Source: Streptosporangiales bacterium
Lineage (GTDB): Bacteria > Actinomycetota > Actinomycetes > Streptosporangiales > WHST01
Assembly (NCBI GenBank): GCA_009379825.1
Contig: WHTA01000049.1
Coordinates: 1 to 44,766, forward strand
Length of the DNA: 44,766 nucleotides
Direction: 5' to 3'
A model generated the notes under the pieces. It saw only the letters and a program-made list of their open reading frames with translations. It had not been told where the DNA came from and made no database searches. Of the stretch, positions 1 through 44,766 are shown one piece after another (position 1 is the first letter of the stretch; every line of letters begins with the position of its first letter). The translations under genes and the position numbers were made by a program.

Positions 1-45
1 GACACCAACAGGAAGGACCCCACTCGATTGGAAGGACTACTAAGA

Positions 46-234
46 ATGATGAACGCGGAAGGGTTGTGGACACCCGATGATTTGTCCAGCTACCTCGATA
101 TCCCGAAGGAAACGCTCTACAGGTGGCGCTATCTCGGCATCGGCCCTGTTGCCGTGCGCATCGGCAAGCATCTGCGGTACGACCCTGCCGACGTGCGCGC
201 ATGGCTGGACGAGCAGAAGAGGGCCGTCGCATGA
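46..234 (+). CDS. xis: Excisionase-like helix-turn-helix protein (Xis)
   Basis: A 62-residue protein that is essentially one winged-helix MerR/excisionase-type domain. Residues of the pattern 'WTPDDLSSYLDIPKETLYRWR' fit a DNA-binding helix-turn-helix, followed by a basic wing and 'VRAWLDEQ', the usual end of HTH_17/Xis domains. I chose ATG 46, which has a GGAAGG ribosome site about 11 nt upstream; a TTG at 28 and an ATG at 49 are alternatives. Its stop overlaps the integrase start by four bases (ATGA), so the two are translationally coupled. This xis-int order is typical of actinomycete integrative elements of the pSAM2 type. By family it should assist the integrase in excision; that role is inferred. 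Confidence 0.8.
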   Translation: MMNAEGLWTPDDLSSYLDIPKETLYRWRYLGIGPVAVRIGKHLRYDPADVRAWLDEQKRAVA

Positions 235-1358
235 GCATCAACCGACGTGGTGACAGGTGGCGCGCCCGCTATTACGGGCCCGACGGCCGCGAACGTAACA
301 AGACGTTCGATCGTAAGATCGACGCGCAACGCTGGCTCGCTGACCAGAAAGCACGCATGAGCCGAGGCGAATGGATCGACCCTGCCGCACTACGAGTCGA
401 GTTTGGGGTCATTGCAGAAGAGTGGTCCGGTACCACGCTGCACCTCAAACCACGTACCCGCGACGGTTATCGTCGGCTCCTCGACCGGCGCGTCCTCCCT
501 CGCTGGCGACATATCCCCATGGGCAAGCTCGTCGGCTACGTGTCCGACTGGATCACCGAGCTAGGCTCGGCTGGCCTGTCTGCCACCGACATCCGGCAGA
601 CCGTCTACGTCTTCTCCGCCGTCTGCCAGTACGCCATCCGCACCGGACGACTCCACGTCAACCCACTTGCCGGAATCAAGCTCCCCCGTCCGAAGGCAAC
701 AAGGGAGCGGATCTTCCTCAACCACGTCGAGGTCGCCAAGCTCGCAGCCGAGGTCGGGGACTACGCCATCTTCATCCGCACCCTTGCCTATACCGGCATG
801 CGCTGGGGTGAAGCCATTGCACTCCGCGTTCGTGACATCGATCTCAACCGTCGCCGCATCGACGTCCATCGCGCCTACACCGATCTCGCGGGCAAGCTCA
901 TCGAGGGCACACCCAAGAGCCACCAGGCACGCACTGTGCCACTGCCGCCCTCGCTCTGCGCCGATCTACAGGCGCTCATCGACGGTCGAGAGCTCAACGC
1001 CCATGTCTTCACAGCACCACGTGGCGGACCGCTCCGCCTCACCAACTTCCGACGTACTGTCTGGATCCCAGCCGTCAAGGCCGCCGGGGTCGACGGCCTC
1101 ACGATCCACGGTCTACGGCACACCGCCGCGTCGCTGTACATCTCTGCTGGGACGCCACCCAAGGTCGTGCAACGCGTTCTCGGACATGCCTCGATCACCA
1201 TCACGATGGATCTCTACGGGCACCTCTACGCGGACGAGATGGATACCTGGGCTGAACGCCTCGACGAGGCCGCCCAGCAATCCGACGTACGGCCAGAATG
1301 CGGCCAAACCGACGATGACGAGGACAACGAAGGCCCTGCTGCGGTAGGTGCAAGCTGA
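231..1358 (+). CDS. int: Tyrosine recombinase / site-specific integrase of a tRNA-integrated element
   Basis: A 375-residue phage-type integrase that should catalyse attP x attB recombination. It has an N-terminal arm-binding region (MSINRRGDRWRARYYGPDG), a SAM-like core-binding domain and a C-terminal catalytic domain. The catalytic arginine lies in 'YTGMRWGEA', a lysine in 'TPKSHQART', then 'HGLRHTAA' (HxxR), 'LGHAS', and the nucleophilic tyrosine in 'MDLYGHLY'. ATG 231 overlaps the xis stop; longer upstream frames only re-read xis out of frame. The gene ends 19 bp from the 3' end of tRNA-Arg(ACG), the expected place for an integrase whose attachment core lies in the tRNA 3' half. The rest of the element should therefore lie left of position 1. 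All catalytic residues are present, so it is probably active. Confidence 0.95.
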   Translation: MSINRRGDRWRARYYGPDGRERNKTFDRKIDAQRWLADQKARMSRGEWIDPAALRVEFGVIAEEWSGTTLHLKPRTRDGYRRLLDRRVLPRWRHIPMGKLVGYVSDWITELGSAGLSATDIRQTVYVFSAVCQYAIRTGRLHVNPLAGIKLPRPKATRERIFLNHVEVAKLAAEVGDYAIFIRTLAYTGMRWGEAIALRVRDIDLNRRRIDVHRAYTDLAGKLIEGTPKSHQARTVPLPPSLCADLQALIDGRELNAHVFTAPRGGPLRLTNFRRTVWIPAVKAAGVDGLTIHGLRHTAASLYISAGTPPKVVQRVLGHASITITMDLYGHLYADEMDTWAERLDEAAQQSDVRPECGQTDDDEDNEGPAAVGAS

Positions 1359-1377
1359 TGACCTGGGAAAACGTGGG

Positions 1378-1450
1378 CGCGCTCGGAGGGATTCGAACCC
1401 CCAACCTTCTGATCCGTAGTCAGATGCTCTATCCGTTGAGCCACGAGCGC
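1378..1450 (-). tRNA. tRNA-Arg (anticodon ACG)
   Basis: On the minus strand the sequence folds as a complete cloverleaf. A 7-bp acceptor stem pairs GCGCTCG (5' end at 1450) with CGAGCGC, followed by discriminator G at 1378. The D arm has 'GGATAGAGC', the anticodon loop reads CTACGGA giving anticodon ACG, and the T arm has GGTTCGAATCC. CCA is not encoded. The 3' end faces the integrase, so the 3' half probably serves as the attachment site of the element on the left. Confidence 0.97.
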
Positions 1451-1526
1451 CTGTGTTGTATTGTCTGACCTGCAGTTTTGCGGTTACGAGATCACTGTAT
1501 CACGCGCGCACGCTGACGATAGAGCT

Positions 1527-1532
1527 TATGAT
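1527..1532 (+). promoter_or_regulatory. Candidate -10 box of a leaderless promoter for the second recombinase
   Basis: TATGAT ends six bases before ATG 1539, the spacing expected if transcription starts at the A of the start codon. No convincing ribosome binding site precedes 1539, which fits a leaderless message. No clear -35 box is visible, so the assignment is tentative. Confidence 0.4.
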
Positions 1533-1538
1533 CTCACT

Positions 1539-2516
1539 ATGGCAAGCATCTCCGGACTGCCGGAAGATAGTGTACGGCACGCTCAGGTGTGGCCGGCGCT
1601 GAGGAGTCTCATTCCCTCTTGGGAGCTGGCGTTGGAGGCTGCCGACAAGTCCAGGCAGACCATCCGTTCGTACACCGATTCCGGGAGGGCGCTCGTCTCG
1701 TGGCTTGCTGCCAACCAGCTGCCGGTCGACGTGTGTGGGGTGAAGGCCGAGCACGTCCGCGGGTTCCTCGCGGCGGAGAGCGAGCGTACGTCGCCGGCGT
1801 CGGCGGACGTTCACTTCCGGAACCTGCGGGTGTTCTGGAACTGGCTGGTCGCCGAGGGCGAGCATCCCGGGCCGTCGCCGATGAAGTACGTGGAACGGCC
1901 GATCGTGCCGAAGACTCAGCGGATGCCACTGGAGGACGCCGAGCTCACGGCCTTGCTGCGGACTTGCCAGGGCAACACCTTCGAGGACCGGCGCGACCTG
2001 GCGATGATGCGCATCCTCATCGACAACGGCATGCGGATCTCTTCGCTCGCTGGGCTCCGCTACGACTCCGAGGACGACGAGGAGACCGACGTCTTCTTGA
2101 AGCGACGCATGCTGCGCATCAGAAAGAAGAGCGGCGACCACTACTTCGTCCCGATCGGGAAGAAGTCCGCCGCTGCGATCGACCGGTACCTGCGTGCTCG
2201 GAGCGCGCACCCGCGGGCGGATTCGCCGTATCTGTGGCTGGGTAGCCGCGGGCACCGCACCAGCCAGATGACCACCAGCGGCATCCGTCAGATGATCGAA
2301 CGCCGCGCCGAACAGGCTGGCGTCCAGGGGGTGCACCCGCACCGGTTCCGCCGCACCTTCGCCGACGAGTTCCTGGGGTCGGGCGGCAACCTCGACGATC
2401 TCATGGTCATTGGCGGGTGGTCCGACTACAACTCCGTCAAGCCTTACCTCGACGGACGCAAGGCCGAGCGAGCCCGCATCGCCCACGAGCGCCTCAGTCC
2501 CGGCGACCGCCTCTGA
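1539..2516 (+). CDS. Second tyrosine recombinase (phage/XerD-like integrase family)
   Basis: A 325-residue tyrosine recombinase unrelated in detail to the integrase at 231. It has an N-terminal SAM-like core-binding domain ('TIRSYTDSGRALVSWL') and a catalytic domain. The catalytic arginine is in 'IDNGMRISSLAGLRY', a beta-hairpin lysine in 'KKSGDHYFVPIGKK', then 'HPHRFRRTFA', 'GGWSDYNS' (W in place of the second H, as in many family members) and the tyrosine in 'VKPYLDG'. I chose ATG 1539 because of the leaderless -10; an alternative TTG at 1461 would extend over the region expected to hold the tRNA-Arg promoter. The 3' end overlaps the convergent HxlR gene by 23 bp. It may be a relic integrase of an older insertion right of the tRNA, or a stand-alone recombinase. 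Confidence 0.9.
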   Translation: MASISGLPEDSVRHAQVWPALRSLIPSWELALEAADKSRQTIRSYTDSGRALVSWLAANQLPVDVCGVKAEHVRGFLAAESERTSPASADVHFRNLRVFWNWLVAEGEHPGPSPMKYVERPIVPKTQRMPLEDAELTALLRTCQGNTFEDRRDLAMMRILIDNGMRISSLAGLRYDSEDDEETDVFLKRRMLRIRKKSGDHYFVPIGKKSAAAIDRYLRARSAHPRADSPYLWLGSRGHRTSQMTTSGIRQMIERRAEQAGVQGVHPHRFRRTFADEFLGSGGNLDDLMVIGGWSDYNSVKPYLDGRKAERARIAHERLSPGDRL

Positions 2517-3021
2517 CGCCGGTGGTTGGCGGAGTGGCTTCCGCAGACGCGACCGCCTCCCGTAGTGCTGCCATCGCCGATGGCCGTTCCGGGTGTGGGT
2601 CGGGAGAGCCGAGGTGTGCGACGCGCAGCTCGTCCATCAGGCGGTGCCAGAGCTCGGTGCCGCCTTCCTCGAGTACGCGTGCGCGTGCTGCGAGGCGCGG
2701 GGTCGTGTCCCGGTGTCGGAGTCCCCAGGAGCCGAGTGCCGCTAGCACGGGCACGAGCTGGATCGCCGGCTCCGTGAGGGTGTAGCGCGCGCGCTGGCCT
2801 CGTCGCGCCTCCGCGCGCGTCAGCAAGCCGGAGTCGACGAGCCGGGCGAGACGGTCCGCGAGCAAGTTCGACGCGATGCCTTCCTCGGAACCGGTGAGGA
2901 GCTCCCGGAAGTACCGCTTGCCACCGAAGATCATGTCGCGGAGTACGACCGGCGTCCACTGATCACCGAACGCTTCGACCGCGGCGTTGATCGCGCACCC
3001 GGAACGGGGTGAGGTGCTCAC
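2494..3021 (-). CDS. HxlR-family winged-helix transcriptional regulator
   Basis: A 175-residue DNA-binding regulator. The opening 'SGCAINAAVEAFGDQWTPVV' with its early cysteine and W, followed by 'RDMIFGGKRYFRELL' and 'GIASNLLADRLARLVDSGLL', is the classic HxlR signature of helix-turn-helix plus wing. I chose GTG 3021 because a GGAGG lies just upstream; in-frame ATG codons at 3045 and 3090 fall inside the dyad operator. A C-terminal extension of about 60 residues goes beyond the usual HxlR length. It diverges from the alpha/beta hydrolase at 3105, and two dyads lie between them, so it probably controls both genes. The inducer is unknown; the cysteine at the front of the domain is the redox/electrophile sensor in some relatives. 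Confidence 0.9.
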   Translation of the reverse strand: MSTSPRSGCAINAAVEAFGDQWTPVVLRDMIFGGKRYFRELLTGSEEGIASNLLADRLARLVDSGLLTRAEARRGQRARYTLTEPAIQLVPVLAALGSWGLRHRDTTPRLAARARVLEEGGTELWHRLMDELRVAHLGSPDPHPERPSAMAALREAVASAEATPPTTGVRGGRRD

Positions 3022-3038
3022 GTCACCTCCACGAAGTG

Positions 3039-3091
3039 GTTGCATCTCGCAATCACTATACCTATGATGCCAAGTGATTGCGAGTTGCAAC
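3039..3091. promoter_or_regulatory. Two-dyad operator between the HxlR regulator and hydrolase genes
   Basis: Two copies of TTGC-N5-GCAA occur at 3040-3052 and 3078-3090, centred 38 bp apart. Together with flanking ATCACT / AGTGAT they form a larger inverted repeat with 19-bp arms (3039-3057 and 3073-3091) and one mismatch. A TATGAT-like -10 for the rightward gene lies between the arms. Position and symmetry fit an HxlR operator that would repress both divergent genes. Confidence 0.7.
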
Positions 3092-3104
3092 TACTGGAGT
3101 CACG

Positions 3105-3947
3105 ATGGAGATCCTCGAACTCGACGGCGTCGAGCTGGCGATGGACCGCCGCGGACCCGACGGCGCACCCGCGCTCCTGCTCGTCGCAGGCGGTGGCCAG
3201 TCGATGGACTGGTGGACCCCCGAGTTCTGCGACCGGCTCGGCGACGGTGCGCGGCAGGTGATTCGTTACGACCACCGCGATACCGGCCAATCGAGCACGT
3301 CCCCGCCCGGACAGCCCGACTACACCGGCGACGACCTCGCCGCCGATGCACTGCGCATTCTTGACGCCCTCGGCATCGACCGTGCGCACCTGATGGGCAT
3401 GTCGATGGGCGGCGGTATCGCGCAGAACATAGCGGTGCGCTCACCCGGTCGGGTGCGGTCGCTGACGCTCGTCGAAACCAGCCCCGCAGGTGGCGACCAC
3501 GGTGCCCTGCCGCCGCCGATGCCCGAGGTCGCCGCGACCTGGGAGGAGCCCGAGCCGGAGATCGACTGGGTCGACCAGGCCGCGGTCATCGACTACCGCG
3601 TCGACGTCGAGCGGCCGTACACCGGTTCGCTCGGGTTCGATGACGCAGGCGTGCGTGCCCTGGCCACGCTCGAGGTGCGCCGCAGCCGCAACATGGCATC
3701 GTCGATGGCGAACCACTTCATCGCCGGCCCTGGGGCCTCGGCGGACCCGGCCGAGATTCGTGTGCCGACGCTCGTACTCCACAGCGCCGACGACCCGATG
3801 TTCCCTCTCCCGCACGGGGAGGCGCTCGCGCGAATGATCCCAGGAGCCCGGCTCGTGCGTCTGGACGGAATGGGGCACGAGATCCCGCCGCCCGCCGTGT
3901 GGGACGTGGTCGTGCCGGAGGTGCACAGGCACCTACTCCCGTCGTGA
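3105..3947 (+). CDS. Alpha/beta-hydrolase fold esterase
   Basis: A 280-residue cytoplasmic hydrolase resembling the RdmC/EstB-like methylesterase and carboxylesterase group. The oxyanion-side motif is 'LLVAGGGQSMDWW', the nucleophile elbow 'GMSMGGG' places Ser100 at its apex, the acid is in 'HSADDPM' (Asp229/230), and the catalytic histidine is His258 in 'MGHEIPP'. All triad positions are present, so it is likely active; the substrate is unknown. ATG 105 bases into the region (3105) has GGAG at 3096-3099; an upstream GTG at 3078 falls inside the operator. It stands alone, divergent from the HxlR gene, which suggests an HxlR-induced detoxification or ester-cleavage role. Confidence 0.88.
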   Translation: MEILELDGVELAMDRRGPDGAPALLLVAGGGQSMDWWTPEFCDRLGDGARQVIRYDHRDTGQSSTSPPGQPDYTGDDLAADALRILDALGIDRAHLMGMSMGGGIAQNIAVRSPGRVRSLTLVETSPAGGDHGALPPPMPEVAATWEEPEPEIDWVDQAAVIDYRVDVERPYTGSLGFDDAGVRALATLEVRRSRNMASSMANHFIAGPGASADPAEIRVPTLVLHSADDPMFPLPHGEALARMIPGARLVRLDGMGHEIPPPAVWDVVVPEVHRHLLPS

Positions 3948-3968
3948 CGGAACAGTGTCGGTGGCAGG

Positions 3969-4694
3969 TCAGCTGGCGACGTACACGGTGCTGGCCGAGG
4001 TGCCGCCGGTGAGCGGGTTGGGAAACGTGACCACGTGCGCCTCCTCGCTCTCGAAGACGTCCGCGAGCACGGCGCGGAAGCCGGCGTCAGGCGGGTCGTC
4101 CGACCACAGGGCGAAGACGCCGCCGGGGTGGAGGTGACGGGTGAGGTCCCTTAGGCCGTCCCGGGTGTAGAACGCGGCGTGGCTCGGGTGCAGGACATGT
4201 CGTGGTGTGTGGTCGATGTCGACGAGAATGGCGTGGAACCGCCGTCCGGGCGTGGCGGGATCGAACCCCACGTCGGTGCACACCGTGGCGAAGAAGTCGC
4301 CGCCCACCAAGCGAGTCCGCGGGTCGGACGCCAAGCCGGCGGTGTCGGGCAGCAGTTCACGCGCATGCCAGTCGATGACCTCGTCGAGCGCCTCCACCAC
4401 GTGCAGCGAGCGAACCCGCGGGTCCTCCAGTACGGCGCGCGCGGTGTAACCGAGCCCCAGCCCTCCGACGAGCACGTCGATGTCGGCATCCGACACCTCC
4501 TCCAGTCCGAGGTGCGCGAGCTCGATCTCTGCCACCGTGAACAGGCTCGACATGAGGAACTCGTCGTCGAGCTTCACCTCGTACACGTCGACCTTGAGAG
4601 ACGGTTCGAGCCGCCGCCGCAGGATGATGGTTCCCATGGGGGTCTCGCGCCAGGCGAGTTCCTCGAAACGCGCGCTCAAGACCGGGACCTCCAA
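3969..4694 (-). CDS. Spermidine-synthase-like (aminopropyltransferase fold) protein
   Basis: A 241-residue protein with the Rossmann-type SAM/dcSAM-binding core of the spermidine synthase superfamily. 'DVLVGGLGLGYTARAVL' is the glycine loop, 'LHVVEALDEVIDW' supplies the acidic ribose-binding residue, 'RLVGGDFFA' and 'FHAILVDIDHTP' follow, and 'LHPGGVFALW' is the late strand. The short N-terminal beta-barrel of true SpeE is reduced. Many such actinobacterial proteins are annotated as spermidine synthase without proof. It starts 40 bp downstream of the ABC ATPase gene on the same strand, so it is probably the last gene of that operon. Whether it makes a polyamine or some other aminoalkyl product is unknown. 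Confidence 0.75.
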   Translation of the reverse strand: MEVPVLSARFEELAWRETPMGTIILRRRLEPSLKVDVYEVKLDDEFLMSSLFTVAEIELAHLGLEEVSDADIDVLVGGLGLGYTARAVLEDPRVRSLHVVEALDEVIDWHARELLPDTAGLASDPRTRLVGGDFFATVCTDVGFDPATPGRRFHAILVDIDHTPRHVLHPSHAAFYTRDGLRDLTRHLHPGGVFALWSDDPPDAGFRAVLADVFESEEAHVVTFPNPLTGGTSASTVYVAS

Positions 4695-4733
4695 CGACGA
4701 AAAGTGGCCGGCGCACTGATACGCCTGGGTCCG

Positions 4734-6196
4734 TCACCGTACTCCGATGGTCAGGACGCGGTCACAGAGGCGGGTGACCACTGCGGCGTCGTGGCTGATG
4801 ACGAGGAGGGCGAGGCCGGTTGCGCGACGCAGGTCGTCGAGGAGGTCGAGAACCTGGGCCTGGGTCTCGGTGTCGAGGCCGGTCGTGATCTCGTCGCAGA
4901 GCAGAACGGACGGTGCGACGGTCAGCGCCCGCGCCAGGGCGGCTCGTTGGAGTTCGCCGCCGGACAACCCGTGGGGGCGTCGCCGGGTCGTCTCGGGGTC
5001 GAGTCCGACCTGTTCGACCGCCGCGGTTGCGCGCCGACGAGCCGTCCGCTCGTCCAGTCGGAGCAGTCGCCGTGCTGGTCGTTCTATCTGTTCGTTCACT
5101 GGCCAGTACTCGACGAACGATGACCGTGCGTCCTGGAAGACGTACTGGATCCGGGCGAGCTGCTCGTGGGTTCGGTGGGTGGCGTGTCGGGGTAGCGGTT
5201 GGCCGTCGACGGAAATCGCCCCCTTGGTCGGCGCGGCCAGCCCGGCGATGCAGCGGGCCAGGGTGGTCTTTCCACTGCCCGACCGGCCGACGACGGCGAG
5301 GCTCTCGCCGCGTGCCAGCTCCAGGTTGACCCGTCCAGTACGGCCCTGGCTCCACGCCTGCGGTGCCGGTACTCCAGGTCACGTACGCGAAGTTCCGGCT
5401 CGGTCGCGGAGGATACGGCCGTGCCGGTGGCTTCGGTGGCCGACCGGGACGCAACGAGCCGCCGGGTGATCTGGTGACTCGGTTCTCGTAGCACGACGTC
5501 GGTCGGCCCGTCCTCGACGATGGCGCCCGAGCACATCACTGCGACCCGGTCGGCGACGTCGCTCACGACCGTGAGGTCATGACTGCACACCAGCAGGGCG
5601 ATGCCGGAGTCGGCCAGCGAACGTAACTCGGCGACGAGCTGCTGCCTAGCTGATGCGTCCTGCGCCGTCGTGGGCTCATCCACCACGATCACCGATGGAT
5701 CACAGGCCAGCATCTGGGCCAGGACGACGCGTTGTTGCTGGCCGCCGGAGAGCTGATGTGGATAGCGGTCGAGTAGCTCGTCCACCTCGGTGATCTGTGC
5801 ACGCAGCATCGCCTCACGTACGTGCTGGCTCGTCGAGCTACGGGTCCCTCGGCAGTGTCTTGCGACGACCTCGTGCAGCACCGCGCCCACCTTGCGAGTC
5901 GGGGTGAGCGCCGCACCCGGGTGCTGTGGGACGTAGCCGACCAGACCGGCAGCCGGTTGCCGGTCCGGCGACACGCGCTCACCCACGACCCGCACGGAAC
6001 CATCGAGATGAATGCCGCGGCCGACCTCACCGAGCAGAGCCCGCGCGGTCGTGCTCTTTCCGCTCCCGGACGGACCGACCAGCGCGAGCGCCTCGCCCTT
6101 GGCGATGCGCAAGCTGACGTCGTCGACGATGGTGCGCTCACCCACGGTGGCCCGTAGGTTCTCGACGACCACTGCGCACTCCGCGATGTTGCTCAT
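4734..6196 (-). pseudogene. Fused dual ATPase of a peptide/nickel-type ABC importer, frameshifted
   Basis: One polypeptide with two ABC ATPase domains (DppD-DppF or NikD-NikE type). Domain 1 is complete: Walker A 'GPSGSGKST', Q-loop 'YVPQHP', signature 'LSGGQQQR', Walker B 'VIVVDEPT' and 'SHDL'. Domain 2 is also complete in all motifs ('GRSGSGKTT', 'VFQDARSS', 'LSGGELQR', 'VLLCDEIT', 'ISHD'), but it reads in another frame. Near 5330-5334 one base appears to be missing: GACGGGTCAACC where GAC-GGN-GTC-AAC is expected, just before the second Walker A. Start ATG 6196 has GGAGGAGGGC upstream and overlaps the permease stop (ATGA). As sequenced, the protein would lose its second nucleotide-binding domain. 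Sequencing error is a real alternative. Confidence 0.85.
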
Positions 6197-7008
6197 GCCC
6201 TCCTCCATGGCCGTCGCTGGAGCGTCTCGGTGCGGTCGAGCGCGGAGTCGAACACCAGATTGGTGCCTACGGTCAGCGCCACGATGAGCAACGCGGGGAG
6301 GACGACCGACCACGGCGCCAGGAACAGACCGGCGCGGTTCCGGTCAACCATGACCGCCCAGTTCGACGCGTCCGGTGCGAACCCCACGCCGAGGAAACTG
6401 GCCGAGGCGACCAGGTAGAGCGCGCCGGTCAGCCGCAGCCCGGCGTCCGCGGCGAGCACTCGCAGTAGCGCGCGGGTCGTGTACCTGACGCCGCGCCGCC
6501 ACCAGGTCTCGCCGTAGAGCCGCATGGCCTCCATCGCGGGACGGCTCGCTACCTCCAATGCCGCGGCGCGCGCGACGCGCGCCACGTCGGGCGCGGTTAT
6601 CACCGCGACCACGAGGGTGAGGGTCACGGCGCCGCCGGGGACGGCCGAGGCAACCAGGAGTACCAGCAACAACGACGGAATCGCGAGTACTACGTCGAGT
6701 GGGCGCATCAGCAACTCGTCGATCCTTCGCCGTGCGCTCGTCGCTGCGAGGATGGCGATCGGTACGCCGATGAGGTACGCAATCACGGTGGCAGCGATCG
6801 CGACGACGATCACGGAGCGCCCGCCGAGCAGAACCTGCTCCAGCACGTCCCTGCCGACGAAGTCCGTACCTAGCGGCGTACCAGGCGTAACGGTGAAGGC
6901 GGCCGAACGCTCGGTCGGGCCGTCCACCGCGAACGGTCCCAGTAGTGCGACCAGCAACGGGACGGCGATCAGGCAAGCGCCGAGGGCGTGCCGCAAGGTC
7001 CTGGTCAT
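6193..7008 (-). CDS. ABC transporter permease, DppC/NikC type
   Basis: A 271-residue integral membrane subunit of a family-5 (peptide/nickel/opine) ABC importer. It begins with a transmembrane segment ('ALGACLIAVPLLVALLGPF'), then 'PLGTDFVGRDVLEQVLLGGR', the conserved N-terminal motif of DppC/NikC permeases. Further membrane helices follow, with the EAA-like coupling loop around 'AAALEVASRPAMEAMRLYGE' and 'SASFLGVGFAPD'. Start ATG 7008 overlaps the upstream permease stop, and its own stop overlaps the ATPase start; both are ATGA. It pairs with the DppB-type subunit at 7005-7955. No internal damage is visible. Confidence 0.92.
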   Translation of the reverse strand: MTRTLRHALGACLIAVPLLVALLGPFAVDGPTERSAAFTVTPGTPLGTDFVGRDVLEQVLLGGRSVIVVAIAATVIAYLIGVPIAILAATSARRRIDELLMRPLDVVLAIPSLLLVLLVASAVPGGAVTLTLVVAVITAPDVARVARAAALEVASRPAMEAMRLYGETWWRRGVRYTTRALLRVLAADAGLRLTGALYLVASASFLGVGFAPDASNWAVMVDRNRAGLFLAPWSVVLPALLIVALTVGTNLVFDSALDRTETLQRRPWRRA

Positions 7009-7955
7009 CGCACCACTTCCGTCCGCGGGGTGAGACGGAACGCCACCACGTCCGCGACAGCGTTGACGACGATGGTGGTGCAAGCGAACAGCACCGCCAG
7101 GGCCTGGATGACCGGCAGGTCGCGTGCGGAGACCGCGTCGACGAGAGCCGTGCCGAGTCCTGGGATCACGAAGACGGCCTCCACCACGATGACACCACCG
7201 AGCAGCCAGTCGACGGTTCTCGCGAGTTGTTGCACCGCCGGCGTGACAGCGCTCGGCAGGGCATGCAGCAACAGCACCCGCGGACGGGACAAGCCGAGCC
7301 GCCGCACGTGCTGTACGTACTCGGCCGCGAGAGCGTCGATCACGCCGGCGCGCACCAAGCGCCCCAACGAGCAGACCGGTCGAGCAACGACGACCAGCAC
7401 AGGGAGGACGAGAACTGCCGGCTGTCCGATCAGCTCGTCGCTGACACCGAGTGCGGTGGCTGGCAACCAGCCGAGCTTGATTGCGAAGACCGCGACCAGC
7501 ACCAGACCGACCGCGAACTCGGGAACGGAGTACAGCGCGAGCGTGATCGAGGTAAGAAGTCGGTCGAGCAGTCGACCATGTCTGACCGCGGCCGCGACAC
7601 CGATCGCCAGCGCCAGCGGTACGAGCAGCGCCAGGCTGAACCCCGCGAGGACGAGCGATGGGCCGACGCTGTCGGCGAGCACGTCACTGACTTCGCGCGG
7701 AGCGACGAGCGAACGTCCGAGGTCACCGTGCATCAGTCCCCACAGCCAGTCGAGGTAACGGACGGCGGCGGGGCGGTCCAAGCCCATCTGGTCCCGGAGC
7801 TGCTCGATGGTCTCCCGCGACGGGTTGTCACCGGCGGCAGCGACCGCCGCGTCGCCGGGCAACGCCTCGGTGAGGCCGAAGACCAGCAAAGTGACGGCAA
7901 GTACCTGGAAGAGGCCGAACCCGAGCCTGCCGAGTGCATAACGGCCTAGGTTCAC
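7005..7955 (-). CDS. ABC transporter permease, DppB/NikB type
   Basis: A 316-residue permease with six predicted membrane helices, partner of the DppC-type subunit. The N-terminal 'YALGRLGFGLFQVLAVTLLV' followed by 'LPGDAAVAAAG' is typical of DppB/NikB, where an 'R...PGD' motif precedes the periplasmic loop. 'DLGRSL' and the coupling loop 'EYVQHVRRLGLSRPRVLLLHALP' are also present. Start GTG 7955 overlaps the stop of the repaired binding-protein frame (GTGA); another GTG lies at 7964. This overlap shows that the binding-protein gene originally ended here, which supports the frameshift call in that gene. Confidence 0.92.
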   Translation of the reverse strand: MNLGRYALGRLGFGLFQVLAVTLLVFGLTEALPGDAAVAAAGDNPSRETIEQLRDQMGLDRPAAVRYLDWLWGLMHGDLGRSLVAPREVSDVLADSVGPSLVLAGFSLALLVPLALAIGVAAAVRHGRLLDRLLTSITLALYSVPEFAVGLVLVAVFAIKLGWLPATALGVSDELIGQPAVLVLPVLVVVARPVCSLGRLVRAGVIDALAAEYVQHVRRLGLSRPRVLLLHALPSAVTPAVQQLARTVDWLLGGVIVVEAVFVIPGLGTALVDAVSARDLPVIQALAVLFACTTIVVNAVADVVAFRLTPRTEVVR

Positions 7956-9491
7956 GCCAGCCACACGTTGTCGAAGCGCGCCCAATCGAGGGTGTTCGCC
8001 GGAGCTCTCTTCACCCCGCCGACGTTGTCCGCTACTGCAACCAGCCAGTCGGCAATACCCCACACCAGGAACCCGCCCTCGGCGTGGAGCTGCCGCTGCA
8101 TCCGCTCGTAGAGCTCGGTGCGCTTGCTTCGGTCGGTGGTGGCCTGTGCCTTCGCATAGAGGGCATCGAACTCCGGCCGCTGCCACTTGGTGGCATTGAC
8201 CGGCGAGTCACGCAGCAGCCGCTGCGAGATGTGGGTGCCCTATCGGCATCGCACCGGACCGGTAGCTGGCGAGCGCTCCGCGGTCGAGGATGTCCGACCA
8301 GTAGGTGTCCTTGTTGCCCGTCACCACATTCAGCGTCACCCCGGCAGCACGCGCCTGGTCCTTCAACAGCGATGCCGACTCGATGAAGCCGGAAGCCACC
8401 GAAGAGGTGAGTAGTGTGACCTCCAACTTGGTCGCCCCGGCCCTGCGCAGGTGCCACTTCGCCTTATCCACGTCGTGCTGGCGTTGCGGGACGTCGTCGG
8501 CGTAGTACTCGTAGCCCTTGCCGAACAGGTCGTTGCCCACCTCACCCTGACCGGACAAGACCGTGGACACCAGCTGCTCACGGTCGACAAAGTGCATCAT
8601 CGCGCGCCGGACGTCGACATCGTCGAACGGTGCGCGATCGACCTTCATCGCCAGTGCATGCATACCGCTGCGCGGCAGGCTGACGACTGTTACGCCCTCG
8701 GTCTTCTTGTGCGCACGAGCCGTCGTCGCGGTCAGATCGTGCGCGTACTCCACCTGACCACCGACCAAGGCGTTCATCCGACCCGACTCATCGTTGCTCA
8801 CCACGATCTCCAGCTCGTCGAGATACGCGGGCCGCTCCCAGTAGTCGTCGAATCGCTTGAACAGCGCGGACCGACCCGGTTCGAACGAGACGTACTCGAA
8901 CGGCCCCGAGCCGACCGGCTCGGCGAAGTCGTCCGCACCCTCGGGGACGATGTAGGCGCCGAACGCTGCCAGCACCTGTGGAAAGTCCGCAAGTGGAGAC
9001 TTGAGCACGAACTCGATCTCGCGCGCCGACACCGCACGGCTCTTGACCAGGTCGATCGGCTCCAGGTCAGCTTTGGCGCGGAACGCACGCTTCGGGTCGG
9101 TGATCCTGCGATAGCTGTAGAGGACGTCAGCAGCACGCACCGACTTGCCGTCGTGGAAGCTCGCCTCCCGCAACGTCACCCGCCAGGTGCGCAGGTCCTT
9201 GCTCGACTCCCACGCCTTGGCCAGCCGCGGCTGCGCCGAAACATCCGAACCGCAGTCGGCAAGCTTGTCGAACAGCGCCTTCGCGCGCGCAGCGTCCGCG
9301 AACAAGTTGGCGCGATGCGGGTCAAGCGTCTCCTGTGCACCAGCGCCGGCAAAGGCGGCACGCAGTCGCCCACCGCGACGCGGGCGACCTATCCCACCCG
9401 TACCGTCCTGCCCGCCGCAACCGAGCAACACGGCCCCAGAACCGGCAAGAAGCGTCGTGCCAAAAGTGCGGCGAGTGATTTCCGAAGACAT
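7952..9491 (-). pseudogene. Family-5 substrate-binding lipoprotein of the ABC importer, frameshifted near the C terminus
   Basis: A NikA/DppA/OppA-type solute-binding protein. From ATG 9491 it has a twin-arginine and lipoprotein leader ('SSEITRRTFGTTLLAG', then lipobox LLGC). The mature region follows with 'ETLDPHRANLF', 'ADVLYSYRRITDP' and 'GSGPFEYVSF', which are family-5 hallmarks. At 8239-8241 there is one extra base (GGGC where GGC is needed). The original frame then stops early at 8208, while the other frame continues with a plausible C terminus ('THISQRLLRDSPVNATKWQR' ... 'FDNVWLA') to the stop at 7952. About 95 C-terminal residues are lost as sequenced. ATG 9515 is an alternative start, but the -10-like TATCAT places transcription at about 9491. 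Confidence 0.85.
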
Positions 9492-9499
9492 ATGCGGGA

Positions 9500-9514
9500 T
9501 GATAACTATTTTCA
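9500..9514 (-). promoter_or_regulatory. Zur-like 15-bp dyad overlapping the binding-protein promoter
   Basis: On the minus strand the site reads TGAAAATAGTTATCA. It is an imperfect palindrome with TGA/TCA ends and AT-rich arms, close to the TGAAAATNATTTTCA type described for actinobacterial zinc regulators (Zur). A TATCAT -10 box at 9504-9499 lies inside it and would start transcription at or next to ATG 9491. Bound repressor would block the promoter. No -35 box is clear. Confidence 0.5.
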
Positions 9515-9627
9515 TTAGTACGAGTCTCGCGCAAGAGGGGAGCGACCATGGGGTGCGCACGCAGAGTCAGCAAGCCCTGGTTGGTGGTCGCCATGCGCGT
9601 CATGGCACTCCTGTCGTGAGGTTCTTG

Positions 9628-9644
9628 TTGCATATTATTTGCAA
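9628..9644. promoter_or_regulatory. TTGCA-N7-TGCAA dyad, Nur-box-like
   Basis: TTGCATATTATTTGCAA is a 17-bp inverted repeat in an AT-rich patch, with the TTGCNN-N5-NNGCAA spacing known for the Streptomyces nickel regulator Nur. It lies between the ABC operon (leftward) and the methyltransferase at 9692 (rightward), so it could serve either. An AT-rich -10-like TAATAT (minus strand) sits within it. Confidence 0.4.
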
Positions 9645-9691
9645 TAGATCGGAGCTCGTCCAGCCTCGGTGCGGGCTGGCAGGGTGGTGGC

Positions 9692-10456
9692 ATGGCGCAG
9701 GCGGCGGACTGGCGGGGTTACCTCTACGGGTTTCATGCTGCGCACGCCGGGGTTACCGAGCGGGTGCTGGCGCGGGCGACTGGGCGTGCCGGGGGTGATC
9801 CGTACCGGTGGTTGGTCGAGCCGCTTCGGGACGCCGACGCTCCCCTCCTCGATCTCGCGTGCGGGTCCGCGCCTACGCGTGCGTTGCTGCCGGGTGTGCC
9901 GTGGGTGGGTGTCGACCTGTCGGCGGCTGAGCTGGCGCTGGCCGTCGCCGGGGGACGGACGCCGGTCGTACGGGGCCGCGCCGACGTGCTGCCGGTCGCC
10001 GACGGAGCCATCGGCGCGGTCTGCGCGGCGATGTGCTTCCAGGTGCTCGAACCGCTCGACGGCGTGCTCGACGAGCTGCGCCGCGTCCTGCGTGGGGACG
10101 GCCGGCTGGTCGCGCTGGTGCCGGCCCGGGCGAGCTGGACGGGTGTACTGCCGTGGCTGCACGTGCTGCGGGCACTCGGCGTACGCACACTGCGCTGGCC
10201 GAACCCGCAGGCGCTCGACGGCCTGGGCAAGGTCCTGCGGGCCGCCGGTTTCGCGGTCGACGCCGACGAGCGGCGGGTCTTCCGGCTCGCGGTAGAGACG
10301 GCCGCGGACGCGGAGCTGGTGGTCGACAGCCTCTACCTGCCCGACGTCGACGAGGAGCGGATCGCCGCGGCGAAGCAGGCGCTGGCCGGGTGGGCGCGGC
10401 CCGGGCGCAGGCTCCCGCTCCCGCTGCGCCGCGTCGTCGCACACCTGCCCGGCTAG
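9692..10456 (+). CDS. Class I SAM-dependent methyltransferase
   Basis: A 254-residue methyltransferase of the Methyltransf_11/25 group. Motif I 'LLDLACGSAPTRALL' is at about residues 52-66, the acidic motif II is in 'WVGVDLSAAELALA', 'GRADVLPVADGAIGAV' precedes the post-I strand, and 'LDELRRVLRGDGRLVALVPA' is motif IV. The C-terminal third is less conserved and probably forms the substrate cap. ATG 9692 follows a GGGTGGTGG stretch. It marks a change from the AT-richer accessory region on the left to the very GC-rich chromosome. Ubiquinone/phosphatidylethanolamine-type and small-molecule methylases share this pattern; the substrate cannot be named. Confidence 0.85.
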   Translation: MAQAADWRGYLYGFHAAHAGVTERVLARATGRAGGDPYRWLVEPLRDADAPLLDLACGSAPTRALLPGVPWVGVDLSAAELALAVAGGRTPVVRGRADVLPVADGAIGAVCAAMCFQVLEPLDGVLDELRRVLRGDGRLVALVPARASWTGVLPWLHVLRALGVRTLRWPNPQALDGLGKVLRAAGFAVDADERRVFRLAVETAADAELVVDSLYLPDVDEERIAAAKQALAGWARPGRRLPLPLRRVVAHLPG

Positions 10457-10509
10457 CAACCGTGGGCCCGCTCACATACGCATCCGCAGGATCGCGGGAG
10501 GGTGGCGGT

Positions 10510-11034
10510 GTGCAAGCCGGCGACCTGGTGACCCCACGCACGCTACAGACGGCGTGGGGCGAACCGGTGCGCGTACCGGACGCCGACCGGCTGGTCCACC
10601 TCCAGTTCCGCAGGTACGCCGGCTGCCCGGTGTGCAACCTGCACCTGCGGTCGGTCATGTCCAGGCGCGGCGAGATCGCCGCCGCCGGCGTGCACGAGGT
10701 CGTCGTGTTCCACTCCACCGTCGAGTCGATCGCGCAGTACCAGGACGACCTGCCGCTCACGGTCGTCGCCGACCCGGAACGGAAGCTGTACGTGGAGTTC
10801 GGCGTGGCGGCGGCGCCGCGGTCGGTACTCGACCCGCGCACCTGGCCGGCCGTCGTCCGTGGTGTGTGGGCGATGCGGTCGGTACGTGGCGCGATCGGCG
10901 CCGGGGAGGCGCACCTCGGCCTGCCCGCCGACGTCCTCATCGACACCGACGGTCGCGTGCTGGCGAGCAAGTACGGGGTGCACGCGAACGACCAGTGGTC
11001 CGTGGACGATCTTCTCGCCCACGCGCAGCGGTGA
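10510..11034 (+). CDS. Peroxiredoxin-like (AhpC/TSA, thioredoxin-fold) protein
   Basis: A 174-residue thioredoxin-fold protein. 'LVHLQFRRYAGCPVCNLHLR' contains a CxxC pair at the position of the peroxidatic cysteine, and 'VVFHSTVESIAQYQDDLPLTVVADPERKLYVEFGV' is the AhpC/TSA core. 'GLPADVLIDTDGRVLASKYG' is the late beta-strand region. The family is usually annotated 'peroxiredoxin-like'. GTG 10510 follows GGGAGGG with good spacing; a longer upstream frame only re-reads the methyltransferase. It may reduce peroxides or act as a disulfide reductase; the CxxC pair makes the second possible. Confidence 0.85.
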   Translation: MQAGDLVTPRTLQTAWGEPVRVPDADRLVHLQFRRYAGCPVCNLHLRSVMSRRGEIAAAGVHEVVVFHSTVESIAQYQDDLPLTVVADPERKLYVEFGVAAAPRSVLDPRTWPAVVRGVWAMRSVRGAIGAGEAHLGLPADVLIDTDGRVLASKYGVHANDQWSVDDLLAHAQR

Positions 11035-11071
11035 CACAGTGGACGCCAACAGCCGCAGGAAGGGAGACGCG

Positions 11072-11743
11072 ATGGCGCACAAACCCTCGGCGATCGCGTT
11101 CGACGTGATCGAGACGCTGTTCCCGCTCGAGCCGCTACGCCGGCGGATCACCGACGTCGGGCTGCCCGGTCACGTGCTCGAGCTGTGGTTCACCCGGCTG
11201 CTGCGCGACGGGTTCGTGCTCGCCGCCACCGGTGGGTACCGCCCGTTCCCCCAGATCGCGCTGGCCGCGCTCGGCACGGTGACCGGGTACCGGCTCACCG
11301 ACGAGCAGAGCCGGCAGGTCCTCGCCGGGTTCGGTGAGCTCGACCCGCACCCGGACGTCGAGCCGGCGCTACGGCGCGCGCACGAGGCCGGGGTGCAGGT
11401 CGTCACGCTGACCAACGGGTCCGCAGAGACCACCGCCGGGCTGCTGCGGCGTGCCGGGCTGGACGGGTACGTCGAGCGCACGCTGTCCGTCGACGACGTC
11501 CAGCGGTGGAAGCCGTCGGCAGCGGTCTACCTGCACGCGGCGAGCGTCTGCGACCTGCCGCCGGACCGGGTGGCGCTCGTCGCCGCGCATGCGTGGGACA
11601 CCCACGGCGCACGACAGGCGGGCCTGGTCACCGGCTGGGTCAGCCGGCTGGAACAACGGGTCGCCGACGTGTTCGCGCCTCCCGACGTCACCGGCGACGA
11701 CCTGCCGACCGTCGTCGACGGGCTGCTGGCGTTGCCGGACTGA
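11072..11743 (+). CDS. HAD-superfamily hydrolase, haloacid-dehalogenase type II-like
   Basis: A 223-residue hydrolase. Motif I is 'AIAFDVIETLFP' with the nucleophilic Asp, motif II 'VVTLTNGSAETT', motif III lysine in 'VQRWKPSAAVY', and motif IV 'VALVAAHAWDTHGARQAGL', a form specific to (S)-2-haloacid dehalogenases and close relatives. The cap domain lies between residues 15 and 95. ATG 11072 has AGGGAGA upstream; the longer open frame upstream overlaps the peroxiredoxin-like gene and is not used. It follows that gene by 37 bp and converges on the Crp/Fnr gene with only five bases between the stop codons. Confidence 0.88.
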   Translation: MAHKPSAIAFDVIETLFPLEPLRRRITDVGLPGHVLELWFTRLLRDGFVLAATGGYRPFPQIALAALGTVTGYRLTDEQSRQVLAGFGELDPHPDVEPALRRAHEAGVQVVTLTNGSAETTAGLLRRAGLDGYVERTLSVDDVQRWKPSAAVYLHAASVCDLPPDRVALVAAHAWDTHGARQAGLVTGWVSRLEQRVADVFAPPDVTGDDLPTVVDGLLALPD

Positions 11744-11748
11744 CGTCC

Positions 11749-12453
11749 TCAGTCGCCGGCCTGGTTCTCCACGCCCGGCAGGTCGAGGATGGTGATGCGG
11801 CCGCGGCCCAGCTTGACCAGCCCGGTGTCGGCGAGCTCGCCGAGCACCTTCGTGGCGGTCTCCCTGGACGTGCCCACGAGCGCCGCCAGCTGCTCGTGCG
11901 TCACGGTGACGACCGGGCCACGGCGGCGCAGCGGCGTCGGGGCGTCGGCGGCGGCGAGGGTGACCAGCGTGCTGGCGATGCGTTGCGGCACGCTCTTGAA
12001 CACGGTGTCGGTGAGCCGGCGTTCCATCTCGGCCAGCCGGCGGCCGAGGGTCTCGGTGAGTCGTGCGGCGACGCGGGCGTCGGCGAGCAGGAAGCGTTGG
12101 ACGTCCTGCTTGCCCATCACACAGACGACGGTCTCGTCGATCGCCTCCGCGTAGTTCTGGTACATCCGCTGGCCGACGATGGGCATCTCGCCGAAGATCG
12201 TGCCGGGCACGACGATGGCCGTGGTGAGCGCGCGCCCGTCCGCGGAGACCCGGAAGATCCGCACTCGGCCGCGCTTGAGGATGAACAGCACTTCCACCGA
12301 GGTGTGCGGGGAGTACACCACCTCCCCGGTCGCGAACGTCTTCAGCGGAAGTGCTGCCCCGATCTCGTCCATCTCCGCCGGTGTGAGGTCGCAGAAGATG
12401 TCCACCTCGGATATGCACCACGTCGCGTCCTGCGCCGCCGCGGCACGCTCCAC
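11749..12453 (-). CDS. Crp/Fnr-family transcriptional regulator
   Basis: A 234-residue regulator. An N-terminal cyclic-nucleotide-binding-type beta-roll ('LPLKTFATGEVVYSPH', 'VEVLFILKRGRVRIFRVSADG', 'GTIFGEMPIVGQ') is joined by a long dimer helix to a winged helix-turn-helix ('VTVTHEQLAALVGTSRETATKVLGELADTGL'). I chose GTG 12453 because AGGAGG lies 8 nt upstream and the length fits the family. The longer frame from GTG 12591 has a weak ribosome site and would run through the hairpin at 12516-12541. It lacks the FNR cysteine set; its ligand is unknown. It probably regulates genes nearby, such as the membrane protein or the radical SAM operon, but that is a guess. Confidence 0.88.
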   Translation of the reverse strand: MERAAAAQDATWCISEVDIFCDLTPAEMDEIGAALPLKTFATGEVVYSPHTSVEVLFILKRGRVRIFRVSADGRALTTAIVVPGTIFGEMPIVGQRMYQNYAEAIDETVVCVMGKQDVQRFLLADARVAARLTETLGRRLAEMERRLTDTVFKSVPQRIASTLVTLAAADAPTPLRRRGPVVTVTHEQLAALVGTSRETATKVLGELADTGLVKLGRGRITILDLPGVENQAGD

Positions 12454-12515
12454 GTCGGTCGCCTCCTCGCGTCGCGCGGGTGCCCAGGGCGGTGGCCGGT
12501 CGCCCCAGGGTTGCC

Positions 12516-12541
12516 GGTCGAGGGCGGAAACGCCCTCGACC
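12516..12541 (-). terminator. Perfect hairpin between the membrane protein and Crp/Fnr genes
   Basis: GGTCGAGGGCG and CGCCCTCGACC form an 11-bp perfect stem around a four-base loop (TTTC on the minus strand, GAAA on the plus). It lies 43 bp past the stop of the membrane-protein gene and before the chosen Crp/Fnr start. It has no U tract, as is common in actinobacteria. Its presence argues that 12454-12583 is non-coding. Confidence 0.6.
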
Positions 12542-12583
12542 ACACAGTACGACACCTCGGCGGAGGAAGCGCGCGGCCGCGGC

Positions 12584-13033
12584 TCAGTCACGCTTCAGCC
12601 TGGGCTGCACCAGCGCGTAGCCGAGGCCGAGCAGCAGCCCGAAGACCAGGTGGCCCATCAGGCTCATCCAGGCGGTGGTGCCGAACTGGAACACCGGCAT
12701 GCCCAACCGTGCCGGCATGATCAGCAGTCCGCCGATGATCCACCACACCACGCCGTACCCCATACCGAGGAACAGCGCGGCGACGACGCGGTTCGCGATC
12801 GGCGCGAAGAACAACGCGAACGTCGCCCCGATGAAGGCGGAGATCGCCAGGTGCACCAGCCACCCGACGGCCACCGCCTCGGTGCCGACGAGCATCGCGA
12901 CCATCGGGATCATGCCCATCATCTGCATCAGCACGCCGAAGACCACACCGCCGGCGAGCCCGCCGACGATCCCGGCCAACAGCCGGCCGATCAACGAGGT
13001 GGTCGCACCGTGGGATGCACTCGCGGTAGCCAT
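12584..13033 (-). CDS. Small four-helix integral membrane protein, unknown function
   Basis: A 149-residue very hydrophobic protein. About four membrane segments are visible, beginning with 'LLAGIVGGLAGGVVFGVLMQM', 'VHLAISAFIGATFALFFAPI', 'ALFLGMGYGVVWWIIGGLL' and 'MSLMGHLVFGLLLGLGYALV'. I do not recognise a named family with certainty; it looks like the conserved actinobacterial membrane proteins that carry DUF names. ATG 13033 has AGGAGG at seven-base spacing; a GTG at 13039 overlaps that ribosome site. It lies 79 bp downstream of the flavoprotein gene on the same strand, so it may be a distal member of the radical SAM operon. Confidence 0.75.
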   Translation of the reverse strand: MATASASHGATTSLIGRLLAGIVGGLAGGVVFGVLMQMMGMIPMVAMLVGTEAVAVGWLVHLAISAFIGATFALFFAPIANRVVAALFLGMGYGVVWWIIGGLLIMPARLGMPVFQFGTTAWMSLMGHLVFGLLLGLGYALVQPRLKRD

Positions 13034-13112
13034 TTTCACCCCTCCTGTCGAGAAACGTGCCGTGACCGTACGCAGGCCGGCTCACGCGCGTCGGTGAGCG
13101 CGCACACATTTC

Positions 13113-14474
13113 TCAGTCGGCGCGCGCCTGTCGCGCGCGGCGGCCGCCGATCGGCAGGAAGAACTGCGCGGCAGCCAGCTGCACGCCGTACGACCAGGTG
13201 GGGTACGCGTGGGTGGCGGCGGCGAGCCGTCCGGTGAACATGCCGGTGGCCATGGCGAGCGCCGGCTCGTGGATCAGCTCCCCCGCACGGGACGCGACGA
13301 TCGTCGCGCCGAGCAGCCGCCCGCCGCCGGCGTCGCCGAGCACCGGCCGCGGGCCGGCGACCAACTTGACGAACCCGTCCGTCGCGCCGGCGGTGATCGC
13401 GCGGTCCATCTCGGCCATCGGCAGGTACGCCACCCGCGCCCGGCCACGGCGGGCGGCGGCCGCCTCGGTGTGCCCGACGTGCGCGACCTCAGGGTCGGTG
13501 AACGTCACCCACGGCGTCGCGTGCGGGCGGTAGCGGCGCCGGCGCCGGCCGAGCGCGTTGGCTGCGGCGATCCGGCCCATCTCGAACGCGGCGTGCGTGA
13601 ACGGCAGCCGGCCGGTGACGTCGCCCGCCGCATACACGCCGCGGGCGGTGGTGGCGAGCCACTGGTCGGTCACCACGGCGCCGCGCCCGTCCGCCTGCAC
13701 GCCGGCCGCAGCCAGGCCGAGCCGTTCCGTCACCGGCTGCCTGCCGGTGGCGACGAGCAGCCGCTCGGCCGTCACCGACGTGCCGTCGCCGAGCAGCAAC
13801 CGCACCCCGTCGCCGGTTGCCTCGACCTTGTCGACCGACGCGCCTGCGGCGACGGTGCTGCCCTCGCGCGTCAGCACCTCGGTGAGTACTGCGGACGCCT
13901 CGGGGTCCTCGCGCGGCAGCAGCCGGCTCGCCGCCTCGACCACGGTGACCTCGCTGCCGAACCTGGCGAACGCCTGCGCCAGCTCACACCCGATCGACCC
14001 GCCACCGAGTACGGCCAGCGACGCAGGCAGCTCGGCGAGGTCGAAGACGGTCTCGTTGGTCAGGTACGGCACGCTGTCGAGGCCGGGGATCGACGGCACG
14101 AGCGGGGCCGAGCCGGTCGCGACGACGAACCCACGCGCGGTGAGCGTGCGCCCGTCCACCGTGATGCGGCCGGGGCCGGTGAAGCTGGCCCGGCCGAGTT
14201 CGACCTCGATCCCCTCGCGCCGTAGTGCCGCGGCGTCCTCGGTCGCCGCGATCTCTGCGACGACGTCACGTACCCGGCGGGTCGCCGCCGCGAACGGCAC
14301 GCCGCGCGCGGCCGACTCGATCAGCGTCTTCGACGGTACGCAGCCGTGGAACGTGCAGTCGCCGCCGGGTTCGCCGTCGGAGACCAGTAATGTCCGCGCG
14401 CCCCGGCCGACGCCGGCGCGGGCCGCGCCCAGGCCGGCCGCCCCGCCACCGACGACGATCAGGTCGTAGTCCAC
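13113..14474 (-). CDS. FAD-dependent pyridine-nucleotide-disulfide oxidoreductase, MerA/Lpd-like
   Basis: A 453-residue flavoprotein. It has an N-terminal FAD-binding 'DLIVVGGGAAGLGAARAG', a redox-active disulfide in 'CTFHGCVPSK' (CxxxxC), an NAD(P)H-binding 'LAVLGGGSIGCELAQAFARF' near residue 160, a second FAD motif 'GVYAAGDVTG', and a C-terminal dimerisation domain ('THAYPTWSYGVQ'). It lacks the N-terminal HMA domain and the C-terminal vicinal cysteines of a true mercuric reductase, so mercury reduction is unlikely. GTG 14474 starts four bases after the methyltransferase stop, so the two are tightly coupled. As third gene of the radical SAM operon it may supply electrons or recycle a disulfide/thiol cofactor; this is inference. 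Confidence 0.88.
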   Translation of the reverse strand: MDYDLIVVGGGAAGLGAARAGVGRGARTLLVSDGEPGGDCTFHGCVPSKTLIESAARGVPFAAATRRVRDVVAEIAATEDAAALRREGIEVELGRASFTGPGRITVDGRTLTARGFVVATGSAPLVPSIPGLDSVPYLTNETVFDLAELPASLAVLGGGSIGCELAQAFARFGSEVTVVEAASRLLPREDPEASAVLTEVLTREGSTVAAGASVDKVEATGDGVRLLLGDGTSVTAERLLVATGRQPVTERLGLAAAGVQADGRGAVVTDQWLATTARGVYAAGDVTGRLPFTHAAFEMGRIAAANALGRRRRRYRPHATPWVTFTDPEVAHVGHTEAAAARRGRARVAYLPMAEMDRAITAGATDGFVKLVAGPRPVLGDAGGGRLLGATIVASRAGELIHEPALAMATGMFTGRLAAATHAYPTWSYGVQLAAAQFFLPIGGRRARQARAD

Positions 14475-14478
14475 GGCA

Positions 14479-15270
14479 TTACCCCGGACGTTCCGCGACG
14501 AGTAGCGAGTAGCCGAGCACGCCGTCGGCGACGGCGGCGCGGGCGGCGGCGAGTACAGGTGCCGCGCGGTCGAGGTCGATACCCATGGCCGCCACCTTGT
14601 CCCGTGCCGTCATCCGCACCACGGCCAGCCGGGCCTCGATCTGGTCGATCAGTCGCGACAGCGCCTCGTCGTGCGGCTCGGTGTGGGTCACGCGCAGCCC
14701 GGCCGCGGCGAGGATGTCGACGTAGCCGCGCACCGGCCTGGCGTCGGCGATGCACGCGATCCAGGCGGTCAGCGAGGTCAGCTCCGCGGGCAGCCGGTCC
14801 AGGTCGGCGGTGACGTCCGTGATGCCGAGCCGACCACCGGGCCGCAGCACCCGGGCCAGCTCGGCGGCGGCGGTGGTCTTGTCGGGGAACGTGCAGAACG
14901 CGCACTCGCATATCACCGCGTCGAACGCGGCGGCGGGGAACGGCAGGCGTTCGGCGTCGGCCGCGCCGAAGTGCACCCGGTCGCCGAAGCCCGCACCGTC
15001 GGCGGCCCCGGTGGCCAGCGCGACGTTTGCCGGGGACAGGTCGACACCCTCGACATGCACCCCGTGTTCCTCGGCCAGCAGCATCGCGGACGTGCCACGC
15101 CCTGCCGCTACGTCGAGGACCCGTACGCCCGGCGTCAACGACAACCGCGCGGCGAGCCTACGGGTGAGGGTGAGCCCGCCCGGGTGGTACGAGTCGCCGA
15201 GCAGCAGAGCCACCAGGTCCGACCCGTACGCGGCCGCGCAACAGGCCTTCACCTCGTCCTGATGAGTCAT
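14479..15270 (-). CDS. SAM-dependent methyltransferase, ArsM-like
   Basis: A 263-residue class I methyltransferase. Motif I is 'RVLDVAAGRGTSAMLLAEEH' near residue 48, then 'VEGVDLSPANVALA', 'FGAADAERLPFPAAAFD' and 'ARVLRPGGRLGITDV'. The cysteine cluster 'ICECAFCTFPDK' sits where arsenite methyltransferases have a conserved cysteine before 'SPDK', and an early CC pair (residues 10-11) recalls their N-terminal cysteines. The other ArsM cysteines are not evident, so arsenic methylation is only a possibility. ATG 15270 has GGAGG upstream and overlaps the stop of the radical SAM gene (ATGA). It probably modifies or helps form the product of that enzyme. Confidence 0.8.
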   Translation of the reverse strand: MTHQDEVKACCAAAYGSDLVALLLGDSYHPGGLTLTRRLAARLSLTPGVRVLDVAAGRGTSAMLLAEEHGVHVEGVDLSPANVALATGAADGAGFGDRVHFGAADAERLPFPAAAFDAVICECAFCTFPDKTTAAAELARVLRPGGRLGITDVTADLDRLPAELTSLTAWIACIADARPVRGYVDILAAAGLRVTHTEPHDEALSRLIDQIEARLAVVRMTARDKVAAMGIDLDRAAPVLAAARAAVADGVLGYSLLVAERPG

Positions 15271-16799
15271 GGCGTCCTCCGTGCGACCTTCGAACCGTAT
15301 GGGGAGTCGGCCAGGATCGGTTGCAGCGGCGTGGCGTTCGGCACCACGCCGGCAACCGGCACCCCGGACATCTGCTCGCGCACCTGCTCGCGGTAGCCGA
15401 CGGAGTTGTACGCGCAGAACGGGATCAGCCTGCCGTCCGGCGTGATCTCCTCCACGCAGCACTTCATCAGCTGCTTGACGTTGAGCGTGTACGGGTCCTG
15501 GAAGTCCTGCACCACGATCATGAACGCGCGGTCGGTCAGGTCGGTGACTGCGGGCGGCAGGTCGATGCCGCAGGCGTCGGCGCAGTCGAGCGCCTCCGCC
15601 GTCGCGGCGAGCTGCTCCGTCGTCGTGTCGGTGCCCATGAACGCCGATGCCGACCACAGCTTCTCCAGCGCCTCCCGTACGGCGAAGTCGGGCACCACGC
15701 GGTTGGTCACGTAGTCGAGGTAGTCCTCCACGTTCAGCAGCCGCGGGATCGGCACGACGCCGAACTCGGGGTCGCCTGGTGCGCCCTCGGTCAGCAGGTA
15801 GGTGATCGACCGGCAGGTCGGGAAGCAGCACGGCACGGGGAAGAAGTCGTCCTTGCGTAGCCAGTCCGGACGCTGTTCGGCGAGCAGCTCGATGACGTCG
15901 GAGTTCGTCAACCGGGTCAGCGGGTCGAACTCGACGTGCCGGCCGGAGTGCGTGACCGGCTGGAACGAGACCCCGCGCACGGCCGGGTGCGCGAGCCCGT
16001 ACTCGACGATCGCGCCGACCTCGTGCTCGTTCAGACCACGTTCGACGGCGGCAACGAGGGTGACCACGAGCCCGGCCGCGGCGCAGTTGTCCAGCGCCCG
16101 CTGCTTCACCTCGCGCAGATCCCTGCCGCGGATCTCCAGGTGCGTCCGCTCGTCGAACCCGTCGAACTGCAGGTAAATGCTCACCCGCCGGCCCGGCCGG
16201 TTGCGTTCGCCGAGCGCCGCGACGAACCGCTTGTCGGACGCCAACCTGATCCCGTTGGTGTTCAGGGTCACCGAGCGGATCGGGCGCTTCTGCGCGAGGT
16301 CGACGAAGTCGAGGATGTTCTTGTGGATGGTCGGCTCCCCGCCGGAGAGCATCACCACCTCCGCCTCGCCCTCGGACGCGACGAACGCGTCCAGCATCCG
16401 CTCGCACTGCTCGGCAGTGATCGAGTACCCGTCCGGCTGGTGGCCGGAGTCGGCGAAGCAGATCGGGCAGTCCAGGTTGCAGCCGGTGTTGACCTCGATG
16501 ATGCCGAGGCAGGCGTGCTGCTTGTGCTCGGGGCACAGCCCACAGTCGCTCGGGCAGCCGTCGCGCACCTCGGTCTGGAAGGTGAGCGGGATGGTGCCGG
16601 GCTTGTTGAACCGCGCCGAGTCCAGGTACATCTGCGCGTCGCCGTACACCAGCGCCTCGAACCAGCCGTGTTCTGGGCAGCGCTTGCGCAGGTAGACCTT
16701 GTCGTCGCGGACGTTCACCTGCGCGTCCACCACCGTCTTGCACACGGGGCACACCGACCTGGTGAACTCGATGAACACCTCCGTCCGGTCCTGCTTCAT
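15267..16799 (-). CDS. Radical SAM enzyme of the MJ0619/tetraether-synthase-like family
   Basis: A 510-residue multi-cluster radical SAM protein. The N terminus has a rubredoxin-like zinc site, CPVC at 17-20 and 'CPEHG' from Cys41. A second cysteine set at Cys82, Cys86 and Cys89 (with Cys97) is followed by the radical SAM motif Cys107-x3-Cys111-x2-Cys114 ('GCNLDCPIC') and 'MLSGGEPTIH'. Further cysteines in 'PVPCCFPTCRS' and 'MKCCVEE' could bind auxiliary clusters. This architecture matches archaeal MJ0619 and Tes, which join lipid acyl/isoprenoid chains. ATG 16799 has AGAGGGCAGG upstream. It is first gene of an operon with a methyltransferase and flavoprotein. Its substrate here is unknown; family membership is from motif recognition only. 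Confidence 0.8.
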   Translation of the reverse strand: MKQDRTEVFIEFTRSVCPVCKTVVDAQVNVRDDKVYLRKRCPEHGWFEALVYGDAQMYLDSARFNKPGTIPLTFQTEVRDGCPSDCGLCPEHKQHACLGIIEVNTGCNLDCPICFADSGHQPDGYSITAEQCERMLDAFVASEGEAEVVMLSGGEPTIHKNILDFVDLAQKRPIRSVTLNTNGIRLASDKRFVAALGERNRPGRRVSIYLQFDGFDERTHLEIRGRDLREVKQRALDNCAAAGLVVTLVAAVERGLNEHEVGAIVEYGLAHPAVRGVSFQPVTHSGRHVEFDPLTRLTNSDVIELLAEQRPDWLRKDDFFPVPCCFPTCRSITYLLTEGAPGDPEFGVVPIPRLLNVEDYLDYVTNRVVPDFAVREALEKLWSASAFMGTDTTTEQLAATAEALDCADACGIDLPPAVTDLTDRAFMIVVQDFQDPYTLNVKQLMKCCVEEITPDGRLIPFCAYNSVGYREQVREQMSGVPVAGVVPNATPLQPILADSPYGSKVARRTP

Positions 16800-16874
16800 G
16801 CCTGCCCTCTCGCCGCCGCCACGCCATCAGCTTGACCCTGCCGGCGCCGCGGGTCCAGGTCGGTAAGCCTGCTC

Positions 16875-16893
16875 ACATACCCGGGCGTTATGT
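16875..16893. promoter_or_regulatory. Inverted repeat just upstream of the IclR gene
   Basis: ACATA and TATGT flank nine bases, ending eight bases before the IclR start codon, within the 101-bp gap between the divergent radical SAM and IclR genes. It could be an autoregulatory operator. The arms are short, so chance is possible. Confidence 0.3.
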
Positions 16894-16900
16894 TCGAAGG

Positions 16901-17725
16901 ATGCCGGAGACCGAACACACGCCTGGTGGCAAGGCGGGTGTGCAGTCGATCGACCGGGCGGTCGCGGTCTTGCGGTGCTTCGGGCCGCAGCGCCCGGAGC
17001 TGGGCATCAGCGAGCTCGCCCGGACGACGGGGCTGTCGACGAGCACTGTCCACCGGCTGCTCGTCGCCATGCAGCGCAACGGCCTGGTGCGACAGGTCCC
17101 CGGCCGGCGGTACACGCTGGGCCCGTTGCTGGTGCAGCTCGCACGCAGCGGCCTGTTCCCCGCCACCGTCCGCGACGCGGCGATCGAGGTCATGCACGAG
17201 CTGCGCGACCGCTTCGACGAGACGGTGGCGGTGCACGAGCTGCTGCCGACGTACGAGCGGGCCGTCGTCGACCAGGTGGAGAGCCGGCAGGAGCTGCGCC
17301 GTACGTACATCGAGCTGGGCGCGCCGATCGCACTGCCGCTCGGTGCGCCCGGCAAGGTCATGTTGGCGTACGTGCCCGCGCAGGTGCGCGACGCGATCCT
17401 GGGCGAACCGATCGCGAAGGTCACCGCGACGACGGTGACCGACGTGGCCGAGCTGCGCGCGCAGCTCGACGAGATCAGGGAGACCGGCTACGCGTACTCG
17501 TACGCCGAGCGCACCCCGGGCATCCGGACGGTGGCCGCCGCCCTGTTCGACCACACCGGCGAGGTGGTCGGCGCGTTGAGCATCAGTGGGCCGGAGATGC
17601 GGATGCCGCACGAGCACATGGTCGAGCTTGCGCCGCCCATGGCGGAGGCCGCCTGGCAGGTCTCCGTGCGTCTCGGCGCCACCGTGGAGGGCCTGGCCGA
17701 GTGCAAGGAGCGCGCCGCCGGCTGA
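16901..17725 (+). CDS. IclR-family transcriptional regulator
   Basis: A 274-residue IclR regulator. The N-terminal winged helix-turn-helix is 'GVQSIDRAVAVLRCF', 'GISELARTTGLSTSTVHRLLVAMQRNGLVRQ', and the C-terminal effector-binding domain has 'MHELRDRFDETVAVHELLP', 'IALPLGAPGKVMLAY', 'GYAYSYAERTPGIRTVAAALFDHTGEVVGALSISG'. ATG 16901 has a GAAGG just upstream; longer frames start inside the radical SAM promoter region. It diverges from the radical SAM operon and is followed after 37 bp by an amidase in the same direction, so it may control either. IclR relatives next to amidases often govern catabolism of amides or heterocycles. Confidence 0.92.
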   Translation: MPETEHTPGGKAGVQSIDRAVAVLRCFGPQRPELGISELARTTGLSTSTVHRLLVAMQRNGLVRQVPGRRYTLGPLLVQLARSGLFPATVRDAAIEVMHELRDRFDETVAVHELLPTYERAVVDQVESRQELRRTYIELGAPIALPLGAPGKVMLAYVPAQVRDAILGEPIAKVTATTVTDVAELRAQLDEIRETGYAYSYAERTPGIRTVAAALFDHTGEVVGALSISGPEMRMPHEHMVELAPPMAEAAWQVSVRLGATVEGLAECKERAAG

Positions 17726-17762
17726 CCCCGTGGCGTACCGCGGTACGGCAGGATGAGCGGCG

Positions 17763-18869
17763 ATGACGACCTGGCTGCTGCGGCTGGACGTAGACGGAGA
17801 AGGACCGCGGGTCGCGGTCAAGGACTGCATCGACGTCGCGGGTACCCCGACGACCGTGGGCTGTGCGGCGATCGCGGCGGACGCGGAACCGGCGAGGTTC
17901 GACGCGCCCGTGGTGGCGAACGCCCGCGCGGCGGGCGCGCGGATCGTCGGCAAGACGAACCTCACCGAGCTGTGCCGGCACGCCGACGGCGTCAACCCGT
18001 GGACCGGCACGCCGCGCAACCCGCTCGACCCGGAACGGATCCCCGGTGGCTCGTCCAGCGGGTCGGCGGTGGCCGTCGTGCGCGGGGAGGCCGACGTCGG
18101 TTACGGCACCGACACCGGCGGGTCGGTGCGGGTGCCGGCCGCGTGCTGTGGGATCGCCGGGCTGAAGACCACGGCGTCGCGGGTGCCCACGCACGGGGTC
18201 TTCGAGTTCTCCCGCACGCTCGACACGGTGGGGCCGCTGGCCAGGGACGTCGCCGGGCTCGCCGTCGGGATGGGGTTGCTCGAGCCGGGGTTCGCCGCCG
18301 CCGCGACGTACGACGGTCCGCGTACGGTCGCCCGCCTGCGGCTGCCCGGCGTGGCGGCCGACCTGGACCGGGCCGTGGACGCCGCGCTCACCGCGGCCGG
18401 CATCGCGGCCACCGACGTCACGCTTCCCCAGTGGGACGACTGGGTCGCAGCCGCCAACACCATCATGACCGCGGAGGGCTTCCACGCGCACCGGCACCTC
18501 CTCGACCGTGCCGACCAGCTGGAGGAGCGGCACGCCGAGGGGATCAGGGAGGGCGCGGCGATCCCGGCGGAACGGGTGGTGGCAAGCCGTCGGCTCGACC
18601 GGGCCGCCCGCGTGGAGGTGGCCGAGCTGCTCGACCGCTACGGCGCGCTCGCGCTGCCCACCATGCAGTCGCTGCCGCCGAAGCTCGGCGAGCCGGCCGC
18701 GACGACGTACCTGACCGCGCCGGTCAACCTGCTGGGTCTGCCGGCGGTGGCGTTGCCGGTGCCGCGCGACGCCGGCGGGTTCCCTGCGTCGCTGCAGCTC
18801 GTCGGCCCCTGGTTCGCGGAGGAGCAGCTGCTGGCCCTGGCCGGGCTCGTGGAGACCGCGCTCGGCTAG
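17763..18869 (+). CDS. Amidase, amidase-signature family
   Basis: A 368-residue amidase. The catalytic lysine is Lys20 in 'RVAVKDCIDVAGTP', 'ARIVGKTNLTEL' follows, and the signature 'RIPGGSSSGSAVAVV' with 'GYGTDTGGSVRVPAACCGIAGLK' provides the Ser-cisSer-Lys triad. The C terminus 'YLTAPVNLLGLPAVALPVP' is also typical. It is shorter than the roughly 450-residue GatA or fatty-acid amide hydrolases, with a reduced central region, like a group of small actinobacterial amidases. The substrate is unknown. It probably forms an operon with the upstream IclR gene, and a strong hairpin follows it. Confidence 0.9.
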   Translation: MTTWLLRLDVDGEGPRVAVKDCIDVAGTPTTVGCAAIAADAEPARFDAPVVANARAAGARIVGKTNLTELCRHADGVNPWTGTPRNPLDPERIPGGSSSGSAVAVVRGEADVGYGTDTGGSVRVPAACCGIAGLKTTASRVPTHGVFEFSRTLDTVGPLARDVAGLAVGMGLLEPGFAAAATYDGPRTVARLRLPGVAADLDRAVDAALTAAGIAATDVTLPQWDDWVAAANTIMTAEGFHAHRHLLDRADQLEERHAEGIREGAAIPAERVVASRRLDRAARVEVAELLDRYGALALPTMQSLPPKLGEPAATTYLTAPVNLLGLPAVALPVPRDAGGFPASLQLVGPWFAEEQLLALAGLVETALG

Positions 18870-18887
18870 CCGGCCACCGAAATGCCA

Positions 18888-18929
18888 CGGGCCGACCTCG
18901 GGCGGTGTGGTCACCGCGAGGTCGGCCCG
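18888..18929. terminator. Bidirectional terminator hairpin between the amidase and tRNA-Ser
   Basis: CGGGCCGACCTCG and its exact complement form a 13-bp stem. Inside it a second 5-bp stem (CGGTG/CACCG) closes a TGGT loop, with two unpaired G between the stems. It lies 19 bp past the amidase stop and 28 bp beyond the tRNA-Ser 3' end, between convergent genes, so it can serve both. Confidence 0.8.
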
Positions 18930-18956
18930 GTGCGGACCACCAATGGGAATCCCCAG

Positions 18957-19047
18957 CGGAGGCTCCGGGATTCGAACCCGGGAGAGAGCTATAAACCCTC
19001 AACCCGCTTAGCAGGCGGGCGCCATAGGCCAACTAGGCGAAGCCTCC
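18957..19047 (-). tRNA. tRNA-Ser (anticodon GCT)
   Basis: A 91-nt class II tRNA on the minus strand. The acceptor stem GGAGGCT pairs with AGCCTCC, followed by discriminator G. The anticodon arm CCCGC-CTGCTAA-GCGGG gives GCT. A long variable arm and the T arm CCGGGTTCGAATCCCGG follow. CCA is not encoded. Confidence 0.97.
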
Positions 19048-19103
19048 AGATCTAGCGAACAAAGGCTACCGTTCCCGTCTCGACGGCTGCAAAGCGGCCG
19101 CGG

Positions 19104-20123
19104 TCAGGTCTGCGAGAGGTGGTCGGGGAACTGGATGTAGACGAGCTGGTCGCCGCGGCGCAGCTCGCCGGCGTGGTTCGCCGGGATGGCCTCCTCCCGG
19201 GAGCCCCTGACCACCGCGACCACGACCTCCGTCACATCGCGGACGCTCTTGCCGATCTCGGCCTCGGTGATCGGGCGCTGCTTCAGGTCCAGGCCGATAC
19301 CGTACGAGATGAGGTCCTCGGCGACGGCGGCGACCGACGGCTTGCGTGCGGCGAGGCCGACCAGCCGGCCGGCGGCCTCCTGCGCGGTGATCACCGACCT
19401 GGCTCCGCTCTGCTTGAGCAGGTCGACGTTCTCCTCCTCCCGTACGGAGGCTGCGATGTAGACGGTCTTGTTCAGTTTCCGTACGGTCAGGGCGATCATC
19501 ACCGCGCTGTTGTCGTCGTGCACGGTGATGAGCACGGCGCGGGCCCGGTCCACGCGTGCCTCTTTGAGGGTCTCCGACTGTTCCGCGTTCGCCTGGATCG
19601 CCACGAGGCCCATGGCCTGCGCAGCCGCCACCCGTTCCCCGCCGGGGTCGATGACGACGATGCGGTTCGGTTCGAAGCCGTCCGTGATGAGCGTGCGTGC
19701 GGCGGCCCTGCCTTTGGTGCCGAAGCCGCAGATGATGATGTGGTTACGCACTCGTGCCTTCCAACGGGAGATCCGGTACTCCTTGCGGCTGCGCTCCGAC
19801 AGTGCGGTGATCGTCGTGCCGATCAGCACGATGAGGAAGAGGATCCGCAACGGCGTGAGGATGACGATGGTGAAGAACCTCGCCTGCGGGGTCACCGGCA
19901 CGATGTCGCCGTAACCCGTGGTGGACAGACTCACCGTGGCGTAGTAGATGGCATCGAGCCAGCCCACCGTCGACCCGTCGGAGTCCTCGTACGCCTCGTG
20001 GTCGGCCATCACCATGACGGCCGACACCAGCACGATCGCGATGGCGAACGCGATTCGCCTGCCGATCTCCACCAGCGGTGGCCGCTCCCGCCGCTGCGGC
20101 AGCCGTAGCTCCATACGTGCCAT
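19104..20123 (-). CDS. Two-helix potassium channel with TrkA-N (RCK) domains
   Basis: A 339-residue membrane protein. The first transmembrane helix 'FAIAIVLVSAVMVMA' is followed by the pore loop 'YYATVSLSTTGYGDIVPV', whose TGYGD is the potassium selectivity filter, and a second helix 'FFTIVILTPLRILFLIVLIG'. A TrkA-N Rossmann domain follows ('HIIICGFGTKGRAAARTLI', 'RIVVIDPGGERVAAAQ'), then a TrkA-C-like end ('RDVTEVVVAVVRGSREEAIPA'). This is a ligand-gated K+ channel of the MthK/Kch type rather than a TrkH partner. ATG 20123 was chosen with an in-frame ATG at 20114 as alternative; neither has a strong ribosome site. It stands alone. Confidence 0.92.
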   Translation of the reverse strand: MARMELRLPQRRERPPLVEIGRRIAFAIAIVLVSAVMVMADHEAYEDSDGSTVGWLDAIYYATVSLSTTGYGDIVPVTPQARFFTIVILTPLRILFLIVLIGTTITALSERSRKEYRISRWKARVRNHIIICGFGTKGRAAARTLITDGFEPNRIVVIDPGGERVAAAQAMGLVAIQANAEQSETLKEARVDRARAVLITVHDDNSAVMIALTVRKLNKTVYIAASVREEENVDLLKQSGARSVITAQEAAGRLVGLAARKPSVAAVAEDLISYGIGLDLKQRPITEAEIGKSVRDVTEVVVAVVRGSREEAIPANHAGELRRGDQLVYIQFPDHLSQT

Positions 20124-20161
20124 GGAGGTCAGGCTAGTCCCGGCCCGGTGTCCGGCCGCGC

Positions 20162-21793
20162 TCAGCCGTGCGCGACCTGGCGTATCTCCAGCTCATCGTC
20201 GGCGTACCGCTGCCGCAGGACCTTCTTGTCGAACTTGCCGACGCTGGTCTTCGGGATCTCGTCGACGAACGTGAACTGGTCCGGCAGCTGCCAGCCCGCA
20301 AACTCCGCGCGCAGCGACTCGCGCAGCTCCTGCGGGTCCGGGGTGGCGTCCGCGGCGGCGACCACGCACGCGAGCGGGCGTTCGCTCCACGTCTCGTCCG
20401 GGATCGCGATGACGGCCGCCTCGAACACGCCTGCGTGCGCCATCAGCGCGTTCTCCATGTCGACCGACGAGATCCACTCCCCGCCGGACTTTATGACGTC
20501 CTTCGCGCGGTCGGTGATGGTGAAGAAGCCGCGTTCATCGACGGTGCCGACGTCGCCGGTACGCAGCCAGCCGTCCTGGAACTTCTCCGGGCTGTCCTCG
20601 CGGTAGTAGCTCTCGGTCACCCACGGGCCGCGCACCTCGAGCTCGCCGAGCGACTCGCCGTCGTTGGGCACGACGGAGCCGTCGCCGCCGACCAGCCGGT
20701 ACTGCACCTCCGGAAGGATCCTGCCCTGGCTGAGCCGGCAGCGCAGCGCCTCCTCGCCGGTGAGCTCCTGCGGCGGGAACGCGGTGCTCGCCAGCGGCGA
20801 GGTCTCGGTCATGCCCCAGGCGTGGCGCACGGTGACGCCGAACTCCTGCTCGTACGCGAGCATCAGCGAGCGCGGCACGGCGGAGCCGCCGCAGATGACC
20901 TTGCGCAGCGACGACAGGTCGGTGCCCGCGCCGCGGGCGTGCTGCAGCAGGCCGGTCCAGATGGTCGGCACCGCGCCGGCGACGGTGGGCCGTTCCGCCT
21001 CGATCATCGCCGCGAGCGGCTCACCCTGCAGGAACCGGTCCGGCATCAGCAGGTCGGCGCCGACGAGCACAGAGGCGTACGGCAGTCCCCACGCGTTCGC
21101 GTGGAACATCGGCACCACCGGCAGCACCCGGTCGTCCTGCGACAGCGCGGCCACGTCGCCGCGAGCGAGCGCGGACGAGTGCAGGTACGTGGACCGGTGG
21201 CTGTAGACGACGCCCTTCGGGTTCCCCGTCGTGCCGCTCGTGTAGCACATGCCGGCGGCCTGCCGCTCGTCGATCTCCGGCCAGGGGAACGTCGGCTCCG
21301 CCGCGGCCAGCGCGTCCGCGTACCTGTGCACCTCCACGCCGTCGGCCGCCACCGTGGCGAGGTCGGCGTCCCCCGTCACGAGCACGTGGCGCACGCAGGG
21401 CAGCTTCGGCAGCAGCCGGCCGAACGGCTCGGCCAGCGTGCCGTCGACGATGACCACCTCGTCCTCGGCGTGGTTGACGACGTAGACGAGCTGTTCCGGG
21501 AACAGCCGGATGTTGATCGGGTGCAGCACCGCGCCCATCGCGGGAACGGCGAGGTACGCCTCCAAGTGCTCCTGGTTGTTCCAGCAGAATGTGCCGACCC
21601 GCTGGTCACCGTCCACGCCGAGCGCGCGCAGTGCGCCGGCCAGCCGGGCGATCCGGCCACCGAGCTCGCCGTAGCTGCACGACCGGGACCCGGTGCCCGT
21701 CCAGGTGAGTACGCGGCCGTCGCCGTGCGCAGTGGTGCTGTAGAGGGCGAGGTTCGTCAGGGAGAGAGGGACGTCCATCATCGTGCTCTTCAT
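20162..21793 (-). CDS. Long-chain-fatty-acid--CoA ligase / AMP-binding acyl-CoA synthetase
   Basis: A 543-residue adenylate-forming ligase. It carries the P-loop 'MCYTSGTTGNPKGVVYSH', 'PMFHANAWGLPYASVLVGAD', 'RHAWGMTETSPLAS' (YGxTE region), 'DGWLRTGDVGTVDERGFFTITDRAKDVIKSGGEWIS' and the C-terminal catalytic lysine in 'PKTSVGKFDKKVLRQ'. All core motifs A3-A10 are present. The pattern is that of medium/long-chain fatty acyl-CoA synthetases (FadD-like), often named 'long-chain fatty acid--CoA ligase'. ATG 21793 has AAGGAGG upstream. It lies 95 bp past the SecD-like gene on the same strand, and next to the phenylacetate genes, but it is probably a separate transcription unit. Confidence 0.92.
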   Translation of the reverse strand: MKSTMMDVPLSLTNLALYSTTAHGDGRVLTWTGTGSRSCSYGELGGRIARLAGALRALGVDGDQRVGTFCWNNQEHLEAYLAVPAMGAVLHPINIRLFPEQLVYVVNHAEDEVVIVDGTLAEPFGRLLPKLPCVRHVLVTGDADLATVAADGVEVHRYADALAAAEPTFPWPEIDERQAAGMCYTSGTTGNPKGVVYSHRSTYLHSSALARGDVAALSQDDRVLPVVPMFHANAWGLPYASVLVGADLLMPDRFLQGEPLAAMIEAERPTVAGAVPTIWTGLLQHARGAGTDLSSLRKVICGGSAVPRSLMLAYEQEFGVTVRHAWGMTETSPLASTAFPPQELTGEEALRCRLSQGRILPEVQYRLVGGDGSVVPNDGESLGELEVRGPWVTESYYREDSPEKFQDGWLRTGDVGTVDERGFFTITDRAKDVIKSGGEWISSVDMENALMAHAGVFEAAVIAIPDETWSERPLACVVAAADATPDPQELRESLRAEFAGWQLPDQFTFVDEIPKTSVGKFDKKVLRQRYADDELEIRQVAHG

Positions 21794-21888
21794 CGAGCCT
21801 CCTTGGTCACGGACGCAAGGTTGCTCACGATGATGGACCCACAACGCCGCCGGGCGCGAGGGGTACGCGGAATTTCCTGGTCAGGTGC

Positions 21889-22686
21889 CTACTCGGCGAC
21901 CCGCACCGATCCCTTGTGCAAGGTGGCGTCGTACTTGCTCGCGGCGACGGCGTCGGCGAGGTCCTGACCCTCCGGCTTGGAGAAGCCGGGCAGCTGGATG
22001 ACGCCGTTGGTGACCGGGCGTTCGACGGGTTCCGCGCTCAGCACGATCCCGCCGTAGACGACAGCGAGCCGCCGCCCGTCCTCCGACGAGCCAGTCATCC
22101 GCTTGGTCGTGGTCGCGAGCTTCTCCTTCGGCTCGCCTTCCAGGTTCATCTCCACCGCGTACGCGCCGGTGCCCGCCTTGTCCTCGACGACGTTCGAGCT
22201 GTCGATGTCCGAGCCTTCGAGGAACGGCTTGGCGAGGTGGTACCAGTAGGACCTGGCACGGTCGCAGGCGTGGTTCTCAGGCGGGTCGTGGCAACCCTCG
22301 TTCTTCACCACGGCGCCCTGCCCGACCTTGCCCGAGTTGATCACGCTGCTGAACTGCAGCTTCGGCCCGCTGTCCGGCAACGACTCCAGCTCTGGCTGCT
22401 CCACCTCGGGTACGGCCACGGTCACCAGGTTGTCGTCCACCCACCAGCGCGCGTCGGCTGCGCGGCCCATGTGCAGACGGAAGACCAGCGACTTGGCGAC
22501 CGCTTCGCCTTGTTCGTCGGTCAGGTCACCGTCGATGGTGTACTCGACGTACGCCCAGCCACTGGGCACGTGTGCGCCTTGCATCTTGTCGAACAACTGG
22601 ACGGCACCGAAGATCCCGGCGATGACCAGGCTGAACACGACGACAGTGCTGCCGAGGGCGAACAGCGAGTTCCCCCGGGTGCCCAC
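21889..22686 (-). CDS. Membrane-anchored protein with a SecD P1-like domain, unknown function
   Basis: A 265-residue protein with a single N-terminal membrane helix ('LFALGSTVVVFSLVIAGIFGAVQLF') and an exported domain. The C-terminal part ('LAVVYGGIVLSAEPVERPVTNG', then 'IQLPGFSKPEGQDLADAVAAS') has the pattern of the SecD periplasmic head, where 'AIVLDGKVISAP' and 'GNFT..EAKDLA' occur. It lacks the six-helix SecD membrane domain. Two cysteines in 'EGCHDPPENHACDRA' may form a disulfide. GTG 22686 has AGGGGAG six bases upstream; GTG 22689 is an alternative. It lies between PaaK and the acyl-CoA ligase with no obvious link to either. Function unknown; the SecD resemblance is my reading of the motifs. 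Confidence 0.7.
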   Translation of the reverse strand: MGTRGNSLFALGSTVVVFSLVIAGIFGAVQLFDKMQGAHVPSGWAYVEYTIDGDLTDEQGEAVAKSLVFRLHMGRAADARWWVDDNLVTVAVPEVEQPELESLPDSGPKLQFSSVINSGKVGQGAVVKNEGCHDPPENHACDRARSYWYHLAKPFLEGSDIDSSNVVEDKAGTGAYAVEMNLEGEPKEKLATTTKRMTGSSEDGRRLAVVYGGIVLSAEPVERPVTNGVIQLPGFSKPEGQDLADAVAASKYDATLHKGSVRVAE

Positions 22687-22789
22687 CACATGCTCCCCTC
22701 GCCGGTCGACCTGCCGGCGGCCAGACTTGCACACTCGCCTCTGCGTCGCCAACGGCGAGGCTGTGTGTGACCGGGAGGGGACGGTATGC

Positions 22790-24088
22790 CTAGCGTTCGT
22801 CGAAGACGCGTTTGAGCTTACCGGTCGAACGAGCCAAGCTGCCCGGCTCGACGACCTCGACCGTGCAGGCGATCCCCAGCCGTTCCTTCAGCGACGTGGC
22901 GAGTGCGGCGGACGCGCCCGTGCCGTCGTCGACCGGCCGCGCCGGATCCCGCTCGACCTGCACGGTGAGCTCGTCCAGCCGGTGTGGGCGGGTGAGCACG
23001 AGCCGGAAGTGCGGGCTCAGTGCTGCGGTCGCGAGCACCAGCTCCTCCACCTGGGTGGGGAACAGGTTCACGCCGCGCACGATGATCATGTCGTCGCTAC
23101 GCCCGGTGACCTTCGCCATCCTGCGGAACGTCCGCGCCGTGCCGGGCAACAGCTGCGAGAGGTCCCTGGTGCGGTACCTGACGACCGGCGACGCCTTTCG
23201 GGTGAGCGTGGTGAACACCAGTTCGCCCGGTTCGCCGTCCGGCAGCACCTCGCCGGTGTCCGGGTCGACGACCTCCGGGTAGAAGTGGTCCTCCCAGACG
23301 TGCAGGCCGTCCTTGGTCTCCACGCACTCGTTCGCCACGCCAGGGCCCATCACCTCGGACAGCCCGTAGATGTCCACCGCGTGCATGTCGAAGGCGTCCT
23401 CGAGTGCGGCCCTGGTGCCCGGGGTCCACGGTTCTGCGCCGAAGATGCCCACCTTGAGCGAAGAGGCGCGCGGGTCGAGCCCTTGCGCGTGGAACTCGTC
23501 GAGCAGCGCCAGCATGTACGACGGCGTCACCATGATGATGTCGGGCTCGAAGTCGCGGATCAGCTGCACCTGTCGCGGCGTCATGCCACCGGACACGGGT
23601 ACGACGGTGCAGCCCAGGCGCTCCGCGCCGTAGTGCGCGCCCAGGCCGCCGGTGAACAGGCCGTACCCGTACGCGACGTGCACCAGGTCGCCTGGCCGGC
23701 CACCGGACGCCCGGATCGAGCGCGCCACCAGGTCGGCCCAGTTGTCCAGGTCGGCGCGGGTGTACCCGACCACGGTCGCGTCGCCGGTGGTGCCGCTGGA
23801 CGCGTGCAGCCGCAGCACGTCGGCGCGCGGGACGCCGAGCATGCCGAACGGGTAGCTGTCCCTGAGGTCCTGTTTCGTGGTGAACGGGAACCTCCGCAGG
23901 TCGGCGAGCTCACGGCAGTCGTCGGGATGCACACCGGCCGCGTCGAACCGTTCCCGGTACAGCGGCACGTTCTCGTACGCGTGCCGCAGCGACCACCGCA
24001 GCCGCTCCAGCTGCAGTGCGGCGAGCTCGTCGCTGGACGCGGTCTCTATCGGTTCCAGCTCGCCGGTACCAGGGCGCAGGTCGAGCAT
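22790..24088 (-). CDS. paaK: Phenylacetate--CoA ligase
   Basis: A 432-residue adenylate-forming ligase that makes phenylacetyl-CoA from phenylacetate, CoA and ATP. It has 'RFPFTTKQDLRDSYPFG', the short P-loop 'LHASSGTTGDATVVGY' at about residue 97, 'GIFGAEPWTPGTRAALEDAF', 'DIYGLSEVMGPGVANEC', and the hinge/C-terminal motif 'TGRSDDMIIVRGVNLFPTQVEE' with 'STGKLKRV'. These are specific to PaaK. ATG 24088 has GGAG five bases upstream; GTG 24109 has no good site and would overlap the previous stop. It is the last gene of the paa operon and supplies the substrate for the PaaABCDE epoxidase. Confidence 0.95.
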   Translation of the reverse strand: MLDLRPGTGELEPIETASSDELAALQLERLRWSLRHAYENVPLYRERFDAAGVHPDDCRELADLRRFPFTTKQDLRDSYPFGMLGVPRADVLRLHASSGTTGDATVVGYTRADLDNWADLVARSIRASGGRPGDLVHVAYGYGLFTGGLGAHYGAERLGCTVVPVSGGMTPRQVQLIRDFEPDIIMVTPSYMLALLDEFHAQGLDPRASSLKVGIFGAEPWTPGTRAALEDAFDMHAVDIYGLSEVMGPGVANECVETKDGLHVWEDHFYPEVVDPDTGEVLPDGEPGELVFTTLTRKASPVVRYRTRDLSQLLPGTARTFRRMAKVTGRSDDMIIVRGVNLFPTQVEELVLATAALSPHFRLVLTRPHRLDELTVQVERDPARPVDDGTGASAALATSLKERLGIACTVEVVEPGSLARSTGKLKRVFDER

Positions 24089-24105
24089 CGTTGCTCCATT
24101 CCTCG

Positions 24106-24960
24106 TCACCAGGTGTAGAAGCCCTGTCCGCTCTTCTTGCCGAGCTCGCCTGCGGCGACCTTGTCGCGAAGCAGCTGCGGTGGCTCGAATCGCGCCCCGA
24201 GTCGCTCCTGCAGGTACTCGGCGATGGCCAGCCGCACGTCCAGCCCCACCAGGTCGGTGAGGTGCAGTGGTCCGATCGGCCAGCGGTAGCCGAGGCGCAT
24301 GGCCTGGTCGATGTCCTCGGCGGACGCGACGCCGTCCGCGAGCATCCGGATCGCCTCCAGGCCGACCGCGACGCCCAACCGGCTGGACGCGAACCCCGGC
24401 GCGTCGTGCACGGTGACCGGCGTAAGGCCGAGCCGGCGCACCCGGTCGAGTGCGCGCGTCACGGTGTCGTCGGCAGCGCCCTCGTGCGTGACCACCTCGA
24501 CCAGCGCCGAGGCGGGCACCGGGTTGAAGAAGTGCATGCCGCAGAACCGTTCCGGGCGCTGGAGAGCGGCCGCGAGGTCGGTGACCGACAGCGAGCTGGT
24601 GTTGCTGGCCAGGTCGGCGTCCGGCACGGCGCCCTCGGCCGCGGCCAGCATCCGCTGTTTCAGCGCGAGATCCTCCGGCACCGCTTCGACGACCAGCTTG
24701 GCGCGGTTGCCGATGTCGGTCACCGAGTCGGTGGTGCGCAGGTCGGCGAGCAGCACGTTCGCCGTGACGCGCGGCGGCAGCTTGCCGCGTTCCTCCGCCT
24801 TGCGCGCAGACGCGGCGACGCGTTCGCGCGCGGCCGCGGCGGCGTCCGCGTCGGACTCGACGATTACCACCGGTGACGCCGCGGCGAGGAAGACGTGTGC
24901 GATCCCCGCGCCCATCACGCCGCCGCCGATCACCGCGACGTGCTCCTCGTGCTTCCGCAC
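24106..24960 (-). CDS. paaH: 3-hydroxyacyl-CoA dehydrogenase of the paa operon
   Basis: A 284-residue NAD-dependent dehydrogenase. The Rossmann motif is 'VAVIGGGVMGAGIAHVFL', followed by 'LVVEAVPEDLALKQ', 'ASNTSSLSVTDLAAAL', the catalytic histidine in 'FCGMHFFNPVP', 'DAPGFASSRL' and 'YRWPIGPLHLTDLVGLDV'. It has the length of the single-domain 3-hydroxybutyryl-CoA dehydrogenases (PaaH, FadB2). In the phenylacetate pathway this enzyme oxidises 3-hydroxyadipyl-CoA. GTG 24960 is the first codon after a short spacer from PaaE. Between paaE and paaK in one operon, the PaaH assignment is reasonable, though a general hydroxyacyl-CoA role is possible. Confidence 0.85.
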   Translation of the reverse strand: MRKHEEHVAVIGGGVMGAGIAHVFLAAASPVVIVESDADAAAAARERVAASARKAEERGKLPPRVTANVLLADLRTTDSVTDIGNRAKLVVEAVPEDLALKQRMLAAAEGAVPDADLASNTSSLSVTDLAAALQRPERFCGMHFFNPVPASALVEVVTHEGAADDTVTRALDRVRRLGLTPVTVHDAPGFASSRLGVAVGLEAIRMLADGVASAEDIDQAMRLGYRWPIGPLHLTDLVGLDVRLAIAEYLQERLGARFEPPQLLRDKVAAGELGKKSGQGFYTW

Positions 24961-24979
24961 CTGCGACCGTCCCTTCCTG

Positions 24980-26194
24980 CTAGGCGTCGTACTCCAGGCG
25001 GACGGTGGGACTCACCGGGTGCGACTGGCAGGTGAGCACGTAGCCGTTCGCCACCTCGGTGTCCTCCAGCGCGTAGTTCTGGTCCATCCGCACCTCGCCC
25101 TCGAGCAGCCGGGCCCGGCAGGTGCCGCACACCCCGCCCCGACAGGCATACGGCGCGTCGCCGCGTTCGCGCAACATCGCTTCGAGCACCGGCACGTCGT
25201 ACGGCCCGAGCCGGAACGTGGTGGCGCGGCCGCCGAGCACGGCGGTCACCGTGCTCGCACCAGGTTGCGCCTTGGTGGGGGCAGGCGGCTGCGGCGGCGC
25301 GGGCGGGTCGGCGTGGAACAGCTCCACGTGCACGCGGGCGGCGCCGCGGTCGCGCAGGTACGCGCGCAGCTCCTGCACCATGGCGAACGGGCCGCAGAGG
25401 AACCACTCGTCCACCTGGTCCAGCGGGCACAGCGCCCGCAGCAGCCGGTCGAACCTGTCGGGGTCGAGGCGGCCGGAGAACAGCTCCACCTGCTGTGGTT
25501 CCCGCGACAGTACGTGCACGAGCGAGAACCGGTCCGGGTACGTGTTCTTCAGGTCGTACAACTCCTCGACGAACATCACCGAGCTGCTGGTGCGGTTGCC
25601 GTAGAAGAGCGTGACCCGGCTGCCCGGCTCGGTGGCGAGGACGGTCGACGCGATGGACAGCACCGGGGTGATGCCGCTGCCGGCGGCCACCAACCCGTAG
25701 TGGTTGCTCGCGGCCGGGTCGAGCGCCGGGGTGAACCGCCCGGTCGGTGTCATCACCTCGAGCACGTCGCCGGGCCGCAGCCGTCGCGCGACGTGCGCGG
25801 AGAACGCGCCGCCCGGCAGGTGCTTCACGCCGATCCGCAGTATGCCCGACCCGGCCGGGGTGCAGATCGAGTAGCTGCGGCGCTCCTCGTCACCGACGGC
25901 CGTGCAGCGGATGTTCACGTGCTGGCCCGCGGCGTGCCGGTACTCGCCCGCGAGCGTGTCCGGGACGTCAAGCGTGACGGCGTACGCGTCGTCGGTGAGC
26001 GCATCGACGGCGGCGACGCGCAGCTCGTGGAACACCGCCTGGTGCCTGCCGGTCGCCTCCTGCGTGGACGTGTTCCTCCCGCGACCGCCTCCTCCCGAGG
26101 CTCCGGCAGGTGCCGCGGCAGTGTCCGTCGGCCTTCTCCCAGTGGCGCGGCCCCTACCTCCGCCTCGCTCGTCGAGCTCCTTCGCGGCCGTCAT
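24980..26194 (-). CDS. paaE: Phenylacetyl-CoA epoxidase reductase subunit PaaE
   Basis: A 404-residue ferredoxin-NADP reductase-type flavoprotein passing electrons from NADPH to the PaaABC oxygenase. The FAD domain has 'EERRSYSICTPAG', the NADPH domain 'GLVAAGSGITPVLSI' and 'WFLCGPFAMVQELR', and the C-terminal plant-type 2Fe-2S domain 'YACRGGVCGTCRARLLEG' plus 'LTCQSHP'. The first 38 or so residues (TAKELDERGGGRGR... to a GGGGRG run) are not part of the family. They are nearly the same as the N terminus of PaaD and come from a duplicated DNA segment. ATG 26194 overlaps the paaD stop (ATGA); a later internal start would remove the extra segment. Confidence 0.93.
   Translation of the reverse strand: MTAAKELDERGGGRGRATGRRPTDTAAAPAGASGGGGRGRNTSTQEATGRHQAVFHELRVAAVDALTDDAYAVTLDVPDTLAGEYRHAAGQHVNIRCTAVGDEERRSYSICTPAGSGILRIGVKHLPGGAFSAHVARRLRPGDVLEVMTPTGRFTPALDPAASNHYGLVAAGSGITPVLSIASTVLATEPGSRVTLFYGNRTSSSVMFVEELYDLKNTYPDRFSLVHVLSREPQQVELFSGRLDPDRFDRLLRALCPLDQVDEWFLCGPFAMVQELRAYLRDRGAARVHVELFHADPPAPPQPPAPTKAQPGASTVTAVLGGRATTFRLGPYDVPVLEAMLRERGDAPYACRGGVCGTCRARLLEGEVRMDQNYALEDTEVANGYVLTCQSHPVSPTVRLEYDA
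26081..26194. repeat. Direct repeat, copy 1: 5' end of paaE
   Basis: This 114-bp segment matches 26671-26784 with about a dozen mismatches and no gaps. It encodes the first 38 residues of PaaE (KELDERGGGRGR, then an Ala/Pro stretch and GGGGRG). The two copies are 590 bp apart, each exactly at a gene start. Confidence 0.9.
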
Positions 26195-26784
26195 CAGACG
26201 GCCTTCATTGCGTCGAACGGCTCCGCGCAGGCGCGGCAGACGTAGAGCGCCTTGCAGGCCGTCGACCCGAACCTGCTGGTCAACCGGGTACGCAGCGACC
26301 CGCACTGCGGGCACCGCACACCGAGCGCGACCGGCACCGGCCCGTGCGCAGGACCAGGCGGTGCGATGCCGAACTCCGCGAGCTTCCGCCTCGCGCCCTC
26401 GCTGAGCCAGTCGGTGCTCCACGCCGGACGCAGCGCGGTGTGCACCCGCACCTGCGCGTAGCCGGCGGCCTGCAGGGCCCGCTCGATGTCGGCCCTGATG
26501 GTCTCCATCGCCGGGCAGCCGGAGTAGGTGGGCGTGACGGTGACGTCGACCGCGCCGTCCCCGGCGACCGCAACGTCGCGCAGTACGCCGAGGTCGTCGA
26601 TGGTGAGCACCGGCAGCTCGGGGTCCACCACCGCGGCGACCACGTCGTGAGGAGTCACGGTGCGGCTGCCGCGACCGCCTCCTCCCGAGGTTCCGGCAGG
26701 TGCCGCGGTGGTGTTCGTCGGGGTTCTCCCAGGACCGCGGCCCCTACCTCCGCCTCGCTCGTCGAGCTCCTTCGCGGTCACCAT
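26194..26784 (-). CDS. paaD: Phenylacetyl-CoA epoxidase assembly protein PaaD
   Basis: A 196-residue protein. The core is a MIP18/DUF59 domain ('VVDPELPVLTIDDLGVLRDVAV', 'PTYSGCPAMETIRADIERAL'), linked to iron or iron-sulfur delivery. A C-terminal zinc ribbon follows ('CPQCGSLRTRLTSRFGSTACKALYVCRACAEPF'). This matches PaaD of the multicomponent epoxidase. The N-terminal 38 residues (MVTAKELDERGGGRGRG to a GGGGRG run) are extra compared with usual PaaD and are almost the same as those of PaaE. ATG/GTG choice at 26784 is open, because starting at 'VTPHDVV' would remove them. It overlaps paaC by seven bases. Confidence 0.92.
   Translation of the reverse strand: MVTAKELDERGGGRGRGPGRTPTNTTAAPAGTSGGGGRGSRTVTPHDVVAAVVDPELPVLTIDDLGVLRDVAVAGDGAVDVTVTPTYSGCPAMETIRADIERALQAAGYAQVRVHTALRPAWSTDWLSEGARRKLAEFGIAPPGPAHGPVPVALGVRCPQCGSLRTRLTSRFGSTACKALYVCRACAEPFDAMKAV
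26671..26784. repeat. Direct repeat, copy 2: 5' end of paaD
   Basis: Second copy of the 114-bp segment at 26081-26194. Differences cluster in the middle and at the start codon end; most of the shared stretch around 26730-26775 is identical. Both copies are in frame with their genes. Confidence 0.9.
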
Positions 26785-27569
26785 TGCGCCCCCGGATGTG
26801 CCCGGTGCAAAGCCTGCATCTCCGCCAGCAGGTGGCCGAGGTGCTCGGTGTGCAGGCCGCGCCTGCCCGCGGCCGCCGCCTCGGGTACGTCAGGACGCGT
26901 CAGCGTCGCGTCGGCCAGCACCTCGTCGACCGCGGCGTCCCACGCCGGGCGCAGCGTCGCCGGGTCGACCCCCGTGCCGTCGGCGGCCAGCTGGTGGGTC
27001 AGCTCGTCCGCCTCGAACAGCTCAGCCGCGTACGGCCACACGCCGGCCAGGCCGGCCTGCATCCGCGTGTGGCTCTCCGCCGTGCCGTCGCCGAGCCGCA
27101 GCGTCCACTGCACGGCGTGGTCGCGGTGGTACGCGACCTCCTTCACGGCCTTCGCGGCGATGCCGGCGAGCCGTTCGTCGCCGCTGTGTGCGAGCTCGGC
27201 GTACAGCAGGTGCTGGTACGTGGAGAACAGCAGCTGCCTGGCGATGGTGCGGCCGAAGTCGCCGGTTGGCAGCTCGACCAGCTGGACGTTCGTGAAATCC
27301 AGGTCGCCGCGCAGGTACGCGAGCGCGTCCTCGTCGCGGCCGCGTCCCTCCAGCTCGCCGGCGTAGCCGAGCAGCCTGCGTGCCTGCCCGAGCAGGTCAA
27401 GCGAGAGGTTCGCCAGCGCGAGGTCCTCCTCCAGCTCGGGCGCGCGGGCGACCCACTCGGCGAGCCGGTGCGACAGGATCAGCGCGTCGTCGCCGAGCCG
27501 CAGTGCGTACGCCGCCACGGCCGGCAGCGTGGTCTCACCAGTGGTGGCGAAGTACGGCGACCTGGTCAC
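26778..27569 (-). CDS. paaC: Phenylacetyl-CoA epoxidase structural subunit PaaC
   Basis: A 263-residue helical ferritin-like protein that pairs with PaaA in the oxygenase. 'LRLGDDALILSHRLAEWVARAPELEEDLALANLSLDLLGQAR' is the PaaC opening, with 'LVELPTGDFGRTIARQLLFSTYQHLLY', 'KAVKEVAYHRDHAVQWTLRLGDGT' and 'GRRGLHTEHLGHLLAEMQALHRAHPGAQW', the characteristic C terminus. GTG 27569 overlaps the paaB stop (GTGA). The metal ligands are partly degenerate, as expected for the non-catalytic subunit. Confidence 0.96.
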   Translation of the reverse strand: MTRSPYFATTGETTLPAVAAYALRLGDDALILSHRLAEWVARAPELEEDLALANLSLDLLGQARRLLGYAGELEGRGRDEDALAYLRGDLDFTNVQLVELPTGDFGRTIARQLLFSTYQHLLYAELAHSGDERLAGIAAKAVKEVAYHRDHAVQWTLRLGDGTAESHTRMQAGLAGVWPYAAELFEADELTHQLAADGTGVDPATLRPAWDAAVDEVLADATLTRPDVPEAAAAGRRGLHTEHLGHLLAEMQALHRAHPGAQW

Positions 27570-27856
27570 AGGTGCTCCACTCCCTCCGGCACGGAGTAGA
27601 ACGTCGGGTGCCGGTACACCTTGTCTGCGGCCGGCTCGAAGAACGGGTCCTTCTCGTCAGGTGCGGACGCGTGGATGGCGCTGGCCGGCACCACCCAGAT
27701 GCTCACGCCCTCGTTGCGGCGGGTGTAGACGTCCCTGGCGTTGCGCAGCGCCATCGCCGCGTCCGGCGCGTGCAGGCTGCCGACGTGCTGATGCGAGAGC
27801 CCGCGCCTGCTGCGCACGAACACCTCCCACAGCGGCCAGCTCCGCGACTCGGTCAT
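27566..27856 (-). CDS. paaB: Phenylacetyl-CoA epoxidase subunit PaaB
   Basis: A 96-residue protein beginning '[47 protein letters not shown]', the conserved PaaB pattern, then '[10 protein letters not shown]'. PaaB bridges PaaAC heterodimers. Its start overlaps the paaA stop by four bases, so it is coupled to paaA. Confidence 0.96.
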
Positions 27857-28791
27857 GCCACCTCCTCCGTGGCCGCGTGCTTCGCGGCGTACGCCTCAGC
27901 CGCCTCGCGTACCCACCGGCCTTCCTCCTGGGCGGCGCGGCGGTGTGCGATGCGGTCGGCGTTGCAGGGCCCATTGCCCTTGATGACCTCGAACAGCTCG
28001 GTGTAGTCGAGCTCGGTGAAGTCGAAGTGCTCACGGTCGGCGTTCCAGCGGATGCCGTCGTCGGGCAGCGTCAGGCCGAGCGCCTCGGCCTGCGGCACGG
28101 TCATGTCGACGAACCGCTGCCGCAGCTCGTCGTTGCCGAACCGCTTGATCCGCCAGGTCATCGACTGCTGGGTGTGCGCCGACTCGGCGTCCGGCGGGCC
28201 GAACATCATCAGCGAAGGCCACCACCAGCGGTCCACTGCGTCCTGCGCCATCTCGTGCTGGGCCCGCGTGCCGTGGCTCAGTGTGTGCAGGATCTCGAAG
28301 CCCTGCCGCTGGTGGAACGACTCCTCCTTGCAGATCCGCACCATCGCGCGGGCGTACGGGCCGTACGAGCAGCGGCACAGCGGCACCTGGTTGGTGATCG
28401 CCGCGCCGTCCACCAGCCAGCCGATGGCGCCGATGTCCGCCCAGGTCAGGGTCGGGTAGTTGAAGATGCTCGAGTACTTCTGCCGGCCGGAGAGCAGCAG
28501 GTCGTACAGCTCTGCGCGGTCCACGCCGAGGGTCTCCGCGGCGCCGTAGAGGTACAGGCCGTGCCCGGCCTCGTCCTGCACCTTGGCGATCAGGATGGCC
28601 TTCCGGCGCAACGAGGGCGCACGGGTGATCCAGTTGCCCTCCGGCTGCATGCCGATGATCTCCGAGTGGGCGTGCTGCGCGATCTGCCTGATCAGCGTCT
28701 TGCGGTAGCCGTCCGGCAGCCAGTCGCGCGGCTCCACCCGCTCGTCCGCGGCGACCCTGGCGTCGAACTCGTCCTGCAGCGTGTCGGGCAT
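27853..28791 (-). CDS. paaA: Phenylacetyl-CoA epoxidase catalytic subunit PaaA
   Basis: A 312-residue diiron oxygenase that forms the ring epoxide of phenylacetyl-CoA. Metal-ligand regions appear in '[20 protein letters not shown]' (E-x-x-H) and '[17 protein letters not shown]' (E-E-x-x-H). '[29 protein letters not shown]' and '[19 protein letters not shown]' are also diagnostic. ATG 28791 has GGAGG upstream. It opens the leftward operon paaABCDE-paaH-paaK and diverges from the TetR gene, with a 16-bp palindrome between them. The window has no paaG, paaZ, paaJ or paaF, so the lower pathway must lie elsewhere. Confidence 0.97.
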
Positions 28792-28822
28792 GGCGCTCCT
28801 CCGTGCTTGCCACCATAGTCCC

Positions 28823-28838
28823 GACCGAACATTCGGTC
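28823..28838. promoter_or_regulatory. 16-bp palindromic operator between paaA and the TetR regulator
   Basis: GACCGAA-CA-TTCGGTC is a perfect palindrome apart from its two central bases, centred between the divergent starts at 28791 and 28851. ATAGTC occurs on both sides. The ACCGNNNNNNCGGT core recalls PaaR operators described in corynebacteria, so this is probably the site bound by the adjacent TetR protein. Confidence 0.8.
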
Positions 28839-28850
28839 TATAGTCGAGGG

Positions 28851-29438
28851 ATGGCGACTCCAGCGCGTACCCGCTACACGCCCAACTCGCTGCTGCGGGT
28901 CGCCGTCGAGGTGTTCAACGAGCGCGGCTACGACGGCACCAGCATGGAGCACCTCGCGCGCGCCGCCGGCATCACCAAGTCGTCCATCTACCACCACGTA
29001 CGGGGCAAGGAGGAGCTGCTCGGGCTCGCCCTCGATCGCGCCACCGGTGCCCTGTTCGGGGTGCTGGACGAGCCCGCGGCCACCACCGGGCCGGCCGTCG
29101 ACCGGCTGCGGCACGTGCTCCACCGGGCCCCCGACGTCCTCGTCGCCGAGCTGCCGTACGTCAACCTGCTGCTGCGCGCCCGCGGCAACACCGACACCGA
29201 GCGCTGGGCGCTGCACCGCCGCCGGGAGTTCGACCAGCGCATCGCGGCCCTCGTGACGGCGGCCGCGGCCGAGGGCGACCTGCGCGCGGACATCGACCCG
29301 CACCTGGTGACCAAGTTGCTGTTCGGCATGGTGAACTCGATCACCGAGTGGTACCGCGCCGACCACGACACCGACTGGTCCGAGCAGCTGGGCGCCACCG
29401 TCGCCACCATCGCGTTCGACGGGCTGCGCCGCGGATGA
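28851..29438 (+). CDS. paaR: TetR-family regulator of the phenylacetate operon (PaaR-like)
   Basis: A 195-residue TetR regulator. The N-terminal DNA-binding domain is '[44 protein letters not shown]', and the C-terminal TetR_C domain includes '[21 protein letters not shown]'. ATG 28851 is favoured, because the upstream GTG/TTG starts fall inside the palindrome. It diverges from paaA across the operator and is coupled by ATGA to the thioesterase. By analogy with actinobacterial PaaR it should repress the operon until phenylacetyl-CoA is present; that effector is inferred from the family and position. Confidence 0.9.
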
Positions 29439-29854
29439 GGCCGATCCCCGACGGCTACGAGTGCCGGCTGGACATCACGGTCACCGCGGCGATGACCGTG
29501 GACTTCGGCCACCTCGGCGCTGCCCACCAGGTCTACGCGACGTACTGGATGGCCAGGCACTTCGAGGAGGTCGGCCGGATGGTGCTCGTGCCGCACCTGG
29601 AGACCGGCGAGCAGGGCGCGGGCACCAAGGTGCACGTCGAGCACGACGCCGCCGCACCGCTCGGCAGCAGCCTGGTGGTCACCGGCAGGCATCGGGCGAC
29701 GTCCGGCAACCGGCTGCTGGTGGACTGCGCGGCCACGCTGCCCGACGGAACGGTGGTCGGGCACGGCTGGACCGAGCAGGCGGTGCTGCCGGAGCACGTA
29801 CTCGCCAGCCGCCTCGACGGCCCCGAAGCCCCAGGCCAGCCGTCGACAAGGTAA
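29435..29854 (+). CDS. Hotdog-fold thioesterase, FlK-like
   Basis: A 139-residue hotdog-fold protein. 'VTAAMTVDFGHLGAAHQVYATYWMARHFEEVGRMVLVPHLETGEQ' and 'GTKVHVEHDAAAPLGSSLVVTGRHRATSGNRLLVDCAATLPDGTVVGHGWTEQAVL' match the fluoroacetyl-CoA-thioesterase-like group, and the His and Glu of 'VGTKVHVEH' and 'PHLETGE' are in likely active-site positions. ATG 29435 overlaps the TetR stop. In the phenylacetate context it could hydrolyse the toxic ring-epoxide CoA or other dead-end thioesters, the job of PaaI, but PaaI is a different hotdog subfamily. This role is inferred. Confidence 0.8.
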   Translation: MRPIPDGYECRLDITVTAAMTVDFGHLGAAHQVYATYWMARHFEEVGRMVLVPHLETGEQGAGTKVHVEHDAAAPLGSSLVVTGRHRATSGNRLLVDCAATLPDGTVVGHGWTEQAVLPEHVLASRLDGPEAPGQPSTR

Positions 29855-29867
29855 CCTCGTAGACTGT

Positions 29868-29908
29868 GCCCGCGTCAGCCGATTCGGCATCGGCTTCTCG
29901 ACGCGGGC
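29868..29908. terminator. Nested hairpin between the thioesterase and the small unknown gene
   Basis: GCCCGCGTC and GACGCGGGC form an outer 9-bp stem. Inside it AGCCGAT and ATCGGCT pair around TCGGC. It begins 14 bp after the thioesterase stop and ends 41 bp before ATG 29949. A TAGACT at 29860-29865 could be a -10 box, in which case the hairpin lies in the 5' leader of the next gene; otherwise it is a terminator. Confidence 0.6.
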
Positions 29909-29948
29909 ATCTCGTGGAAGTTCCCTTGAGTCTCGCAGGAGTAGTGTC

Positions 29949-30275
29949 ATGGCTGAACCGAGGTCGAAGACTGCCCGGCAGGCCGTACAAGCCGGTCGTG
30001 GATCCGGTGGCGGCCTGACCTTCCTGGGCGATCACCGGTACCTGGTGCCGCTCAACAACGGCAAGCACGCGTACGTGCGCAACCTCACCACGGGCAAGAC
30101 GAAGCGGCTGAAGACCACCTCCGACGCGTTCGCCGAGGAGATCAAGCAGCTCGTCGAGGCCGGTCACGGTGCCAAGGTGCGCGGTGAGTTCGACCAGCTC
30201 GCCAAGGACTTCCCGACGCATGGCTGGGACGACACCGCCAAGCGTCTCGTCGAGGCCGAGGTCTTCGACTCGTAG
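29949..30275 (+). CDS. Small conserved-looking basic protein, unknown function
   Basis: A 108-residue soluble protein with an N-terminal basic, glycine-rich stretch ('SKTARQAVQAGRGSGGG'), a middle with 'YLVPLNNGKHAYVRNLTTGKTKRLKTT' and a helical C terminus ('EEIKQLVEAGHGAKVRGEFDQLAKDF'). It has good codon bias, a GCAGGAG ribosome site ahead of ATG 29949, and a structured leader, so it is a real gene. I do not recognise the family. Its stop is adjacent to the stop of the convergent phosphotransferase gene. Confidence 0.75.
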   Translation: MAEPRSKTARQAVQAGRGSGGGLTFLGDHRYLVPLNNGKHAYVRNLTTGKTKRLKTTSDAFAEEIKQLVEAGHGAKVRGEFDQLAKDFPTHGWDDTAKRLVEAEVFDS

Positions 30276-31247
30276 TCACCGGCCGCAACGGTCGCCTGCG
30301 ACGGTGACCAGCTCCGCGCCGAAGCTACGAACCCACGCGTCCATCGCGGCCAGCTCGTCCAGCCGCGCCGCGACGGCCGCGCGGCTGGACTGCCCCCTGC
30401 GGTACCTCCCGTAGCGCCAGACCAGCGCGCCCGCGGCGCGGAACCGCAGCAGGGTGGGCAGCGCCTCGACCTCGACGTCAGTCAGCCGCACGGCTCGGCC
30501 GTAGCCGCGGAGCAACGCCGTGGCACGTGCCAGCGGCCGCGCCGGCGCGGGCTCCGTGCACCCGCTCTGCACGAGTGCCGCCACGACGTCGGCGACCCGC
30601 AGGTCCAGCCCGGCCAGCTCGAAGTCGAGCAGCGCCGTCACGACGCCGTCGCTCATCAGCACGTTCGACAGCGCCATGTCCTGGTGCACCAGCTGGGTCG
30701 GCGCGTGGTCGAGCAGTCGCGCGTAGGCGACGTCGAGGTCGTGCAGGGCGGCCATGTCCACGCCGAGCTCGGTCAGGCGTACCCCGTCCGGGTGCGTGCC
30801 GGCGAGGTCGCGCCGCCAGTCGTGCGGCGCGAGGGCGGAGTCGAGGTCGGCGAACGCGGCGTCCAGCCGTCCCAGGGCCTCGCCGACCCGCTCGAGCGCA
30901 TGCGATGACGGGTCGGGGCGCTCGCCTGGCAGCCACGCGAACACCGCCACCGGCCCCTCCTCGGTCGCCAGCCAGGTGCGCCCGTCCGGCAGCGGCACCG
31001 GTGACGGCACGGCGAACGGCAGGCCGGCGGCCCGCAGTGCCGCCAGCAGGGCGTGCTCGCCTGCGACCTGGTCACCGGTGAGGTTCTCGTATCCGCGCAC
31101 GACCAGCCGCCGGCCCGCGCAGTCGAGCAGCCTGACCCAGTTGTTCGTGCCCCTGGCCGGGCTGCGCACGCGGCGTGGCGGCTCCAGCCGCCAGCTCGAT
31201 ACGACGGCGCGGAGACGGGGCCCGAGCTCTTCTCGTCGGGCGTGCAT
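30276..31247 (-). CDS. Aminoglycoside/choline-type phosphotransferase (APH superfamily)
   Basis: A 323-residue kinase-like protein. The N-terminal lobe has 'RGTNNWVRLLDCAGRRLVVRGYENLTGDQVAGEHALL'. The catalytic loop is 'LVHQDMALSNVLMSDG' (Brenner motif HxDxxxxN) and the metal-binding Asp is in 'TALLDFELAGLDLRVADVV'. It resembles homoserine-kinase type II (ThrB2) and YihE-type kinases as much as antibiotic kinases, so a substrate should not be named. The start at 31247 is preceded by GTGCATCC without an obvious ribosome site; an internal start is possible. It lies divergent from the LCP gene. Confidence 0.85.
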   Translation of the reverse strand: MHARREELGPRLRAVVSSWRLEPPRRVRSPARGTNNWVRLLDCAGRRLVVRGYENLTGDQVAGEHALLAALRAAGLPFAVPSPVPLPDGRTWLATEEGPVAVFAWLPGERPDPSSHALERVGEALGRLDAAFADLDSALAPHDWRRDLAGTHPDGVRLTELGVDMAALHDLDVAYARLLDHAPTQLVHQDMALSNVLMSDGVVTALLDFELAGLDLRVADVVAALVQSGCTEPAPARPLARATALLRGYGRAVRLTDVEVEALPTLLRFRAAGALVWRYGRYRRGQSSRAAVAARLDELAAMDAWVRSFGAELVTVAGDRCGR

Positions 31248-31276
31248 CCCGTCACCTTGCGCGGCGTGAGACGGTT

Positions 31277-32497
31277 ATGTTCATGGCAGGTGACGAACGG
31301 CGACACGGGTACGGGTCGAGCGACCCGCAGCCGACCAGAGCGATGCCAGGTCAGCGGCGTGGTGCTCCACCGCCCCCGCCTCCGCCACCCCTGTCGGCGG
31401 ACGACTCCTCGTACTACTCGCGAACCTACCGCTCGTCCAAGTTCCGGCGACCCGGCGACGGGCCACCCAGGCGGCCGAGCGAGCCGCGCGGCGGCGGCCG
31501 CCCGCCCGGAGGCGCGCCACGCGCCCGCCGCCGCGGCGGTCCGTTCCGCAAGGTCCTCGGCGTGCTGCTCACGCTTGTGTTGATCTACCTGATCACGTAC
31601 ATCGGCATCATGGCCGTCGCCTACACCAAGCTGAACCGGGTCGAGGCGCTGCAGGACTACGAGCAGCGCCCGGAGCAGACGCCGGGCCAGGACTGGCTGC
31701 TCGTCGGCTCCGACAGCCGCCAGGGCCTGACCAAGAAGGAACAGCGGGAGATGCACACCGGCCACGTCGGCGGCCAGCGCGCGGACACCATGATGCTGCT
31801 GCACATCCCCGCCGGTGGCGGCAAGGCGACCCTGGTCAGCTTCCCGCGCGACTCCTGGGTCCCGGTGCCCGGCCACGGCCGGATGAAGCTCAACTCCGCG
31901 TACTCGCTCGGTGGCCCGAAGCTGGCTGCCCGCACGCTCGAGGTCTCGACCGGCATCAAGCTCGACCACTACATGGAGGTCGGTTTCGGCGGCTTCGCCG
32001 GCGCGGTGGACGCGATGGGCGGCGTCGATATCTGCGTGAAGCACCGGATGAAGGACCCGAAGCAGAAGATCACCTTCAAGAAGGGCTGCCAGACGATGGA
32101 CGGCAAGACCGGCCTGTCCTACGTGCGGTCCCGCTACGACGACCCGCGTGGTGACTTCGGCCGGGTCGAGCGCCAGCGGCAGTTCCTCGGTGCGCTCTTC
32201 GGCAAGGCGTCCTCACCGAGCACGCTACTCAACCCCTTCCGCGCCGGCGGGGTCGCGTTCGCCACCGCCGAGGGGGTGACCGTCGACAAGCGCGACGGGC
32301 CTTACGACCTCACCCAGATGTTCTGGGCAATGCGTGGGGCCGCCAGCGGCGACGTGAAGACCATGACCGTGCCGCACACCGGCGGCAGTTACGTCGGTGG
32401 CCAGGCCGTCGTGGAGTGGGACAGGCCGCGCGCGATCAAGCTGTTCAACCAGCTGGCCGAGGACCGGAAGGTCACCGTCAAGGGCGGTACGCCCTAG
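31277..32497 (+). CDS. LytR-CpsA-Psr family cell-wall glycopolymer transferase
   Basis: A 406-residue membrane-anchored enzyme that attaches glycopolymers to peptidoglycan. The cytoplasmic N terminus is proline- and arginine-rich ('GAPPPPPPPPLSADD'), followed by one membrane helix ('VLGVLLTLVLIYLITYIGIM') and the external LCP domain with 'WLLVGSDSRQGL', 'GQRADTMMLLHI', 'VSFPRDSWVPVPG', 'KLNSAYSLGGP', and 'DFGRVERQRQFLGAL'. The conserved Asp and Arg residues that bind pyrophosphate are present. ATG 31277 is used; ATG 31283 is equally possible, since neither has a strong ribosome site. It precedes the ESX genes by 163 bp and may be a separate unit. Confidence 0.92.
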   Translation: MFMAGDERRHGYGSSDPQPTRAMPGQRRGAPPPPPPPPLSADDSSYYSRTYRSSKFRRPGDGPPRRPSEPRGGGRPPGGAPRARRRGGPFRKVLGVLLTLVLIYLITYIGIMAVAYTKLNRVEALQDYEQRPEQTPGQDWLLVGSDSRQGLTKKEQREMHTGHVGGQRADTMMLLHIPAGGGKATLVSFPRDSWVPVPGHGRMKLNSAYSLGGPKLAARTLEVSTGIKLDHYMEVGFGGFAGAVDAMGGVDICVKHRMKDPKQKITFKKGCQTMDGKTGLSYVRSRYDDPRGDFGRVERQRQFLGALFGKASSPSTLLNPFRAGGVAFATAEGVTVDKRDGPYDLTQMFWAMRGAASGDVKTMTVPHTGGSYVGGQAVVEWDRPRAIKLFNQLAEDRKVTVKGGTP

Positions 32498-32549
32498 CTC
32501 GCTGTAGCACACCATGCGCGTGCCGTGGCCGCGCTCTCCTCCGATGTGA

Positions 32550-32565
32550 CGTGGCTCATGCCACG
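32550..32565 (+). terminator. Candidate terminator after the LCP gene
   Basis: CGTGGC-TCAT-GCCACG forms a 6-bp stem with a tetraloop, 53 bp after the LCP stop and 96 bp before the WXG100 gene. It is short and lacks a U tract, so confidence is low. Confidence 0.35.
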
Positions 32566-32660
32566 GGCGGTCGGCCGGCCTGTGGACAGGTGGAACCGGG
32601 CCTGCTCGAGATCAGTCATAGTTGCCGCATTGCACGGGGGACCCGGTATGGAGGCAGTGA

Positions 32661-32999
32661 ATGAGCGTCTTGAGTATGGAAGTGACGGGTGTCGCGCAGA
32701 ACGGTCAGCAGCAGGGGATGAACACCACTGCGCTGATCCAGGGACTGCGGGCGTTCGCGGGGAACACGGAAGGCTCCCAGGGCAGCTGGCAGGGCGCAGG
32801 CGGTGCCGCGTACATGCGGGCCAGGGCCGAGTTCCTCCGCCAGGTCGACACGTTCGCGGGGAGCCAGGGCAGGATCTCCGAGGGCATCGGTCACACCGCC
32901 AGGCACACCGGAACCGCGGACGACGAGTCGTACAGCGACGTGTCCGGTGCCAGCGGCGAGATCAGCAGCATCAACACGACCACCCCGGTCGGGGTCTGA
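32661..32999 (+). CDS. WXG100-family ESX secretion substrate
   Basis: A 112-residue helical hairpin protein. The WXG turn is in 'GSWQGAGGAAYMRARAEFL' near residue 43, flanked by amphipathic helices. ATG 32661 has GGAGG about nine bases upstream ('GGAGGCAGTGA'). It lies 16 bp upstream of the second such gene, and the two probably form a heterodimer exported by the EccC ATPase. It is a little longer than the usual 95-105 residues, with a Ser/Asp-rich tail. Confidence 0.85.
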   Translation: MSVLSMEVTGVAQNGQQQGMNTTALIQGLRAFAGNTEGSQGSWQGAGGAAYMRARAEFLRQVDTFAGSQGRISEGIGHTARHTGTADDESYSDVSGASGEISSINTTTPVGV

Positions 33000-33015
33000 C
33001 GAGAGGAGACGACAG

Positions 33016-33309
33016 ATGTCGGACATGGTCACCTGGCGGCTTCCCGGTATGCAGGCCCTCGCTGACGAGGGCAGCAGCCAGTACCAACGGCAGCGGCAGC
33101 AGCTCACCGACTTCTTGACCAAGCACAACCAGCTGGCGAGCAGCCTGTGGCCGGAAGGTTCGGTCGGCTACCGCGGCGTGGGTAACAAGCACAACGGCAA
33201 CGGCGAGGCGATGTTGACGGCCATGGCCCGCTACAACCAGGCCACGCAGGGCGGCACCGACAAGGCCCAGGCGGCGCTGGCCCGGATCGGCGGTATCTGG
33301 GGCGCCTGA
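33016..33309 (+). CDS. Second WXG100-like protein, partner of the first
   Basis: A 97-residue protein of WXG100 size. The turn reads 'SLWPEGSVGYRGVG', i.e. W-x-x-G rather than a strict WXG, between two helical regions ('YQRQRQQLTDFLTKHNQLA' and 'MLTAMARYNQATQGGTDKAQAALARI'). ATG 33016 has GAGAGGAGAC upstream. Pairing with the gene just upstream is typical for ESX heterodimers. The C terminus ends 'GGIWGA'. A longer open frame upstream of 33016 only re-reads the first WXG100 gene. Confidence 0.8.
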   Translation: MSDMVTWRLPGMQALADEGSSQYQRQRQQLTDFLTKHNQLASSLWPEGSVGYRGVGNKHNGNGEAMLTAMARYNQATQGGTDKAQAALARIGGIWGA

Positions 33310-33328
33310 CTGGTAGCCTCACGCGTCG

Positions 33329-33832
33329 ATGACTGCAGGAGGCGGTACTCCACCCGATCCCGCCGCACCAGGTGCGGCGGGATCGCGTGCTTCCCAGCCG
33401 CCGCCGGGTCCCGGGCCGGACGAGCCACAGGGACCACCGCGGACGACCGGGGAGACCAGGCCGACGCTGACGGCCGCGGACAAGGCGGCCGTCGAGGGGC
33501 AGGCGCTACGGCGCCGGCAGCTGCGTGCCGCGTTGTGCCACGGCTCGGACAGGTCCTGGCGCGACCGGCACCGGGTCTGGCCCGCCTGCATCGGTGGCGT
33601 CGTCGTGGCGGTGCTGATCTGCGCGGGCATCGGCGTGCACGGCGCGTTCGAGAAGCAGCAGCGGCTCGACCGCGAGGAGCAGCGGCAGCAGGAGTACCAG
33701 CGGACCAGGAAACCCGCGTCGGTCACCGTCACCGCGACGGCGTCCCCCACCGCGACGGCATCTCCCACGGACCCCGTCACCTCGCCGCCGACCGGCGCCA
33801 GCACTCCGATCCCCACCAGCGGCACTCCGTGA
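33329..33832 (+). CDS. Single-pass membrane protein with low-complexity tails, ESX-associated
   Basis: A 167-residue protein with a Pro/Gly-rich N terminus, one membrane helix ('VWPACIGGVVVAVLICAGIGV'), a charged coiled-coil-like stretch ('FEKQQRLDREEQRQQEYQRTR') and a Thr/Ser/Pro-rich end. No family is recognised. It starts 19 bp after the second WXG100 gene, so it is probably in the same operon and may be an accessory ESX membrane component; the role is inferred from position only. The start at 33329 has no strong ribosome site except a GCAGGAGG further downstream in the same codons, so the exact start is uncertain. Confidence 0.65.
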   Translation: MTAGGGTPPDPAAPGAAGSRASQPPPGPGPDEPQGPPRTTGETRPTLTAADKAAVEGQALRRRQLRAALCHGSDRSWRDRHRVWPACIGGVVVAVLICAGIGVHGAFEKQQRLDREEQRQQEYQRTRKPASVTVTATASPTATASPTDPVTSPPTGASTPIPTSGTP

Positions 33833-33886
33833 CGACGACTCGCGCCTATGGGCGATCTATGCCGCGTGTCTCTAGCGTCCCGGGGC

Positions 33887-34381
33887 ATGAGTACAACACC
33901 TCTGCAGACACGTGACCCAGGTCCCGCACCCGCGAGCATCCACGTCGTCTTCTGGCTGATGATCGCGCAGTCCGCGTTCAGCGTGTTCGTCGGGCTGCCG
34001 CTGGCGTACATGAGCAAGGACGCTGTCCTCGCCTCGATGCCGGACACGCCAGGTGTGGACACGGAAGCCATCTGGCAAGGGAGCTTCGGCTTCACCGTCG
34101 TCCTGTCGGTGGGTATGGCCGCGCTATGGATACTGTTCGCCGTCAAGCTCAGGGCGGGACGCAACTGGGCGCGCATCACCATGCTCGTGCTCACCGCGCT
34201 GGGGCTCGTGGTCACGCCGATCAACCTGGCCAACACCGGTGTCACCATCCCCGCGACGGTCATGCCCGCCCTCATCGGCGTGGCGGTCGGCCTCGTCGTC
34301 CTGATCCTGCTGCTCGCGGAACCGGCGAAGAGCTGGACGCCCGCCAAGACCGCGTTCCTGAAGGCGAGCCCGCCGTTCTAG
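33887..34381 (+). CDS. Four-helix integral membrane protein, unknown function
   Basis: A 164-residue protein with about four membrane helices ('VVFWLMIAQSAFSVFVGLPLAY', 'GFTVVLSVGMAALWILFAVKL', 'ITMLVLTALGLVVTPIN' and 'VMPALIGVAVGLVVLILLL'). ATG 33887 is chosen, since the longer frame starts inside the spacer. It ends nine bases from the convergent eccC stop. The family is common in actinobacteria without an assigned function. Confidence 0.7.
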   Translation: MSTTPLQTRDPGPAPASIHVVFWLMIAQSAFSVFVGLPLAYMSKDAVLASMPDTPGVDTEAIWQGSFGFTVVLSVGMAALWILFAVKLRAGRNWARITMLVLTALGLVVTPINLANTGVTIPATVMPALIGVAVGLVVLILLLAEPAKSWTPAKTAFLKASPPF

Positions 34382-34390
34382 GGGCGGCGG

Positions 34391-37300
34391 CTACGCGTCC
34401 GGCTCGTCGCGGTCCTCGATCTTCGCGACCTGCACCTGGACGGGCCCGCGCGTACGGCGCGCCCACACCGCACGGCCGACCGGGAGCCGCTGTGGCCGTA
34501 CACCAGCGATCAACGGCCCCTCGTTCTTGTCACCGCTGAACATCAGGCCGGGCGTGCTCAGGTCGGTCAACCGCTGTAGCAGCGGGTCGTAGATCGCCCG
34601 CCCCGCGCCGCCGGACCGCCTGGCGACGACCATGTGGAACCCGAGGTCCCTCGCCTGTGGCAGGTAGTCGGCGATGCCGAGCAGCGGGTTGGCGCTCGAC
34701 GTGGCGACCAGGTCGTAGTCGTCGACGATCATGAACACCTCGATGCCCTGCCACCAGCTGCGGTCGCGCAGTTGGGCCGCGGTGAGATCCGGCGGCGGTA
34801 GCCGCTTGGCCAGCTGGCCGCCGAGATCCCGGCACATCTTCTCCGTCGCCGGGGCGGTGGTGCAGTACGCCACCTGGTACTCCTTCGGCACCACGTCGAG
34901 CAGCGAGCGGCGGAAGTCGACGAGGACGAAGCCGATCTTGTCGCGCGGGTACGCCCCCATCAGCTGGCGGCACAGCACGTCGAGCGTGTTCGTCTTGCCG
35001 GTCTCCGAGTCGCCGAACACGAGCAGGTGCGGGTCGGCGCTGAACAGGTTGACCATCGCCGGCTCGAGCTTGGTGTCCTCCATCCCGATGGCGACCGCGG
35101 GCGGCGCGGCGTTGCCGGGCGGCAGGCTCTTGAACGCCAAGTCGGCGGGCAGGATGCGGATCGGCGGTGTGGCCCTGCCCGGGTAGCGCTTGGCGACCAT
35201 ACGTACGGCGTTGCGCTGCGCCTCGGCGAGGTTGGTCTCGTCGGCCACACCGTCGACCCTGGGCAGGGCGCCCTGGAAGTAGAGCTTGTCCTGCATGATG
35301 CCTTTGCCCGGGGTGTCCGTGCTCAGGTTCTTCATCAGTTCGCGGTCGATGGTGGCGTCGAACTGCTCGTTCATCCGCAGCTCGACCCGGCCGGAGAACG
35401 AGCTCTGGATCTTCGGCCGCATCTCGTGTGCGCTCGCGGAGGTCGCGACCACGTGCACCCCGTACGACAGGCCGCGCGCGGCGATCTCACCGACTTGGTT
35501 GTCCATCTCGGTGAAGTCGAAGTCGTCCTTGAACTCGTCCTTGAACGCTCCCCAGCCGTCGACGACGAAGACGACGTCGCCGAGTGGGTCGTCGGGGAAC
35601 CTGTTGCCCTGCGCGCGCCACTGCCGCCACGCGGTCGCCGAGTCGAGGCCCACCTGCCGGAACAGCTCTTCCCTGCGGTCGATCAGCGCGATCATCTCGT
35701 TGACCATCCTGCGCACCTTCGGCAGGTCGACCCGCGAGCTCACGGTGCCGACGTGCGGCAGGTCCTGCAGTGCGCCGAAGCCACCGCCGCCGAAGTCGGC
35801 GATGTAGAAGGAGATCTCGTCGGGTGACTGCAGGAACGCGGCGCTGAGGATCATCGTTCGTAGCAGCATCGACTTGCCCGACTGCGGCGCGCCGACGATC
35901 AGCAGGTTGCCGTACGAGCCGGTGAGGTCGACCAGGAACGGGCGCTGTCGCTGCGCGCGCGGCTCGTCGATCAGGCCGAGCACTGCTCCGACGGGGAACG
36001 GCCTGCGCGCGCGGGGCTGCAGCAGCGGCCGGAGCAGGTGGTCGAGCGGGAGCATGGCCGGCATCGGGTCCAGCCACACCTTGTGCACGGACATCCGGCT
36101 GCTGGCCAGCTGTCGCACGAGCGCGTCGAGCACGGTGGGCTCGCCGACGTCGGTGTCGGCACGGTTCGGCTTGCGGTTGCTCAACGCCTCCAGCCGTTGC
36201 TGGGCGAGCAGGCCGATCCCGTTCACCGCGGTGTACGGCACCACAGGCGGTGCCGTGGCCGTGGCCTCGGCGAGCTGCGAGACCGGCTCGTACGTACCGG
36301 ACACGTACGCGGCCTTGAACCGTTCGTAGACCGTGGTGTCGACCTGCAGGTAGCCGGAGCCCGGTTCCGGTGGCAGGTGGTACGCGTCCGACGTGCCAAT
36401 GGCCTCGCGGCTCTCCGACTCGGAGAACGTCCGCAGCCCGACCCGGTAGGAGAGGTGGCTCTCCAGGCCGCGGATCTTGCCGACCTCCAGCCGCTGGGTG
36501 GCGAGCAGCAGGTTCATCCCGATGCTGCGGCCGATCCGGCCGATGGCCACGAACAGCTCGGCGAAGTCGGGTTTGGCGGTGAGCAGCTCGCTGAACTCGT
36601 CGATGATGACCAACAGGTACGGCAGCGGCGGCAGGTCGGGACGCTGCTCGCGCACCCGGTGGTACGTCGCGACGTTCGGCAGGTTCCCCGCCCGCTTCAG
36701 CACCTCCTGCCGGCGCAGCATCTCCCCGTACAGCGCGTCGCGCATCCGGTCGACGAGCGCCAGGTCGTCCTGCAGGTTGGTGATCATGCCGGCGAGGTGC
36801 GGCAGCTCGGCCGTGCCGGCGAACGTCGCGCCGCCCTTGTAGTCGACGAGCACCATGGCGAGCAGCTCCGGGTGGTGCTTGACCGCCAGCGAGCTGACCA
36901 GGGTGCGGAGGAACTCGCTCTTGCCGGACCCGGTCGCGCCGACGACGAGCCCGTGCGGGCCCATGCCGCCCGCGGCCGACTCCTTCAGGTCGAGCACGAG
37001 CGGCCGGCCGCTGCCGGTGACGCCGATCGAGACCCGCAACACGTCACGCGGCTGCAGGTGCGTCCACTGGGCGAGCGGGTCGATGGTGCCGACGTCGCTG
37101 ACGCCGAGCACCTCGGGCAGGCTGACGTCGCTGGCCAACACCGACTCCGGTGCGTCGTCGGCGGCCAGGCGCAGCGGCGACAGCCGCCTGGCCAGCGCGC
37201 TGGCCGCGCCGACCTCGGGCAGGTCGGCAGCGAACTCGGTGGTGGGGCCGTCCCCGAGCTGGCGGTGCGCGGTGCCGTCCGGCCCGATGGTGACGCGGAC

Positions 37301-38389
37301 ATCGACGTGCCCTGGCTCGTTCCTGCGGTCGGCGACCAGCTGCACGACGTGGATGCCCAGCTGGCCGAGGGTGATGGCCTGGTCCGGCGACTCGATCCCG
37401 GCGTGCACGGGCAGGTGTTCGCCGTCGATGACGACCAGCAGGTGCGTACGCACCGGCCGGTGGCCGCGGCTGAGGCGGTACTCCTCGACGCGCTGCTCGA
37501 TGTCGGCTTCGATGATCTCCGCGAGGTCCTGCAGGGTGCCGGCGACCAGGCGACCGGGCAGCAGCCCGTCGTCCACCTGGCTGCTGTGTACGTGCGGCAG
37601 CCATTTCACGAAGTTCCAGGCGGCCTCGGTCTGCTGCGAGCGGACGACCGCGATGCGCAGGTTCTCCGGCGGGTGGAAGGTCGCGGCCTGGCAGACGAGG
37701 CTGCGCAGCAGTGCACGTCCGGCGGCGAAGTCACCGACCACGCTGGTCATGCCGACCTTGGCCAGGTCGAGCGTGACCGGTTGGTGGTCGAGCGTGGTGC
37801 GCCGCTCCACCAGCTGCTTGGCGGCCGCCAGCGAGACCGGCTCGTGCTCCTCGAGCGGGTTCTGCTGCGGCGCGAAGCTGACCCGCAGCTCCAGCGGGAC
37901 GTTGCCGGTGCCGACGCGCAGCGAGAGGAAGTCGGCGTCGGCGATCCGGCGTTCCCAGCGACGGGTCTCGTCACCAGCGACGTCGACCAGCCGCTCCGGT
38001 TCCGGGTGCAGCCAGCGGCCGCGATCGCGCTGCGCGGCCACGGAGAAGCGCAGCCGCTGCCGCACGCCGTCGACGTAGTCGAGGTAGCGCTCCCGCCGGT
38101 GGCGCAGCTGCTTCTTCGGGCCGGAGCGCATGGCGATGACTATGACCACGGCCATCAGGATGAAAACGATCGCCACGACCAGGCTGATCGCCACCATCAA
38201 CGGCCGCTGCGGGTTGCTGAACGCGACGCCGAGCGACGCGAGACCGCCGACGCCCATGCTGCCGCCGAGGATGCCGTGGTGACCGGAACCCTGGTTGTCC
38301 AGCTTCGGCGGCTCGGCGAGCTGGATCTCCTCCGACTCCACCGCAGGCGGTGGGGTGCGCGCGGGTCGGTGGATGACGTTCGTCCCCAT
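34391..38389 (-). CDS. eccC: Type VII secretion ATPase EccC (fused EccCa-EccCb form)
   Basis: A 1332-residue FtsK/SpoIIIE-type ATPase driving ESX secretion. Two membrane helices near residues 50-90 ('VAISLVVAIVFILMAVVIVIAM') anchor it. Three ATPase domains follow with Walker A motifs 'GATGSGKSEFL' (about residue 483), 'GAPQSGKSMLL' (about 832) and 'GDSETGKTNTL' (about 1125). Domain 1 has 'AMVLVDYKGGATF' and 'LLVIIDEFSELL', intact Walker B elements, and so is the likely active motor; domains 2 and 3 bind substrate. It is a single chain, unlike ESX-1, where EccCa and EccCb are separate. It diverges from eccD. The gene end is adjacent to the convergent gene at 33887. Confidence 0.97.
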   Translation of the reverse strand: MGTNVIHRPARTPPPAVESEEIQLAEPPKLDNQGSGHHGILGGSMGVGGLASLGVAFSNPQRPLMVAISLVVAIVFILMAVVIVIAMRSGPKKQLRHRRERYLDYVDGVRQRLRFSVAAQRDRGRWLHPEPERLVDVAGDETRRWERRIADADFLSLRVGTGNVPLELRVSFAPQQNPLEEHEPVSLAAAKQLVERRTTLDHQPVTLDLAKVGMTSVVGDFAAGRALLRSLVCQAATFHPPENLRIAVVRSQQTEAAWNFVKWLPHVHSSQVDDGLLPGRLVAGTLQDLAEIIEADIEQRVEEYRLSRGHRPVRTHLLVVIDGEHLPVHAGIESPDQAITLGQLGIHVVQLVADRRNEPGHVDVRVTIGPDGTAHRQLGDGPTTEFAADLPEVGAASALARRLSPLRLAADDAPESVLASDVSLPEVLGVSDVGTIDPLAQWTHLQPRDVLRVSIGVTGSGRPLVLDLKESAAGGMGPHGLVVGATGSGKSEFLRTLVSSLAVKHHPELLAMVLVDYKGGATFAGTAELPHLAGMITNLQDDLALVDRMRDALYGEMLRRQEVLKRAGNLPNVATYHRVREQRPDLPPLPYLLVIIDEFSELLTAKPDFAELFVAIGRIGRSIGMNLLLATQRLEVGKIRGLESHLSYRVGLRTFSESESREAIGTSDAYHLPPEPGSGYLQVDTTVYERFKAAYVSGTYEPVSQLAEATATAPPVVPYTAVNGIGLLAQQRLEALSNRKPNRADTDVGEPTVLDALVRQLASSRMSVHKVWLDPMPAMLPLDHLLRPLLQPRARRPFPVGAVLGLIDEPRAQRQRPFLVDLTGSYGNLLIVGAPQSGKSMLLRTMILSAAFLQSPDEISFYIADFGGGGFGALQDLPHVGTVSSRVDLPKVRRMVNEMIALIDRREELFRQVGLDSATAWRQWRAQGNRFPDDPLGDVVFVVDGWGAFKDEFKDDFDFTEMDNQVGEIAARGLSYGVHVVATSASAHEMRPKIQSSFSGRVELRMNEQFDATIDRELMKNLSTDTPGKGIMQDKLYFQGALPRVDGVADETNLAEAQRNAVRMVAKRYPGRATPPIRILPADLAFKSLPPGNAAPPAVAIGMEDTKLEPAMVNLFSADPHLLVFGDSETGKTNTLDVLCRQLMGAYPRDKIGFVLVDFRRSLLDVVPKEYQVAYCTTAPATEKMCRDLGGQLAKRLPPPDLTAAQLRDRSWWQGIEVFMIVDDYDLVATSSANPLLGIADYLPQARDLGFHMVVARRSGGAGRAIYDPLLQRLTDLSTPGLMFSGDKNEGPLIAGVRPQRLPVGRAVWARRTRGPVQVQVAKIEDRDEPDA

Positions 38390-38560
38390 CCGTCAGCGGC
38401 TCCCTCGTCTCGGCTCGGCCGCATGCCCCGTGCACGGAGGTTACCGTCCAACCGGCAGGACGTGGGTGCTCGGCTGTGGAAGCCACCCATAACCGCCCAG
38501 GTGAAGCGGCACAATAGCCTAGTCGCGGGTGGGCCGCGGTCGATGCGGAGGAGTACCCGG

Positions 38561-39883
38561 ATGTCGGTTGGGTTCAGCACGGTGACCGTCGTCACCGACG
38601 AGCGACGGGTCGACCTCGCGCTGCCCAGCGACGTTCCCGTGGGCGAGTGGTTCCCCGAGCTGTTGCGGCTCTGCTCCGGCGGCAACGCAGGCGGCTCGGC
38701 CGGGTGGGTGCTGGGCCAGGTCGGCGGGCCGCAGATCGGGCTGGACAGCACGCTGGCGGCCGCCGGCGTCAGCGACGGCCAGGTGCTCCAGCTGCGGGCG
38801 GCCGACAGCGACGGTTTCGTGGCGTACGTCGACGACTTCGTCGACTCGGTCTCCGACCGGGTGGACAACACCGGTGACCGCTGGACGAACGCCACGTCCA
38901 CCAGCTTCACCGCGGTCGTCGCAGCGGGTGGCCTGCTGGCGTTGCTCTACCCGGCGTTCACGCGCGGCAGCGGCGGCTGGCTGTTCTGTCTCGTCGTCGC
39001 CGCGGCGGTCTCGCTGGCGGGTGCGATGTGGGCGCGCAGGGAGCGCACGGTCGCCGCCACGGTGCTTGCCGTCACGGCGCTGGTCTGGTGGGCCAACACC
39101 GGGCTGCTGCTCGGCCAGCTGCTCGCCGGCGGTCTGGTGGCGTACGGGATGGCCGCGGTGTGGCTGGCGATCGGTGGCGGGGTGTTACGGGTCGCCGCCG
39201 CCGGCCTCGCGGGCCCTGCAGCGTTCAGCTGGATGGTCGCTGCGCTCGTCGTGGTGTCCGGTGTGCCGTTGGCCTTCGGCGTGCCGGCGGTGCCGGTGAT
39301 GTGCGCACTGCTGCTGCTCTGCGTGCTCATCTTCGGTGTGCTGCCGCTGACCGCGCTGGGTGCGGGCGGCCTCGCCGCGATGGACTACCGCATCCGGGCC
39401 GGGCAGCGGCTGTCCAACAGTGCGATCGACGCGGCGGTGTCCCGCGCTTCTGGAACGTTGACCTGGACGCTCCTCGCGGTCGGCGGCGTGGGCGCGGTCG
39501 TCGCCACGGCCATCGCGATGACCACAGGCACCTGGCCGCGGCTGCTGGCCGCGCTCACCGGTGCCGCGTTCCTGCTGCGCTCGCGGGCGTACACCCGGCG
39601 TGCGCACGCGATGCCGTTGCGGCTGGCGGGTGCCGCCGTGCTGGCCGCCACCGCCGGCAGGTTCGTGCTGGATGGCGAGCCGGGCGTGGTGCTCGTCGTG
39701 GTGTTCGCTGCCGGTCTGATCGCGCTGGCGCTGCTCAGCGCGGTGCCGGTGAACACCGTGCTCAACGCCCGGCTGCGGCTGCTCGGCAACTACGCCGAGG
39801 TGCTCACCGTCGTAGTCTTGGTCCCGGTCCTGGCACACGTGTTCGGCGTGTTCGCCTGGGTACGGGACCTCATCGGTACGTAA
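38561..39883 (+). CDS. eccD: Type VII secretion membrane protein EccD
   Basis: A 440-residue membrane protein. Residues 1-90 form a ubiquitin-like YukD domain ('STVTVVTDERRVDLALPSDVPVGEWFPELL', 'LRAAD'), followed by about eleven membrane helices and a C terminus ending in 'VFGVFAWVRDLIGT'. This is the arrangement of EccD, the translocon subunit. ATG 38561 has GGAGGAGTACC upstream. It is divergent from eccC across 171 bp and is followed 23 bp later by the MinD-like ATPase gene. A long open frame running through it from 36038 is the antisense of eccC and is not a gene. Confidence 0.93.
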   Translation: MSVGFSTVTVVTDERRVDLALPSDVPVGEWFPELLRLCSGGNAGGSAGWVLGQVGGPQIGLDSTLAAAGVSDGQVLQLRAADSDGFVAYVDDFVDSVSDRVDNTGDRWTNATSTSFTAVVAAGGLLALLYPAFTRGSGGWLFCLVVAAAVSLAGAMWARRERTVAATVLAVTALVWWANTGLLLGQLLAGGLVAYGMAAVWLAIGGGVLRVAAAGLAGPAAFSWMVAALVVVSGVPLAFGVPAVPVMCALLLLCVLIFGVLPLTALGAGGLAAMDYRIRAGQRLSNSAIDAAVSRASGTLTWTLLAVGGVGAVVATAIAMTTGTWPRLLAALTGAAFLLRSRAYTRRAHAMPLRLAGAAVLAATAGRFVLDGEPGVVLVVVFAAGLIALALLSAVPVNTVLNARLRLLGNYAEVLTVVVLVPVLAHVFGVFAWVRDLIGT

Positions 39884-39906
39884 CGCGGAAGCGGGGGCCA
39901 GACATC

Positions 39907-41106
39907 GTGGCAGCGGATCCGGACGGCTCCGGAGCCGGGTCGCGTCCTGCGCAGATGTCGGCAGCGGCCGTCGAGGAGTTGCGGCGGATGGGGCTCGACC
40001 CGGTGGCGATGGGGGTGCCAGGCGCCGCCGCCCGGCCACCGGCCTCGCCGCACGCCCGGCGACCTGCCGTCCCTTGGCCGGGCGAGTCGCCCGGCCAAGG
40101 GACGGCGCAGCCGGCGCAGGGCGTCAACCCGCAGAAGTTCCCCGAGCAGCACGACCCGAACGCGGCGCCACAGCAGAGCACCTGGGCGACGGCGCCGTCC
40201 GCGCCCGGTAGTGGCGGCCCGGCCTCGGCGGCCGGCGCGCTGCCGCAGGCGGTGCGGCGCGGCGGCCGCACCGGGTTGCGCGGTCTGTTCAACGTGAACA
40301 GCGCAGGGCAGGCGATGGCCCAGTCGGCGCTGCTCGAACGGGCCGGTGCGTCGTTACGGGGGCCGCGCCGGGTGGCGTTCCTGAGCTTCAAGGGTGGTGT
40401 CGGCAAGACGAGTGTCACCGCCTTGACCGGGCTCGTCCTCGGTGGCATCAGGCCCGGCGGGGTGGCCGCCCTCGACGCCGACCCGGACAGGGGCACGCTG
40501 GTGCGCCGGCTCGACACCGTGCAGCCACCGTCGATCAGGGACTTCCTGTGGCGCGTCTACCAGTCGCCGCAGACCGATCCGCGGTTGCTGACGCACGCGA
40601 CCCAGGGTGGGCTGCACGTACTCGACTCGGCCAGGTCGCCGATCCTCGTCGACGCGCCGACGCCGAAGGAGGTGTGGTGGGCGGTGCGCACGCTGGAGCG
40701 CACCTGTCCGGTGATCCTGCTGGACTGCGGCACCGCGCTCACCCACCCGCTGACCGAGGTGATCCTGAAGACCGTGGACGCGGTCATGGTGATCACCACG
40801 CCGTCGGACGACGCGGTCGCCGCGTGCTTCTCCACCCTCGGCTGGTTGGAACGCAACGGGCACGAGAAGCTCGCCGCCGACGCCGCGGTGGCGATCACCG
40901 ACGTACGGAAGTCGCGCTTCGACCGCAAGCTGCACAACGAGCTACGCAAGGAGATCGGGCAGCGGGTGGGTTCGGTCTTCAGCTTCGGCTTCGACCCCGG
41001 CCTGGTCCGCGGCGGCGTCATCACCCTGGACGACCTGTCGGTGGCCAGCAGGGAGACGGCGCTTGCCGCCGCCGCCTGGACGGTCAGCGGCCACCGGGAC
41101 CGCTGA
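39907..41106 (+). CDS. EspI-like MinD/ParA-family ATPase of the ESX locus
   Basis: A 399-residue ATPase with a Pro/Ala/Gly-rich N-terminal arm of about 150 residues, then a MinD-like domain. The deviant Walker A is 'FLSFKGGVGKTSVTALTG', followed by 'VAALDADPDRGTLVRRL' and 'VILLDCGTALTHPL', with a switch-type motif 'DAVMVITTPSDDAV'. In mycobacteria EspI has this layout and modulates ESX-1 under low ATP. GTG 39907 has GGGGG upstream and follows eccD. The N-terminal arm contains a perfect 41-nt palindrome at 40066-40106. Its regulatory role here is inferred from the family. Confidence 0.85.
   Translation: MAADPDGSGAGSRPAQMSAAAVEELRRMGLDPVAMGVPGAAARPPASPHARRPAVPWPGESPGQGTAQPAQGVNPQKFPEQHDPNAAPQQSTWATAPSAPGSGGPASAAGALPQAVRRGGRTGLRGLFNVNSAGQAMAQSALLERAGASLRGPRRVAFLSFKGGVGKTSVTALTGLVLGGIRPGGVAALDADPDRGTLVRRLDTVQPPSIRDFLWRVYQSPQTDPRLLTHATQGGLHVLDSARSPILVDAPTPKEVWWAVRTLERTCPVILLDCGTALTHPLTEVILKTVDAVMVITTPSDDAVAACFSTLGWLERNGHEKLAADAAVAITDVRKSRFDRKLHNELRKEIGQRVGSVFSFGFDPGLVRGGVITLDDLSVASRETALAAAAWTVSGHRDR
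40066..40106. repeat. Perfect 41-nt palindrome inside the EspI-like gene
   Basis: Twenty-base arms (40066-40085 and 40087-40106) are exactly complementary around one central G at 40086. The left arm begins GCCGTCCCTTGGCCGGG. It codes for Pro/Gly/Trp residues in the disordered N-terminal arm, in frame. In RNA it would form a very stable hairpin. Confidence 0.95.
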
Positions 41107-41114
41107 CGCCGGTC

Positions 41115-41699
41115 TCAGCCGTTCGCCGCCCACCAGTCAGGGGCGAGCTGGGCCATCTGGACGGTGTCGTGCCACTGGCCGGCGTGGAACATCGCCTCCC
41201 TGCGGCGGCCCTCCTCGGCGAAACCCACCCTGCGGTACGCGGCGATGCCCCTCGTGTTGAACGCGAACGTCTCGAGCTGGATGCGGTGCAGGCCCATCTC
41301 CACGTAGCCGTAACGCACGAGCACGCGCAGCGCGTCGGTGCCGTACCCCGCGCTCCAGTACGGCGGTCCGAGCACGATGGCCAGCGTCGCGCACCTGTTC
41401 TTGTCCACGCCGTGCAGGGTGGCCTGGCCGATCAGTGCGCCGCCGTCGAGTAGCTCGACGGCGAACCCGGCGTCGTTGCCTGCGTTGGCGTTCCAGCCGC
41501 GCATCAGGTCGATGGTGCCTGCGGTGGGCGTTGGCCGCACCCACAGCGTCTGCAGCACCTTGACCGCGGGGTCGTTCCACCAGTCGGCGAGCTGCGCCAG
41601 GTCCGGTTCGCGTACCTCGCGCAGGCGTACGTTCTCGCCGCGCAGCAGGGAGTTCGCGTAGTCGATCGCGTCGGACATGCCTTGCCAGCTGTTGCTCAT
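41115..41699 (-). CDS. GNAT-family N-acetyltransferase, RimJ/RimL type
   Basis: A 194-residue acetyltransferase. 'VRLREVREPDLAQLADWWNDP' is the usual start, then 'GALIGQATLHGVD', 'CATLAIVLGPPYWSAGYGTDALRVLVRYGYVEMGLHRIQLETFAFNTRGIAAYRRVGFAEEGRRREA', which includes the acetyl-CoA-binding loop and the RimL-like end. ATG 41699 is used with ATG 41678 as alternative. Substrates of such proteins range from ribosomal proteins to small amines; none can be chosen here. It converges with the EspI-like gene. Confidence 0.9.
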   Translation of the reverse strand: MSNSWQGMSDAIDYANSLLRGENVRLREVREPDLAQLADWWNDPAVKVLQTLWVRPTPTAGTIDLMRGWNANAGNDAGFAVELLDGGALIGQATLHGVDKNRCATLAIVLGPPYWSAGYGTDALRVLVRYGYVEMGLHRIQLETFAFNTRGIAAYRRVGFAEEGRRREAMFHAGQWHDTVQMAQLAPDWWAANG

Positions 41700-41715
41700 G
41701 CCCCGATGATGCCGG

Positions 41716-42825
41716 TCAGCTCACGGCGTAGCGACGCAGGGCGGCGTGGTCGACGGTCACGCCGAGGCCGGGCGACCGCGGCACGGTCAGCCAGCCGTCG
41801 CCGTCGACGGTCAGTGGCTCGGTGAGGAAGAAGTCCCTGCGGTGTTCCGTCCATCCGGGTGGGTCGTAAGGGAACTCGAGGTACGGCACGTTGCCCACGC
41901 CCGCGGCGACCTGCAGGTTGGCGGCGAGGCCGAGCCCGTTGGTCCAGGTGTGCGGGGTGAACCACCGGTGCTTCAGGTGGGCGAGCTCGGCGAGGAACCG
42001 GCAGCGGGACATCCCGGCGGACAGCACGACGTCGGGCTGGTAGATGTCGAACGCGTCCGCCTGCACCAGGTCGACGAGCTCGGCGAGCGTACGGACCATC
42101 TCCCCGCCGGCCACCCGAATGCCGGTCTGCTCACGCACCGTGCGGACCGCCGGCAGGTCGTGCTGCGGCAGCGGCTCCTCCAGCCAGTACACGTCCAGCT
42201 CCGCCAGCTCGGCGGCGAGGCGACGTACGGAGACGGCATCGAGCGCGGGTGTGGTGTCGCCGCTCATCCGCCACATCTGGTTGAGGTCGACCATCACGGC
42301 GATGTCCGGCCCGACCGCCTCGCGCACCGCGCGTACGGCCGCGACGCCGGCGCCGACCTGGTCGGCGGCGATCCGCAGCTTCATCGCGCGGAAGCCGCGC
42401 TCGACCGCGGCCACGGCGCGCTCGGCCCGCTCGTCCGGCGGGCACAGCGCACCGAACGAGGCGTAGGCGCGCAGCCGGTCGGTGGCGCCGCCGAGCAGGG
42501 TGGCGGCCGGTTGGCCGCAGGCCTTGCCTGCGATGTCCCACAGCGCCGCCTCCATCGGCCAGTACCGCGCGGCGTGGAAGTCGATGGTCTCGATGACCCG
42601 CACGTGCTCCGCGATGGCGAGCGGGTCCTTGCCGACGAACAGGTCGAGGTAGCTCTCGAAGCCGGTCATGGTGTCGCCCGACCCGTAGCCGACGATGCCG
42701 TCGTCGGTGCGTACCTCCACGACCGTGGCGTCCAGGTGGGTGCGCGGCTGCAGGTCCCACGCGGCGTGGAACGACGGGTCGAGCGGCAGCCGTGCCCGGT
42801 GGAGCAGGACCTCGGTGATCAGCAC
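41716..42825 (-). CDS. Enolase-superfamily (mandelate racemase / muconate lactonising type) enzyme
   Basis: A 369-residue enzyme abstracting a proton alpha to a carboxylate. The N-terminal cap has 'VEVRTDDGIVGYGSGDTMTG', and the barrel has the catalytic lysine region 'FRAMKLRIAADQ', metal ligands in 'VMVDLNQMW', 'YWLEEPLPQHD' and 'RVAGGEM', and 'YQPDVVLSAGMSRCRF'. This fits mandelate-racemase-type dehydratases of sugar acids and related acids, with the reaction unknown. GTG 42825 has GAGGAG 11 bases upstream. It is divergent from the hydrolase at 43071, with a hairpin between them. Confidence 0.88.
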   Translation of the reverse strand: MLITEVLLHRARLPLDPSFHAAWDLQPRTHLDATVVEVRTDDGIVGYGSGDTMTGFESYLDLFVGKDPLAIAEHVRVIETIDFHAARYWPMEAALWDIAGKACGQPAATLLGGATDRLRAYASFGALCPPDERAERAVAAVERGFRAMKLRIAADQVGAGVAAVRAVREAVGPDIAVMVDLNQMWRMSGDTTPALDAVSVRRLAAELAELDVYWLEEPLPQHDLPAVRTVREQTGIRVAGGEMVRTLAELVDLVQADAFDIYQPDVVLSAGMSRCRFLAELAHLKHRWFTPHTWTNGLGLAANLQVAAGVGNVPYLEFPYDPPGWTEHRRDFFLTEPLTVDGDGWLTVPRSPGLGVTVDHAALRRYAVS

Positions 42826-42856
42826 GTCGCGTGGACTCCTCGGCGGACAAACAAGC

Positions 42857-42893
42857 CACCCCGCCAGGTCACGGGGGACGGCCTGGCGGGGTG
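42857..42893. promoter_or_regulatory. 12-bp stem hairpin in the gap between the enolase-like and hydrolase genes
   Basis: CACCCCGCCAGG (42857-42868) pairs exactly with CCTGGCGGGGTG (42882-42893) around 13 bases. It lies 32 bp upstream of the leftward gene start, so it would be in the 5' leader of that message. Either a leader structure or a terminator for leftward read-through is possible. The remaining 42894-43070 stretch shows no gene or clear promoter. Confidence 0.5.
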
Positions 42894-43070
42894 TGCACAA
42901 CGACTATAAGCCGACAACGGGCGAGACGGCTGCAGAAATCGTCGGAGGACGACGATACGGACTCTCCGTTACCGGCCTTCCGGCAATGGTCTTGTCGGAA
43001 CGTCGCGTCCTGTCCAGGGTCGGAGAGCACGCGACGACGATGTCGGCGGCTGAGGAGGGCTGCGCCAACG

Positions 43071-43934
43071 ATGAGCACCCCGCAGGAGATGGTTCCCGGC
43101 GATCACCGGGACCCGGTCCGCGCGTACGAGACCGGCCGCACGACCGTGTTCGCCGCCGCGTGTGACCAGCGCTTCTCGTACTGCATGTACCTACCGGAAG
43201 CGCGCGCAGCCGGCCACCGGCCACGGCTGCTCGTACTGATCCACGGCACCGAGCGCGGCAACGCGCACTACAGGAACCGGTTCGCGGAGTTCGCCGAGGA
43301 ACACGGGTGCGCCGTGCTCGCGCCGCTGTTCCCCGCCGGCATCGACGAGCCCGGGGAGCTGCACAACTACAAGTTCATCGAGTACCACGGCATCAGGTAC
43401 GACCAGGTGCTGCTCGACATCGTCGAGGAGGTCGGCGAGCGCTATGACCTGGACACCGAGCGGTTCCTCATCCACGGCTTCTCCGGCGGCGGGCAGTTCG
43501 TGCACCGCTTCCTCTACCTCCACCCGGACCGGCTCGCCGCGGCGTCCATCGGCGCCCCAGGCAGGATCACCCAGCTCGACGACGAGCTGCCCTGGTGGCT
43601 GGGTACGGGCGGCTTCGCGGAGCTGTTCGGCGCGCCGGTGGACGTCGACGCGCTACGCCGGGTCGCGGTGCAGATGGTGGTCGGCGACCAGGACGTGGAG
43701 ACGTGGGAGATCAACAACCCGGGCCACACGAACTGGATGGCGGGTGTGGAGGAGACGGGGAACACCAGGATCGAGCGGTTGCAGACGCTGCAGGACAACT
43801 ACCTGAGTCACCGGCTGGACGTGCGGTTCGACCTGATGCCCGGCGTCGCACACCACGGCGACGGGGTGTTGCCGGCGGTCAAGGACTTCTTCAGCGACGT
43901 CCTCGCCGCCGCGGGAGGTGAACGGCATGGCTGA
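43071..43934 (+). CDS. Alpha/beta-hydrolase fold protein
   Basis: A 287-residue hydrolase. 'RLLVLIHGTERGN' is the oxyanion-hole strand, 'FLIHGFSGGGQFVHRFLYLHPDRLAAASIGAPG' contains the nucleophile elbow G-x-S-x-G, 'MVVGDQDVETWEINNPGH' probably carries the acid, and 'LMPGVAHHGDGVLPAVKDFF' the catalytic histidine. It has the look of a dienelactone-hydrolase or esterase of the PHB-depolymerase-like group. ATG 43071 has GAGGAGGGC 12 bases upstream. It overlaps the next gene by eight bases, so it is co-transcribed with a solute-binding protein and may process an imported ester. Confidence 0.85.
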   Translation: MSTPQEMVPGDHRDPVRAYETGRTTVFAAACDQRFSYCMYLPEARAAGHRPRLLVLIHGTERGNAHYRNRFAEFAEEHGCAVLAPLFPAGIDEPGELHNYKFIEYHGIRYDQVLLDIVEEVGERYDLDTERFLIHGFSGGGQFVHRFLYLHPDRLAAASIGAPGRITQLDDELPWWLGTGGFAELFGAPVDVDALRRVAVQMVVGDQDVETWEINNPGHTNWMAGVEETGNTRIERLQTLQDNYLSHRLDVRFDLMPGVAHHGDGVLPAVKDFFSDVLAAAGGERHG

Positions 43935-44766
43935 CAGCGTGTTCGGACGCCGGCTTTCGCGGCGCACGATGCTTCGCGGCGGGGTCGCGACGGCACTCTC
44001 GCTCGGTGGGCTCGCCGCCGTCGGTGCCTGTTCACCGCCGAAGGGCGCCGTCGGTGAGCCCGCGCGCAAGGAGCCGCGGCCGGACTACTACCCGAGCGAC
44101 TACGGCAAGCTCGTCGAGGCCTCCAAGAAGGAGGGCGGCAGCCTCACGATCTACTCGAACATGGACTCCTACAACTGGGAGCCCATCCTCGCCGGGTTCA
44201 TGGCGCACTACCCGTGGATCGAGGAGATCAACACCACGAACTTCGACAGTTCCGAGGTGTTCCAGCGCCACATGGCGGAGGCGTCCAAGGCGCGGGCGCG
44301 GGCCAGCCTGTTGGTCAGCGGTGACCCGATCAGCTGGCGGCAGATGTCCGAGGAGGACGAGCTCGAGCTGTACGAGTCGCCCGAGGAGTCGAAGCTGCCC
44401 GAGTTCGGGAAGGCGCTGCCCGGTGTCTACGTCTTCTCCTCCGACGTCATCCTGATCGCGTACAACAAGCTGGAACTGAGCGCCGACGAGTATCCGGACA
44501 GCCTGGAGTCGATCGCCCGGATGACGGAGCAGGACGAGCACCGCTTCAAGAACAAGGTGACCACGTACAGCACCGACTCGGGCTTCGGGCTCGCCATCCA
44601 CCTGTCGTACTACCGGGGTCTCGAGCGGGCGGGCAAGGATCCGTGGGCGATGTACGACCGGCTGCTGCCGATCACCAGGGCGGAGGAGTCGTCCGGGCCG
44701 ATGGTGGACAAGATCGCCACCGGCGAGTACCTCGCCGGCTACTTCATGTCGAGCACCATCGTGATC
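43927..44766 (+). CDS. Extracellular solute-binding lipoprotein (family 1), cut by the window edge
   Basis: A partial gene of at least 280 residues. It has a twin-arginine leader ('RLSRRTMLRGGVATALSLGG') and lipobox 'AVGAC', then a linker and 'DYGKLVEASKKEGGSLTIYSN', typical of Fe(III)/putrescine/sulfate-type binding proteins (FbpA, PotD-like). 'GVYVFSSDVILIAYNKLEL' and 'GEYLAGYFMSS' are consistent. ATG 43927 lies within the hydrolase end; the GAGGTGAACGGC upstream is a suitable ribosome site. The permeases and ATPase of this importer should lie right of the window. No stop codon is seen before the edge. Confidence 0.88.
   Translation, partial: MADSVFGRRLSRRTMLRGGVATALSLGGLAAVGACSPPKGAVGEPARKEPRPDYYPSDYGKLVEASKKEGGSLTIYSNMDSYNWEPILAGFMAHYPWIEEINTTNFDSSEVFQRHMAEASKARARASLLVSGDPISWRQMSEEDELELYESPEESKLPEFGKALPGVYVFSSDVILIAYNKLELSADEYPDSLESIARMTEQDEHRFKNKVTTYSTDSGFGLAIHLSYYRGLERAGKDPWAMYDRLLPITRAEESSGPMVDKIATGEYLAGYFMSSTIVI

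Follow-up and report, generated by a model that had tools for sequence, protein, structure and literature searches.

A Tes-fold radical SAM protein and its partner methyltransferase form a translationally coupled, patchily distributed enzyme pair

Introduction

The closest solved structure to the radical SAM protein described here is that of Tes (GDGT-MAS; MJ0619, PDB 7tol, model NF045702). Its rubredoxin site is C9-x2-C12-x20-C33-x2-H36, its Tyr459 shows strict conservation across some 1,000 archaeal homologues, and its reaction intermediate contains carbon bonded to cluster sulfur (PMC9433317). It has been proposed that bacterial 'Tes homologues' identified by BLAST, such as that of Edaphobacter aggregans (32% to Tes), produce the branched tetraether lipids on which palaeoclimate studies draw, and haloarchaeal Tes homologues occur in strains without GDGTs (PMC8941075). 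TrsS (NF045646), a (seleno)protein known here from NCBIfam and a table in PMC13188914, and the methyltransferase DVU_1556 (NF045667) give the best NCBIfam matches to the pair of enzymes described below. The methyltransferase ArsM (NF008823) holds As(III) with cysteine ligands (PMC7248198, PMC12608789), which we equated by motif with two positions in our protein.

We analyzed a window of 44,766 nt, comprising positions 1 to 44,766 of contig WHTA01000049.1 from a Streptosporangiales bacterium (GCA_009379825.1). A preliminary description had proposed a three-gene operon with membrane-spanning or cross-linked lipids, or metalloid chemistry, as candidate outputs.

Organization of the locus

Three open reading frames lie on the minus strand, as do all features below unless stated. 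They encode a 510 aa radical SAM protein (P0001; 15267-16799), a 263 aa class I SAM methyltransferase of DVU_1556/ArsM-like type (P0002; 14479-15270), and a 453 aa MerA/Lpd-like FAD/NAD(P) oxidoreductase with a GTG start (P0003; 13113-14474). The stop codon of the first overlaps the start codon of the second in an ATGA (15267-15270), and four bases (14475-14478) separate the methyltransferase from the flavoprotein, confirming the layout and the protein types given in the preliminary description. Coding is supported by third-position codon GC of 0.93-0.95 for the flavoprotein and radical SAM genes and by a codon-usage gene caller. Relatives up to 87% identical occur across many genera, far above chance.

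Directly downstream of the flavoprotein, on the same strand, are genes for a small membrane protein with weak DUF1440 similarity (12584-12994) and a Crp/Fnr family regulator (11749-12543). Both were overlooked in the preliminary description and recur in homologous loci, near the pair in 15 and 21 of 47 close loci, respectively. The plus strand carries a second methyltransferase, an AhpC/TSA redoxin, and a HAD hydrolase (9692-11743); homologues of this methyltransferase and hydrolase lie near the pair in 6/47 and 4/47 loci, the window counted.

The radical SAM protein

Fold comparison placed P0001 closest to Tes (Z 43.5, 35% identity to 7tol), with the next solved structure at Z 19.1. The ligands of the rubredoxin, N-terminal, and radical SAM clusters of Tes are all kept, bearing out the Tes/MJ0619 architecture proposed earlier. 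C17, C20, and C41, together with His44, reproduce the spacing of the MJ0619 rubredoxin site within a zinc-ribbon HMPTM Pfam domain (16668-16751), and the CxxxCxxC motif (C107/C111/C114) lies at 16458-16481. The N-terminal auxiliary [4Fe-4S] site is assigned by homology to C82, C86, C89, and His92 (16524-16556). Thus, while the other cysteine sites of the preliminary description stood, Cys97 did not hold as a member of this cluster; it is an extra, near-invariant residue missing in MJ0619.

Alignment to Tes (PMC9433317) places the C-terminal cluster ligands at C447, C448, and C462 (15414-15461). Further cysteines occur in a PCCFPTC motif (C324/C325/C329; 15813-15830), of which MJ0619 lacks the C324 and C325 equivalents, and in a CADAC motif (C406/C410; 15570-15584) not found in MJ0619. 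The C-terminal domain thereby contains eight conserved cysteines versus four at matching MJ0619 positions. The five residues beyond MJ0619 (C97, C324, C325, C406, and C410), previously overlooked, are near-invariant in relatives.

P0001 scored 323.8 bits against the Tes model (curated cut-off 450), with its relatives at 228-362 bits, and 335.7 bits against the TrsS model (curated cut-off 490). The Tyr459 position is occupied by Glu451, and by E/I/F/Q/V across the P0001 clade; the labile cluster ligand Met439 is replaced by Gln431, with Q/K/R in the near clade. In our tree, MJ0619 joined the acidobacterial proteins L158-L173 (support 0.999), which keep both residues and have no methyltransferase neighbour. 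P0001 fell in a separate clade (n=42, support 1.0) where a methyltransferase gene is nearly always next. This methyltransferase-paired clade spans Actinobacteria, Chloroflexota, and Acidobacteriota, and three of its members (L100, L121, and L127) are without the methyltransferase and have an LGT-family lipid enzyme nearby. Given the sub-cut-off score, the loss of Tyr459 and Met439, and the separate clade, P0001 is, by sequence criteria, a Tes-fold protein but not Tes. The Tes membership and membrane-spanning lipid output suggested in the preliminary description are therefore not supported. No reduction in the hydropathy of the C-terminal insert was seen relative to Tes-like proteins, a proxy that does not discriminate for lipid binding. 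We also considered a selenocysteine position in this family; the in-frame TGA at one Acidobacteriota locus (L179) gave no readable selenoprotein.

The methyltransferase and flavoprotein

The previously noted 'ICECAFCTF' sequence is present at residues 120-128 of P0002. Within its CECAFC loop (14893-14910), C123 aligned with the 'SNC' arsenic ligand of ArsM, and C173 (14752-14754) aligned with the 'GCIAGA' ligand. Conservation was 78/78 for C123 and 77/78 for C173 in the homologue alignment, and counterparts of both are retained in haloarchaeal and DVU_1556 methyltransferases. A further Cys-Cys pair, C10/C11, lies near the N-terminus (15238-15243). Of the arsenic-binding cysteines 72, 174, and 224 of CmArsM, two are aligned in P0002 and the third is absent. 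P0002 scored 140.1 bits against the DVU_1556 model (curated cut-off 155) and 91.4 bits against the ArsM model (curated cut-off 263), and its overall fold is nearest to O-methyltransferases such as RebM/AtmM/MitM. The ArsM score and the nearest fold rule out P0002 as ArsM by overall similarity. The genome also has a separate, true ArsM gene.

P0003 bears the CxxxxC redox motif noted earlier, as GGDC40TFHGC45VPSK (14340-14357). Its score against the MerA model (351 bits; cut-off 454) and its missing C-terminal Cys-Cys rule it out as a true MerA; it also has no HMA domain. Its subfamily carries Gln at the dyad Glu position of Lpd-type enzymes. A flavoprotein occurred within 8 genes of the pair in 16/47 close actinobacterial loci, in varying position and strand, and is thus a frequent but non-obligatory companion.

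Pairing and gene neighbourhoods

The neighbourhood survey suggested in the preliminary description found the methyltransferase gene immediately after the radical SAM gene in ~80 loci, 50 of which share the 4-base ATGA overlap. In Mycobacterium gastri (L079) the two are a natural in-frame fusion; a seeming fusion at L083 was a frameshift. Haloarchaea carry homologous pairs, whose radical SAM proteins do not reach the Tes score. At L045, a TrsS-like protein (470.7 bits) overlaps a DVU_1556 methyltransferase (210.9 bits, above cut-off), followed by a DVU_1553 ligase. The coupling across loci is firm: P0001 and P0002 clearly act together and constitute one translationally coupled enzyme pair of the Tes/TrsS superfamily. 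The single pathway inferred earlier from tight gene spacing thus holds for these two proteins and does not extend of necessity to the flavoprotein. The accompanying statement that such a gene set was not known was too strong, as NCBIfam contains TrsS and DVU_1556, coupled at L045.

Genes for thiol-redox proteins (MauE, TlpA, CcdA, VKOR-like, DsbA-like, and DUF3179, a selenoprotein family in the literature) occur near the pair, MerA-like flavoproteins are common there, and a CDP-alcohol phosphatidyltransferase was nearby in 10/47 close loci. Genes named PlsY by eye were found in SAR202 loci. A genome-wide control was run for MerA and ACR3; other neighbour counts are raw. True MerA lay within 10 kb of the pair in 5 of 10 MerA-bearing genomes (expected 0.06), with a P value that is only indicative because MerA was already known from some loci when the 40 genomes tested were chosen. 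The arsenite efflux gene ACR3 was present in 20/41 genomes and near the pair in 0/20, ruling out an arsenite efflux link. The pair is patchy (absent from two same-genus genomes; 6/61 relatives), and plasmid-borne copies were seen.

Discussion

Our preferred reading, to which we assign a probability of roughly 0.35, is that a diverged TrsS and DVU_1556-type pair forms a bond to a thiophilic element, methylates it, and is not a tetraether synthase. The radical SAM protein would generate a 5'-deoxyadenosyl radical that abstracts the hydrogen of an unactivated C-H; the carbon radical left behind may be trapped on the Cys-rich C-terminal domain, much as carbon bonds to cluster sulfur in Tes. The product would carry carbon bonded to sulfur or to a soft metal or metalloid, a thiophilic centre that the methyltransferase could then grip between C123 and C173 and methylate, as ArsM does As(III), while the flavoprotein, if present, would supply NAD(P)H electrons or reduce thiols. 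Such a pathway would form part of a mobile thiol-redox/soft-metal stress island tied to mercury rather than arsenite resistance. The Tes fold and cofactor layout, the ~80 coupled loci with the fusion, haloarchaeal pairs, and L045 cluster, the near-universal methyltransferase thiolates, the near-invariant extra cysteines, and the nearby MerA and thiol-redox genes all point this way. However, the RebM/AtmM/MitM-like fold, the missing third ArsM cysteine, and the distance of ACR3 argue against it, MerA nearness may reflect mobile-element hitchhiking, and lipid genes also recur. The two conserved cysteines of ArsM type lend support to the metalloid chemistry first suggested, though true MerA rather than ACR3 lies nearby.

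Sulfur insertion followed by S-methylation is a rather unlikely alternative, in which an auxiliary cluster donates sulfur to a small molecule, cofactor, or peptide, as in lipoyl synthase, and the resulting thiol becomes a methyl thioether through the methyltransferase. The Tes intermediate offers a precedent, the eight C-terminal cysteines would suffice for a second auxiliary cluster, and the thiol-redox neighbours fit. Yet a simple S-methyltransferase has no need of ArsM-type ligands, and no precursor peptide or carrier gene was identified. We consider it unlikely that the radical SAM protein joins or modifies membrane-lipid tails like Tes, with the methyltransferase alkylating the lipid. The wide structural margin for Tes, ligands at all four iron sites, insert hydropathy, and the CDP-alcohol phosphatidyltransferase, PlsY, and LGT-family neighbours are consistent with this chemistry, but it must contend with the unconserved Tyr459 and Met439, a clade apart from the proteins that keep them, metalloid-type thiolates, and neighbourhoods dominated by thiol-redox and Mer-like genes. 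It is distinctly improbable that a mercury/thiol stress island simply carries all three genes and that they share no pathway, the flavoprotein in particular being an independent resistance gene. Patchy distribution, plasmid carriage, frequent MerA, and the variable flavoprotein agree with this, but near-universal coupling across phyla, including a fusion, leaves it tenable for the flavoprotein alone. The boldest extension of the thiophilic-bond reading is very improbable: the pair might build organometal(loid) lipids or similar, a soft element capturing a hydrocarbon-chain radical for the ArsM-like partner to hold and methylate. If true, this would give an origin for compounds such as omega-dimethylarsinoyl lipids.

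Bacterial Tes homologues thus split, the acidobacterial Tyr459/Met439 proteins grouping with Tes and the methyltransferase-paired clade not. Together with the sub-threshold haloarchaeal pairs, this makes a BLAST match alone a poor marker. Many bacterial 'tetraether synthase' matches probably perform different chemistry, as the pair recurs across bacteria and haloarchaea, often near mercury-resistance genes. Through this pair, new radical chemistry coupled with a metalloid-type methyltransferase can be approached in a clean and testable way.

Comparison with known systems

P0001 shares with Tes the whole-length fold, the rubredoxin site, the N-terminal and radical SAM clusters, and the C-terminal cluster cysteines. 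It differs in its Glu for Tyr459, Gln for Met439, five extra cysteines, methyltransferase partner, and sub-cut-off score. P0002, like ArsM, is a Rossmann methyltransferase with two aligned arsenic-ligand cysteines, but it lacks the third and scores far under the cut-off. P0003 has the flavin disulfide reductase fold and CxxxxC of MerA and PRK06370 oxidoreductases, but belongs to a GGDCTFxGC subfamily without the HMA domain and C-terminal Cys-Cys of MerA. Relative to TrsS and DVU_1556, both window proteins fall below cut-offs, the radical SAM protein has its own extra cysteine pattern, the CoA ligase and MoaD-like neighbours of L045 are missing, and the methyltransferase lies downstream rather than upstream. 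The two systems nonetheless share their superfamily, the pairing of a radical SAM protein with a methyltransferase, and both methyltransferase thiolates.

Gene layout and fold of the radical SAM protein

The three-gene set noted in the preliminary description was recovered with all its reading frames in contig C49 of a 6.15 Mb actinobacterial draft genome. On the minus strand lie the radical SAM protein P0001 (510 aa, 15267-16799), the methyltransferase P0002 (263 aa, 14479-15270), joined to it by an ATGA overlap, and the flavin oxidoreductase P0003 (453 aa, 13113-14474), with a GTG start and a 4-base gap to P0002. A codon-usage gene caller predicted further genes nearby: on the same strand, 12584-12994 encodes a small membrane protein and 11749-12543 a Crp/Fnr regulator; on the plus strand, 9692-10456 encodes a second methyltransferase, 10510-11034 an AhpC/TSA redoxin and 11039-11743 a HAD hydrolase. 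Translations inspected by eye suggest a secretion cluster of type VII (WXG100/EccC) at 31562-38389.

P0001 had been likened to the archaeal tetraether lipid synthase (Tes) MJ0619, and structure prediction agreed as to fold. MJ0619/GDGT-MAS (7tol) was the nearest solved structure by sequence search (E 1e-79), and the AlphaFold model (mean pLDDT 86.7, pTM 0.88) matched it with Z 43.5 (rmsd 2.7 A, 426 residues, 35% identity); MoaA ranked second (Z 19.1). HMM comparison did not extend the likeness to family level. P0001 scored 323.8 bits against Tes (NCBIfam cut-off 450) and 335.7 against the related family TrsS (cut-off 490), and none of nine scored relatives reached either cut-off.

The metal-cluster ligands described for MJ0619 (PMC9433317) could be mapped onto P0001: the rubredoxin site (C9/C12/C33/H36) to C17/C20/C41/H44, the N-terminal cluster (C73/C77/C80/His) to C82/C86/C89/H92, the radical SAM cluster to C107/C111/C114, and the C-terminal cluster cysteines to C329/C447/C448/C462, the last assigned through the alignment of conserved cysteines. 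In contrast, Met439 and Tyr459 of Tes, the latter described as strictly conserved across about 1,000 homologues from archaea (PMC9433317), are replaced by Gln431 and Glu451. P0001 also carries C97, C324, C325, C406 and C410, which have no cysteine at matching MJ0619 positions and vary little or not at all among 83 near homologues.

Separation from Tes

A search of 119 Acidobacteriota genomes revealed several kinds of relatives. A tree built from 80 sequences clustered MJ0619 with acidobacterial proteins (L158-L173; 40-43% identity where measured) that keep Tyr459 and Met439 and lack most of the extra cysteines; no adjacent methyltransferase was found within the roughly 1.5 kb examined. On these sequence features, they are the best candidates for real bacterial Tes. 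P0001 fell in a separate clade (n=42, support 1.0; 34-37% identity to MJ0619 where measured) from Actinobacteria, Chloroflexota, Acidobacteriota and Methylomirabilota, with the methyltransferase directly after the radical SAM gene in nearly all; this placement does not support membership of P0001 in Tes. Among haloarchaea, the methyltransferase-paired proteins do not have the N-terminal cluster ligands but retain C324, C325, C329, C410, C447, C448 and C462 (P0001 numbering). Their exact position is weak (support 0.08), within a larger well-supported group that includes MJ0619.

Two further clades were seen. One, divergent and Tes-like (L038-L042, L129, L134), has no N-terminal cluster; an LGT-family gene lies close by in L038-L042, and in L129, a Mycobacterium avium plasmid, a gene annotated to the prolipoprotein diacylglyceryl transferase family. 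The other, acidobacterial (L149-L152, L154, L156; 38-43% to P0001), shows changes in the C-terminal cluster ligands and has no methyltransferase next to it.

Coupling to the methyltransferase and genomic context

Among about 100 loci, a few of them duplicates of one genome, the methyltransferase lay directly downstream of the radical SAM gene in 80, bearing out the suspected linkage; the overlap was exactly 4 bases in 50 of these. In Mycobacterium gastri (L079:9899-12307) the two are fused through a short linker in one unbroken reading frame. A second apparent fusion (L083) was rejected as a frameshift. The pair also occurs on haloarchaeal plasmids and a Mycolicibacterium plasmid. Its distribution is patchy: 6 of 61 relatives carry it, and two genomes of the same genus, one of which is just 77% complete, lack it. 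Five genomes (G440, G442, G443, G447, G454) hold two radical SAM copies.

Within 8 genes of the pair at 47 close actinobacterial loci, recurring neighbours were DUF427 (24), Crp/Fnr (21), SRPBCC (19), TlpA-like (17), MauE (17), MerA-like (16), small membrane protein (15), CcdA (13), CDP-alcohol phosphatidyltransferase (10) and DUF3179 (9). Haloarchaeal loci hold varied combinations of DUF3179, DUF547, redoxin, HAD type II, a second methyltransferase and a dihydrolipoyl-dehydrogenase-like protein; DUF547 and DUF3179 also seem to be present at a Solirubrobacterales locus. Selenoprotein families with reactive Cys/Sec include DUF3179, MerT, ArsM and deiodinase-like proteins (PMC13188914). Of 41 genomes, 10 encode true mercuric reductase (MerA, over cut-off), and in five of these it sits no more than 10 kb from the radical SAM gene (0.06 expected; P about 2e-9, indicative only because genomes were chosen after some MerA had been seen). 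The arsenite efflux gene ACR3 was near it in none of 20 ACR3-bearing genomes.

P0003 is one of a MerA/Lpd-like subfamily whose motifs are GGDCTFxGCVPSK and a C-terminal HxYPT...Q, and in which no C-terminal Cys-Cys was found. Besides the window, six loci have a close relative (over 450 bits) no more than 8 genes from the pair; broader GGDC relatives are so placed in 21 loci, window counted. The proposed linkage held as recurrence, but position and strand vary, so this flavoprotein is a frequent, non-obligatory companion.

Proposed chemistry and comparison with known systems

P0002 (METHYLTRANSFERASE) was aligned to the bona fide arsenite methyltransferase (ArsM) of the same genome (C151, 300.8 bits, above cut-off), placing C123 on the 'SNC' and C173 on the 'GCIAGA' cysteine. 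From motif position, these probably correspond to Cys174 and Cys224 of CmArsM, whose As(III) ligands are Cys72, Cys174 and Cys224 (PMC7248198, PMC12608789). Unlike ArsM, P0002 lacks the third ligand; in its place are a Cys-Cys at the N terminus and an HPGG motif. C123 is kept in 78 of 78 family members and C173 in 77, and both equivalents persist in haloarchaeal and DVU_1556 methyltransferases. P0002 as ArsM was rejected because its overall fold is closer to the RebM/AtmM/MitM O-methyltransferases. The genome holds another ArsM-like gene (C54, 211.9 bits).

Set beside the observed family, cofactor ligands, coupling, fusion, conserved thiolates and island context, a pathway may be proposed in which P0001 would perform radical C-H activation, its C-terminal domain would be the site where a carbon-thiophile bond forms, P0002 would then methylate the thiophilic centre, and P0003 would serve as optional reductant. 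Lipid coupling by P0001-type proteins is also a possible reading, kept because of the Tes fold, the recurrence of CDP-alcohol phosphatidyltransferase and PlsY-like neighbours, and the replacement of the methyltransferase at some loci by LGT: within the P0001 clade, L100, L121 and L127 have an LGT-family gene (identity tested in L127 only) near the radical SAM gene and no methyltransferase.

The preliminary interpretation thus stands in its coupling and Tes fold, but not in Tes identity. Most usefully, many of the bacterial Tes homologues make up a clade that is paired with a methyltransferase and does not pass the tests for Tes, and these should not be taken as evidence of tetraether lipids. 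At L043 and L044, a conserved operon combines a TrsS-like radical SAM protein with a molybdopterin oxidoreductase and a protein that weakly matches the TIGR04282 'arsenosugar' glycosyltransferase. At L045, a TrsS-like radical SAM gene narrowly misses the TrsS cut-off (470.7 bits). It overlaps the gene of an authentic DVU_1556 methyltransferase (210.9 bits, above cut-off) and has a DVU_1553 CoA ligase downstream (417.8, above cut-off). The window pairing is therefore of a known kind: P0001 and P0002 are a diverged form of the TrsS and DVU_1556 pair.
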